64,000 bases of DNA, taken from assembly GCF_000003605.2 (NCBI RefSeq), contig NW_003133361.1, positions 50,774 through 114,773 on the forward strand, written 5' to 3'. The translations under genes were made by a program, and so were the position numbers. Positions 1-64,000 of this stretch are shown piece after piece. The notes beneath the pieces were generated by a model, which saw only the letters and a list, made by a program, of their open reading frames with translations, ran no database searches and was not told the origin of the DNA. Within the stretch, counting starts at the first letter, position 1. The number at the start of each line of letters is the position of its first letter. Source of the stretch: Saccoglossus kowalevskii (taxonomy: Eukaryota > Hemichordata > Enteropneusta > Harrimaniidae).

Positions 1-205
1 ACCCTCTATATTGCAATTCAAGGAATTAACCCCATATGTGCATCCATTTCCCACCTTGGTATCACCCACCCCTGAAAACAAACTCTTAATACCACGCTGA
101 AGCGTTTGGTAATAAATTTACTTATTTGCTTCTTGATTTCAGCAACAAAATATAGTTCTATTTTTAGCTTCACAGAAGTTCCACATCTTTTATGTTTGTT
201 TTCAG

Positions 206-3200
206 GAGGCGGAACTGTTGCGTCAAAAACTTGATGAAGCACAGGAGGAGCTTGGACAGGCAAATAAGAAAATTGCGGAGTACGAGAAAAAGCTTGGATC
301 AAGTAAAGAAGAGAGAACCATGCTTCAGGAAATGCAGAAAGGCACTATTGTGGAAAAAGATCGGTAAGCTGTCAGTAATCTTATCTCTTAGTTCTATAGA
401 TATTGAGGATCAAAAGTACAGAAGTATGATTTTTACTTTTTTATGAATTTAAAAAGAAAATTATTAGCACTGTTTTGTACATACACCATTCACTCGTAAT
501 AATTAAATTGTGATTCCTCTATTACAGAATAATAGCTCAGTTGAATGACGCTTTGAAAACTAAAAATCAACTGATTGATCAAATGAACATAGAGAGAACG
601 GAATCCAATAATCAAGTCATCGCCTTGCAGGAAGACATCTGTCAGCTGAAAGAAGCAGCTTCTCAGAAGGAGATGGAAGTCCAGGTAAAACAAATTTTAG
701 GGTTAAAAAGGTGCAACACAATGTCGTTGCTAAATTGTTCCTATTTTTATGCATTTTTTTCTATAATTCCTATCTTAATTATCTACCAAATAGACATAAT
801 TTCCCATTGCTGACAGGTTTTGATGGGAATTTATTCAGTTTTTTTTTATGTTGGTGCTCAAAGGTTTAGTAACATGGCTCACTACATTGTTTTTGAAAAG
901 CAGTTTTAATGCAGTTGACTGCCTATAGGCTGTCAAACATTTGTTTTCGGTGCCCTGAGAATACCAAAGTTCTAGCCCAAAATTAGCGAGTTCATGAGTT
1001 TCTTATTTTTGTCACCTGCTCATATAGACTCTCTCACTCGTTTTCATTTCGAGTGTGTGCACGTCTAAATATAGTGGTGTTGTTCGATGCTATTGTTAGT
1101 AAATATACATGTATGTGTTCATGTTAATAAAACATGGTTAACGTTATCGCTGCAGATCGCATGCTTATTGCTGTTCATTAAGTGTTAGAACAAATAAAAA
1201 ATAATGCGTTTCTTGTAACCAGATCTTGCCTAGATTTTTCAGGCTGACCCTCTATCTTTTTATGGAAAATAGGCACCTGTACCATTCAGCTCTACTTGAA
1301 GTTCTTTATTTTTGAACCAAAATGTCAACCTGAACATGCAAGATGTGGTATCTTATTGAGAAATACTTTCATAAAACAGTATGGGCCAAGCAGTCCTACG
1401 GAATAATGAAAATTTAAAATCAATAATTAACTTCATGAAATAAAAAGTTATTCCTACCTACCCTAATTTTGTTTTCAATGTTACCAGAAACACACTTAAT
1501 TTTATTTGGCCTCATTTGTTATCAGACATGGGCATGCTGGTCGGCAAAAATGTAAATAAATGACATCACAGTGATGTAATAGTGACATAATTGTGATTGT
1601 TTTAGACACTGCAAGAAATCATTGACACTGAGAAGGATATTGAACGAGAGCAAACTGAACATCAAATTCAAAATTTGAAGCAAGAGTATGTGGGTCATAA
1701 AAGACTCATGGAAGAGGAGGCTAAAACTCTCCGTTCATTGGTTGAAGATAAGGACAGTCAGCTTAAGGTATGTGTATTGCATCAAGGGATTGATGTGTGG
1801 TTGGGGTATAAGGTAGATATACTAATTTGTCTTTTGTTGTGTCAGTGTGATTTTTGTCTACAATGGGTACTTCAAGAACGGATTTTTTTGTTTCACCATT
1901 GTCAATGTGTTAGCTTTAGTGATGTATGTGTACAGTAGCCAGCCATGAATCACATGTTTTATACCTTTGTATATTCCAGAATCTTGATAAGGCCTTGGTT
2001 GATGCACAGAGTAACCTCAAGGTGAGTCTCAGTTTAATCAATTCTTGTCTGTAAATAGAATGATTACCTAATCACAAATAAAGATGAAAATGTACCAAAT
2101 AGCATTCCTGTCAAGATTGAGAATAAATGTTGTAGCCTTGAGTAGCAGCCCCAATAAATAAATACAAAATAGTGTATTAAAAGCGGTAGTTGGTAAATCT
2201 GTGAGGTACCATCTCCTGTCCAACATGTACACTATGAAATATTGATATTGTTGATGGCAATAAGAAATTAAGTACAGAATATTAATTCATGCTAGTTGCT
2301 TAAATTAAGTTTGTAAACAATAGATACTGAGTTAGGGGGCTTTGTTCATGCATGGGATAAGAACCTCCAGTTCTCATATAATATGAACTGTGTGAAAAGG
2401 TCAGGGCAGAATATCAACTTTTAATATTTAATCATTTTTATACATTGTTTAATGTTAAAAACATTTGTATTTCATTGCTTGTTCTGGCAGTGATGTTTCA
2501 ACTTTAATAACTATTGAAATTAGTCAGATGTTTGGGTCAATGAACCTCTATTGGTAGCTCGGCTTCTAAATTCCTTTCCCCATTTTTAGGAATTAGAGAA
2601 TGAGATGACTTGGAGAGATCAGGAAATCAAGAACCATGAGACAAATGCTTTGAAGAGAGACAAAGCCATCAAAGGGCTTGCTGAAATGTTGCAGAAAAAG
2701 GAGAAAGAGGTAAGGAAATATACATATTGCAGCCTCCATCTTTATCTTATATCTGTGTAAACCAAAATAATTATTTATAAACTTGTAATGTACATCTTCG
2801 CAGTAGCTTCTAAACATCACATAGAAGTTAATCTATTGTTTGTTTTTCAATGATTGTGCAGGTAAAACAACTTTGTGATCAAGTTGAAGAACAAGAGAAG
2901 ACAATAAAAGAAACAAAAGAAGCCATGCATAATGCTGAACTCTATAGATGTCAGGTATGCTAACATTGTTATCTCTTACTTATGAGACGCTGCTCAAAAT
3001 TACCTTCTATACTACATCTACTTCATTAAACAAATGGTATTCTGAAAGACTGCTATACTTCTTTATTAAGATGTAGTGAAATTTTGTTGATGACAAATCG
3101 TTCACAAGTTCCTGTCGTATGTGTTCTGACTTTCTCTTACTTCAACACTCACTGTCTGGTATTCCCAAAATAGCTATAGTTAGTGGACAAAAGTTCATTG

Positions 3201-6200
3201 ACTTCATAAAAATATTATGAATTGTTTGCGAATAACCTGGCTTGAGGTAACTAGCAATCTAAATGGTTTTGCTCAACAAAAATGTAGAATTACTGATATT
3301 TAGCATTAACGTTGCCCCTATGACGTATCAAGATGGCTTCTTTGTATTTTTGAAATAGACTGTCTGTTGAGACTCATTGAGGTGGCTGGTCTGACACTGA
3401 CACCAATCAATGACTCTTTCTAAATTCTCTCTTCCAGGGTGCGGAGGAACAACAAATGATGATAAGTAAAAAAGAAGATAATATTCTGAATTTAAAATCT
3501 CAACTTCATGAACGCGAACTTGAATGTGAGGTATGTTGTATGTTACATTGATAGAACCATCTCTAACCTTGCTTTGGGCTGTACCATTATTGCATAAGGT
3601 GGTTATGGTTAAGTTAAAATGCAAGGAGGCAAATTTTCCCCTACTTTTTATTTTGCTTTTGGGCTGTACCAGTGTTGGAGTAGTGTTTAGGTATGTATGC
3701 TTTGCTATTGAAATGCATGCTGGGTATTTACATGACACCTAACTGCGTACATTGTTCCAAATTTTGTTGATTCTAGTTTGACCCGAACTATGCTAGAGTT
3801 GAACCAACTCGTTTGGAAGACACCGTAAGTGGCAATCGATAATAACGATCAGGCTCTGGTGACGGGAAAAATAGTTGAGTTCTGTTGAGTGCTCAGATAA
3901 AACAAAAAACAAACTCGTATTCATGGTTAGTGGTTATTTTAACCAAACTAAAAACATAAAAGTAGTAGCCAGGAATTGCCACTTTCAAACTAACATTTTG
4001 CTTTTTATAAACAGAGGCTTCAAAAATCACTTGCTCGTAAGCAAACCGAGGTTGATGGTCTGAAGCAAGGAAAAGATCTGGCGGAGTTTGTGGCCAGTGA
4101 CACTCTGAAGAACAAGGAGGAAGCTATTAAGGTGAGACAGCGCCCTCTAAAGGCAAATAACATAAATATTTAAACTTTTTTTTTTTTCTTGGTGACATTT
4201 GCTTATGTTGATATTGTAAAGATTTGTTTTTATTTACTTTATTTTAATTTTTCTCTCGTTTTTTATTATTATTTTGTGAACATGTGATGTATGTGTATGG
4301 ATGCCTATTTGTTGCACAGAGCTATGAACGTAAGGTGTGCAGAAATGTGTTAGTGATTACACATTTAGGTAAAAAGCTTAGCAGTGCCAAGAACAGTGTT
4401 ACGGTAAATATAAGGGCTTAGTTAGTTAGTATATTAAACTGATAGTCAGTAATTGTATCTAAACATGCGTCTTATTTTAGTCATCTAAAATATAGCAAGT
4501 TAATAATGCAAGTTCATGAACTTGTTACCTCAAAAAAAGTAGTTAATCATTGTATCTGTACCCCAAAAACAGATTTCAAATTTGTTGAGACGAATGTTTT
4601 GTGAATTTCTTTAGTCAGAAAAATTTGCAAAATGGTCTTTTAAAGAATGTAACTTTTTGATTGAATCACAAATTGTCACAGTATTTTTATTATTACTTTG
4701 GTAACAAGTTTATTAAATTCACAAGTAACATTACTGTAGAATACTTTATTTTTGCTGTTTTCGCTGAAGGGATGATTCAGTGAAAATAAAATCCAGCGAA
4801 TATACTTTTTTCCCTTATTTCACATTAAACTCATCAAAAATCAGTGAAAATAAAATTCCATAAAAAATGTCCAAAAAGCCTTTTCAGCGAAAATTAATTC
4901 CAGCGAAAATAAAATATTCCATAGTATATACACTAAGCAATTCCGTAATATGTATGTATGCTAATGTGAGTTTATTTATTTATTTGTTCATTTATATAGT
5001 CTAATCAATACTTTTAATTAAAATTAATTTACTGGTATATACTATTTGTATTTGCTCTATTGGAAGCACATCTCTAACAGAATAAAAATATAAACCAGAA
5101 TGACATTAGTTATATACTAAATCATTAAAAATGTTACTTATTTTGATCATTAATGTGAGTTCTTATGCTACTATTAGAGCAAATACAGTACTGTAAAATT
5201 TTGAAATGTTCAGCACTGATTTCATTGTCAGCAGTAATATATGCAGCCCTGTCTGGTTGTTGACAATAACTGACAGTTTAAATATTCGATCACAAAACTA
5301 AAAGGTCAATAAAAAGTGTTTTTGATAATCAATGTTTGTTTAGTTGAGATTTAACTGTCAATTGGTTTGTGTACTTGTGTTATGATTAATTTATGCAGTC
5401 TGAAATATCACAGTAGATGTAAATGTAGTTGTACATAATACTTTGAGCTGATGCATCAATGTTCATTATGTATGTATTGTAACAGGAATATACAGGAATT
5501 GTGCAAATATATCATAGGCTTTCAAATTTTGACACATCTCCAATTGAAGCTCCAATAAATAAAAATTTGCATTAATTGTTTAATGGATCCTTCATGTTAC
5601 ATTCCTGCTTTGTATGATCTGTAGAAAACATCTCACTGACCCCTGTAAGCATCACAGGAAATTGAACTTTGTACAGTTTCTGAGAAATAATATACCCTAC
5701 ATAATTCTGAAATTGAATTTTAGAAGCCTTTTCTAACATGAGGTGGCCTTGATTGATTACACCAATAAAAATTAAGCTTAATTTGGTGATTAGACATCAT
5801 AACTTCCAGTGCTCCAATATTTCTGGATTTGTAGCCATACCAACTGATTTTAATCATTTTACATGGCTATCACAATGGTCAGTGGTAGGTTTTCTGCATA
5901 TAATAAAAAGTGGTAATCATACTTTTTAATTTTTTTTAAAAATTTTTTACCATAAGTTATATCTTTGTTCATAAAATGTGGGTACGTGTACTAGGGCAAG
6001 TACTGTATTAGAATGTTCTCCATTTATTTTTGTATCATTTGTTGTATATCATACTTTTGAATCAAGTTCTGCAAGCTGCTGTAATCCAAAATAGAGGGAA
6101 AACTGAAATCTGCAGTTTGTGCATATTTATATTATCAAATTGTCCCAGAACACAGCAATAAACCTTAGAAGTATCTCTTTCTTGTGAGTAATCAAATCAC

Positions 6201-9200
6201 TGAGTGTATGAATCAATCACTATGCTCTGGAATGTATATGGGGCGTTGAACATGCAGGTCAATCTGGGGTCATGAGGTACACACATTTGCATGCATCATG
6301 GCTGGCAAATTAAACCCAGAATGGAGCCATTTTTAACAGGCGATTTGTTGTTACAGGATTTGACAAAACAAGTTGGTGACTTGAAGTATGATTTAAGTGA
6401 GCAAAAGATTGGAATAGAGCAGCATTACCAGCAGATTTTACAAGATCACCAAGATCAGATTAGAAATAAAGATAATCTCATTCAAAAGCTACAACAAGGA
6501 ATTGATGACAAGGATAAAATAATAACTGTAAGTTTTATTAAAATATATATTGATTTGGAACACAGAATTTTTTTTTTTTGATTTACATGATGAAACCAAT
6601 AACAACATTTCTCACTAAGTTTAGCCAAATACAGAAAGTAAAATATCTGACTGATTTTTGTTTTAGATAAGGGTACATATGTGTCATATTAGTTCTGTTA
6701 GAAGTACATTTCCAATAGAAGTACATACAAGCCATGGGTACATATGTGTCATATTAGTTCTGTTAGAAGTACATTTCCAATAGAAGTACATTTCCAATAG
6801 AAGTATATACAAGCCATGGGTACATATGTGTCATATTAGTTCTGTTAGAAGTACATTTCCAATAGAAGTACATTTCCAATAGAAGTACATTTCCAATAGA
6901 AGTACATATAAGCCATGGGTACATATGTGTCATATTAGTTCTGTTAGAAGTACATTTCCAATAGAAGTACATTTCCAATAGAAGTACATACAAGCCATGG
7001 GTACATATGTGTCATATTAGTTATGTTAGAAGTACATTTCCAATAGAAGTACATTTCCAATAGAAGTACATATAAGCCATGGGTACATATGTGTCATATT
7101 AGTTCTGTTAGAAGTACATTTCCAATAGAAGTACATTTCCAATAGAAGTACATTTCCAATAGAAGTACATACAAGCCATGGGTACATATGGGCCATATTA
7201 GTTCTGTTAGAAGTACATTTCCAATAGAAGTACATTTCCAATAGAAGTACATACAAGCCATGGGTACATATGGGCCATATTAGTTCTGTTAGAAGTACAT
7301 TTCCAATAGAAGTACATTTCCAATAGAAGTACATTTCCAATAGAAGTACATTTCCAATAGAAGTACATTTCCAATAGAAGTACATATAAGCCATTGGTAC
7401 ATATGTGTCATATTAGTTCTGTTAGAAGTACATTTCCAATAGTAGTACATTTCCAATAGAAGTACATTTCCAATAGAAGTACATTTCCAATAGAAGTACA
7501 TTTCCAATAGAAGTACATTTCCAATAGAAGTACATATAAGCCATGGGTACATATGTGTCATATTAGTTCTGTTAGAAGTACATTTCCAATAGAAGTACAT
7601 TTCCAATAGAAGTACATACAAGCCATGGGTACATATGTGTCATATTAGTTCTGTTAGAAGTACATTTCCAATAGAAGTACATACAAGCCATGGGTACATA
7701 TGTGTCATATTAGTTCTGTTAGAAGTACATTTCCAATAGAAGTACATTTCCAATAGAAGTACATTTCCAATAGTAGTACATTTCCAATAGAAGTACATTT
7801 CCAATAGAAGTACATTTCCAATAGAAGTACATACAAGCCATGGGTACATATGTGTCATATTAGTTCTGTGAGAAGTACATTTCCAATAGAAGTACATTTC
7901 CAATAAAAGTACATTTCCAATACTTCTAAACTCATAGTTGCTGTCGACATAGGAAGTAAAGTAAGCAAATAACACCGAATAAACGGCAAGGTAAAGACTA
8001 TGTCTAATTATAGTAAACACGTACTGCGTGCGTGACTCGAACTGGCGCTCGCGTACGGCACCTAATCGCCTAGCTTCACGCCACTACACGTCTTCCCCTC
8101 GGCCACCGGGCATCCCCAAAAAAGGATGCTTAATAACCGAGCTTATTACGTGCAGAGAACATGAAACCCGTCCACGCGAAAGGGTATGTGAAAGGGTTTC
8201 CTTTTAATATTTGACCATAAAATTAATTAATGTTGCATTAATCGTAAAAATTTTAATTCATCATGTAATTTTTCAAGAATATAGAGATTGTATGATTTCC
8301 CAATTACTTTGAAATGTGTTGATTTCTTGTCTTAAATTCAGTTGTAAACATATTCAGATTTTTCTATAAAAAAAAAGAAAACAAAAATTGAATTCTACGA
8401 AGCGAGACTTTTCTTTGTTGATACAAGAATGTGAAACAATATTTGCTTTTTTACTTTGTATATATACTTAATAATTTGCATTTAATGAGTGACTATATGA
8501 CCCAGGATACATAATAGCTTTTAACAGTGTTCTTTGCAATGTAACAAATAGTGTCCAGCTGGTTGTAATCACCCTTAGTTTACCTATTATGAATCTATCA
8601 TATCCAAATGTATGGCTGCCTCAGTACTTGCATAGTATGGACTGCTCAGCACCAGATATGTACTGTACCACATTGTATAATAATATTGCCGTACAAAAAG
8701 GATGTTTTTGTCATCCCTGTAAGGATAACAAGGCCTGCAGTGAAACTGATAGTACAGATGTTGAAGATGATGATTTCAGCCAGTCATGTCAAAACAGTGC
8801 TAGATCTGAACTTGAAAAACATAGAAATGTAACCACAACATGTACATATCTCTATAGTTACCAATTTTCTTTTGTTATGACATTGAATTTCTCGTATTTC
8901 TTATCCTGTATAATTTTTTTTTCCACAGGAGGTTATGGAGAAACATAAGATTGCACCTGAGGTAAGATTTCAAATTATTCATTTAATTTCTGTTGTTGTA
9001 TACATGTGCCATGGTCAGATAATTATGCAAAGTGGTATTGAGGTGGCTGCAACAGGTGTTATGAGTGTGTACGAGGTTACATCACATTGAAATTTGCAAA
9101 ATTAAAATTAAATATCAAAATTGTTTTACATGAGGAATGTTAAAATTGTAATTTTAATTTTTCTGTGTAGAAAAAGCACAACGTTTGAATGTTATTGTTT

Positions 9201-12200
9201 TTCTATCAGGATTTTATTGGAATGTTCCATTTTGGTATACAGGTGGCATAGCTTTCACGGGGAGAATAACACCACTTGTTGAATTGGAAAGATGAAATAA
9301 ATCATGAATTGCAGGCAAATTTTTTTGTGTTTAGCTATATGTACATTTTATTTGGAGATTCATGCAGTTTTATATTGTGTAAACAGAAACAGATGTTGTC
9401 CCTTATTTTCCCTTATAGCAGACTAATAATTCGAAGGCCCAAAATACATCTAATTTGCATAATACGTATAACTATACATGTATACATCGCCATGGGTTAG
9501 TCATGATGTGTCACAAAATGGCATTCCTCGATTTCATGTTCATCTCCATGGATGGAATTGGATAAAACATTCCCAGATATTCAAAAAAGGATTAATTTGT
9601 GTGTGTATGTACGTACGTGTGTGGCTGAAATGTCTGTGTCAATCTGGAACGACACGCAGTATTTGACTCGATTCCAATTAGTCATGTTGGTAAGAGTTAT
9701 TTATAAATTACAGATTGAATCTGTGTACGTTTTAAATTAAAACAATTTTTCAATCATTTTATTATTTATTTGTGAGAAATATTTCTCTATTTATATCTGT
9801 TATTAGCGTGTATTCACGTGTATTAAAAATGTTTGGCTTGATTTGAATTTTATTAGTATGATATTTTGTGATGGGGGTTGGCATGTTTATGCAAGTATTT
9901 TCAATGTTTGTTTGTTTGTGGAGTCTACCAGCACAATTATAGCAGTGCAATATATGACAGTAGTACATGCATCTTTACGTGTCACAAGTTTTCATGAGAC
10001 ATAAATAGTAACAAATGTATTGGTACCTTGTATTGAACATTTCATGTTTTTTTTAAATTATTCCTTGCAAATTTTCTAAAATTAAGAGCATTCTGGGTAC
10101 CGTAAAGGGGTTAATTATTCACTGGGTTTTAATTTCGCTTATTTCGCTGACTGGAAAATGCGCTAAATTAAAACCCAGTGAATATTTAAAATTTAGCATA
10201 GAACACATTATGTAAATGATAAAACCGTGAATTTAAAACTCACTGAATATGCCTGAAATGGTAAATCAACGAAATTTAAACCCAGTAAAAATTAGTCATT
10301 CTACAGTAACTAAAATTTAATAGTTTATTATTTATTATTGCAGCATCATACATGTACAAATGAATTACAGTGGAGATATGCTTTTCAAAATTACTGTTTA
10401 AATGCTATAAATTTTCCCGCCAAAATGTTTTTTGAACATTTTGTACATTTTAATGGGGTTTTTTTTCTATTTTTTTTTTTCATTGGCTATACTTGATCTT
10501 GAGCAACATTTTCCACATTTTGTGTCTCTTTTTTTTGATGATTTCTTTGTTAATTTTGGACAAAATGGAAATAATTTTTTGGCTGCCTTTGAATAGGATG
10601 TAGAAAAAATTACAATGGCTTTCAGTGAAAAGTAGTTGACTTGCATTCAATGGGTTAATAAGGTTTATGCTTTATTATGATTTAGTATATCAACACGCAA
10701 ATTATTAAAACTTATAAAAATTAGTGGAATAAGTAGATCAATAGAAAAGTGATAAAAACTTTAATATTTATTTCATGGCAATATTTGCACCAATTTATTT
10801 TGGCATTTAATATTGATAGTTGAATTTTATTTTGTTTTTCAGAGTCACAAAGCTGTAGGTAAAGACATCATGATTGAAAGTCTCCGTCAGGAACTCAAGA
10901 AAAGGGAACGTGATGCAGAAGTAAGTGAATTTCTCATATGTAGTGTTAGAGGGCGCTACATCACAGAAGAATAGAGATCATCTTGGGATAAAAAAACTCA
11001 CAAAATGAAACTATTGAATTTATTAGAAGTTTAAATCTTTCAACACCAAAGTCAACATTTTTTGTTTTTCACAAAATAACCCAAATAATTTTCATCAATT
11101 TCTATAACCAACTAGGAAATACTGGTAGTATATTTAGTTGGACCAAAATATAAAGAAATTTGTAAAAATGTTGAACCAAAATGTTGGTGAGGGATAATTA
11201 AGGCATTATGTGAAATGTGGGTTGAATGCAATTCTCTGTTAATAATGTTTGGGTTTTATGTTTATTAATTATGTATACGATTTTTTGTCTTTTTACAGAA
11301 TGCTATTGATGAAAAGTTTAAAATCATTGAATCTAAAGATGATGAAATCCGTAGTCTAAACATGACTCTGCGGGATCGAGACCGAGATGTTCAACGGGCA
11401 CTGAGTGAGATCACAATGACAGAAGATAAGAACTTGGTAAGTTAACCCTCTATATACATTTGTATGTCTTACATATGACCCCCAAAAGGTCATACATCCT
11501 GAGAGTTTCGGGGGGTATTGTTGTTCTACAACAGCAATAATTTTGATTATATTCAATGACTCTGCTTTTATTTTTTGGTAACAGTAATTGCAAAGTTCTC
11601 ATTGATAGTGATTTTGTGCTGTCAGAAAGTACCAGGATTTGTGACCCCAGAATGTACCAGGATGTGTGACCCCTGAAAGTACCAGGATGTGTGATCTTGG
11701 GTGTCATGCTTAAAGCCTATAGTTCAGACAAAGTTTAAAACTAATGCTTGCAACACTCAGTCACATACTTTCAATAAAACTGTCAAATCATTTCATTTTA
11801 CTTATATAAATTTCACTATTTTGAGCATTTTGCCTGTATTCTGGAAAACAATGAGTTGTATTGTTATTTTTACATGTTTTAGCAAATGTTGCTCACCAGT
11901 CATAATAGCATCAATCATCTGAAACATCTGTGATGGATCTTTTTGTTACCATACTGTAAAATTCTTTATTTCAGCTGGAATTAATTTTCACTGAAAAAGC
12001 ATTTTGGGTGTTTTGTATGGAATTTATTTTTACTGATTTTTGATGCGTTGAATGTAAAATATAGGAAAAAAAAGTATATTTGCTAGATTGTATTTTTACT
12101 GAATAATTACTCCAGCGAAAATTAATTCCAAGCAAAAATAAAGTACTCTACAGTATTTGTTTTCCCAAAAACTTGTTGGATGTACCACATTTTTATGTAT

Positions 12201-15200
12201 TTTTCTATAATTTCCATTTCAATTTTGGACCAAATGGACCAAATTTTCAAAACAAACAATTATGGAGGTTTATTTTGTAAAGGCGACTTGACATTCATTA
12301 GCTTTAACAGTAATTTTTTTATTTTGTTACAGCGTTTGGAGAATCAGATTCAAGAATTGAGCACACAGGTTGATGAGTACTCTCGTGCTTTGGATTTACA
12401 GCGAACATCATTAGCGGTAATTAATTATTCATCTATTGTAATGTATTTCTGCACAACTTAATAAACATGACATTCAGATATTTATTGTAAAAAAATTAGA
12501 TTAAATGTAGATCTTGACTGACTTTACTATTATAATTTGTTTTGATTAGGATTCTGCTTCCAATCATGATCGGGTCGTCGCTGAGAAAGAAGCGATGATT
12601 CGTAAACTGCAGGAAGCCGTGAAATCTAAAGACAATCGTGTCCAGTCGGCTGCTGAGAATTTGTTAATGAGTGCCCGACCTGACAGTCTTCTTAATGGTG
12701 ACGAAGCCAGTATGATTCAGGAGCTCAATGTGCGCTTAAAAGAACGGGATAAACTCCTTGAGGTATGTACTTGTATTGTTGTCTTTTGTCACATGAAGGC
12801 CGTACTATTGAATTCTGGGATTGCATTTTAGCTGAAGACATGGTTGGTTTGCATTTTTTGCTGTGCATACTCACTTTTCAGCATTTCATCTAAAAACCAT
12901 AATTAAGTCAGTTTCCTTATTTTTCTAACTGAAGGATGTGATGGCGGAAAGAAGCAAAGCTGTTGCCGCTCATGAGAAAGCCTCGCATGATTTGATGCAA
13001 GCAATCCACGATAAAGACCACCATATTAAGGTAAAACACTTGCACACAGAATTGTGTATAACAGATTCTTATGTTGTATGACTATATTCATAAAGCATGC
13101 CTCCCCCTCCGGGCTTCAACTACCACGGTTTTTGTTGCTATGGTTATCAGTTTGTTTATATGTAATTATACGATTTATATCTTGCATCTGACAGTTTCAG
13201 TACGAATTTCACTGGCGCAATAGAATATCCTAGTTACATCAGATCCCATAAAAATCAATAAAGGAAGGCGTGACCTTTATATGGTAGAGGAGGTGTGTAC
13301 ATTGTCTGTATAGCGGTCACTTTAAAAAATCACTACAATAGAAAACAGTTAGATGTCATATAGGGTTCAAAGGTCAGGCAGTAGCTTCCAAACCACAATG
13401 CATTGGTTATGACCTGGGCCTGGTAAACCTTGGTTATTAAATCACTTGAATCCTGGCCTATAGTTTACATGAACGTACAACCACATTGCTGACTAGAACG
13501 GATTAATGACCTCACTGAAATACCTAGGCTATTGTTGTTCTTATTTGCTTTGTGGGATTACTATAGAAGGGGTATCTACAATATCGTGTAGCAACATGTC
13601 TCGTCTTGTAACGCGTAAACGAAGCAGCTCTTCTTAGTTTGTATGTGCTCTGGTTGTTAAAAATAATGTCGCGTCGGGATATTTCCCCCAGACCTGTGTC
13701 ACTTCAACAGGTATTTAGTACGCTGACTTTATTATGAAGTTGTTAAAGTTTGTTTTTTAGTCTCCTTTTTTCGAATAATGGTTAATTGTTTTTGATAATT
13801 TAAATATCAATGTGTGTAATGTATAATACATACATTGTTGTATTTCTTTAAAGTGTGGATGTATTGCTATATTCTAATCAACTATGTCTTACACGTAGTT
13901 CTGGTTTATTGCACGTAAAAATATACGTACAAATATCTGCATATCATCAGATTTGGATTACCGATAGTCTTAATTCACTGTGTGTTGTCTGCAGCAAATC
14001 TTTTTTTTTTTCTAGAAAAAAAAATAAAAAAGGGTAAATTAATTGTTGTGATTACACATTCTTTAATTTTTTTAAATTTAAGCATCATTTTATTAGATCT
14101 AAAAATAACTTAATAACCCTGTCCTCCTTCATACTTATATCACACAATTTTTATTTAAATTTATATGTGTCTTTGCACTTACAGGTAAAACTTCATGTTT
14201 TGTATGCACTTAATATTTTTCCCTCAAAAACCAATGTCTCAGTGTAACCATTTTATATACAGCTTTATGGAAAACCACAAAATGTCAGTGATCATAGGTG
14301 CCAATCAGATTATTTATTTATGGTTCCCCTGAACTTTTTTCATGGTTACACTATTTATTTTGTACTCTAGGAAATCAATGACAGGCATAATCGGTTAATT
14401 GCTGAAAAAGACAATACCATTAGAGAGCTGGAGAAGGCAATCAGTGAGAGAGATCGCGAACTTGAAGTAAGTTGAAATCCTACCCTGTGTGTGTGTTCGT
14501 TGAACTGTATAATTTTTTGTATTATGTTGTTAGCTAATGATGCTTGGAGTCACGTAGTAACACCGCTACTAAATCAGTCGTTGTCCATCAGGAATGCCAG
14601 CATGTACTTGCAGTGGTTAGGCATATATATCTGTAAAGTATTAATAATTAACCTATTGTTTGATAGGATTGAATAGTTTCCAGTGAGCTTGTCACTAGGG
14701 GCTTTTGTACAGAGTTGTCAAATGACTAATATTGCCTTAGATGCTTTATCACCGAGTAAAATTCGCTAGTTGAGTTTCATCTCCCAGTCAAATAAAGTGA
14801 AGCATAGTGAATCTTCCCTTTACATTTCATTGCCATGTGTTTAAAATTAAAATTTTTTGGGATGGATGTTTATTATAAATGAATATCTACAATGATTTTT
14901 ATTTAATGTATGTATAATGGTTACCTGAAATGTAAACTTTAAGGAATTCTGTTCTGTGGGGAGTGCTCTCTTAAGTCCATCATTACCATGGCAACCTCTC
15001 ACTTTCAGAGCGTCGAGGACACGCTTACACGTGCTGATCGAGAGCAAAACACGGTTCTGAACAAGATGAGAGCTGCTCTCGGGGAAAGAGATAAAATGAT
15101 TGAGGTAACAACTAAAAATATAAAAAAAGCATGTCTGGGTAAAGACGCTATAACTGTTACTGGCTGTCTGTCGGGTTTAGCTGTTACTGGCTGTCTATCG

Positions 15201-18200
15201 GCTTTAGCTTTGGTTGTAGTTTTTGCGTATCTGTAATAAGCTTTGAACTGTGCATGGTATTTTATGTGTACACTAGTCATGTATACTATTATCTTATTAG
15301 ATTTCTTTCTTTGTTGTCTTTTACCATCTTTGATTTCATTATGTTATATACATGTTACTCTTGTACATTGTTATTTTCTTGTACCTTGAGAAAGAAAACA
15401 CAGTTCATTGTCTTTTTTCCATTTTTTCTGATACATTGCTTTTGTCCCAATGTTGGTGCTCTAAATACTATGCATTGTCCTCTAGGTTGGTGTGCATGAA
15501 ATATGCTGTCTCAGTCATTTTTGTTATGTCTGCATTAGGAAACACTAGTTATACCTTAACTGTCCAAATTATAGATTAAAGGTATGAGCGACTGACTTGC
15601 CGGTATGCTTATAGCTTTTGATATTGAGTATTTGGATAATTACGGTACACCTTACTTTCTTCTTTAGCGCTAGAAATATCTTGTAAATTGCATGTTAAAG
15701 TAACAATGCATGAATCGTGTAAAAACAATTAAAACTTGTAAAGTTTATTGTATTTTATATATTGCATATTTCTTTTATTTTGATTTTTCAGGAAAGTTTA
15801 ATTTTTCAAACGAAAAGATCTGAAAAAAAGCTGTGGTTTATGTCAGAACATGATTGACATTTAGTGTCCACTGAATTATTTTCAGGATAAATTAAGAAAG
15901 CGGAATACCGTAATCTTTCCATTAAAAAAAAAATTTAATTTGTCTTCTAAAAATCCAGCCACTTCCAAAAATAATTATTTATCAATTTACTAGAAGAATT
16001 ATGGGTAAACAATTTTAGAAAATACTTGACTTTCAATTTTGTGAGAAACTATTTTTCAGTGATTTTCAAAATTTGTGAATTTTTGTAACTGTACATTCCC
16101 TTAAAATAGCGTTTTACAGAACTTCAGTAAACTGCATGTATTGAATTTTGTTTGTTTAACCACCCTTTGTTCCTTTCAGAAATTTGTTGAAAATGGTCGC
16201 GACAAAGATCGCATGATACTAGCCTTGCAGAAACAACAGCCTCAGAGTTCACTGCAAGCTAACCATGCCATCCAGCAAACAAGTCCCCTTGCGTCTTCCA
16301 ATTCTGAAGTGTCCAGGTTGAAGAAAGAGATCAATAAACTTCAGGGTGAACTTCTTGATAAAAGAGGTAAGCACTGGAGTAAACCTAGAAATATAGGAGA
16401 TACAAGTGTCACATGACATCACAGAAATTGCAAAGTTGGAGATAAAAGTGCTGTCACTGTGAATGTTAGCCGTCAAATTCTGAACATTTTCAAATAGGGT
16501 TTGAATTTAAATCAAGACAACATTCTTTGAATAAAACAATTTTTTGGAAGGTTACAGAGGTAAATAATAGTGGTGAAAGGGTTTGTGAAAGGTGAGAAAT
16601 ATTCACTGGTGATGAAGGGGTTGGAGATATGTAAATAACCTAATTAATATGCACAGAAAAAAGCTAGTTTGTGAAAGGTGACAAATATTGACTGGTGATA
16701 AAAGGATTGGAGATATGTAAATAACCTAATTAATATGCACAGAAAAAAGCTAGTTTGTGAAAGGTGACAAATATTGACTGGTGATGAAAGGATTGGAGAT
16801 ATGTAAATAACCTAATTAATATGCACAGAAAAAGCTAGTTTGTGAAAGGTGACAAATATTGACTGGTGTTGAAGGGGTTGGAGATATGTAAAAAAGCTAG
16901 TTTGTGAAAGGTGACAAAGGTAGACAGTTGTTGAAAGAGTTGATTCAAACTATTATTATTAATATTGACTGTTGATTTATTTCCCTGTTAGCTATGATCC
17001 ATGAATTGTCAGCCGGTAAAGGAGATGAGTACATTGAGAAACTTAAAGCTCACATCAGAAAACAAGATGAAGAATTCACAGCTGCTAAGTATGTAAACAT
17101 TCTTAACATGGCGTTCATATTACCTTTCTCCTTCACTGAAATACTGTAAACTGCTTTAATTTCAAGAGAGAAATTTGTTTGAATCCTAGAAATATTTGTA
17201 GCTGTGACATTCTGTCTACTGTTCTTTAAACACACACAATTTCCTTGACATGTAGTCATCGTAAACGCTGTTAAATTTACCATATTTGTTCTATTAGAAA
17301 CACACTGAAATAAAAACATTGCATCTATTTGGTGTTGGATCATTATAATACAATTTATTTTATGCATATTTCTCATTTACATAAGTGTATGCATTACTAA
17401 TATAAACAATATGGTAGTCACAATGTTTAATTTGTTTTTCTTCTTTTTTAGGAACATTATAGAAAAATTGCAAAAACAGCAACGTGCAGACAAAATGGCT
17501 CATCTTGAATTGGTAAGTGTTTGCGCTTAGATAATAGTGTTTTGTTATGTGACATAGTCAATAGAATGCAGCAGATGTACTGATATTTATCTGTTTGCCA
17601 ATTAATTATACATAATTAGATGGACTTGTAGAAATTGTGGTCCTGAGAGGGGTTTTAGGCGTCTTAGGCGTCTTCAGCTGCTTTCCAACTGTGGGTTGAT
17701 CACTATAATCACCCTCCTTTTTTAAGTTGACCACCCCTCTCGAATAATGGTCAATTCCCCTCACACACAAACAAAACAATATTGTGCTGTCAACCCATAT
17801 GGTGTTCCTACCTGTACATCCATATGGTGTTCCTACCTGTACATCTGCGTATGCTGCCAGTGACAGCGTGAGATCAGTTGCAACTATGAACACATACTTC
17901 AGACGCTGTGATGTGTTCAGTCACAGCTCTACATCTTACCCGCTTCCAGTATGGGCGGTTATGAAGGCTAATATCAAGAGTCTACAGCTGGATATGGATT
18001 TGTATTTTCGTGTATGTTACACTTCTTAGATATTGAAAAGATCTGTGACTAAAAAAATACATTTCAAATAATATCTGTATAACTTGACTTTTTGTACGCT
18101 ATATTAATTTATCAAGACCATACTGCATCACTCAGCCAAAACCCCTATCACTGTGACTGTCAATGCATTAGCACAACAGCAGCTACACCCCAAACCATGA

Positions 18201-21200
18201 TGCTTTTTTAAGCCATCGATGCTATGGTTTTCATATTCTGATGTTTATTTGTAGGCCCAGGCAAAACGGAAAAATGTTGATTTGGAAACTGAACTGCACT
18301 CAAAGGAAGAGAACATTGATGCACTGATTAATGCCGGGAATGTTAAGGACCAGATAATTAAGGTAAAATTAAAATATATTAATTATATAATAATAACATA
18401 TTACATACATCACATTTTTACTAATATGATAATTTTTATTGCTCTGATTACTTGATTTTTATTGCTCTGTAATTATTTGCATATATACACTATAGTTTTT
18501 ACAAAACAATGACTGGAGATACCAACATGATGTAATATGATTGTTTTATTTTTATGATTTTTATTAAGATTGCAATGTAGATATTTTTTGACATTTATTT
18601 TTCCTATTATTCAAGTCCACGATTTTCAGAATACAAAAATATGTTGATGTTTTTTCAACACATATTTCTTGAATATAATAATAATATAAATTATAAATAT
18701 TTAAGGATTCAATTACTGAAAGCCATCATTTTTTTCAGAATCATTTTATTATTCCAGTTTGCACATTTATTTATTTTTCTATATAGACCAATAAAATATA
18801 GTTTTTATTGTCTACAGGTCATTAACAAGATTTAAAAAAAAAAATTAAAACATGTGCCGGTTTATTTTGTGACAAAAGTTGACTATGGTTTAGATGAAAC
18901 ATTTTACAGAATTAAACATTTTTTATGATCAAAGCAAGTTAATTAGATCTATTAGAAAATTGATTTGCTTATCTGTGATCTTCAAAAAATGCTCAGAGCA
19001 TAAACTACAATAGAAACGAGCATAATTTTATCTATGTCCTGAAATCAAATAAAAGACACCTGAGAAAAAATGTGTTTGATTGAAAATTAATCACTGGTGG
19101 TGGTGGTAGCCTCTTTCCAATTTTGTGTACTTGCAACCCATCATGAATCAGTTAAAAATACTTTCGCATAGTATCTCAGCAAACATTTCAAACTTGCAAC
19201 TCATCATGAATCAGTTAAAAATACTTTCGCATAGTATCTCAGCAAACATTTCAAATAAAATTTTCTGTAAACAAAAAAATTTTAAAAAACCTAGTTATAC
19301 TATGAAATACTAATTGCAATATAGAAAAATAATATAAATTATGGAATGTAATTGGACTATTGAAGATGATTTATTGGAAAATCTTGGCAGGTTAACGTTC
19401 ATAATCTCCTCATGGGGTGTCATCATTCAGATCAAGATGTTACATGATGTATTGCTTGTCTTAACAGTGTGTAAAACCAAACCTATTATACTATACAGCT
19501 TCATCTAATTCATCAAACATAAAAACAGGCTTGTACTTATAATTACTGTGAACAAAATTACTTATGCACTAGTCAAATTTGTGTGAGTCAAGAAAGTGAA
19601 ATATAGCTAAGCTAGGGAGTCACTGACTTTTGCAAAAGTACCCTTAGGTGCACTTACAAAAACATTATGACCAGAAGTGTATAAACATTTGCCACTTATC
19701 TCCAAATAAATCTGTGTATTCATAAATTTTGATTCAGAAATTATAGAAAAATATGCAAAATGTTGCACCAAAAAAAACACTGTAGTATTCATAGGATTAA
19801 CAAGAATAATTGTTGCATTACATTCTTAGCCATTGTTTAATGATTTATTTGTGGGATTATTAAACTGTTGTTTCCTTGTTTATAGGACTTGCAAAATAAA
19901 ATGGACTCTCCTAAGAAAGAACGTGACGAGAGAGAATACAAAGACCAAGAGGTGAATGTAAACAAAATGAAATATTCTATTGTATTTTTGAATGGAAAAA
20001 TTAATGAAGAAATTTGAATTTGTGTTCTGTGTATTGATTATTTTGGTATCTTTTAATTTGAAAGGAATGGCACAAAAACATGGAAGAGGTGAAAAAGCTG
20101 AAAGAGGCTCTATATGCTGAGAAAGTTATCTACGAAAGCATGAGTTTACAGAACTCAACCATGCCGGATGTAGATGATGATGACTTTGGACAGCAAGATG
20201 CATTGAGGATTCAGCTGTCGGCCGTAGAAGCCTTGCGTGCAGAGCTAGAAAAGAGTCTGAGGGAGACTAAAAACATGAGAGATCAGTTCAAACGTTCGTT
20301 GCCACTATCACCGTCATCTAGTGGCTTCAGTAGTGATGCAGGTAATATTATTATTACTGAATTAAATTGTGAAATATAATCCGACCTTTTTTTGATTTAA
20401 TTAAACTGTTCTTCTATTTTTATTGTTTTTATACTGAATGTGTTGATGGGAGGCTTAAATTCGCTATTTTTGTTTGTTTTCAGATTTACTGGGCTCTCTT
20501 AAAGAGCAACTTGATGAAAGTAGAAGATGGAATACCTCACTTCAAAGTCGTCTTGAAGAACTTCAACGTAACAGTAATGTTAGCCCTGACAGAGTTGTGC
20601 CTCAGAAGGAAATAGCCGAACGAAGCAGCCACATGGACCTATCAGAGTACCCAATCAGCTCTGCAAACCAGACTACTGTCTCAACTCAGCATAATGTTAC
20701 CCTTGGAGAAATAAACGAGGATGATCAGAGGAGTATTCCTGGACAAGAAGATGAAGAGGAATCATCACGTCTTGCTTTACTGAGTAATCAGACACAGCGT
20801 ATTAATCAGTTAGAAGTAGAGCTGAAGGAATCTCAAAACCATAACAAGAACTTACAACGCCAACTTGCGTTTGCGCTGGAAAACCCAGCGGGATACTCCA
20901 AAGATGAAGACAACAGCATTGTGGCTGTTCTCAAAGAACAGCTCGACCAGGCTAAGACTCTTCTCCAAGAAAGAGACAACACATTAGCACACAAAGAGGA
21001 GGAATTGGACGATGTCCGGCATAAGTTGACTAAAGTTAAATCATCCCCTGCCAATGTAAGCCCCTCTACTAGTGTTGGACTTTTCCAAGAACTTGACAAA
21101 CTTAAAACACAGTTATCTGAGGTGTTGAAAGATAATTCTGAATTGAGAGATGAAAACCGATCTCTTCGGATGAAGATTAAAGAAATCCAAGATATAAATG

Positions 21201-24200
21201 GTCAACTTCAAGATGATGTCGATGGCTTCCAGGAAGATCAGAAATCAATTCAAGATCTTGAACAAGTGATTAATAATAAAGATCAAGAAGTCTGTCATTT
21301 GCAACGCGAGTTGGAAAAACATCGCTCCGATGGAGAGAAGTATGAACTTATGCTGCAACAGCAGAGGGTTGACTTGAATGAAGCTAGAGGAATGAATAAT
21401 CTATTGAAGGTGGAGAGGAGCAAGCATCAGGAAGCAATTGAAAAATTGCAAAAAGACAACGCAGAGCTTGAATCTGAACTGGGAAAGTTTGACGGAGAGT
21501 GGGTGCGCAAAGAACACCTGGTTGAAAGAAATCAAGAGGTTGCAGCACTAAATAAAGAACTTGAGCATTTGAGGGAAGAGCTGGAAAAAGCCTTTGAGGT
21601 GGAAACTCTGCTGAGAAAACAGGTTCAGTTGGATACTTCCACAGATGAGGAGAAACCAGTGTTCAATCCTCAGCTCATTGTTGATATGGCACAAGAGATA
21701 GAACGTCAGAAAACTGAGCTCGAAGCAACACACAAGGAACTGATTGACACCAGAAGAAAACTGGCAGTGTCACCAGAGAGAAAATCACAAGGGTCTGTAA
21801 CTCCACTGATTGAGGATGTGAATTCTGCTCTTCGACAACAAATTGATAACTTGAGAGCTGAAATCAGTCATCTCAAGTCAAAAGATAAGAAAAGTTCTTC
21901 AAAGCTTCAGGCTACTGAAGCAACTGTCCGTCAATTGTCAGATAAATTGAAAGTATGTCGTAATCGTATGAAGGCTTTAGGCATTGTACCTCCAGTTTCA
22001 CCAGCATTCAGCAAAAGCCAAAGTGAAAGCAACCTCTATAATTCAAATGTTGAGTATGAACCAAAATGGTCTTCTGCCCTTGTTTATCGCGAAAATGATG
22101 ATGTGGGTTCGTCGCCATCAACTATTGCTACAGAGTACGAAGAGTGTGCAAATGTTGGAGAGCTGCAAAAGAAAGTTGAAGATCTGGAGTCGCAATTACA
22201 GAAAGCAAAGAAGGTGGCTTACGTGTTTCAGAAAAAACTTAAAGAGTTACTTAGCTCCCGTAGTTCTAGTCCAACCCGCAGTTGTTCCAGCCCTTCACGC
22301 AGCTGTGTCAGTCTTTGTGATGATAGCTCGGATAGAACATGGTATGAAGTACTTGCCAACGAGGAAGCTTTGGGAAAGCTACAAGAAGAGGTGGAGGTAC
22401 TAAAGAATGAACTTCAGAACTATTATGAGCTTAACTCTAGTTTACAAAACGAGTATGTGAACTTGGAAACTGATTTCCGTGGTGCACAGTGCGATGGTCA
22501 GGCTTTGCGCGGTCGGCTACAGCTACTTATAGAAAACCACTGTGCTCTTAAAAATAAACTTCAAGCTATGGAAGCGGAAAGAATAAATCTGATTGACGAG
22601 AAGGAGGTACTAACTGCGGAAAACAGAGTGCTCAAGAAAGAAAAGAGTGTGGCTGAGCTAGAGAGTCAGTTCCTTGCGGATGATCTGAATAACTTGAAAG
22701 AAAAAATGCCGCTTTCTTCTTCACAGACACACGAGCATAGTTTCCAAGAGCTTGACGTTGAGATCGCGGCTTTGAAGAAACAACTTGTAGATTCTAGAAA
22801 TTTGAGTAATATTTTAAAGAGTCACCTTCTAGAACTTGTCAACACAATGAGTGCACTGGTTAAACAGAATGAAGTCGGTGAATGGTGTTTTGTTGGTGGT
22901 GTCAGCCCTCATAGAATGGTCTCACTCAAAGACAAAGCTGATCAGAGTAGACGTCTCATAGAAGACTTGGATGATACGCTATCAGGTACATTTATTGTGT
23001 GTTTTCAGTTGATGTAAACCATGTCTGTTCTCTGTGATAGTTTCTCTTCTAGAAATATTGCCAATAAGGATCACTGACCTTGATGGTGAACTCCTATTCT
23101 ATATAAAGCTAGTTTTAAAACATTTGTGCACATACGTACATATTGAAATTTTACATTTATCCCAATAACGGAAAATGAAAGCGAATCAAAACAGATTTTC
23201 AAACTTTTTTCTGTAACTTTTATGATACTTGTGAAATGAACCAACTAATCGTGACACTAAAAGCAGTAATTTGTATGCGTCCTGTAATTTACCATTTGCG
23301 TAACCATTAGTTTTTTTAAACAAAATATAAAACAGAAACCCTTTAGCCTTTCTTTCCTAACAATTCTTATACAATGATTTTAAAATTTTGTTTTTGCTTT
23401 TTGTTGGCAATGCATTGCTCAGTTTTATATTACATATATTGACAATTTCGCAGTTTATTAAGGAATGTTTTTCGGGGGTTGGGGTCAAAATGTTTGTTCC
23501 CAAAAAAAAAAAATGGGCGAAATTGAAATTTTTTCCCCAAAACTATACATGCAGGGATCCCCAAACAAAATTGATGTGCATCTGTATGATTTAATGATAC
23601 ATCTTTGTTATGAATTTAGTAAAAATTGATGAAAGTTAGTTTAATAGAACACAGCACAAATATTTGACCAATAATGCCACTTTTTGACTCCAAAATTATA
23701 CTTTAACATGCAAGGATCCACAAATTAAATTGAAAGTTTATGTGGGTGTTTTGTCATGCATAGGTTTAACTGATAATGTGTCATTTTTATTTCAGAATCA
23801 CGGTCAAGTGTTTATTTGCATGCAGTGTCAGAGGCTGATATAGGATCATCAAATATCTTCCAAACACCGCCACATGCCCAGTCAGGATATGACACAGACA
23901 TCAGTACATCTTTAAGTCAAGATACTATTCGATCCCAGTCCCCTCAAAGAACACTATCCAACTCTCAATCTGGTCAGCTGCAGTCACGCCCAAAACTTGC
24001 AGACACTAATCTGCTTGCAGAGCTCAACAACAAGAGTAAAAAACTTGCAGAGAGTGAAGCTTTGATTAAATCTCTTAAAAACGAACTTGAAGTCTTTAAA
24101 AATGTTGCATACAGTCAGAGAGCTGAATCAAGAGGTAACAGTGATGATGAGTCCGAGGATTCATTAAAACAACATCTAGATGAGATTCGTGCCCTACGAA

Positions 24201-27200
24201 AGCGACTGGAAGAATCTATTGATACTAATGACGAGCTGCGGAAACAGTTGGAAGACAAATTAGCCATGATTGCAGAGAATGGAAGCGGTAAGTTTAGTTT
24301 CACTCATTTGTAACTTTTATTTCATTGAATACTATGGCTTTCCACAATTGTGTACCTCCGTTCTATTTAATAAATAATTGAATAATATTTCTGAGTTTTA
24401 TTCAAATACAATGAGTAGATGCATGTGTATCCACATCGACAGATAACAAGTATGTGTCAAATGCACAATTCCTCTGATTGGTCAAATGGTTTTCAATCAA
24501 CATTAACACTTGATGATCATAAAAAGTTGATTTGTGGAAGAAATGGTATTACAGTATTATTTACAGCTTGTTAATAATTTTATTACATTGTATTCATCAT
24601 TGATGTTTGTTTTTTCAGAAGCTGCAAACCTCTACCTTCAAGAGACTAACGTTGAGCTGAGTCTTGACAATGCTGAACTCCGTAAAGCAATCGCAGCGCT
24701 AGAGAATACGCTCGCAGAACGAGACCAGCAACTCTTGGATTCTGAAAACCAGCTCTACCAAAAACAACAATCGCAAGCTGGATTAGACGAACTGTGCAAA
24801 ACCATCTCAAGATTAGAGCAAAAACTCTCTGAAAAAGACCAACAACTTGTTGATTCAGACAACCAGGTGCGCATCAAGAACCAGACAGTTGCCGGATTGA
24901 AGGAGAAGCTCTCTGAGAAAGACAAACAGTTTGCAGATATTGAGGATCAGTTGTATGTGAAGAACGAAGCACTCAGTGATAAGGATAGGAAGATTGCTGA
25001 GAATGAAAGGGCAGTTAGACACAGTCAGAAGGCATTGGATAAAGCTAGGACTGAATATGCAAAGTCACAGTCTGATATTAAGAGGTAAGAACATTGATTC
25101 AGTTTCTACTTTATTTAAATTTGTCATATTTCTATTGCATGATGTGTGGGTATATTCAACCTTGTCCTTCCATGTATAAACTATGTTTTGATTGGTTGAT
25201 ATTGAGGATGGAAAGATGCGAGAACCTATCAGTGTAACTGTTGTATCTGGTTGTAATTACAGATTAAAAGAAGAGAAGAAGTTGCTAATGGACCAAATCC
25301 AAGAAGGCAAACAACTTAACAACACTTTGAAGATGGAACTGTCATTTGTTGAAAAGTTGACGAAAGATGGTAAATTTTCAATTCTTTCAGACTTCAAGGA
25401 TTTAACAATTATGGATTACAATTAACCCTTTACCACCAAAGTCACCTTTCACAAAATCAACCTGCATAATTTTTTCCCCTAAAATTTTCTTATGCTTGTG
25501 TCGTCAATTGTAAATTATTGTTCATTTGATCTAGCATTAATGAAAAATATTGAAAAATACAAAAGAAATGCAACATCTTAGTAGGAAAATGTTTGCCATT
25601 CAAAAGTAAAAATTTTTTTTACCAGTAGTGTACTTTATATGTTGTAATCTAAAATCTCTTTATTTTATGTTTATTATAATTTAGATTCTAGATCCAGTAA
25701 AAAATCACCATCATCTGGATTGGATCTGGGTGAATTACTTAAAGAACTTCGACAATTGAGGATTCAGCTAGAAAGAAGCATTGAAACAAATAATGCACTC
25801 AGAGTCAAACTTGAAGAACTGTCCAATGAAAAGCTGTCACCAAGTTCAAGGTCATCCCAAAGCAAATCCTCAAGTCGTTCAGACTTGCATAGAATCAGTC
25901 CAAGGCGACTGTTTGAAGGTAATTTGATTTCTAATTTCAAAACCTTCCATAAAATACATACACTGATACTGTATTTTCTCCAATAGAAGCATATATAAAC
26001 TGTATTGGCTGTACACTAAATCATTAAAATTGCGATCATAGAAAAATCTCACTGACTTACAGTGCAAGCGCTACTACCGTAATAGAGCAAATACTATAGG
26101 GATAATACGTCACTGTGTTGTTTGATGTGGGACTCATGCAGTGCGTACTACATTGTTTATGTTTACACAAACATGTCATAAGATGGCGGTACTACTGGGT
26201 GAACAGATTTATTGAGTAATATGTGAAACAGTGGATTTATCAAACACTGGATATTATTCCATTATTGATTAGCTGTTTTATAAAATTGAGCATAGTTTGT
26301 TTTGTTTATTCGGAAAAACGAGAATGCTTAACTATGAGCAATTGATGCTACCGCTACTTTTGCAAAATGCACCTGTTGAACATCACATTAGCTGTGGATG
26401 TGGACAGGGATAACATGCTGCCACAGTGATTAATATAATCATCTTTGAATTTTTAATCTGTAGATAAACCTGTTCAAACTGATAATTTTGAGTGTATGAA
26501 ATCAGCCTCATCAATGCCAACGTTATATAATGGTAGAACCAGTCCTCACTATACTAGAGATGGTTCAAGTATTTCACCAAGGTCTAGATCACATGGAACT
26601 GTACAGCTTGATGACCCAATCCTCTCATCCATGTCAGGTTAGAACTGTTTACATTAAAATTATTTGTGTGTAATTGTTTGTAAAGAGGAAGAGCTGTTTT
26701 GTTGTTTTCTACTGAATATGGAACACTTTACTGGTTGCAAAGTTACAAAAAAAAATGTGTGAGGCCAAGGTTTTGAAAATGTGTGTGTGATGACAAGATT
26801 TGATCATTTTTTTTGAATATTGATAAAACATTAAATCCAATTACACTGATTTGTCAACAGGTGTGTCACCTTTAAGGATGTCTGGTGGCGATATACAAAC
26901 CAGGAAACACAGAGGACGAGATGTAAAGGTCATCGGAGACGTTTTAGAGTATGAATCACTCAAACAGCAGATGGAAGAGATATCAGTTGTATTAACTGGT
27001 ATGGAAGCGCGAATACATGAACGCCAACGAATGGCAATTAAGGTAATCAGTGTTTGAATAATTTTTCACCTGATATCACTTGTTAGTAGATACGAGTGAC
27101 GTCATGAGCTAGTATTATCTTGCAATAAAGCATGAGTGGATAATACTAGCCCATGATACTGTGAGTGTCAACTAGTCTGAGAAACAAGATTTCCCTGAAT

Positions 27201-28707
27201 TATGTTGCCATACAGTTAAATAATAACTAAAGAAATAATTCTCGGGTGTGGACATCTGGGCATTTTCATCGCCTGGAAACCATCACAGTGAAAAGAAAGG
27301 CCGAAAACTGTCAGAAAACCGTACTTTGTAACCAGTGTAACAAGATTACCCCTGTGTGTGCAACATATATAAATTTGGTTGTTCTAGGTTGGGTTTGTGT
27401 TGTTTTCTTGAATTTAGCTATTTTCACTGGCTCTTCGACCGGCTTTCCACAGCAGAGCCCATAGAAATACGTGGTTACTGTGGTGCGCTCCTTAGCAATG
27501 TCTTGTGGCGTAGCTCCACCCCGAGGATAGTATAATAATAATAATAATCTGTTTTTGTTTCATTTCTAGCAGGGTTCACATGAAGTACCAATGTTAAAGG
27601 AAATGACACACAATGTGGAAAGTCTGCAGCTATTCCTTGCTGAAGGATTAAAGTCAATGGCGACCTTCTACGTTGAAACTGTCTATTCCCGAGAAGAATA
27701 CAAAAAACTCAAGTTTACCATCAGTAAACAACAGGCTATGCTCAAAGATGCCCTGGAGAGATTGGAAAAAACGAATCAGCTTAAGAAAGGCATGGAAAAC
27801 GCTATTGCTCGGCAATGTAAGTAGGATTTTTGATTTATTTGTGCAGAACACCTTTTCTGTAAGTTGTACACTTTAGCAATGGGTATACATGATACCATTC
27901 ATGTGTCAATATTTTGTTATCAGTGGTAAATAAAAAACAATGTTTGCAAGACATTTATTGTATTCCTAAGATGAATGACTAAACCTTGGTTGTTGGTGTG
28001 AATAACTTTGCTTTCATTGATTTAATTTTTTTTTTTGAAATTGACATTGCTCGTAACTTTTGAATTCACTTGCCTCCACAGTGGACAAAACTCATGATGT
28101 TCTTAAGCAGGCCAAGATCAACTTAGAGGTAAGAGTTTTCTCAGTGGCACAGTTTATAAGTTATACCAGTACACAAACTAATTCTTGTGTTGGCACTATG
28201 GGACTGTGGCATTATGGGAAATGTTTGTTGGATAGCATTTATATGTAATATTGGATTGTTGAACTTCATCACAAATGTTTGTTATATGTTTTATAATTAA
28301 TAAACATGTTGAAGTTTTAAAAGCACTACAAATTCTTGATATTTTACTGAGTAATATTTAATCAAATAAATGAAAACGAGCAACGTTGTCCCCATGAAAA
28401 TAGAGACTCCATAAAGTTAAGCCTTACTCAGGCAGCCATTTTGAATTGAAAAAGTAGTTTGGTTACAATTAAGGTTTTTCTTCAAGTACTGTATCCCATT
28501 ACAGGGAATAATGTGGCTGGAAATTACTGTGTAAAAGTTTCGATCAAACTTAATATTGTATCTTAAGATAAGGGTAGTACTGTATATGGATGAACATGGG
28601 AAAATACCTGTAAGGTCCATGTGTCAAATTAAATAGTTGGTATGGTGGTAATTTCACTTTTTCTATATTATTTCCAGCATAAAGCTCAAGATCAGGCCAA
28701 ACACTAA
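206..28707 (+). CDS. CDK5RAP2/PDE4DIP: CDK5RAP2/myomegalin (PDE4DIP)/centrosomin-family coiled-coil protein, 5' partial, 34 exons seen
   Basis: Centrosome/Golgi scaffold of the family that recruits gamma-tubulin complexes through N-terminal CM1 and binds pericentrin or AKAP450 through C-terminal CM2 (family knowledge). CM1 is not in the window, so the 5' end is missing. Exons, all GT-AG with matching phase: 206-363, 528-684, 1606-1767, 1980-2021, 2590-2709, 2862-2954, 3438-3530, 3777-3824, 4015-4131, 6357-6527, 8929-8961, 10843-10920, 11299-11436, 12333-12416, 12550-12762, 12935-13030, 14371-14466, 15009-15104, 16180-16366, 16992-17088, 17452-17512, 18255-18362, 19886-19951, 20065-20341, 20484-22985, 23796-24287, 24619-25084, 25263-25369, 25685-25918, 26464-26637, 26861-27042, 27570-27816, 28082-28128, 28678-28707. 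That gives 2423 codons, nearly all coiled coil. Blocks recalled from human myomegalin recur in order: AIDEKF, EIRALRKRLEESIDTN (human EIRNLRQRLEESICIN), LRQLRIQLERSIETNN, and the end THDVLKQAKINLE (human THDVLKKARTNLE). The vertebrate paralogue pair cannot be separated here. Confidence 0.9.
364..4014 (+). other. Introns among the first nine visible exons
   Basis: Only the exons listed for the large gene are supported here. The longest intron (685-1605) shows one piece of the dispersed repeat with ATAATTTCCCATTGC (about 796-815) and nothing else recognisable. Confidence 0.5.
4132..6356 (+). other. 2.2-kb intron
   Basis: Holds one TACTGTA-ended inverted-repeat element (4732-4926). The remainder is AT-rich with no supported exon. 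Confidence 0.5.
4732..4926. mobile_element. Small inverted-repeat element, family A, copy 1
   Basis: Begins TACTGTAGAATACTTTATTT and ends with GCGAAAATAAAATATTCC then ATAGTA, an imperfect reverse complement of the start. Internal words AGCGAAAATTAATTCCAGCG and CACTGAtTTTTGAT (in reverse) are shared with the copies at 11952 and 52642. About 195 bp, non-coding, older and more diverged at its right end. Confidence 0.75.
6671..7921. repeat. 1.25-kb compound minisatellite (17-bp units plus about 48-bp spacer units)
   Basis: Runs of 1-6 copies of a 17-bp unit (AAGTACATTTCCAATAG) alternate with a longer unit containing AAGCCATGGGTACATATG and TCATATTAGTTCTGTTAG, about 14 blocks in all. Because three 17-bp units make 51 bp, the minus strand stays open for long stretches; those open frames are repeat artefacts. 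Lies in the intron 6528-8928. Confidence 0.95.
7990..8115 (-). mobile_element. tRNA-derived SINE relic or tRNA-like pseudogene
   Basis: On the minus strand, TGGCCGAGGGG (8105-8095) fits an RNA polymerase III A box and GTTCGAGTC (8042-8034) a B box, about 60 bases apart. The GTGGCCGAG word resembles Ser/Leu tRNAs. No acceptor stem can be paired, so it is not a working tRNA. Next to it (8107-8131) is a small hairpin of GCATCC and GGATGC. The local GC content is well above that of the intron. It abuts the minisatellite that ends at 7921. Confidence 0.55.
8559..8828 (+). other. Candidate extra or alternative exon within the CDK5RAP2/PDE4DIP-family gene
   Basis: An open frame runs through 8559-8828 and ends at a possible donor (aaat|gtaacc) in phase 0, matching the phase 0 start of the next sure exon at 8929. 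An ATG lies at 8589 (MNLSYPNVWLPQ), and possible phase 0 acceptors end at 8558 and 8783. It encodes a Cys-rich stretch followed by the acidic DSTDVEDDDFSQS and ARSELEKHRN. The acidic part resembles MPDVDDDDFGQQ plus RAELEKS in the exon at 20065. The donor and acceptors are weak, so it could be an alternative first exon, a cassette exon or chance. Confidence 0.35.
10098..10308. mobile_element. Small inverted-repeat element, family B, copy 1
   Basis: Starts TACCGTAAAGGGGTTAATTA, ends with GTAAAAATTAGTCATTCTAC then AGTA. It is the reverse complement of the element at 42126-42336 over its full 211 bp with only scattered differences. Non-coding. Confidence 0.85.
11952..12155. mobile_element. Small inverted-repeat element, family A, copy 2
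   Basis: Begins TACTGTAAAATTCTTTATTT and ends AAAATAAAGTACTCTACAGTA. It shares long blocks with the copy at 52642 in the same orientation, including GTTTTGTATGGAATTTATTT. If the flanking TA is a target duplication, the element proper is CTGTA...TACAG, as expected for a Tc1/mariner-type MITE (inference). Confidence 0.8.
12935..15104 (+). CDS. CDK5RAP2/PDE4DIP: Three consecutive 96-nt exons encoding repeated 32-residue coiled-coil units
   Basis: Exons 12935-13030, 14371-14466 and 15009-15104 are each exactly 96 nt and phase 0-0. Their ends match each other: MQAIHDKDHHIK, LEKAISERDRELE and MRAALGERDKMIE all follow a pattern of A, a hydrophobic residue, two variable positions, then (K/R)D and a hydrophobic near the end. 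The preceding exon (12550-12762) ends with NVRLKERDKLLE in the same pattern. This suggests exon duplication in the region aligned with human myomegalin around LRLAVRERDHDLE. Skipping or repeating any of these exons keeps frame. Confidence 0.8.
13666..13710 (+). other. Candidate alternative first coding exon in an intron of the CDK5RAP2/PDE4DIP-family gene
   Basis: ATG at 13666 opens 15 codons (MSRRDISPRPVSLQQ) ending exactly at a donor-like cag|gtattt in phase 0. This fits the phase 0 exon at 14371, so splicing would give a short-N-terminus isoform starting just before EINDRHNRL. The 80 bases upstream are richer in CG dinucleotides than the surrounding intron. Alternative promoters are known for PDE4DIP in vertebrates; use here is inference. 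Confidence 0.35.
16578..16940. repeat. Tandem repeat, about 86-bp unit, four copies plus a partial
   Basis: Units share TTTGTGAAAGGTGACAAATA, GATTGGAGATATGTAAATAA and CCTAATTAATATGCACAG. Boundaries fall near 16579, 16666, 16753 and 16838, and the last copy is shortened. In the intron before exon 16992. Confidence 0.9.
17787..17845. repeat. Direct duplication of about 25 bp
   Basis: CATATGGTGTTCCTACCTGT followed by ACATC occurs twice back to back. Confidence 0.85.
19129..19254. repeat. Direct tandem duplication, 63-bp unit, two copies
   Basis: Both copies start ACTTGCAAC and contain CATCATGAATCAGTTAAAAA and TTTCGCATAGTATCTCAGC, with one clear difference (CCC versus CTC). The high identity suggests a recent duplication. 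In the intron 18363-19885. Confidence 0.92.
20484..22985 (+). CDS. CDK5RAP2/PDE4DIP: Giant 2.5-kb exon of the CDK5RAP2/PDE4DIP-family gene
   Basis: A single uninterrupted 834-codon exon (entered and left in phase 1) covering about residues 931-1764 of the visible protein. It follows a 277-nt exon ending in a Ser-rich stretch (SPSSSGFSSDA). It is long heptad-type coiled coil interrupted by Ser/Thr-rich linkers: NSNVSPDR near its start, then SPANVSPSTS, VSPERKSQGSVTP, and SSRSSSPTRSCSSPSRSC near 22256-22308. The SP/TP-dense linkers look like proline-directed kinase targets (inference). The conserved-looking block TWYEVLANEEALGKLQEEVE lies near 22340. All exons before it are short and mostly phase 0; most exons after it are phase 1, so the gene has two differently built halves. 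Confidence 0.9.
26861..28707 (+). CDS. CDK5RAP2/PDE4DIP: CM2-like C-terminal exons of the CDK5RAP2/PDE4DIP-family gene, with stop codon
   Basis: Exons 26861-27042, 27570-27816, 28082-28128 and 28678-28707 encode about the last 169 residues. HRGRDVKVIGDVLEYESLKQ aligns with the human myomegalin block KHGRHVIGHIDDYSALRQ, and LDKTHDVLKQAKINLE with LTRTHDVLKKARTNLE (recalled sequences). In this family the C-terminal CM2 motif mediates centrosome/Golgi targeting. Exon 27570 has a tandem CAGCAG-like acceptor (tagcag), so a one-Gln variant (start 27570 or 27573) is possible. The last exon has only 9 sense codons (HKAQDQAKH) before TAA at 28705-28707. Confidence 0.88.
27077..27182. mobile_element. 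Short palindromic element, possible MITE relic
   Basis: CATGAGCTAGTATTATCT (27103-27120) is matched in inverted orientation by GGATAATACTAGCCCATG (27138-27155), 16 of 18 positions, and weaker inverted similarity extends outward. In the intron 27043-27569. Confidence 0.5.
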
Positions 28708-30500
28708 GAAAGGATGGAAGTACAAGAGAGGGGGGTGAGCAGAAAAGTGGGGGGAGGGGGGTATGGAAATTATGATATAAATCAGTGTCTACCGATTGAA
28801 GATTTTATTGCTTGGAAATTAAATGACATGATGTGCTGCTGCCAACTCATGAAAAGAAGAAGATGATTACTTAGAATCAGTGATAAATATCTATGATGGA
28901 CATTTCTTGATAGAAGATTCTGTTTGCTCCGCAGTTTTTAATAATCAACAAATGACTCTGGTACCAATACCTGGCTGTACTAGTTCTTCTGACAAAGTAT
29001 TCCAGAGGCTCCCTTTCCAGTTGTTGTAATTTCAACAACTGATTTTGGTACCAACAACCTGGCTCTACCAGTTTTTCTGAAGTGCCAGAGGCTTTTTGAC
29101 ATTTGTTGTTATTTATTAACAAACATCAGGACCATCAATATATCTTCTGATATTGAGGTTGTGCTTTGGCTGCAGATGATGCGTAGCAGAGACAGACTGT
29201 GATCAAAACAAGCATAGATGACTCAATGAATGCTTCAATCGGCAGATTCAATATTTACCTGTACAATACTTAACATTGGATAAACAATGGATTGATTATA
29301 AAATTCATTGAATGAACATGTACTCAACATTGGATGAACATTGGACAAACACTTGCAGGAGTAGATATCACCTGGATTCAGTGAATGAACACTCACTTAA
29401 TATTGCTTGAACATTAGACGAACACTTGCAGGAGTGGACATAACCCAAATTCATTGAATGAACACTTACCTGACATTGACTAAACACCTGCTTTGTGGGT
29501 TTATTTATCACTGCCATTTTACTTTTTATGTTGTACATACACTGGTGCTGATAGTGTCTTCCAATTACTTTGTAAATGACGTACATTGATTTAATTAAAT
29601 ACTATTTATGATTGACAACCTAGAAGTTGAGTATATAGTAGGTGTTTATCTGCATGTTTTACATCCCTCATGTATTTTCAAGATTCTCATTCCTTAGAGT
29701 AACCAAGCTTTGTTGAAACTGAAATACACAAACTGTACTTGATAGTGTTCAAACAAACTCTTAAAAAAGGAAAGATAATTTTCAAATTTATAATGAAATA
29801 ATCAAGACACTTATAAGCAAGCTTGAATTCTCTTTTAACTTCTAATGGTTTTACAATTGAATATATATATTATGCATTTCCTGTAATATTTTATAGGTAG
29901 TGGAAATGGTGCTTTCTAATTCTGTAACAATGTTTTTTTTTTATTTTCTGGCCATTAGAGGAGATTGTATTGTAAATATCTTTGTTTTTTAGGACTCTAT
30001 TTATGCTATTGTTTTCTTACTAGTAACAGTACAAGGAAGGTTTTATTTACTCAATGTTTGGCTTGTTGCCATGTTGGATTTCTTATAAAAATCTTGTTTT
30101 AATTTGGAAGAAAAATTATGAAGCTGAGAGCTGGAATGTATGCCTACTTTTAAAATGTCAGCCCATGTTAGATTTAAATTAAACAACAACTACGTGTATA
30201 TTTACAGTGTATATCCATGTGTCTTCAGAGTCATCTAGAAGGTGTACTTGATTTGACACGCCAACTGAAAATTAAGCTTCTGTTTGCAAGGAATTTCAGC
30301 CAGTCTGACAATCGATGTTTGTTAAACATTTCAGAGAATCTTTTTCAAATGTGGACCATTTCTGACATGAAATGATAAAAGTGACATAGGTTTCACCAAA
30401 GTAGCTATCGCTACATCTAAACTTGACCTTTATTTATCACCTTTGGAATTGTTCAAGCGTACTTAATATGCAAAAACTTAATTTTAATTTTGTAATAAAG
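28708..30500 (+). other. Probable 3'UTR of the CDK5RAP2/PDE4DIP-family gene
   Basis: The stretch after the TAA has no long open frame. It holds a G-rich tract (28729-28762), an imperfect duplication of about 90 bp (28950-29110), a threefold repeat of about 75-80 bp (29265-29485), and an AATAAA at 30494-30499 that could be the poly(A) signal. The true 3' end is unproven; AATAAA motifs also occur further right. Confidence 0.45.
28950..29485. repeat. Short tandem duplications in the probable 3'UTR
   Basis: Two units share an order of words: TGGTACCAA, ACCTGGCT, AGTTCTTCTGA or AGTTTTTCTGA, then CCAGAGGCT (28958-29010 and 29044-29096). Further on, three units share TTGAATGAACA or GTGAATGAACA followed by ACATTGG or similar and AAACACTTGCAGGAGT (29305-29485). 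Confidence 0.7.
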
Positions 30501-31239
30501 TAGTATGACGCTGCCAATAGGAAATTTGATTTTAAATGGCTGATCTGTTATCATAGTAACCAGTTCATTTTAGGGGTTTTAGATTTTAATTAATTATTTT
30601 TTATTTCGAAGCATACTGTAGTAATACCTTTTTTCTCCAAAAGTTGTATGATTGTTTTAATTTTTCGGCTCTTCCATTCTAGTGATGCTTGATTTCATTG
30701 AAGATCATATAGTTTCTTTTTACGTAATAATTTATTATATGATGTAATTAATTCTTTTCTTCAGCGTCTTCTGTATGCCAAAAGTCTTCTGTGTAAATTA
30801 GTTATGTAATTGTGGTGAACAACTAAACTATTACTGATATTAAGTTTAACGGTATTAGAAAAAAAAATTTCATGAATATACAAGGATCTATTTTCTTTTT
30901 GAGAGTGGTGCAGTTACTATGTGGTTGTCTACATATGATGTAAAAACACCGCTTTTCCAAATAAAATGGTTCCTTCAATTCTTATCTTTTAAACATACCT
31001 CGTTCATACATAATCATTACTGCCATACTGTTACATATTTTGGGAGAAAAAGCATTTTTTTTTCAATTGAAATGTATTACGAGTCGAAGACAATTGAAAA
31101 TGTGGATACTTGAAATTCAACATGTTATATCTTGTCACATTACACACAGTATTAGGCCATCAGCGTCAAATAAATCTATATACTACAAAACTAAGCATTG
31201 GTGTAACTCTGTTTATGCATGTACTGCTCGTATATGTAC

Positions 31240-31570
31240 CCCCCCTCCACTGCAATTGCTGCAGTTGACAAGACCTCCCTTTTTGCTAAAGCTGGCAATA
31301 ATTTCCTATCTTGTTTTACTTATATAACTGCAGCAAATAAGAATTTTAGGTACCCCTAAATCTGCTGCGGTTGACAGCAAATTATAGAATTACACTTTCC
31401 TAAAAACTGACAGCAACACCACCCCCCCCCCTCCCATCAGCTGCAGCAAATGACAAAACCTCCAATTACAGGAGTTAACAGCAAATGCTGTAACTGCAGC
31501 TATAGACTCATTCCTTTTCCCTATAATTGTTGCAGTTGACATTAAATTTCTTAGCTGCAGTTATCTCTTT
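31240..31570. repeat. Degenerate repeat of the GCTGCAGTTGACA type
   Basis: Irregularly spaced copies of CTGCAGTTGACA or CTGCAGCAAATGACA-like words recur about every 50-60 bases, with C-rich tracts between them (31241-31252, 31420-31434). Confidence 0.55.
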
Positions 31571-32137
31571 ATGCTGTAGTAGAATATTTGAGTTGATGCT
31601 GCATCTGATATTTTGTTCCATCATGTCAACATTGTGTGGTGTGTTTTAAAGCGGGAGGGTTGTCACCTGCACGAGAATTGAGTCCCAAGCGACGATAACA
31701 CAAGCTAAAAATGCAAAGGCTCATGGCTAGACGCTTGTCTGTAAACAATGACACGCTATGGCCATCTGGCGAATGCATGGTTAGTGCCATGCAAACACTT
31801 AATTGCTTAGATGTGGTTCATAGTTAGGGTGTTAAAATTCAGTTTTATTTCACAAATTGTGATGAAACTGCAGCTACATTCCATGTTAATTCAAATCAAA
31901 TATCTACTTGGTATGTTGGATATTGTTTTGATGACTAGTAATTATAGCTGACGAATAAAACTCGGTGTTGGATGACATACACGGAAATCAACAAGTCAAA
32001 TCAATTGCAAATAATCAGAGATGACAGAATCATCAATAACCCTGAATTGTTAAAAAATTTTACTATTAAAATAGATCATGTACATGCAGCCTTACTGTGA
32101 ACAAAAAAGCAACCCAACCAGGAGTATTATAATATAG

Positions 32138-32245
32138 CTCACTGTTTAGCTAACAAAGTAGCAATATTAATAGTTCAAATGTAACAGTTTATAATGGTGA
32201 GCTTCTATTAATATTGCTACTTTATAATGTAAGCAAAACAGTGAG
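32138..32245. mobile_element. Short palindromic element, probable MITE relic (108 bp)
   Basis: Left arm 32138-32173 and right arm 32205-32245 are inverted repeats. AAAGTAGCAATATTAATAG on the left pairs with CTATTAATATTGCTACTTT on the right, and the ends read CTCACTGTTT and AAACAGTGAG. It has no coding capacity. The CACTG-type ends could point to a hAT-derived MITE, but no target-site duplication was identified. Confidence 0.6.
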
Positions 32246-32999
32246 TGCACAAGTTGAGGAAGAGATGTCAAAACCATTTCATCAAGTTTATCAAAATAAA
32301 TGCAGGTTTATCAACAACTTTGTAATTTTAATAATAAATTTATTTTAATCAACTTAGATCGTCATTACAACACTTTATACAATTAGAATACAATATCACA
32401 ATTTAGTAACATTAAGAACCATAAAAAACTGATCACAGTAAATTATTCAATAACTTACATACAGGCAAGTCATTCGTATTTAAAGATTTTAAGGATGTGT
32501 TTTCAAGAAAACATGCTAAATAATCCAAAAAATGGCCATTTTTGAAAATTTTCCATAGAAATCCATGTAAACACATTATTGCATGGATAACTTACTAATG
32601 TACTATTATTCCAATTCTACAATCGTGACTGTCATATGTAGCCCTCATCAATAGATCAAAGGTCACCAAACAAAATTTGGAAATACAATGTATGATGGAA
32701 TGTTTCTGCCATAGGAACCAATTGTAAACTGCTCAAAACACGCATTTTCGATCAATTGATCAAATGTTTTTATTTCAGAATTTTGAACATGACAGTAACC
32801 TTTAACCCTCTCTCGCTCAATTTCAAGAATTTTGAAGGTAGCAAACTACCTTATACAAGAATCACAATATGAAAGCAATAATTTGATTATTATCATAACA
32901 GAATGCTCTTATTAAAGTAAAAGGAATACATTTAATTGTACATCTGTGGTTTGCAGTCTGCTATGCACAAAGTTTAACTTGAATCTGATAAATGGTTAA

Positions 33000-33965
33000 G
33001 ATATCAGAAAATTGCTTACTTAATTATGCAAATTAGTTCATTAATATGCGTGAATTTCAACTACTGGTAATCACATCTGACTCCCAGAGCACCTATGTAC
33101 AAAGTTTCATTGAAATGTGTTGAGTTTTTTTTGAAATATAAGTGTGCACACGACCTCAGTTGTTATTACCACAACCAAAAGTAATCAGGCTGAAAGTTTT
33201 CAAATAGAAGATGAATATAAGATTTTTTACCAAAAATGACAAAAATGTTTGTTTTTGATTAGAAAATTGAAGATATCATCACAAAATAAAACAAATTTGA
33301 TAGAGGCCCACCCAAGGTACCTTCATAACAAGTATCAAAGCAATTGGCTGAGGGTTTTCAAGAAATTGGGAATTGAAGATATCGTCAACAAAAATGAACA
33401 AATCTGACAAAGACCCAACCAATGCACCTACCGGTAGTAGTTTATAATAAGTTGAAAATGAAATTGTTGATGGATGGATTGACGGACAATGATGAACAAC
33501 GCCGCTCCGCTCTGCCATTTTTGATGAAAATTAAAGTTGGCTAATTAATATTCAAATTAGATGATTATTATGTACAGATTTAAACCTAAAACTAAACACA
33601 CACCTGTACATTGCCCCGTGCATCGATGTTCAAAGTTACTTAGTTCTTGAGATATCAGTGAAAAAGCTGATAATTATTATGCAAATTAAGCAATTAAATA
33701 TGTGCAGATTTTTCACCCAAAACTAATCACATATGTGTATTGCTGCCTCGGGTATCTGTGTAGCAAGTTTCATTAAAATGGGATAATTATAACTTGAGAT
33801 GTCTCAATAAATGCTGAAAATTAAATTGACTAATTATTATGCAAATAGATAACTACACAGATTTTAATAAAAAAACTAATTATGTTTGAGCATTTTCGCA
33901 TAGTACCGGTACTTAATGTACCAAGTTTCATTGAAATGCAATGGTTAGTGATATTGGTGGAATAG
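33000..33965. repeat. Diverged repeat array with CAAGTTTCATTGAAATG motif
   Basis: Units of roughly 100-170 bp recur in diverged form, each with a TATGCAAATTA-like word, an AACTAATCACA-like word and a CAAAGTTTCATT/CAAGTTTCATT word (near 33100, 33630, 33760 and 33930). It ends in an ACACACAGACAG run. It looks like an old interspersed or tandem repeat; the family is not recognised. Confidence 0.55.
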
Positions 33966-34138
33966 ACACACAGACAGGGTTGTGAACTTAGCACACAGAA
34001 AAATAAGTATTTAATGTGCTGTAAGGATGGACCATGGAGTAAGGCCTAACTTCAAGCAAGTTAGTCGTAAATAGATTTCGGTTTCAGAAAAGTTGGTTTA
34101 ATTTTTTTTTTAAATTGTCCCATGATTAACCTTTCATT

Positions 34139-35077
34139 TTATGATTTTACAGGACCTCCAAACATTTTACTCATGGCTTTTGCATACTTGTCATCCAACT
34201 CTTTTACATCACGATCCAGTATTGCTATCTGATCCTGCACGGCTTTATTGTGTGGTTCTAGTCTCTGTGCAAAAGTAAGATCTTCCCTGGCCCTTTCGAA
34301 TTCACCAAGTTTCCTAAAAGCATGTCCCCGTCTGTACAATCCTTTAACATTCTCTCCCACAATTTCTAATGCATCAGAACACAACTTGACAACATTTGAA
34401 AACTGCTTCAATTTTAGTAAACAAGCAGCCAAGTTCAACGAACATGAACACTTTAATGCTGTATAGTGTTGTTTCATGTTGACTGGCAAATCATTTAAAT
34501 GCTTCATGTCAACAACTGTAATAAGACTTTTTAACGCTTTGCTGTACCGTCTTGCTGCAAGTACAGTTTTACCTTGCTGAAAACATACATTTCCTTTGCC
34601 TTTCTGATACTCAGCTGTCTCAATTTTCTTTTCTTGAGACATTTTCCACTTTTCAATCACTTTAGTAAATTGTTTGAGTTCAATCTTCAAAATAATGTTC
34701 AATTTGTCAACATCTTCAACACAAACTGTCGTTCTCATTTTGCACAAATAATCAACACCGATTCTTTCCATCAATGTTGATTCTGGAATGTGAAGTTCAC
34801 AAACTTCACCTTCCTTCATGGTTTCTAGGCAACCATCTACGATTTCGGATAAGTCGGCATCATATTCACCAATGCATGTTTTGGTTTCTTTTCCAAGCGG
34901 GTATCCCACGACGTCATCAGTCACGTGACATCCTCCGGTCAATCGACTGATTTCCACTATGCAAGTGGCACCTTCATTCGGAGAGGCCAATCCTGAACCT
35001 TGTATTAAAGTTACTTTGGTGAATGACTTGTCATATGGTGACCATATCCGACGGTCACCTGTATCCATGTCGTCCAT
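34139..35077 (-). CDS. FKBPL: FKBP-like co-chaperone with TPR repeats (FKBPL type), 312 residues
   Basis: An intact single coding exon. An FKBP-like domain covers about residues 18-136; it is degenerate and probably lacks prolyl isomerase activity, as in FKBPL. TPR motifs follow at about 154-187, 211-244 and 245-278 (the last includes KGLYRRGHAFRKLGEFERA), and the end is AMSKMFGG. Human FKBPL, recalled, has a matching N-terminal order (W, then DGSFVKKIVIRGHGL) and ends in LRKMFG. FKBPL is an Hsp90 co-chaperone linked to p21 and steroid-receptor stability in vertebrates. The start MDDMDTGDRR was chosen because the open frame upstream crosses a strong acceptor (T-rich tract then gtcag at 35201-35197, minus strand), so 35078-35196 is 5'UTR in the same exon. 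Other TPR-immunophilins (FKBP4/5/8) fit less well, because the N-terminal block and the end are FKBPL-like. Confidence 0.82.
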   Translation of the reverse strand: MDDMDTGDRRIWSPYDKSFTKVTLIQGSGLASPNEGATCIVEISRLTGGCHVTDDVVGYPLGKETKTCIGEYDADLSEIVDGCLETMKEGEVCELHIPESTLMERIGVDYLCKMRTTVCVEDVDKLNIILKIELKQFTKVIEKWKMSQEKKIETAEYQKGKGNVCFQQGKTVLAARRYSKALKSLITVVDMKHLNDLPVNMKQHYTALKCSCSLNLAACLLKLKQFSNVVKLCSDALEIVGENVKGLYRRGHAFRKLGEFERAREDLTFAQRLEPHNKAVQDQIAILDRDVKELDDKYAKAMSKMFGGPVKS

Positions 35078-35196
35078 TTTGATTTCAGTGTGCTGTGTGA
35101 GACTCGTCGTTGATGATTGGTTAATAGTTTCATTGGCTAGATATCGTGTCCCAATCAACAGAGAGGTTAAATGTTGGGTTACGGGGACATAAATAC
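35078..35196 (-). other. 5'UTR part of the FKBPL coding exon and its splice acceptor
   Basis: Read on the minus strand, a poly-T tract followed by TTTGTCAG ends at 35197, and the exon starts with GTATTTATG. The frame stays open through this stretch (an ATG would be at 35236, inside the intron), so a coding extension from an upstream exon cannot be fully excluded. A possible upstream donor on the minus strand is AAAG|GTTTGT near 35440. Confidence 0.6.
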
Positions 35197-35439
35197 CTGA
35201 CAAATAAAAAAAAAATATTACGCTCCAATCTTCCACAAATATGTTTTTAAATGAAATGAACTGTAATGCTAGGAATTAATTAATCTGGTAACTTGAATAT
35301 TCTCAGAAAATTACATGTACAGTATTTTCCTATAATTGCAATCGTTGAGATTAATATAAAATGATGAAAATATGTAGCGACGACAAATCATAGATTCAAA
35401 CTTCGATAACTCACATCAACCGACAGCAAATATTCACAA

Positions 35440-35620
35440 ACCTTTCTCTCTCTCCGCCCAGTCGCCCAGCTGTGTATTCCAACCTTTGACCTTGTGACAT
35501 CATCACAACAACTGCGGCTGTGCAGACTGCCACGAAAGTCAATATGGCGTCCTATCGCTAACTACAGTGAACTTACGATTTGCTTCTAATATTTCGTTTG
35601 TTGAATGAGAGGTTTGTATA
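35440..35620. promoter_or_regulatory. Probable promoter region between the divergent FKBPL and golgin-97 genes
   Basis: This stretch is more GC- and CG-rich than its surroundings. It contains CAATATGGCGTCC at about 35540, which fits the YY1 consensus AANATGGCG common at animal promoters, and TGACATCATCAC at about 35495. It lies just upstream of the inferred FKBPL 5' exon. Whether it also drives golgin-97 through an upstream non-coding exon is unknown. Confidence 0.4.
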
Positions 35621-36159
35621 TTTTCTGTATATATATTGAGCATTAGGTTACGTTTACTTCTAATTATTACAAATCACCCTACTATTATCAATTACAACTT
35701 CCCATCGTCCTTTCACCGGTCGCCGGATTCTGTCTGACGCCTGAGTGACCCTCCGCGAATCATTGAATGATGATCGCCCATATCGCGTTGATCGTGGATT
35801 TGGGATCGGGTTGCTGACTTATTTTACAGTTTTAAAATTGTCCTTACACTTCAGTGATATAAACATTACACTTGTTGTTATGCATGATATTTGGCTTGGT
35901 ATAAAAAATATAATAATGATTTCCGGTATAAATAATACCACACACCCACCATGCACCCACCTACTCTCTAATCGGGAGATTATCTGTTTTGTCATCATGA
36001 CTCCAGCAAGTTCATCGGTCAACAAATCAACACAACAAGGTGCCTGCCGTAATATATTTATATTAAAATTTCTTATAGATGGTATAAACTACATATACAA
36101 TATACAATATTGCTTGTAGAGGTGAACTTGGTCGTTCCCTACTTGTAATTGATGTTTGT

Positions 36160-36830
36160 ACTACTGTCATGAAATTTTATCAAAGATTGTCATGTAAGAA
36201 AACAAACAACTTAATTATTGAAGCTGCATTTAAAGAAAGTACATGTAGTGGGTTTAAATACGATCCTTGGTATAAATTTGTCCAAAAACAAATTACAAAT
36301 ATGACAAACAGGCAAATTTTTGAAATCTGTTTAAGGAAAGGTTACTCAATAAATGTGGAAAGTCAGTTTAACAAAACTGGTCATCAATATGGATGATGGA
36401 TGGTATAAAAAACTATAAAAAACACAGAGTAGCATTAACCAAATTCCGTATTTCAGCCCACTTCTTGCCAATTGAAACAGGCCGTCACAGGGAAATAAAT
36501 AAAATTGACAGGGTATGTAACAAGTATGACTCTAATGACGTGGGTGATGAAAAACATTACATTTTTCATTGTAAACATAACATTTTTTCAGAACACTGGA
36601 AAAATTCCTCTATGCACTATTTGTTTACTCACCTGATTACCAAATCTTGCCAACTGAAGAATTGTTTATCAAGATTTTCTCAAGTGTAGACAAATATGTT
36701 TGTAGTATTCTAGCTAATTTTGTATTTCAGATTCTAAAATTATTTTAGATTAGTTGTGTTATTTTATGTTTTGTTTTTGTGTACATTCCAAATAAAATAT
36801 CCTATCCAATCCAATCCTATTCTATACAGA
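36160..36830 (+). mobile_element. LINE (non-LTR retrotransposon) 3'-end fragment with poly(A) signal and ATCC-rich tail
   Basis: Open stretches encode the part downstream of reverse transcriptase that is typical of invertebrate LINEs: ALTKFRISAHFLPIETGRHR followed by a Cys/His cluster ending GDEKHYIFHC (36393-36689), and before it MKFYQRLSCKK and related sequence (36169-36396) in a different frame. The element is 5'-truncated and has frame breaks. It ends with AATAAA at about 36790 followed by a short ATCCAATCC-type tandem tail (36800-36825), as in CR1/L2-like elements. The exact clade is not determined. Confidence 0.7.
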
Positions 36831-36837
36831 TAGCAAT

Positions 36838-37235
36838 AAATGGGTAAAACATCAATAGAAAAAGTTTATCCAAAATTTTGCTGTGGGAAACAGTTTAACA
36901 CAGGATTCGAAACAAATTAATATTATGAATGTGATAAAATTCTGGGAAAAATGCCTTAAAGAAAAAACAAAGCTTAGAACATATGTAATGTTTAAATATA
37001 CTTGTACTTATGAACCATATTTATCTGTACTTCCCCTCAAAGAAAGAAACACTTTATGTAAATTTAGAACCAGTAACCATAACCTTGCTATTGAAACAGG
37101 TAGACACACTCAACTAAAACAACAAATGAAATTAGAACTTGCATAAACTGTCTTCATAATAAAACTGAAGATGAATTACATTTCTTTATGGATTGTCATC
37201 TCTACAACAATTATCGAGACAACATGAGGTAACAT
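36838..37235 (+). mobile_element. Second LINE 3'-region fragment
   Basis: It encodes TLCKFRTSNHNLAIETGRHT, homologous in layout to the neighbouring fragment (FRISAHFLPIETGRHR), then, after a frame change near 37140, KTEDELHFFMDCHLYNN. This is the usual zinc-knuckle-like end of such LINE proteins. Its sequence differs clearly from the adjacent fragment, so it is a different insertion or subfamily. Confidence 0.65.
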
Positions 37236-37886
37236 ATATTGTAACCTGGTGGTTTGTCAGAGGAGTTATTTTCACATCATTCACATTTATACCATCTGAT
37301 CTTAATATTCTTGTGTTGCCTGTCAAATCTAATTTGGGAAACTAATGTAAATTCTTGTCATTTCAGTTAGCATCTTGAATCAGATTTCAAAATCTGCCGG
37401 GATCTGAATATGTAATCACAATTTTGGACAAGAAGCTGAATTTGAAATTAAAACTATATGCCTCTCAATACTCAATTAATGTACAGCTCTTAATTTTAAT
37501 AATTTCATGAACTGATCCAAATCATTTTTTTGACAGATCAACATTTTAGATTGAAAATAGTATTTTTTTCAAAATGAACACAAAATGAATGTGACACCTT
37601 TCACAAAAGTGATATGCTCACTTTGACATGCACTATGAGTTACACAAATTTACAGCTTATATTCTGTTTATTTATGTCACCAGGTTACAAGGTACTTCAT
37701 CTATAAGTTATTGGAGAGGATTATTCTGGTTATTCAGCAGCTGTACATATCATCCAGATTTGCAGTCGTAGTTGCAGTAGTATATTAATATTATTATAGT
37801 CTGTCAGAACTATACCTGTACATATTGTACATATCATCTACAGTGCTAATGTCATAGCTTAGGCTGGTGTAGATGCTGCAATCAAA
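37236..37886. other. Upstream region and 5'UTR of golgin-97
   Basis: No gene is seen. A good acceptor-like site (tttatgtcaccag, ending 37683) could receive an upstream non-coding exon. No clear core promoter motif was found here. Confidence 0.35.
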
Positions 37887-40800
37887 ATGTTTGCTAAGTT
37901 GAAAAAGAAACTTGTTGAAGAAGATGGAGAAAATCCTTTGAATCGTAGCTTTAGCAGTCCCGGTCCCGGCCAGGCAACGAGAAGAGAACCACAAAGTAGA
38001 AATAGCGCAGGAAGAAGGGAATCAGTGGAAAGTGATAATGAATCAAGGACAAGTTCACCATTGGTAAGTTTATTCCATTCATAATAGCACTGGAGATATT
38101 GTCATTGAAGCCCAAACATTTTACATATTTACCAGTAACTAATTGGGTTCACCAATTTTCAGAAAATTAACTGCTCTTTAGTGTTCTGTCTGTGGTACAA
38201 TGCACCTGCTGTGCACATTGCTTTAAAGTGTACAGCTGTGGATTACACAAACTCTCAGTCGTCTTACAGCAGCATATCAATGATAATGCATTGTTTCAAC
38301 CCATTTTAAATCCAACCTTCATATACCCAAACCATCTTTGATATGCTCAATCCCAGACAGGAGGCATGACAGTCAACATGTGTTGTCATATCTAGAGTTA
38401 GCCAACTGTTTATTCAAATCCCAAGCTGTCAGCTAATTCACGTTTTAGTTGTCAACTTGTTGCCCCAAGAGCTCTGCTGTGATTTCTGGTGTTGTAAAAA
38501 TGATATACAAAATGAAATAAAATTGTTATTGCCATTGAACATGATATTACGGTAAGATAGTTTAAAAACACTAAATGATTATTGCTACAAAATTTTTTAC
38601 AGGCTGAATAAATTAACATACCGGTACATGTTGATTGCACTGACTTGGCATTTTCACTAAGGCATGAATTTGATTTATGGACATTTATAAAATATTTATA
38701 AAACATTTACCACGGAAGACCCTCACGCTTTATTATAACCCAAAGAAGACTCTTCCATTGGCTGTAGAAGCCATTTGGCAATGCCCATTACCCATAAGGC
38801 TTCACATCTTTTCTTCAGTCATTGATCGATTTACAGCTATGCATCCTGAATGTGTGGTGATTGGTCTAGGCATGGAGGTATAAACAGATTATAACTCCAT
38901 GGTCTAGGGGTTTTCAACCATTATTAATTTATTTGAATTTTATGGAACATTTATAAATATTTATATAAATCAAATTCGTGCATTTCTGAAATGCATTGTA
39001 GTAGACAGTCAAAAACCCTATTGCCTTTAGAGTATTAGTTTAAACATTACCATGAACTAAATTATTTTCATGTGTACCCAGCATGCAATTTTTAGATGAA
39101 AGCCCAGATGCTGTTCAATTGGTGTGTGCTAATCACAACACTTGTGACATTTCACTAACATTAAAAAAAAATAAAATAATATAAATCTGAACCAGCCGTG
39201 GGAACAGGTTGCAAGCTAGCTACAAGAACCAACATTTCATAGCTATTTCTCTTCACCTTATACCTTTCAAATTTGGTATCCTACTCTTAAATAATGGAAG
39301 CTGTTGATTGAGGCTGTCATTTTTTTTTAAACATTTGTTTGTTTAAACACTGTCTGAATCTGTTCATAATATTTGTGCGTCATATTTACGTCATATTCAA
39401 ATACTTTCCTTTGTTTACATTTGACACAGCAACTATGTAGTTTGTGGCTCAAACGGCCGTGCAGGAACATATACTATTTTATGACATTGTGAGCTGTTAT
39501 ACCTGATTACACTGTAACTGTTGTACTAGCAGTAACAAATGTATAATAAAGTTATCACACTAATTCCACAGTCTCCTCTCAGGCAGAATTGGATTGCATT
39601 GATCTTCTCTATGCAGTGGTTGATACGATCACTGTACTAGTTGCGTTCATACTTTGCTGTATTCTTGTAATAATCTCAAAATATTTGATGATTTACATTC
39701 TACATTGTTTTTAGGCATCAGCTTCAAAAGAAGAACTGTTATTAAGAATATCCAAAAAGAATGAGCGAATCAAAGATTTAGATAGCAAGGTCACCGAGTA
39801 TGGCACAATGTTAAAAGATGCAATTAAAATGAAGGACAAGTTAGAAATCGCTTTAGAAAAACAGCAGGATGGTAAGATATGTTCATGTGTTTATTCATTG
39901 GAAAAAATTGTCACAGAAGACATCAAACAAAAACATCAGGCAACAAACCTTTAAAATGTAATCAGTGCCATATTTCAGCAGCTATAACATATTACACAGA
40001 ATAGCAGCATTAACTCCACTTCTATTGTGTTACCAATAAAACAAGGACATTTTGTATACACAATATGTCAACCCTGTATGTTCAAAAGTCATGTGATCCT
40101 GTTGAATCAAACAGATTCACTATATCCAAGATACTGACAATTCTGGGTCTTTTTCACCCAGGATGTATTACAAACACTTGAAAACATTTTTATAATTCTT
40201 ACCAATTATAACAGATTTATGGATATTACACTAGTTATTACATTATTTTTAACTGTTTATGTATTGTTTTATCTTTGTTCAGTGGTTAGCTGTAACTTTT
40301 GTTACCATGAATGCTAGTAAACTTTAGTAGTGTATGTATATACCATTATTTATTGTCAAATAGCAACATTTCTTCAAGAAAGAAGGCATCCCGTCTGTCA
40401 TTTCACAGCTTTGTCGTCAGCTCAGTCAGATTTTACTGTTTCCTGAATATTCTGTTTTTTCTTCAGCCGGGTTAAAAAGAATACAAGAGATGAATGAAGA
40501 ATACCAGGTGCGGCGATCCAAAATGAGCGAGGATCATGCACTAGTTTTACAGAATAAAGAAGAGGAATATCAAACTCAATTACAAAGCATATTAAAAGAG
40601 AAATCAGTACTTGAAGACAAAGTTGAAAAATTGGAAGCAAATTTTTTTAAAAATAGGGAAGAAAGTGATGAATTGCAAGGATTTCAGACACAAGAAATGG
40701 CGAAAATTAAACATTTGGTGAGAAAACTTTTGTCTTTTGTCACCTATCTCAACATACATCATTTTTAAGCCCTGCTGGTATAGACGATTGTCCATCATCA

Positions 40801-43800
40801 TCGCCCTGTCTTCTTGAAAGCTGTTAACCCTATTGTTTTTTCTACTTGATACATATGTTCCTGGGTGGACCTCTATGAGATTTGATCATTTTGTTAATAA
40901 TATATACAAATCTCTATTTGTAATGAACATTTTCGTAATTCTTGAACACTTCTACTCCAATTAGTTTATACTTGGTATATGCATACATGTACTTTGGATA
41001 GACCTCTATTAGATTTGAATATTTCATAATTTTAGCAAATATTTTTGTCATTTTTGATCAAAAATTCTTGATACTGCTAGTTTGATTAAATTGATACTTG
41101 CTATGTGTCATTTTGTGACATAAGGGAACGTATCCTATAACTGGAGTTGATGATTCCAAATCTTGGGTCCTATTAAACTTGTCCTTATCAGTGATAAGAT
41201 CTCAACACAGAAGTTTCAAAGACTTAATAATAGAATGTAAACAAAGCCAAAATTATGATGTTTATGTAACTAGCGATATATACATGCACTTATTATCATA
41301 GAAAACTTATTATCACACTTATTATGATAGAAAAATGTATCAAAAAATGTTGAACCAAAATTTTGATGGAAAACTTATACAATTTAAAGAATCGTGCTCC
41401 CTCTTTTCATCATAAATTCACTAAAAATAGTGCCGTTGATAGCTCTTTCCTTGAGAAGATTGGGACAAAGATAGCCAAACTGACTCAAGTTTTGTCTATT
41501 GGCTCTAAAATTACTATCCATTTCCAGAAATATTGAAGAATATAAGAAAAAAGTGCAGGCAAATTTGGGGAGAAAACCTGGTCTTGAAAAGGTTAATGCA
41601 TGCAAGCAGCTCATTATATGGACTGCAGGTTGTCTTCTGTAAAGTACATGTACACTACACAGATAACAATTATAGATTAATCATGTAATCATTAATTGCT
41701 TTTTTTTTAATTAGTTTTTAAATTGTCAAGAGGAGCTTTCCAAGTGCAATGATGAATTGAAACTTAAAACACAACAATTAGAAGAAAATATCCGTCTTCG
41801 AGAAAGTCTTGAGACAAGCCTAGAGACAAATAAGAAGATATTAGAGAAAGTTACAAAAGAAAGGTATGTCAATTTCATAGGTAGAACTTACTTGAATAGT
41901 TATATACAAGGAGGGTTAGGGGTGCTGGTATACTCACTGGTTTCACCCAGTGAATGGAAAGTAAACTGTGATAAAGAAAAATACATTGTAATTTTTAAAA
42001 ATAGGTAGTATTTTATAATGTTTATGTGTCTATAATCTCAGCAGGAATGTTTTAAAACCTACATACCTCGTCAGCTGACTGTTATGCATATCACCCCCAT
42101 GCTTTCCTTCCTGGTGTTTTAGCACTACTGTAAAATGACTAATTTTCACTGGGTTTAAATTTCACTGATTTAGCATTTCAGGCATATTCAGTAGGTTTTA
42201 AATTCATGGTTTTATCATTTAGATAATGTGTTCTATACTAAATTTTACATATTCACTGGATTTTAATTTAGCGCATTTTCCAGTCAGCGAAATAAGCAAA
42301 ATTAAAACCCAGTGAATAATTAACCCTTTTACAGTATGCTTTATCTTGGTATATGTTAATTTGTATCAAGGGTTGATAAGGTAAGGTTAAGCAACTTAAC
42401 TATATACACTGTGATGAAAATCTCATGGGAAGCTTGCATGCATGTTGTGCATGTAAAAAAAAAGTATTTCTATCCAACAGCATTTTAGGACGAGTGAGCG
42501 CTTGGAAATTTTTGATTACAAAACAAAAGAAAACACATAATGAGCATGCTTTGTGAATAAGCAATGACACTAGCAACAACAGTCTGCAATAAACACAGTT
42601 TTTTCAAAACATATCCAATTTGCATTAGAATTTCTATAAATGTAGATTCATCTTACTATTTTACAATTCGTGCGAGGTTTTCATTGCATTCATATTAAAA
42701 ATTCCTATTCATATACATTACAGAGATAATTTAAAACAAGGACGAATGGACAATGCAGATCTTATAATAAAATTTGAACGAGAAAAGACAAATTATACAG
42801 AAAAAGTAGCAGAATTAAATAAAGAAATATCGGAGGTAGGTGTGTTACATGTATTAGTGAAATGATATTTAAATCTACCAGTCGACAATTACAACCAATC
42901 ATATTACAGCTGATCAATACGTAGTTGGCCAACAACTTCTGGTGAAATGTCAAAGTTAACCAACCGTTGATGTCCCTGCAGTATTCCTTCTAATATTTGT
43001 GTCGAATGGTGATTTGGAAAACTAAAAATAAATTATGAAAGAATACTGTAGAATTATTAAAAGTTGGGGATATTTTATTCTACAATTTTGCTGATGTCAT
43101 TATTTCACATCTATTATATTTCACAAAAAAAAACATAACAATGAAGCATCTCATGAATAAATTCCAGCTTTCAAGTAGTTAATAGTAATTAGCAAGGACC
43201 TAACAACCAAAACTAAAATTAGGCAATACAAATTGTCTTTTACAATTATGAATTAAAAAACTTCAATGGTTCTACAGTATTTGCTATATTAGAAGAGCAC
43301 GTACTTCCATTAAAGTAAGATTTGTGACTTTGATGTATGATCCTATTAGAGATATGTTCAGAAAACAAAAGTGATAACAGCAATGAAAAGTAACAGATCT
43401 CGTGCATAAGCCTCATTATTTTTATTCCAAAAATATGTTAATTGATATTAAAGTTCAAAAATTGAGGTATAACAGTTGAAGTTAATTGGTGTAGGCCAAA
43501 ATACTGTCAGATATTGTAGGATGTGGGGGGAGGGGGTGTCATGCATACTGCCTTCTGGGGTTCTGTAGCATTGTAGACATTGAGTTATTAGATATATGTG
43601 AATAAAATAATTGTAAGTTAGGTTTAGCTTTACTATCACTATCAATGACATTCAATATTGACTGGTGTATATGTGTCATGGTAGAAATTATACATCATAT
43701 CTAAATCAAATCCTACTGTGTTCAGCTGTTACCCTGTGTAGTAGTGATCATACCCAGATAGATATAATTATTCTTTATATATCCAGCTGTTTATTGTCAT

Positions 43801-46800
43801 ACATGTATTGTCAATAATCTATTAAAGTGGTGGTAATTATATATTCAATCTATAGTTTTTCCAATTCCAAATAAAATGTATCATGACTTAGTTTTATTAA
43901 CTGTTATTATTAACTACAAATGTTCACAATTTTATCAATTTGAGGCTGTTGGTTTGGACAAAATTGGCTGAACATCTAATATCTAAGGATTTTTTTCCTG
44001 AAAAAATTTGTGAAGATTTGTCTGGTACAAATAACAATATAAGCAATTTTCGGTTTGTTCTTGGGTTCATAATTTGGGTAAACTTGCGAGTACATTGAAA
44101 TCATATCAGTAAATTTGATCCAACATAATGTCTAGTGATAGCTTTTTTGTGGCACAGAAATATTGACAACAAATTTCTGCCTCATAAAAAGTCAGAATAA
44201 ATTCAGAATTGATCATTATAGTGAAAATTGCTTCCTATACATGTATGTATACAAGTTTTTTAAAGGTGCCTCTAATATTCTTTGTATCATCTAATGTTTA
44301 TGTGAAATATTAATAACAAATTAAGACTCTTGAACCCTCATAATTTTTCCATTTTTTTCAAAAATGTTAACTCATAGGAAATTGTGTCCATTTGGTTCGA
44401 AATAAATTATAAAGACATTATATTAAATTTACAAAATTTAACAATTTGTCAGTAAATGTTGTTTTGATATGTGTGAGAGTATCCTTAAAAATATGTTTCT
44501 GTCACTGATTATTATCTATGAATGCATGCAGAGTTTCATTTCATGTTTTTTTTATCGCAGCTACAATCTGATTTTAATTTTATCTGATGCTTACATGTGT
44601 CAGCAGCATCCACACAATGCACGACTATACAGGGCATTATTCTTATTAGGTTATTTATATTATTTCTGTTCATGGTTTTTACAAAATGGATATTGCGAAA
44701 ATGCTAGGGTTCTCTACAAAATATCTCATTTTCTGATTAGCACATGTCAGTGAAAAATATGTTCATCGTAGTTTTAGTTTCAGTTATTTTGTGCGATTTC
44801 TTTTTAAATGAGAAAGTAAAATCATGTTTCATAAAAAATCATAATGAAAGCACAAACTGTAAATAAAAATAAAAAGCCTGCATGCATTAATTTCTGAAAA
44901 CAAATTGACCAGAAAATTTTTTTTTTTCTTGGTCTAGTCTGTATTTTAATAACCAGTAGGTGACCTGGAGATATTATCAAAATATCAAAGTCTGAAGCCA
45001 CTTCTTTACCTGCATTCTGGTACTTCTATAGTGCATCTATCTTTGTGCATGAAGAATAAAGAGATTATTTCTCTTTTAACAATAATGTCAGTTTTATTAC
45101 TTTTCCAAAATAAACCTGCATAATTTATTGCATATTTTTTCAAAAAGTTTGATCAAAACCTGTAACTATGTCTATTTGGTCCAAAATAAAAAAAAAGATA
45201 TTGTAGAAAACTACATAATAATCTGCGAAAGGTATGAGAAATTTAATGAAAAGCTGTTTTTGATATGTATGAGGGTATCACTAAAAAAATGTCACTGATT
45301 ATTTATAATCCATGGATACCGAGAGTTTCATTTCATATTTTTTCTTGCAGATACAATCTCAATAATGTCAGACACTTCATTGGTTGCACATAAATTACTG
45401 TTATCCTTTATCTTTTATGTCATATTTGTTTTGATGCATGTCAATAATGTATTGCAATTGTTTTAATTTGTTACATGTTGTTTTGTGTTTCCTTTCCTTC
45501 ATTTTCCTGTATTCTAGAAATGCAGTAGTTTACACCACCTAGAAAGTAAACTAAATACCCTTCAAGATGACTATGATTCATTAAAGCATAGTAATGATGT
45601 ATTTAGACAGCAGGTAACTCTCATCACTTAAATCAACATTTATTTCAGCTGCTATTCTGCTGTAAAAATAACAGTTGTAATAAATGAATAAATTGCTGAG
45701 TTCCATGTTGCATGTGATATGCACACAAATTTATTAATGCTCTGTCATCCGGGAACAGTTATCTATCTATCTTCTGTGTATAACCCCAAAAGTTTGCCCG
45801 CTTTCACATCATAAACTTGACGAATTTGTTTAATATATTAAAATGTTGATCAAGACCTGCAGCTACTGTGAAATTAAGATAGAAGTCTACTCATAAATGT
45901 AAATACCCAGAATTTATTCATTTTGCAATAAACTGTACTCCTTGGTGTTTAAAGATATTTATTGAGAAATTTTTGAGAAAATTATTGTTTTATTTTAGTG
46001 GATAGTGACCAGTGTCAGTGCTTTTACCATTGATTCCTGTTGCAGAGATATTATGCCATATCTCAAATTGTAGGCTTGGAAAAAAATCATATATTGTAAA
46101 TAATTTGGAACTTTTTATTGTCCAGAATTATTTCAAACATCTGGGTTTTGAAAATTGTCAAAAAATGTTTTTTCTTTAACACTGTATTCTATAGGATTGT
46201 ATACTAAGGAATTTCTCAAACTAGGTCACTGTAATACACCAAATAAAATCTATTTCATTGTGCCATGAGACAATAAACTAATGAACATTACCATGCAATT
46301 TAAGACGAACTTTTTCAAAATTTATGAGTAGACTTCTACCTTAAATTCATTTGGTCAGAAATAACAAATTTAATAAAATACATAAAATGTACAATATGCT
46401 GCATCTACATGTTGGTGGGAAGCATTATGACATTCAAAGATTTAAAGCATCCGCATGAAATACTTAAGTCATTCAACTATGAACTTTTACTCACTCTTGT
46501 CATCTGGGTATTTTCCTGTCTATGCAAGCTACTGTCATCTGGCTTGTCATCTTACTTACCTATCCATTATATATGTTGAGAACACTGGACCACTATTTGT
46601 GTGCATGTTTCAGAATATGATTTCTTTATTTTGCCTGAATTTATTTTGATTTTATTTATTTCTCAACTTTGGTGCAAACATTCATTCATCTTCTTCATTT
46701 GATTTGATTTTAATTGATATTATTTTGTTTTCCGAAAAAAAAAATACATTAACTATGAACATCATATAATTTAAATAAGACCAGTACAATAAGTTAAATT

Positions 46801-49800
46801 TAGAATATATTAATTATAAAATAATCAATTGACAGTCAATTTAATATCTGTGTATTAACTAAAATAAATCACTATCTCTAGCAAAGAATAATTTTTTTAA
46901 AGTAAAAAAATCAATAAAATAGTGAAATTGGTTCAGTGTTTTCTAACAACTTTCAAACGAGTGAAAAATTAAATAATCCATAGACATATTCTTTTGTTTA
47001 TTTATTATAGCTAGATTATGTATGCTTGATAGTCAAATACTTTACCATAGTTATAGTTGAGAAAATACATATTAAGTTACATTTCAGAAAACATACATGT
47101 CAATTTGCCTGTATGTTTGATCTTTAATTTATGAATTGTTCTGCCTAGAAAAGACACTCCTTTGTCATTTGCACTACTACCTGTAATAGAGAAAATACAG
47201 TACTGTGGATTATTTAACATTCCATCTGTTTCAGTCAATGATATGGTAATATGGTCGTCACATCCTTATATGGTCAATTGCTTACATCCTTATTTGGTCA
47301 CCTCCCTACATCCTTATATGGTCACCTGAATACATTCTTATATGGTCATCTGCATAAATCTTTATATGGTCACATGTCTGCATCCTCATATCATCACATC
47401 CTTATATGGGCACTTGCTTACATCCTTGTATGGTCACTTGCTTACATCCTTATATGGTCACCAGAATATGTCCTTATATGGTCACCTGCATACATCCTTA
47501 TATGGTTACCAGAATACGTCCTTATATGGTCACCTGCATACATCCTTATATGGTCACCTGCATACATCCTTATATGGTCACCTGCTTACATCCTTATATG
47601 GTCACCTGCATACATCCTTATATGGTCACTTGCTTACATCCTTATATGGTCACCAGAATATGTCCTTATATGGTCACCTACATACATCCTTATATGGTCA
47701 CCTGCATACATCCTTATATGGTCACCTGCATACATCCTTATATGGTCACCTGCATACATCCTTATATGGTCACCTGCATACATCCTTATATGGTCTCCTG
47801 CATACATCCTTATATGGTCTCCTGCATACATCCTTGTATGGTCACCTGCATACATCCTTATATGGTCACCTGCATACATCCTTATATGGTCACCTGCATA
47901 CATCCTTATATGGTCACCTGCATACATCCTTATATGGTCACCTGCATACATCCTTATATGGTCACCTGCATACATCTTTATATGGTCACCTGTATACATC
48001 CTTATATGGTCACCTGCATACATCCCTATATGGTCTCCTGCATACATCCTTATATGGTCTCCTGCATACATCCTTGTATGGTCACCTGCATACATCCTTA
48101 TATGGTCACCTGCATACATCCTTATATGGTCACCTGCATACATCCTTATATGGTCACCTGCATACATCCTTATATGGTCACCTGCATACATCTTTATATG
48201 GTCACCTGCATACATCCTTATATGGTCACCTGCATACATCCTTATATGGTCACCTGCATACATCCTTATATGGTCACCTGCATACATCTTTATATGGTCA
48301 CCTGCATACATCCTTATATGGTCACCTGCATACATCTTTATATGGAGCTCTTAACCTGCTATAAATAGACTTTAATTCTTGGGCATATCATATTTGAAGA
48401 AACATTGTCTTTTTAGGTCTAGTTTTTGACATATGCATAACTTAATTTCCATTTCATTGACTTTATATGTTTTATTATCACTAATATCATACCTTTTACT
48501 TCTTGCTTGCATTTTGGAATTGTAGAAAAAGAAGGTAGAATTTTATATAAATTTGATGTCAGCCAAAATGTCAAAATTATGTATGTATACCTATACTGTA
48601 TGTGATTTTGACATTATGGCTTTATACTATACTATGTATTAACCCTTATCTGGTAAATATATCTAGCAGATTAAGGGTTAAACCTGTATTGTTTTAATTA
48701 TATTGCTAGTGTATACTAAATACCTGGTCTTGTACACATGACTTAGTCAGGGAATATCTATCATACTTTACCTGTATATTATCTGAACTTCTGCTAACGC
48801 CTTGATTACTATAGGGCCATTAAAGTACACAACCATATGTGTAAAATGAATAAGTTAGCATCAAGAGCATAATTGTGTTTGACAAATTAATGATGCAAAC
48901 TATATACCAGTGCAACGATTCTCACAAATAATTTTTTTTTTTATTTAACCTTCTGATTTATGCAAGAATTGATCAGAAGTAAAATCGTTTGAATTATTTT
49001 TGTACATGATGTGTATATGGCAGAAATATCCATGCATAGACTTTAGACCAGGAGATTCATTTCTCCTCACAGCAACATTTCTACTATGTACGTCTGGGAC
49101 TGACTTAAAATTATATTTTGGGGTTTGGACATTTCTGTGATTGTCATTGTGTTTAGGCTTACAAGAATAATAAACAATACTAGCTCAATATTGTGAGTAG
49201 AGAATCTTTCCCTTAGTCATGTGTATAAGCCTGTATAAGACGATTGTACAACAATTTTAATAAAGTTGCATTAAATATACAAGCACTTAGTATAAAACAT
49301 TTTTTTTAGGCCACAAAAATTGATCTGTTTCTGGTTTGTGTGAGTGTCAATATATGATAGGACAGTTTATACACATATGTTTTGGTGTATTTGAATAAAA
49401 CACTAAAAACGAATAAAACAACTCACAATTTTTTCAAGAAACAGGTCTGTTTTTTGGCCTTAGTTTGATGTTACTAATGTATTATGTATATAACTAATCT
49501 GTAAAGGTCCATATATGAAAAATTCCCTTATATGGACTGGTGTAATTTATAAATGCTTGATACTAAAACTCACATATTCCATTTTTCCAATCTTATTTCT
49601 GTTTATTATGTAACTTGCTTAGAAAGATGTTGTTTATTTCCTAATATATGTACTATTATGTGACTTTCATTGACTGTAGATGTCTAGTTTGGTGGAAGAA
49701 AAAGAAAGCACAATTACACATCTAGAGAAGAGAATAGTTATATTAGAACAGAGACTTCAAGATAATGATCTCAATAGCGATGACCAACTAAAAGCTGCCA

Positions 49801-52800
49801 AAACTGAAGTAAGTCATTTTTTTTGTATATGTTTATAGCACATTTGAACACGTCTTTAATACGTCTTTATACAAGCATGTCTTTTTAGCGAATTTAGCGA
49901 ACTGATTCAAGATGTCGCTGATGACTTTATTATAAATTCAAAATGGCCAAGACTTGGGGATTTGTATACAGTAATCCGAAACATAAAAATCTGGGGCGCT
50001 TCCTAATTACACAGACAAGTATTGTGAAAACAGGAAATCAACAATGACAAGAGAGATTCGATAAAGCAGCATTTCGTTATTGCGTCATTTACCACAATTT
50101 GCATGTCGCTTTTTTAACACGTTTTACAGTATTTGTATCAACTATCACAATGTATACTTGCATAATGTTTTCATATTGTTTGATCAACTACTATAGCAAA
50201 TAGGAAATTATGTCTTTCTGGTCCAAAAATAACAAAAGTATGCAAAATGTTGGACCATAATTTTGGCGCAAAAAATTCTTGTAAAGATTGCATTGTACAG
50301 GTTTTTATGGATGACTAAAACCATTGTTTCTGCATCAAGATGTATAATAAAAAGTCATGCTTCAATACTATTATTTCATCTCCACTCTAGCTACATAAAC
50401 CTTGTTGTATGTTAGTGTATATTATTGCGTTTTGCAGAGAGATTTATTGGAGGAAAGGCTTGAGGAGTCTAGACAGCATGTGAATGATGTAAAAACCACT
50501 TGGAGTTCCAAAATAACCAGTCTTGAACAACAGGTAAAGAAACTTACGGTATACTAGTAATATGAGAACTACATGCAGTTTATACCTGGTATATGTACTA
50601 ATATATGTATCTGAAATATAAAAAGATGCGATGTAAAAATGCAAAGATCTGATTAGTTTTGGGTGGAAATATTTGCATAGTAAAAGAATTTTATTAAAAT
50701 CAAAAATAATTTCTGTAGATTGATTTTTACATCTTTGTATATTAAAAAAAAAATTACTTGATGTTTATTTTTAACACATTGCCTGCAGACCCCCTTTTCC
50801 CTTTGATTTTGGAATGTCTGTGGACACTTTCATCAGATAATGACCACTTTATAGACTTTATGTTGGGCCTCTTCTAGGGACCCCTAAAATATCTCATTAT
50901 GCTATGATACTGCGCTAGTGTGCAGTGTTTAGATTTGATCCACACACACCAGTATATCTCGCAATATGTGTACGGTACATAGTTTTAACTTGTAGAATTC
51001 ATTTGGAATCAAGCTGATGTTAGAAATTCAAATAATTGATATTTCACACCAACACATCGAAAAATATCTAGTGGATTATTGTTAACTCTTCTTTAAATAC
51101 ATTTGTAGTAGTTACCGGTACATAATTTTTTTGAAAACTGACATCGAGGGCACTGTTACCAAATAATATCACATCATTTTTGAACAGCATGGTGAGTGTT
51201 TGCTGCCACACACACATCTATCAGAATAATACAATATTTTATCCACAATTGCAGATATCTCATCTAAACAGCAAGATGGCTGAAGACAATGAAGAGCTGG
51301 CATTGACACAACAACAGACACAGACAATGAAACAGAATTTTGAGAAACAAGTAGAAGAACTTAAGGTTTCCCTCAAAGCAGCTGAAGATAGGGCACTTAA
51401 AAATCTTGAACTAGCTAATGAAGCAGAGTCTAAGTTTGAGGTTCAGGTCAGTGAACTTTAATGCAATGCACATACATGTTTGCCCAGTAGTGTAGAAATA
51501 AACAATTGAAGAAAAATACTTGTAATCCCACTTTGCAAATCTGTGAGGTATCACCCCTGAACAATATATGCCCCATAAAAGGTTTGAATTGTGCATGGTC
51601 AGTTACATTGTAGGTATATTTGTCTAAGGGTTAAAAACCTCCAATACTGGTACTCTCAATATGAAAGTCAGGAAAGGGTATCTACTTTTAATATTTCATA
51701 TTTTTTGAAAGCAAAAACAAATGAATGCACCTTGTCTAGTCTGATGAGATCATATGTAATACATGTATTACCAAGATGGATTATGAATCACTTTGTGCCA
51801 TGCAGCTTAGCAGTGAGAGATAGAAGATAAAATAATTATTTTCCTTCACTTTCTAGCTAGAGGTAATATTGAGGTAAATTTATATGGGTGTGCTGTTTTC
51901 TATGTAGAATTTTTCTTTTTTTAAAAAAAAATATATTCTGTACATTTTTTTTTCTCAAACCTCGCTCCCAGTTTTCTAATGGTCAATGTCAAATGACGGT
52001 AATTTACTTTTTATGTATTATTTCATCATATAACAATTTTATGTTTTATTAGAAAGTTCAAACGGAAGTTGAACTACATAGATCAAGACAACAGGTTCTG
52101 GATGCTAAACAACTGACAACAGAAATGAGACAACATTTACATGATAAAATTAGTGCCTTGGAAAGTCAACTTATTGCTTTAGAAACAACCAAAGAATTTG
52201 ACAAAGCAAACTATCAGCAAAGAATAGTAAGTATAAAAGAGTTTGACTATTATTAGTCTTTTCAATTGTGATATGCTATAATCTCAATATATTGAGCATT
52301 TTACAAATTAAAAAGTTTTAATTTTGACATTATATTCACATGCATTGAACATATTCTCAGTAGATGCAAAACTTTCAGGCTAGTGTAATTATCCTAAATA
52401 TACTATACAGCAAAATATTATATGCTCGCATAAAAATATTCTAACTTTCTCTATTATGTTCTTTATCAGTACCAGTTAGAAAATTTGCAAACTGAATATC
52501 TTGAAAAAGAAATTGAACATGAGAAACAAATTGGTACAATAGAAGAAGACTACCAGGGTTTAAAGGTCAGATTCTTGTCTTATTTCTTTTTGCTTTAATA
52601 ATAGATGAAAGCATGTGTGCTTTCTGGAGAATGTTCTGTATTACTGTAGAATACTTTATTTTAGCTGGAATTAATTTTCGCTGAAAATACATTTTTTGGT
52701 GTTTTGTATGGAATTTATTTTCACTGATTTTTGACAAGTTGAATGTGAAATATAGGAAAAAAGGTATATTCGCTGGATCATTCCTACAGCGACAATAGCG

Positions 52801-55800
52801 AAATTAAATTCCAAGCGAAAATAAAGTATTTTACAGTATATCAAAGTTAGCTTGCTAGATCAGTGTTAATTTGTTGTGCATAAAGTTGAAAGTCTTTTCA
52901 ATTTTGAGTAACATCACCAAAAATCAAATTTGAAATTTACAACATTATACTGATAAAAATGTGATGTACTGCACCATCTATCAACAGTTATTATTGTCTT
53001 CATAACAATAAATCTAGTCTTGCAGTGCTGTTCTAATTCTGCTTAGACTGGACACAAAACATATCTAACCTTTGTAGGTAGTACATATTCAAAATTCACT
53101 TGGACACAGTGATAACACGAATACAATAATCATCCTATAAATTCAATAGGCACTTTATGGCAATACATAAAAAAAAATCAACCAACAAATCTCAGACTAA
53201 TCTTAATGAAAAATGCTTCACATTAAATATTGATTTTGATATAGCTCATCTTTAAACTCATGATAATCATGATGTGGTTCTGTGATACTTTGAGATACTG
53301 AAAATCCAGTCACAACCAAATTTGCAGAACTACTTGGTAATGTTCGGCTACTGAGCAGAAACATGTGTTGCCAATACCATGCCAATACAAACTGTTGAAT
53401 CTGTCTATATTACGTATATTAGTTTAAATACATAACAATAATCTGGTAAATATACAACTTCAATATAGTATTTTCAATAGAGACTAATAAAAGCCTGATA
53501 TGTTTGTTTGGGGGGAATTTTTAGGACTGTGATTTGTTAAATTTAAATGCTTACCATTTTGATCATTTTGTACATGTATATATGGTTTATTATTGCATCT
53601 TAGGAAAGACTGCGGCAAAAAGAAAGGGAGTGTATATCAGTAAACAGATCTTTAGAAGAAATGACAAGAAAGGCTGAGTTATTAGCAAAGCAGGTAAGAC
53701 ATCAATTGTGTATCGCTACAATATTTACTGGTATGTTTCTATCATACCAATATGACAGAATTGCTATTGTGTTGAAAAACTTATTTGTGTTTTATAATGG
53801 GTTACATGTATGTCAGAGGTACATTACTTGGGGTTTGCAACTACGGTGACATGATACCAAGATCCCGTTTCAATCTTGCTCTCGCATAAGCGTATCAACT
53901 CAGAAAAATGCGAATGCGCATGCCCAAGGTAACTAGGATACTGGGATGTCCAGGTGGATCAAAATAGCTGATCACGATATGACGGATTACGATAACTATA
54001 TTTTCTGTACATTTTCGATGTATTACATTCTTTCACTATGATAGTGGTGAGACATGTTTTATTGTAAATCTTGAACATTGATATATGTCATGTCAGAAAG
54101 TCGTAGCACCAGTCTCGCTATCTACGAAATGAGACTTGATAGGGATCTTGACATGATGTCACCATACAGTACTATGCACGTTGCAAACCCCAAGTAATGT
54201 ACATCTGGTTATATATATAAAGACCACCTGCCATATGTGAACACCCTGTTAGCAATATTTTTGCTGATTTGTCTAATGTTTAAAAGCTAAAATAATAATT
54301 AGCAAGAATACTTACAACGATACCTTAGGCAAGGACAATCTGATACAAACACAGTTTGCAGTCTCATACCACACACTCATAAATCTTTGACTTCTTACGT
54401 CATGTCACACTTCATTTCAAGTTCTGCTTCAAAATGGCCAACTTGTTTCAGGGATTATTTCATGCCAATGACTTGTTAAAAAAATAATGATTATAAAATT
54501 AAATTAATATTGATGACAATGGCTACCTCATGTTGGAGGGGTTGCTATGAATATTTACTGCTGATAACTTCTCACTTTCAATAACTTATGTTTTACTTAC
54601 CACTTCTCTCTTTCAATAACTTATGTTTTACTTACCACTTCTCTCTTTCAATAACTTATGTTTTACTTACCACTTCTCTCTTTCAATAACTTATGTTTTA
54701 GGTCGATGAAGAAACTCCAATGATGCAGGAACAAGTTAACTCATTACATGAACATTTGTTAAAAAAAGAAGAGAATCTTAAAGAAGTTATTCATGGTAAA
54801 GTATTATTTCATTGTTCAAGAATTTGTTCGTCCAATTCTGGATTGAAATCTATGTAATTAAAGAATTATTATTAACTGTAGTTCATCCTGTCAGTTTTAT
54901 TATCATTTTGTTATTATGTGCTATTGGGGTTTACTGAATGAATTCATCAATTTTTAATTAATTAACGTACCATCATTTTGATACAATAATATTTTGCATA
55001 GTATTTAAAATGTTTATTTATACATACACTTTGGGTTATGGTTCAAAAACAAAAAGCTCTACATGGAAATAGTAGTTGAAGCTGCTTTTATTTGCAACCT
55101 TCGCAATGTAATCCGCGTACACTGGTTGACTGTAATGTTGAGTACCGGGCGGCGTGCGCCGGTTGACACCTAGGCTAGATAGTGTTGACACCTATTTGCT
55201 ACCATTATTTTTATATATGAATCACCCCTAAAGTAAAAGCCTCAACAACATCATGCCAATCTCAAACAATCATGTACACATCATTTCCTAACCATGGTAA
55301 ATATTTGATTTAACTGTGATACACACATTTGAACGTACGTTATTTTATTATAAGCAAACGAATCCAGCTGTTGAGCAAACTGGCAAATGACTCCACCCCT
55401 CGCATACACCCGTTTTCCTGGCCTTTGTATTACCCCTCGCATAGGGCTTTTTTGCTACTCGCAAATGATATATTTTATCTCTCCCATATGCCGTTTTTAC
55501 CACTCGCATATGGCATATTTTGCTACTTGCGACTCGCAACTTGGTACTCGCATATGGCACTTTTTCTAGGTCGTACATACCTCCTTAAGTTCTAGTCATC
55601 ACATTTCAATGATACTTACTTAATCATTTCTATGGATTTTTCAAGGAATTAATCATCTGATGAAATTTGGTACTTAAAATGTGCCTCGGGACATTGCACA
55701 GACTACCGTACTTCCCTGAGTATAAGCCCAGGGGCCTGAACATGTAAAATTGGGAAAATTAGGGGGTGGGCTTATACTCAAGGACCACCTAAGAAAAGAT

Positions 55801-58800
55801 ATTGGGGGGGGGGGGGTTAAAATTATAACCATCTTCCCAAGCATGACAAATTATCCAAATTGCATTTTTCTTTTTGATTTCCACAACACTTTTTACAATG
55901 AAGAAACAAACATGTTCATAAAAATACACACATTTTATTACAATACGATTTACATACCATCTGAATTTACAGTGCAAAAATGGGTAAGGTCTTTGGAAAA
56001 ACAGTCGAAGGCAAGATCTTTATCATTATCTTCATTGTGGAATGTTTTCAATCGTACGCAAACTCTTGATACAAAGCAATTTACGCCATGGTGTTTTGCA
56101 TCATAACTTGACCTGAACAACTTCCTTTGACCTAACAGGTCACGTCTTTCGTTAACCAATCAAACGTCTGTGTCATACAGACGAAGTTTCCCGATTATTG
56201 ACAAAGTAATTTTTTCAACGCAATGCGGAAGTGAATTAACGCGATATTAAAATGTGATCTGATTTCGACAAAAAAACAGTTATTTTTTCCTTAAAGCTGT
56301 TGATTCGCAATTTTCTAAAGGTCACATTTTTGGCGTTTCTAAAACTACTACTCAAAAGAAATATGAATTACATCAGTATTGCAACATCAGGGTTCATCCT
56401 GAGTAAATAACAGAATAGAAAATGTGAGAACCATGTTCCGTACATTCGCCGGCCTGAAATTAATGCAAGTTTTCTTGTAAAAGCAGGAACCAAACTACCG
56501 TACCACTCACGATTATTATGCAATGAAATACACTTTTTACATGCAATTTTTATAAATGCCGTCGATCCCCATACAAACAAAATGGGCCTATACTCGGGGA
56601 TGCCCTCAAATGTCTAAAAACAGAGGGGTGGGCTTATACTCTGGAGGGGTTTATGCTCGGGGTAGTCACAAAGCTTATTGTTTGAAAGGCTAATCTTAAA
56701 TTTTGATTTAATTCTAAATATGTCTCCAGTACTTTCAGTACACAGAAGTTCTTTCTAAGCTTTCTTTGATTTAGAAATACACAGGCAGATTTCAACCAAC
56801 TTGGTATGATGGGTTGCTGGGTTGCTGGTGCATGTTGTTTCATGATGTCTTTTTTTTTGTTTTTGATACGATTTTTTGTGTTTTTTTTGCACAAGGTATT
56901 TTAATTGTTGTTATTTTGTTTATTACAGAGAAGGAAAAGATCCAAAAACAGAATAAAGATCTGTTAAAAGAAGTAAGAGAACTTTTAGAAAGATGTCAGA
57001 TAGTCCAGAGTGAAGCACATAAATTACAAACAAGCAAAAATGATACTTTATTAATGTATCAAACAACACTGAATGAAAAACAGGAGGAGGTTAAGCAATG
57101 TCACTTGAGGGTCAGTTTGACGAGACCATCCAACCCCTTATGTCACTTGTGTATGGGGTACAGTGTCACTGACTTGTAAGCTTCCTCCCCATTGGCTAGC
57201 CATACCTAAAGAGTGAAAATTTAGCCAATCAAGGATTATGTTCCTGGCATCTGCCATTTGAATAATTTCTGCTATTGTTTGCATCACTGTACCACTTAAC
57301 AAAGCTGATATATAGAAATCACGTTTATCAGTATAATTCCTGTAAAATCAGCAAAAACACTCAGAATGCTATATACTTATCCCAAAAAATGTTGCTGAAA
57401 TATTTTTAAAATTTTTATATATTTTTCAATAATTTATTCTTTTATTTTGAACCAGATTGACATAATTTCCATTGCCTACAGATCTTAATCAAAATTGTTG
57501 AAAAAGAATGAGAAAACAAGTTTTTTATGTGTGGCAATTGGTTAAAATTGATGTTAATCTTCCTAGCCCTGATATTTTTGGACAGTGATATTAACAATCT
57601 GTTTATACTCTGGTGGTGGTGATGGTGGTGGTACACTGTTATCTCATTCTATAGTGATATGTGGGGTGTTTCTTTGTGTTTGTGTATGTTGTCAACATTT
57701 GATGTCATGCATGTGTTCTATAAAATCATTTATTTTTACTGGTGTTATTTCACTATTTTGATCACATCCGCTGGGTTTTAAATTTAAAAATAGCGAGTTC
57801 TATATTGTTCACATGGATTTAATTATCAGAGAAAATGCCGAATGAATATTTAATGCGTTAATTCACCAGTTTTCTAATCATGTTTTATTGAATGTTATTT
57901 AGATCATTTATATCATAGAAATAACCCAGTGATGTCATTTCTTTCTTTCAAATATGGTCTCACTACAATATTTAAAATTCTTATTATTACTGTAAACCAT
58001 CTAATTTTTTCTGCTAAAAATATTCATTTCATTGGGGAGTGAGGCGTCCTAGATTTCTACTCAAACAATCACAGAATCAATATGGTGGACAATATAGTGT
58101 GTGAGGAACTAAATATCATCCAATAGTATCACCCTAATCATAATCAGTCATGTATCTGATATAAAACATTTCCATTTTTGGTCTTCAGAGGGCCCACTTC
58201 ATGACTTGACTACTGTCGCCAAATCCACCCGGTGATGTATTTATTACCCTCAGGTGATCAAAGCATGAATGAAAGCATTGCATGAGGCAATGAAAATTTA
58301 AGGGTTTACAGCAACTTATTACATATGAACATATTTTCAACAAGTCACAGAAGTATTAGAGCAGCAACTTGGCTGAACAGTAAAATTGCGTCTACTGACT
58401 CAAGTTCAAATCTATATTGTCTCAGAACAGATAGCGTTTTCACAATGCAACTTCATTTAATATATTGTTTGAAAATCTCATGTCTCGTATAATTCATACA
58501 TTTATTTCAAATACTGCACTGTTTATGAGTCAACATACTGCCGTGATACTGAGACTTCAACACTTATATGGCAGTGACTGCTAGTAACTGCTAGTTTGGT
58601 GTTTTTATAGATAAATGAGTTGAAAGAGAGACATAAAAACATAGAAACATTACAACGAAGTACAAGTATACATGACGGTGATCTTGATGATTCTGAGGTA
58701 AGGTTGATAAAGATTAAGATGAAATATTATTATAATAGTTACTGTTGTATGCCCATACACTAATGTAGTTGAGTTATTTCTTGCGAGGATATTCCTGAAA

Positions 58801-61588
58801 TGCTAGCTGTATTGATTTGTGCCATTGTGTGCTGTCTGATTGCCACTTTACAGTTAGATATCATTATTACATTCAATATGTCAAAATACTTCAGCAGCAA
58901 TATTAATGTTTGGAGTCTGTACATGCACGCATTTATCAATTAGGGTTTGGCTATTCCATTGTAATATGTACAGAGAGTATCCACACAGGAACTGTGTGTG
59001 TGTACTTCTTATTAGGTAATAAAAAATTACAATTTTTAAAATAAGACCTGAGGTGGCACAACTTTGTCTTTCTCTTTTTAGATTAATCAGTTGAAGAAGT
59101 TAGTCAGTGAACTTGAAGATAACTTGGCTGAGAAGAATAAAACTATTAAAATGCAACAGCAGAGGTTATCTGACTTGAAAAAGACTCTGCAAAGAGAACT
59201 GGTGAGTGTATAATTGCCATCTTCGATTTAATCACATTCATATCTTCCACTTTTGATTTATAGTCGGGGTCATATCATAGTTCTCCATCTTTGATTTGAT
59301 CATGACAATATCAATGTCTTCCATCTTTGATTTGATCATGACGATATCAATGTTTTCCATCTTTGATTTGATGATAACTATATCAATGTCTTCAATCCTT
59401 GATTTGATCATGACGATATCAATGTCTTCCATCTTTGATTTGATCATGACGATATCAATGTCTTCCATCTTTGATTTGATTTTGACCATATCAATGTCTT
59501 CTATCTTTGATTGATTGTGACCATATCAATGTCTTCCATCTTTGATTTGATTGTGACCATATCAGTGTCTTCCATCTTTGATTTGATTGTGACCATATCA
59601 ATGTCTTCCATCTTTGATTTGATGATAACTATATCAATGTCTTCAATCCTTGATTTGATCATGGCCATATCAGTGTCTTCCTTCTTTGATTTGATCATGG
59701 CCATATCACTGTATTACATTTTTTATTTGATCTTCGCAATAATGGTAGTTTGGATTTGGTTCAAAAGAATTGACATTCAGGACAGGGTGCAGATAATTTG
59801 ACTATGTTTTGCTATTTGTTTTCACTGTGTAGAAAATACAAAGTAGTGGTACTGATTTAGATGACATCAATAATCGAGACAGGGAAAGAGAGATGATACC
59901 TCGGTCATCAACAGTACCATCTGGCATGAATCAAACACATATATCTCCTCTTCCACCGGGGCATGGAGCTACTATAGAACCGCTCAAAGCTCATGAAATT
60001 AGAGACACTAACTTCCAGTATCTTAGACATGTTATATTCAAATACATGTGCAGCTCAGACCCAGAGGTATGTTCAATGTATGTCATGTCACTCACCTACT
60101 AGAATTGATTTCTACATTTTATCCACAATTTAAATAAGTTCCTATATGCTTGTTAATTACAATTGTAAAAAGGAAAGAAATTTTTTTATAGCAGTGAACA
60201 TTTCACTGTGTATGCATGCAGAAGATTACTATGATAATTACAGGGATTTTCTAACTTATCAATTTACAATATAGTATGAAGATGTTTATTGTATTATCTA
60301 TTCAACGACACAAAAAGTATAATTATACATTTGTCTTTGAACACAGTTCAATTGACTATTCTGTAAAAAAAAAAAATTTACATTCATTCAAAACATTTGT
60401 TTCTGAAATTTTCTTCTTTTAACGTAAACCACATCACCAACATGTAGGCATTTCAGTTGGACAGAATAAGCGCTATGATTGAAATAGAACGTGTCACTAT
60501 ACACAAAAGGATATATAATAATAAAATTATCACAGAAATATCACAAAGTATACACTGTAGCTATATATCAGTAGTATGACTATTATACTATAATATGGTA
60601 TATAGTTTCTGAACACTCTTGATAAAAATACTGACTGGTCTAATATTGTGAACGTCATTCAATTCCATGTTTTTGTGAACTTTACAAAAAGATATTAACG
60701 AGGGGGGGGGTCATGATATCAAGAGTCGGAGTCAGTATTTCATAGTTACCACTTTTTTTTCATTTCACTCATAGGCTATGCAGTTAATTAAAGCTGTAGC
60801 TGTGTTGCTACAATTTTCACGTCAAGAAGAAAGACTAGTGAAAGAGACAATAGAATGGAAGGTATGGAATTCTGTGTATTTTATTACACTACTTTATTAA
60901 GCCTCTGAACATTTTAATGTGATTTCATGGCTTGATCTTTGCATCCAAGAAGAAAGCATTTCCGTAGACAAAAGTGCACCCAAAGTTCAGCTCTGTTAAA
61001 TTCTCACTGTTAAATTTCTGCTGCTTTAGAGATGATAATTTGAATGTTTACTACTAAAACATTTTTGAAAATGTCCCTTGTCAAATTTACGCTATTGGGC
61101 CAGACCACTTTTTCCCTTGCCACGCCACAAAAAAGTGTTTTTTTCATGAGTAAAATCAGGGATGGCGAGCAGATTTTTTTTTGTTAGTAAAAGTAATAGA
61201 AAAAGTGAATATTTTTTTTTACAAAGTGTATAAGATTTATGTTAAATGATATGAGAGATTAAACCAGACAGGAAAATACAGAATACTAAAAAAAATCTTT
61301 GATGTCTGTATCAATTAGTACTCTCAGAAAACAACAAAATACATTTGGAATCTGCTAAGCCTTGTATCTTCTGGACCTGGCCATAACATACTAAACCAAA
61401 TGTTGCAAAATAATGTATTCAGTTAATTAAGATGCCTACTATATTAAGACATTAATTAACAGTTCATATGTCACACCACCCTGACTATTGAATTTTTACA
61501 ATAAAAGTTTTTCTATATTCTTTCACAGATGTCCTGGTTTGGAAGTAAACCCACCCCAGCTAAACCTCTCAAAATGCAGTATAGATGA
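37887..61588 (+). CDS. GOLGA1: Golgin-97 (GOLGA1), trans-Golgi GRIP-domain tether, complete, 19 coding exons, 860 residues
   Basis: Peripheral trans-Golgi coiled-coil tether recruited by the GTPase Arl1 and capturing endosome-derived carriers (family knowledge). Exons, all with matching phase: 37887-38063, 39715-39871, 40467-40717, 41715-41863, 42724-42835, 45518-45613, 49680-49808, 50438-50533, 51255-51446, 52053-52226, 52470-52565, 53604-53693, 54702-54795, 56929-57110, 58611-58697, 59082-59201, 59833-60066, 60775-60861, 61529-61588. The start MFAKLKKKLVEEDGE matches human golgin-97 MFAKLKKKIAEE, the N-terminal vesicle-capture motif that binds TBC1D23. Coiled coil follows to about residue 775; DELQGFQTQEMAKIKHL matches human DELEGFQQQELSKIKHM. 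The GRIP domain is at about 789-847 and the tail MSWFGSKPTPAK matches human MSWFGSKPAPK. Human golgin-97 is 767 residues; the excess here lies in the coiled coil. Confidence 0.95.
40800..41110. repeat. Two diverged copies of an about 120-bp repeat in golgin-97 intron 3
   Basis: GGTGGACCTCTATGAGATTT (about 40863) recurs as GATAGACCTCTATTAGATTT (about 40997). Each is preceded by ATACATATGTTCC or ATACATGTAC and followed by a TTTGATCATTTTGTT-like or TTTGAATATTTC-like word. Not coding. Confidence 0.6.
42126..42336. mobile_element. Small inverted-repeat element, family B, copy 2
   Basis: Starts TACTGTAAAATGACTAATTT, ends TTAACCCTTTTACAGTA. Same length and content as the family B copy at 10098, inserted in opposite orientation. 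It lies in the golgin-97 intron after exon 4. Confidence 0.85.
42836..45517 (+). other. Golgin-97 intron 5 (2.7 kb)
   Basis: Contains the family C element (43044-43279) and two diverged copies of a dispersed repeat (about 44340-44575 and 45105-45370). The copies share GATATGTGTGAG/GATATGTATGAG, TGTCACTGATTAT and GAGTTTCATTTCAT. No exon is supported. Confidence 0.55.
43044..43279. mobile_element. Small inverted-repeat element, family C (single copy)
   Basis: Starts TACTGTAGAATTATTAAAAG and ends TTCAATGGTTCTACAGTA. The first about 20 bases and the reverse complement of the last 20 agree imperfectly. The interior is unlike families A and B. About 236 bp, non-coding. Confidence 0.55.
45614..49679 (+). 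other. Golgin-97 intron 6 (4.1 kb), longest intron in the window
   Basis: Carries the 24-bp CArG-box minisatellite (47249-48345). Elsewhere it is AT-rich with a fragment of the dispersed repeat near 45800-46300. No exon is supported. Confidence 0.6.
47249..48345. repeat. 1.1-kb minisatellite, 24-bp unit, carrying about 35 perfect CArG boxes
   Basis: The unit is CCTTATATGG followed by TCACCTGCATACAT, about 45 copies, most nearly identical between 47400 and 48345 and more diverged at the left. By eye about 35 units keep CCTTATATGG (or CCTTATTTGG), a perfect CC[A/T]6GG site. A pair of TCTCCTGCAT variant units at about 47793 and 47817 recurs at about 48033 and 48057, 240 bp (ten units) away, showing block duplication. 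Because 24 is a multiple of 3, several frames stay open for over 200 codons; these are not genes. Confidence 0.97.
52642..52838. mobile_element. Small inverted-repeat element, family A, copy 3
   Basis: Begins TACTGTAGAATACTTTATTT and ends GCGAAAATAAAGTATTTTAC then AGTA: near-perfect inverted ends of about 30 bp. 197 bp, non-coding, in the golgin-97 intron after exon 11. Confidence 0.82.
53819..54202. mobile_element. 384-bp element with long terminal inverted repeats
   Basis: Starts GTACATTACTTGGGGTTTGC and ends with its exact reverse complement, GCAAACCCCAAGTAATGTAC. Inverted similarity continues inward (GGTGACATGAT and CAAGATCCC on the left; GGGATCTTG and ATGATGTCACC on the right). Non-coding. 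Family not recognised. In the golgin-97 intron after exon 12. Confidence 0.8.
54581..54700. repeat. 35-bp tandem repeat ending inside a splice acceptor
   Basis: Three full copies starting at 54581, 54616 and 54651, and a partial fourth at 54686-54700 that runs into the acceptor of exon 54702. Each unit carries ATAACTTATGTTTTA and a pyrimidine tract CTTCTCTCTTTCA. Only the last copy reads TTTTAG; earlier copies read TTTTAC. Confidence 0.93.
55420..55560. repeat. Short irregular CTCGCATA(TGG) repeats
   Basis: CTCGCATA or CTCGCATATGG recurs about five times at uneven spacing. Confidence 0.6.
55704..56664. mobile_element. About 960-bp non-autonomous DNA transposon-like element
   Basis: The left end GACTACCGTACTTCCCTGAG (55701) is followed by TATAAGCCC. 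The right end, read in reverse complement, begins GACTACCCCGAG and holds GAGTATAAGCCC. Between lie G-rich runs (55804-55816) and no recognisable transposase. The GGGCTTATACTC words at both ends face each other. In the golgin-97 intron after exon 13. Confidence 0.6.
57111..58610 (+). other. Golgin-97 intron 14 (1.5 kb)
   Basis: Contains a dispersed-repeat piece with ATAATTTCCATTGCCTACAG (57470-57489) and a TGGTGGTGATGGTGGTGG microsatellite (57612-57632). No exon is supported. Confidence 0.5.
59225..59735. repeat. 36-bp minisatellite, about 13 copies
   Basis: The unit contains CCATCTTTGATTTGATCATG then A(C)ATATCAATGTCTT. It starts about 25 bases after the donor of exon 59082-59201 and fills most of that intron. 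The period is a multiple of 3, so open frames on both strands (MSSIFDLIMTIS-like) are artefacts. Confidence 0.95.
59833..61588 (+). CDS. GOLGA1: GRIP-domain exons of golgin-97
   Basis: Exons 59833-60066, 60775-60861 and 61529-61588. EIRDTNFQYLRHVIFKYMCS then QLIKAVAVLLQFSRQEERLV and ETIEWKMSWFGSK align almost without gaps with the human GRIP domain (EINFEYLKHVVLKFMSC, LIKAVSVLLNFSQEEENML). The Tyr of FQYL (about residue 797) corresponds to human Tyr697, which is needed for Arl1 binding and Golgi targeting. The domain is split by two introns in phase 0. The stop TGA is at 61586-61588. Confidence 0.95.
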
Positions 61589-64000
61589 CCAGCTAGTATT
61601 CAGAAAACAACACGCAATTTTCAGCATCTTCAATACAAAGTCACACAACTTTGAAGTGCTTTGCACTTTGCATCATGGGAAAAGGTCAAAGAGATGGCAT
61701 TTACATCAAACAGAAACAGCAGACAAAAAAACTGAAGTTGTAAACTGAAACAAAGCACAGAATAGCAGATGTAACTGCACTTGATATGGCTGATTATTCT
61801 GACCTTGTCTTCCCAGCAACAAAACGTGTTTTTCATCAAATACAAGCACTGAACTTTGAAAGTCACATGATCACCGCCGAATGAAACAGATGTATATTTT
61901 AGATTCTGAGAATTGCTCTGTACACCAGTTTGCCTAAATCTACTTTGCACTTGATGTCTGTTTTATCAAATCACTGACTAATGACTGAGTTTGTGAAACC
62001 AACACAGTGCTTCTTCTATATGTTCATCCCATTTATCAGTACAAGGTGGCTACAAATAATTCAAACTTGACAAAGACCACCGACCAATATATGAACTTAA
62101 AACAAATCCCCTTTCACAGCCCTATTTTAACATTCCTTAAAAATATTTATGTTATTTATCAACTAGGAACAATAACATTTTTTAGCATGACCATTTTGGG
62201 GAAGGTACCAACAATTAATAATGGAGGTCAAAGGGTTACATAGAATATATATTTTCATACAGGGAGTGAGGTAATCTGGGTTCAGTATTTTTCTTTGGAA
62301 CCACATCTAAAAATGATCTGTTTGAATTGTCATCAGTGTGTTATGACTACTATTGTGTTGGATGTGCATAGTATTTAACACTAAGATAAGTAGCCTAGAG
62401 TAGGATTTCTGAATTGTAACACTGCCACCTAACCTATTGTCAATCAAGCTTAGATTACCATGTTATGTTCATTTTGATAGGAATAAAAAATGATGCACAT
62501 ATTTATATTTCAAAATACCTAAACAGACATCAGGATAAATTGAGTAACATGGTACTGTTTGCCAAACTATGGTAATTGGTTGCTGCATGTGTGGTAACTA
62601 TTTACCAATGCATTGTAACTGGTTACCACTTGTAACTAATTGCCAAGGCATTGTCACTGATGAATTACCAAAGCGTGGTTACTGGTTGCCAAGGCTTGGT
62701 CACTGGTTGCCAAAGCATTGCCACTGATGAATTACCAAAGCGTGGTTACTGGTTGCCAAGGCTTGGTCACTGGTTGCCAAGGCATTGCCACTGATGAATT
62801 ACCAAAGCGTGGTCACTGGTTGCCAAGGCGTGGTTACTGGTTGCCAAGGCATGGTCTCTGGTTGCCAAGGCATGGTCACATGTGATCTTCGGATCATTAA
62901 TTTACTGAAAACAGTAAATATATTAGAAATTATGTGAGATAGGGAAAGATGGGGCCAATATTTTTATTTGAAAACAATAGTGCATGTAGTATAATAAATA
63001 ATTGAATTGTAATAGCCTTATAAGAAAAATATCTAATTTATATACAGTTGTTATCTCATTACACTGTTGTGTATGTGACTCATCCCCCATTTTCCCATCT
63101 TTAAATAAAAAAGTAAAATTATATAAATTTTTTAAGTTATAAAAAGTTATTGACTTTTCATTGCATGCAATAAAAAAGTTGGTTGCAGAAAAGTTGTGTA
63201 TTGTAATTTAGGGTAGGGCATGTCTGTGCAATTTCTTTCTTGAAAGTTTATTAATCTCTGCTGTACAGAGTGATAATGAGAAGACATTGTTGTAATATAC
63301 TGAATGGTAATACGCACAGGTTGATGGCTTTGAAGGAGGGGTATACCCAAGAATTATTGTGTATGCAGTTGCTAGTGTAGAGTAGTGGATACATACATAC
63401 TATAAAATTTCTTGGTTAAAAGTGGTTCATTCTTATTGCATATATAAACAGTGAATTGTTTAACTCATACCAGTATACAGTACTTGATGTATTTATAGGT
63501 CTACTTGTACTAAGACTGTATTTTAAGGTAAATTGTCAGTTCTTTTTTCAGGGAAAGACAACCACCAAAATGTTTTCTATCTACATCCTGTTGTATTAGG
63601 TTTACAGGCTTCATGAGATTACATGTAAAAGTTTTCTGTGCTTAAAATTATTGTTGGTAATGTTCATACACTTCTGTAATTGGTTATCAACTTGTCTTGT
63701 GTAATAATTATACATGGTATAACTTTAGGTTTGATTGCTACTACCATGTTATGACAAGAGAAGACAACTCCGCATGGAGTCTACAAGGAAGTCATAAAAA
63801 TATTTGGAATGGAAAAATCAGTTGGTCTTTCAAAATTCATAGTTGCAGGAAGGTGATGTTGACTGGTGGTTTCAGTAGACAGTATGTTTAACATGCATTG
63901 TTTAAAATAAATTCAAATTAAATCGGTCAATAAGAATGTCTATACTGCAGACATGGTTCCAAGTATCGTGACTATGTACTGGGCTATCACACAAATTGTG
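61589..64000. other. Golgin-97 3'UTR and downstream region, no further gene seen
   Basis: Candidate poly(A) signals AATAAA lie at 62482-62487 and 63104-63109. A GGTTGCCAAGGC minisatellite lies at about 62570-62880. Short open frames here show no recognisable protein. Confidence 0.5.
62570..62880. repeat. Minisatellite of GGTTGCCAAGGC-type units downstream of golgin-97
   Basis: About a dozen units of 20-25 bp (GGTTGCCAAGGCATGGTCACT and variants; also CACTGATGAATTACCAAAGC), with a higher-order repeat of about 70-90 bp between 62650 and 62810. Probably in the 3'UTR or just beyond it. Confidence 0.9.

What the first reader, a model, noticed from the sequence alone, without database searches (positions are those of the whole stretch)
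47249..48345. Intronic array of about 35 perfect CArG (SRF/MEF2-class) boxes in golgin-97
The 24-bp unit contains CCTTATATGG, an exact CC[A/T]6GG site, kept in about 35 of about 45 units; the rest of the unit is equally regular. Helically near-in-phase spacing (24 bp, about 2.3 turns) of so many sites could act as an enhancer or as a sink for SRF-type MADS factors, or the sequence may simply be a minisatellite whose unit happens to contain the site. Block duplication of ten units shows recent growth by unequal exchange.
Basis: partly seen in the sequence, partly recalled or inferred. Interest (0 to 1): 0.72.

Follow-up and report, generated by a model that had tools for sequence, protein, structure and literature searches.

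The report
Minisatellite with chance SRF-type sites
A 1.1-kb stretch of about 46 head-to-tail 24-base repeats sits in an intron of a golgin-97 gene, probably of an invertebrate, and carries 35 perfect muscle-type (CArG) protein-binding sites, most likely because one repeat that held the site was copied many times, although similar arrays with other spacers occur elsewhere in the same genome.

Summary
The array is real: 45.6 copies of a 24-bp unit at 47260-48345, with 35 exact CC[A/T]6GG sites, on the sense strand of a golgin-97 intron. It behaves as a single-locus minisatellite. All 40 reported matches to the unit with up to 3 mismatches in the 572-Mb genome lie in this array. It is diverged at the 5' end, homogeneous further 3', and holds a ten-unit block duplication. 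Spacing is not helically in phase (about 103 degrees off) and the unit holds no MEF2 site. The CArG decamer varies less than the linker (10 v 38 cells), but not robustly once truncated units are kept or base composition is matched (p 0.04-0.37). Unexpected: exact CCTTATATGG or CCTAATATGG triplets form minisatellites with other linkers and periods on at least 13 further contigs, while three of four control decamers give none. Best reading: an ordinary neutral minisatellite whose founder unit held a CArG box. SRF binding is plausible and untested. A genome-wide class of CArG-core minisatellites is the novel reading not excluded.

The parts
47260..48345 (+). Minisatellite, 24-bp unit ACATCCTTATATGGTCACCTGCAT, 45.6 copies
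   Evidence: TRF; unit list
47245..47399 (+). Diverged 5' edge: partial first unit, five variant 24-mers and one 16-bp unit (47384-47399) with a broken core
47784..48263 (+). Ten-unit block duplication (47784-48023 and 48024-48263), marked by the variant trio T13,T13,G5
47264..48321 (+). Series of 35 exact CC[A/T]6GG sites, from the first to the last
42724..42835 (+). Likely golgin-97 exon upstream of the array intron (donor GT at 42836; start approximate); assignment inferred from an open coiled-coil frame with AG and GT borders
49680..49808 (+). Golgin-97 exon downstream of the array intron (acceptor AG ends at 49679; end read off a GTAAGT donor)
   Evidence: tblastn E 0.002; borders
37887..61558 (+). 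Golgin-97 gene, from the MFAKLKKK start to the last matched piece; introns included
   Evidence: tblastn with recalled human GOLGA1; GRIP PF01465 E 1.1e-14 on a joined peptide

Best explanation
It is a neutral, single-locus intronic minisatellite. A short stretch that by chance held CCTTATATGG was duplicated head to tail. The array then grew by slippage or unequal exchange, most recently in its 3' two thirds, copying the CArG box along with the rest. Shown: the array, its polarity, its block duplication, and that no other copy of the unit was reported in the genome. Inferred: the growth mechanism and the lack of selection. The sites would probably be bound by SRF-type MADS proteins if the chromatin is open (inferred from the site sequence), but nothing here shows an effect on golgin-97.
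For: All 40 reported matches to the unit with up to 3 mismatches lie in this array (the tool's counts are lower bounds). Variation falls from 2.25 to 0.43 changes per unit from 5' to 3' (first 16 against last 28 of 44 full units, p 0.0004), with a block duplication, as in growing minisatellites. By my filter the window holds six other minisatellites of 3 or more copies, none with a CArG in the unit. Of 12 variant cores, 11 lose the CArG; 24 of 30 possible single changes would. The coolness of the core fades when changes are matched by base (5 of 23, P 0.10) or the truncated unit is added (8 of 26, P 0.25). The best-kept decamer by rotation starts two bases further on (37 of 44 exact against 34). 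No special RNA fold of the unit on either strand (z 0.07 and -0.32).
Against: Over 44 full units the core has 10 non-consensus cells in 10 positions and the linker 38 in 14 (permutation p 0.01-0.02; in the 16 older 5' units alone 4 v 32, p 0.005-0.016). A neutral simulation gives a fixed decamer this cold in 0.8% of arrays, and some decamer this cold in 9.6% (uniform mutation, truncated unit left out). Arrays with CArG cores and other linkers lie on at least 13 further contigs. Pooled over 15 arrays the core is slower than base-matched linker in 10 of 15 (Wilcoxon p 0.048), A/T to A/T changes are over-represented in the W6 (p 0.044), and periods are coherent with 10.5 bp (R 0.63, p 0.003).
Confidence: 0.7

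Rival explanations
1. A homotypic SRF site cluster with a regulatory role: many CArG boxes on one minisatellite bind SRF/MRTF and act as an intronic enhancer, a repressed enhancer or a sink, and selection keeps the core.
For: 35 perfect sites. Synthetic tandem repeats of random DNA that held CArG boxes responded strongly to drugs that activate SRF-MRTF (PMC5024686, passages). An intronic human VNTR with 45 PU.1 sites is a repressed enhancer of IFNB1 (PMC13373173, passages). Other CArG-core arrays in this genome and weak pooled signs of core constraint.
Against: 24-bp spacing is out of helical phase. Core constraint in this array is not robust; 11 of 12 core variants lose the CArG. The pooled tests are ascertained by exact core triplets and units are not independent. 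No chromatin, binding or expression data.
Confidence: 0.12
2. The core is a mutational hot word: CCT(A/T)ATATGG promotes the birth or growth of minisatellites (by recombination, slippage or an unknown nuclease), as a shared core sequence does in some human minisatellites (recalled), with no transcriptional role.
For: Arrays with this core and other linkers and periods (20-42 bp) on 14 contigs in all, the window's included. The decamers GGTTATATCC and CCTATATTGG, the latter with the same dinucleotide make-up as CCTTATATGG, give no array. With the arrays masked, the flanks of the loci share only two short matches (32 and 22 bases).
Against: Only four control decamers were answered, and one of them, GGTATATTCC, gave 25 matches on an unknown number of contigs. 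Chance expectation is about 2 arrays per such decamer if the sampled sequence, mostly this minisatellite-rich window, is typical; on that yardstick the excess (8 and 5 other contigs) is P 0.001-0.002 and 0.05-0.07.
Confidence: 0.13
3. Some of the arrays descend from one dispersed repeat whose linker diverged.
For: The window array and the C253 array (22-bp unit) align over 537 columns at 71% and share CCTTATATGGTCA; C1728 and C3774 share a 21-bp period.
Against: Periodic arrays that share a ten-base core would align partly anyway (inference). Flanks share only two short matches, though several flanks are short, one is absent and some loci hold masked sequence. No unit-like sequence outside this array was reported at 3 mismatches.
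Confidence: 0.04
4. A coding exon: most of the array is open in three forward frames.
For: Stop-to-stop ORFs of 370, 344 and 336 codons. Pfam DUF4816 matches the YILIWSPA frame at E 1.1e-31.
Against: The 24-base unit is a multiple of 3 and has no stop; 15% of random 24-mers are open in all three forward frames. Two of 23 distinct changes do make stops (TGA at 47327, TAA at 47355), against 3.1 expected when changes are re-placed, so stops are not avoided. The acceptor-like AG at 47233-47234 leads to stops in all three frames by 47329 (read). The opposite strand matches an unrelated bacterial family, DUF2345, even better (E 9.3e-35).
Confidence: 0.01

Closest known systems
Minisatellites / VNTRs in introns
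   Same: 24-bp unit, about 46 copies, block duplication, one homogeneous and one diverged end
   Different: Unit holds a perfect CArG box in 35 of 46 copies
MORC3-repressed tandem-repeat enhancer of IFNB1 (PMC13373173, abstract and passages seen)
   Same: Intronic VNTR with dozens of copies of one transcription-factor motif (45 PU.1 sites there, 35 CArG here); unit sizes of 20-192 bp in that class
   Different: Function shown there by reporter and loss of MORC3; here only sequence. The term SRF was not found in the main text of that paper
STAR-PROM synthetic tandem-repeat promoters with CArG boxes (PMC5024686, passages seen)
   Same: Random DNA that held CArG by chance, repeated in tandem
   Different: Synthetic, 6-8 copies of 84 bp driving a reporter; there SRF-MRTF response was measured
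GGAA microsatellites bound by EWS-FLI1 (PMC2654724, abstract seen)
   Same: Tandem repeats as binding arrays; activation depends on repeat number
   Different: 4-bp unit, oncogenic fusion protein
Helitron-spread CArG-like sites of PHERES1 (PMC6914339, passages seen)
   Same: MADS sites multiplied by repeats
   Different: Dispersed transposons in plants, not a tandem array

Membership tests
Minisatellite | Head-to-tail units of about 10-100 bp with variant copies | tested here: met
Minisatellite | Length polymorphism between individuals | not testable with these tools
   One assembly only; no reads or second haplotype at hand
SRF CArG box | CC[A/T]6GG | tested here: met
   35 exact
SRF CArG box | Bound by SRF in vivo | not testable with these tools
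   No chromatin data
MEF2 site | YTA[A/T]4TAR | tested here: not met
   None in the unit
Homotypic tandem-repeat enhancer (MORC3-MRE kind) | VNTR with dense copies of one motif | tested here: met
   (tandem repeat and motif; length variation not testable)
Homotypic tandem-repeat enhancer (MORC3-MRE kind) | Motif cluster kept at the orthologous place while unit sequence changes | not testable with these tools
   No relatives of this genome are held (stated)
Homotypic tandem-repeat enhancer (MORC3-MRE kind) | Core slower than linker among units (my proxy, not a published criterion) | tested here: inconclusive
Homotypic tandem-repeat enhancer (MORC3-MRE kind) | Enhancer activity | not testable with these tools
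   Needs a reporter or deletion
Pfam DUF4816 | Match above the curated cut-off that is more than periodicity | tested here: inconclusive
   Whole ORF 108.9 bits (cut-off 29.4), six repeats 23.9 bits, ten shuffled periodic peptides at best E 0.0036, opposite strand matches DUF2345 better

The most novel reading that the evidence does not exclude
This genome carries a class of CArG-core minisatellites: independent arrays with different linkers and periods of 20-42 bp, 9 of the 15 aligned here at 21, 31 or 42 bp and so close to multiples of the DNA helical repeat, that have gathered SRF-optimal CArG boxes under selection as SRF/MRTF-responsive or repressed enhancers. The golgin-97 array is one member.
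Probability: 0.1. Interest if true: 0.75.

Novelty: new member of a known kind. Interest (0 to 1): 0.33.

Why it matters
If neutral, it shows how a minisatellite can hand a gene dozens of perfect binding sites without selection, which warns against reading such arrays as enhancers. If the recurrence of CArG cores in arrays with different linkers holds against a larger control panel, it would be a counterpart, outside mammals, of the PU.1 tandem-repeat enhancer and a natural test of how repeated sites evolve.

Tried and rejected
Rejected: helical phasing of this array (24/10.5 = 2.29 turns); MEF2; coding exon (a first impression that no variant makes a stop was wrong, two of 23 do); structured RNA (no Rfam match at gathering thresholds in the window; fold z about 0). 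Carriage by a transposon: of 16 inverted-repeat pairs in 3.5 kb, one (18 nt, 89%, 47233-47250 and 48445-48462) closely brackets the array, which I take as chance; array flanks have only short matches elsewhere in the window, apart from a self-hairpin the longest is 56 bases at 73%. Viral or phage origin: no exact 34-base match in viral contigs, none to 381 bases of the array in phages. A recalled list of 24 motif cores found sites in four of eleven array units of the window, this array included; too crude to be a null.

Paper searches: CArG with minisatellite gave 47 papers, 20 listed, none about a CArG minisatellite by its title or abstract start; SRF/CArG/tandem repeat/array/decoy 64 papers, 20 listed and CArG box/VNTR 3 listed, none on a natural CArG array by title; DUF4816 or PF16086 0 papers. 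Searches on satellite sequestering, mollusc repeats, minisatellite polarity, short tandem repeats, homotypic repeats and GGAA were seen as listings, apart from the papers named in Closest known systems.

Not completed: control decamers CTCTATATGG and CTTGATACTG and a search with the array flanks, because the genome search was mostly unreachable; five of its calls were answered (55, 74, 83, 94, 102).

Full report
Observation. The window holds a 24-bp tandem repeat at 47260-48345, 45.6 copies, 90% matches. It has 35 exact CC[A/T]6GG sites, 34 of them CCTTATATGG and one CCTTATTTGG. Outside the array the window has 4 CArG boxes where 4.2 are expected; one of these is again CCTTATATGG, alone at 49526 in the same intron. 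A random 24-mer of this window, closed to a ring, holds a CArG in about 0.16% of cases, so one array with a CArG unit is mildly unusual. The 35-fold repetition adds little to that, since it is one founder copied.

Setting. A recalled human GOLGA1 query finds a mostly ordered series of exon pieces on the + strand from 37887 (MFAKLKKK) to 61558; some coiled-coil pieces match out of order, and a separate coiled-coil frame at 20483-22249 also matches, which I take as coiled-coil similarity. The last exon pieces, joined, match the GRIP domain at E 1.1e-14. The array lies between a likely exon with donor at 42836 and an exon with acceptor ending at 49679, so it is intronic. The assembly has 572,110,611 bases in 4830 contigs. 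The species is not known; an invertebrate is inferred.

Anatomy. The first 16 of 44 full units differ from the consensus at 2.25 positions on average and the last 28 at 0.43 (p 0.0004). One unit is 16 bp long with a broken core. A trio of variant units recurs ten units later. Within the genome the unit was reported only here: 40 matches with up to 3 mismatches, all in this array, as are the 17 exact 34-base matches. The tool says its counts are lower bounds for repeats.

Is the CArG core kept by selection? Over 44 full units there are 10 non-consensus cells in the 10 core positions and 38 in the 14 linker positions; by position permutation p is 0.01-0.02, yet 5 of 24 rotations, the CArG one included, are as cold. 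In the 16 older units it is 4 v 32 (p 0.005-0.016), in the 28 younger ones 6 v 6. With the truncated unit and the last partial unit included, p is 0.04-0.07, and with the leading partial unit 0.10-0.37. When each distinct change is re-placed on a site of the same base, 5 of 23 core changes has P 0.10, and 8 of 26 with the truncated unit has P 0.25. A neutral simulation with uniform mutation gives a fixed decamer this cold in 0.8% of arrays and some decamer in 9.6% (truncated unit left out). The core changes do not spare the site: 11 of 12 variant cores lose the CArG. I read this as weak and not robust.

Phasing and partners. 24 bp is 2.29 turns, about 103 degrees out of phase; the unit has no MEF2 site but does hold CACCTG, an E-box, in 29 of 45 units.

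Other arrays. Three exact copies of CCTTATATGG with gaps of 4-34 bases occur in 81 matches on 9 contigs, the window's included. The pattern read backwards gives 0 and 25 matches on the two strands, contigs not shown. CCTAATATGG gives 42 matches on 5 more contigs, its reverse none. GGTTATATCC and its reverse CCTATATTGG, itself a CArG by the loose consensus, give none; that second zero also speaks against 'any CArG will do', though by recalled binding preferences it is a poorer SRF site. The other arrays have units of 20, 21, 22, 25, 27, 31, 33 and 42 bp with other linkers. One 42-bp unit alternates CCTAATATGG with CCTTATATGG, another CCTAATATGG with CCAAATAAGG, both 21 bp apart. With the arrays masked, the flanks of the 14 loci share two short matches only (32 bases between the window locus and C255, 22 bases between C2602 and C3419); several flanks are short, that of C3470 is absent, and some loci hold masked sequence. 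The window array and the C253 array align at 71% over 537 columns, so some arrays may be related.

How surprising is this? Counting all decamers with four G or C in the window without the array plus six 10-kb stretches (94,928 readable bases) gives about 2 arrays per decamer genome-wide, but all 35 counts came from the window and none from the six stretches, part of which read N. On that yardstick 8 other contigs for CCTTATATGG has P 0.001-0.002 and 5 for CCTAATATGG 0.05-0.07; with one array per decamer, 1e-5 and 0.004. Decamers surely differ in how easily they found arrays, so a larger control panel is needed; I could not run it.

Pooled tests on 15 arrays: substitutions per cell 0.088 in core and 0.112 in linker; core below base-matched linker in 10 of 15 arrays (Wilcoxon p 0.048); mean mid-rank of the decamer among rotations 0.36 (0.5 expected, standard error 0.075); A/T to A/T changes 70 of 173 in the W6 and 129 of 410 at A/T linker sites (p 0.044); periods coherent with 10.5 bp, R 0.63, p 0.003, mean phase 9 degrees. 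Against these: the arrays were found by exact core triplets, which favours quiet cores; units are related by descent; two of the 15 are an inverted pair on one contig; two 42-bp units were entered as 21; and no periods of control arrays are at hand. Five arrays run the other way (C1728a, C3470, C3774, C4506, C1550). The first ten arrays alone gave p 0.098 for the A/T test.

Known kinds. Random DNA made into tandem repeats gave promoters that respond to SRF-MRTF activation when it held a CArG (PMC5024686, passages). An intronic VNTR with 45 PU.1 sites is a repressed enhancer, and arrays at the same place in other mammals keep the motif while unit sequence varies (PMC13373173, passages). So a chance array could act, and recurring arrays with one motif have a precedent. 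Nothing here shows that this array acts.

Verdict. An intronic minisatellite, most likely neutral, whose unit happens to hold a CArG box; a new member of a known kind. The part worth following is the recurrence of CCT(A/T)ATATGG as the shared core of arrays with different linkers in the same genome.

Noticed in passing
G000 contigs C253, C255, C1608, C1728, C3332, C3470, C3774, C4506 (L040-L074) and C437, C1550, C2602, C3419, C3776 (L075-L079): Minisatellites with CCTTATATGG or CCTAATATGG cores and other linkers and periods.
   Followed up: partly
window 48561-48621: Near-perfect 61-nt palindrome (AGCCAAAATGTCAAAAT arms), RNA fold of 48540-48640 z -5.5, about 215 bp after the array; miniature transposon or small-RNA hairpin possible.
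   Followed up: no
window 48639-48681: 43-bp palindrome TTAACCCTTA...TAAGGGTTAA, DNA fold of 48636-48686 z -5.5; TTAA ends resemble a tiny piggyBac-type element (recalled).
   Followed up: no
window 49506-49536: A lone CCTTATATGG in the same intron forms a hairpin with GTCCATATA (RNA fold z -1.7).
   Followed up: partly
window 47242-48352 +: The YILIWSPA frame of the array matches Pfam DUF4816 (E 1.1e-31); six repeats alone 23.9 bits, and the match is lost when the second Ile, the Trp or the Pro is masked. The family may rest on translated minisatellites.
   Followed up: partly
window 47637-48350 -: The GDHIRMYA frame matches bacterial DUF2345 (E 9.3e-35), taken as a false match by periodicity.
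   Followed up: partly
window 6699-7922, 59284-59732, 16581-16899, 54567-54700, 62594-62879: Other minisatellites; six by my filter, against two in six 10-kb stretches elsewhere in the genome, part of which read N.
   Followed up: partly
window 34139-35275 -: FKBP-like/TPR protein gene in one open frame (FKBP_N_2 and TPR matches).
   Followed up: partly
window 20483-22249 +: Long coiled-coil frame of 589 codons, only a weak GAS-family match below its cut-off.
   Followed up: no
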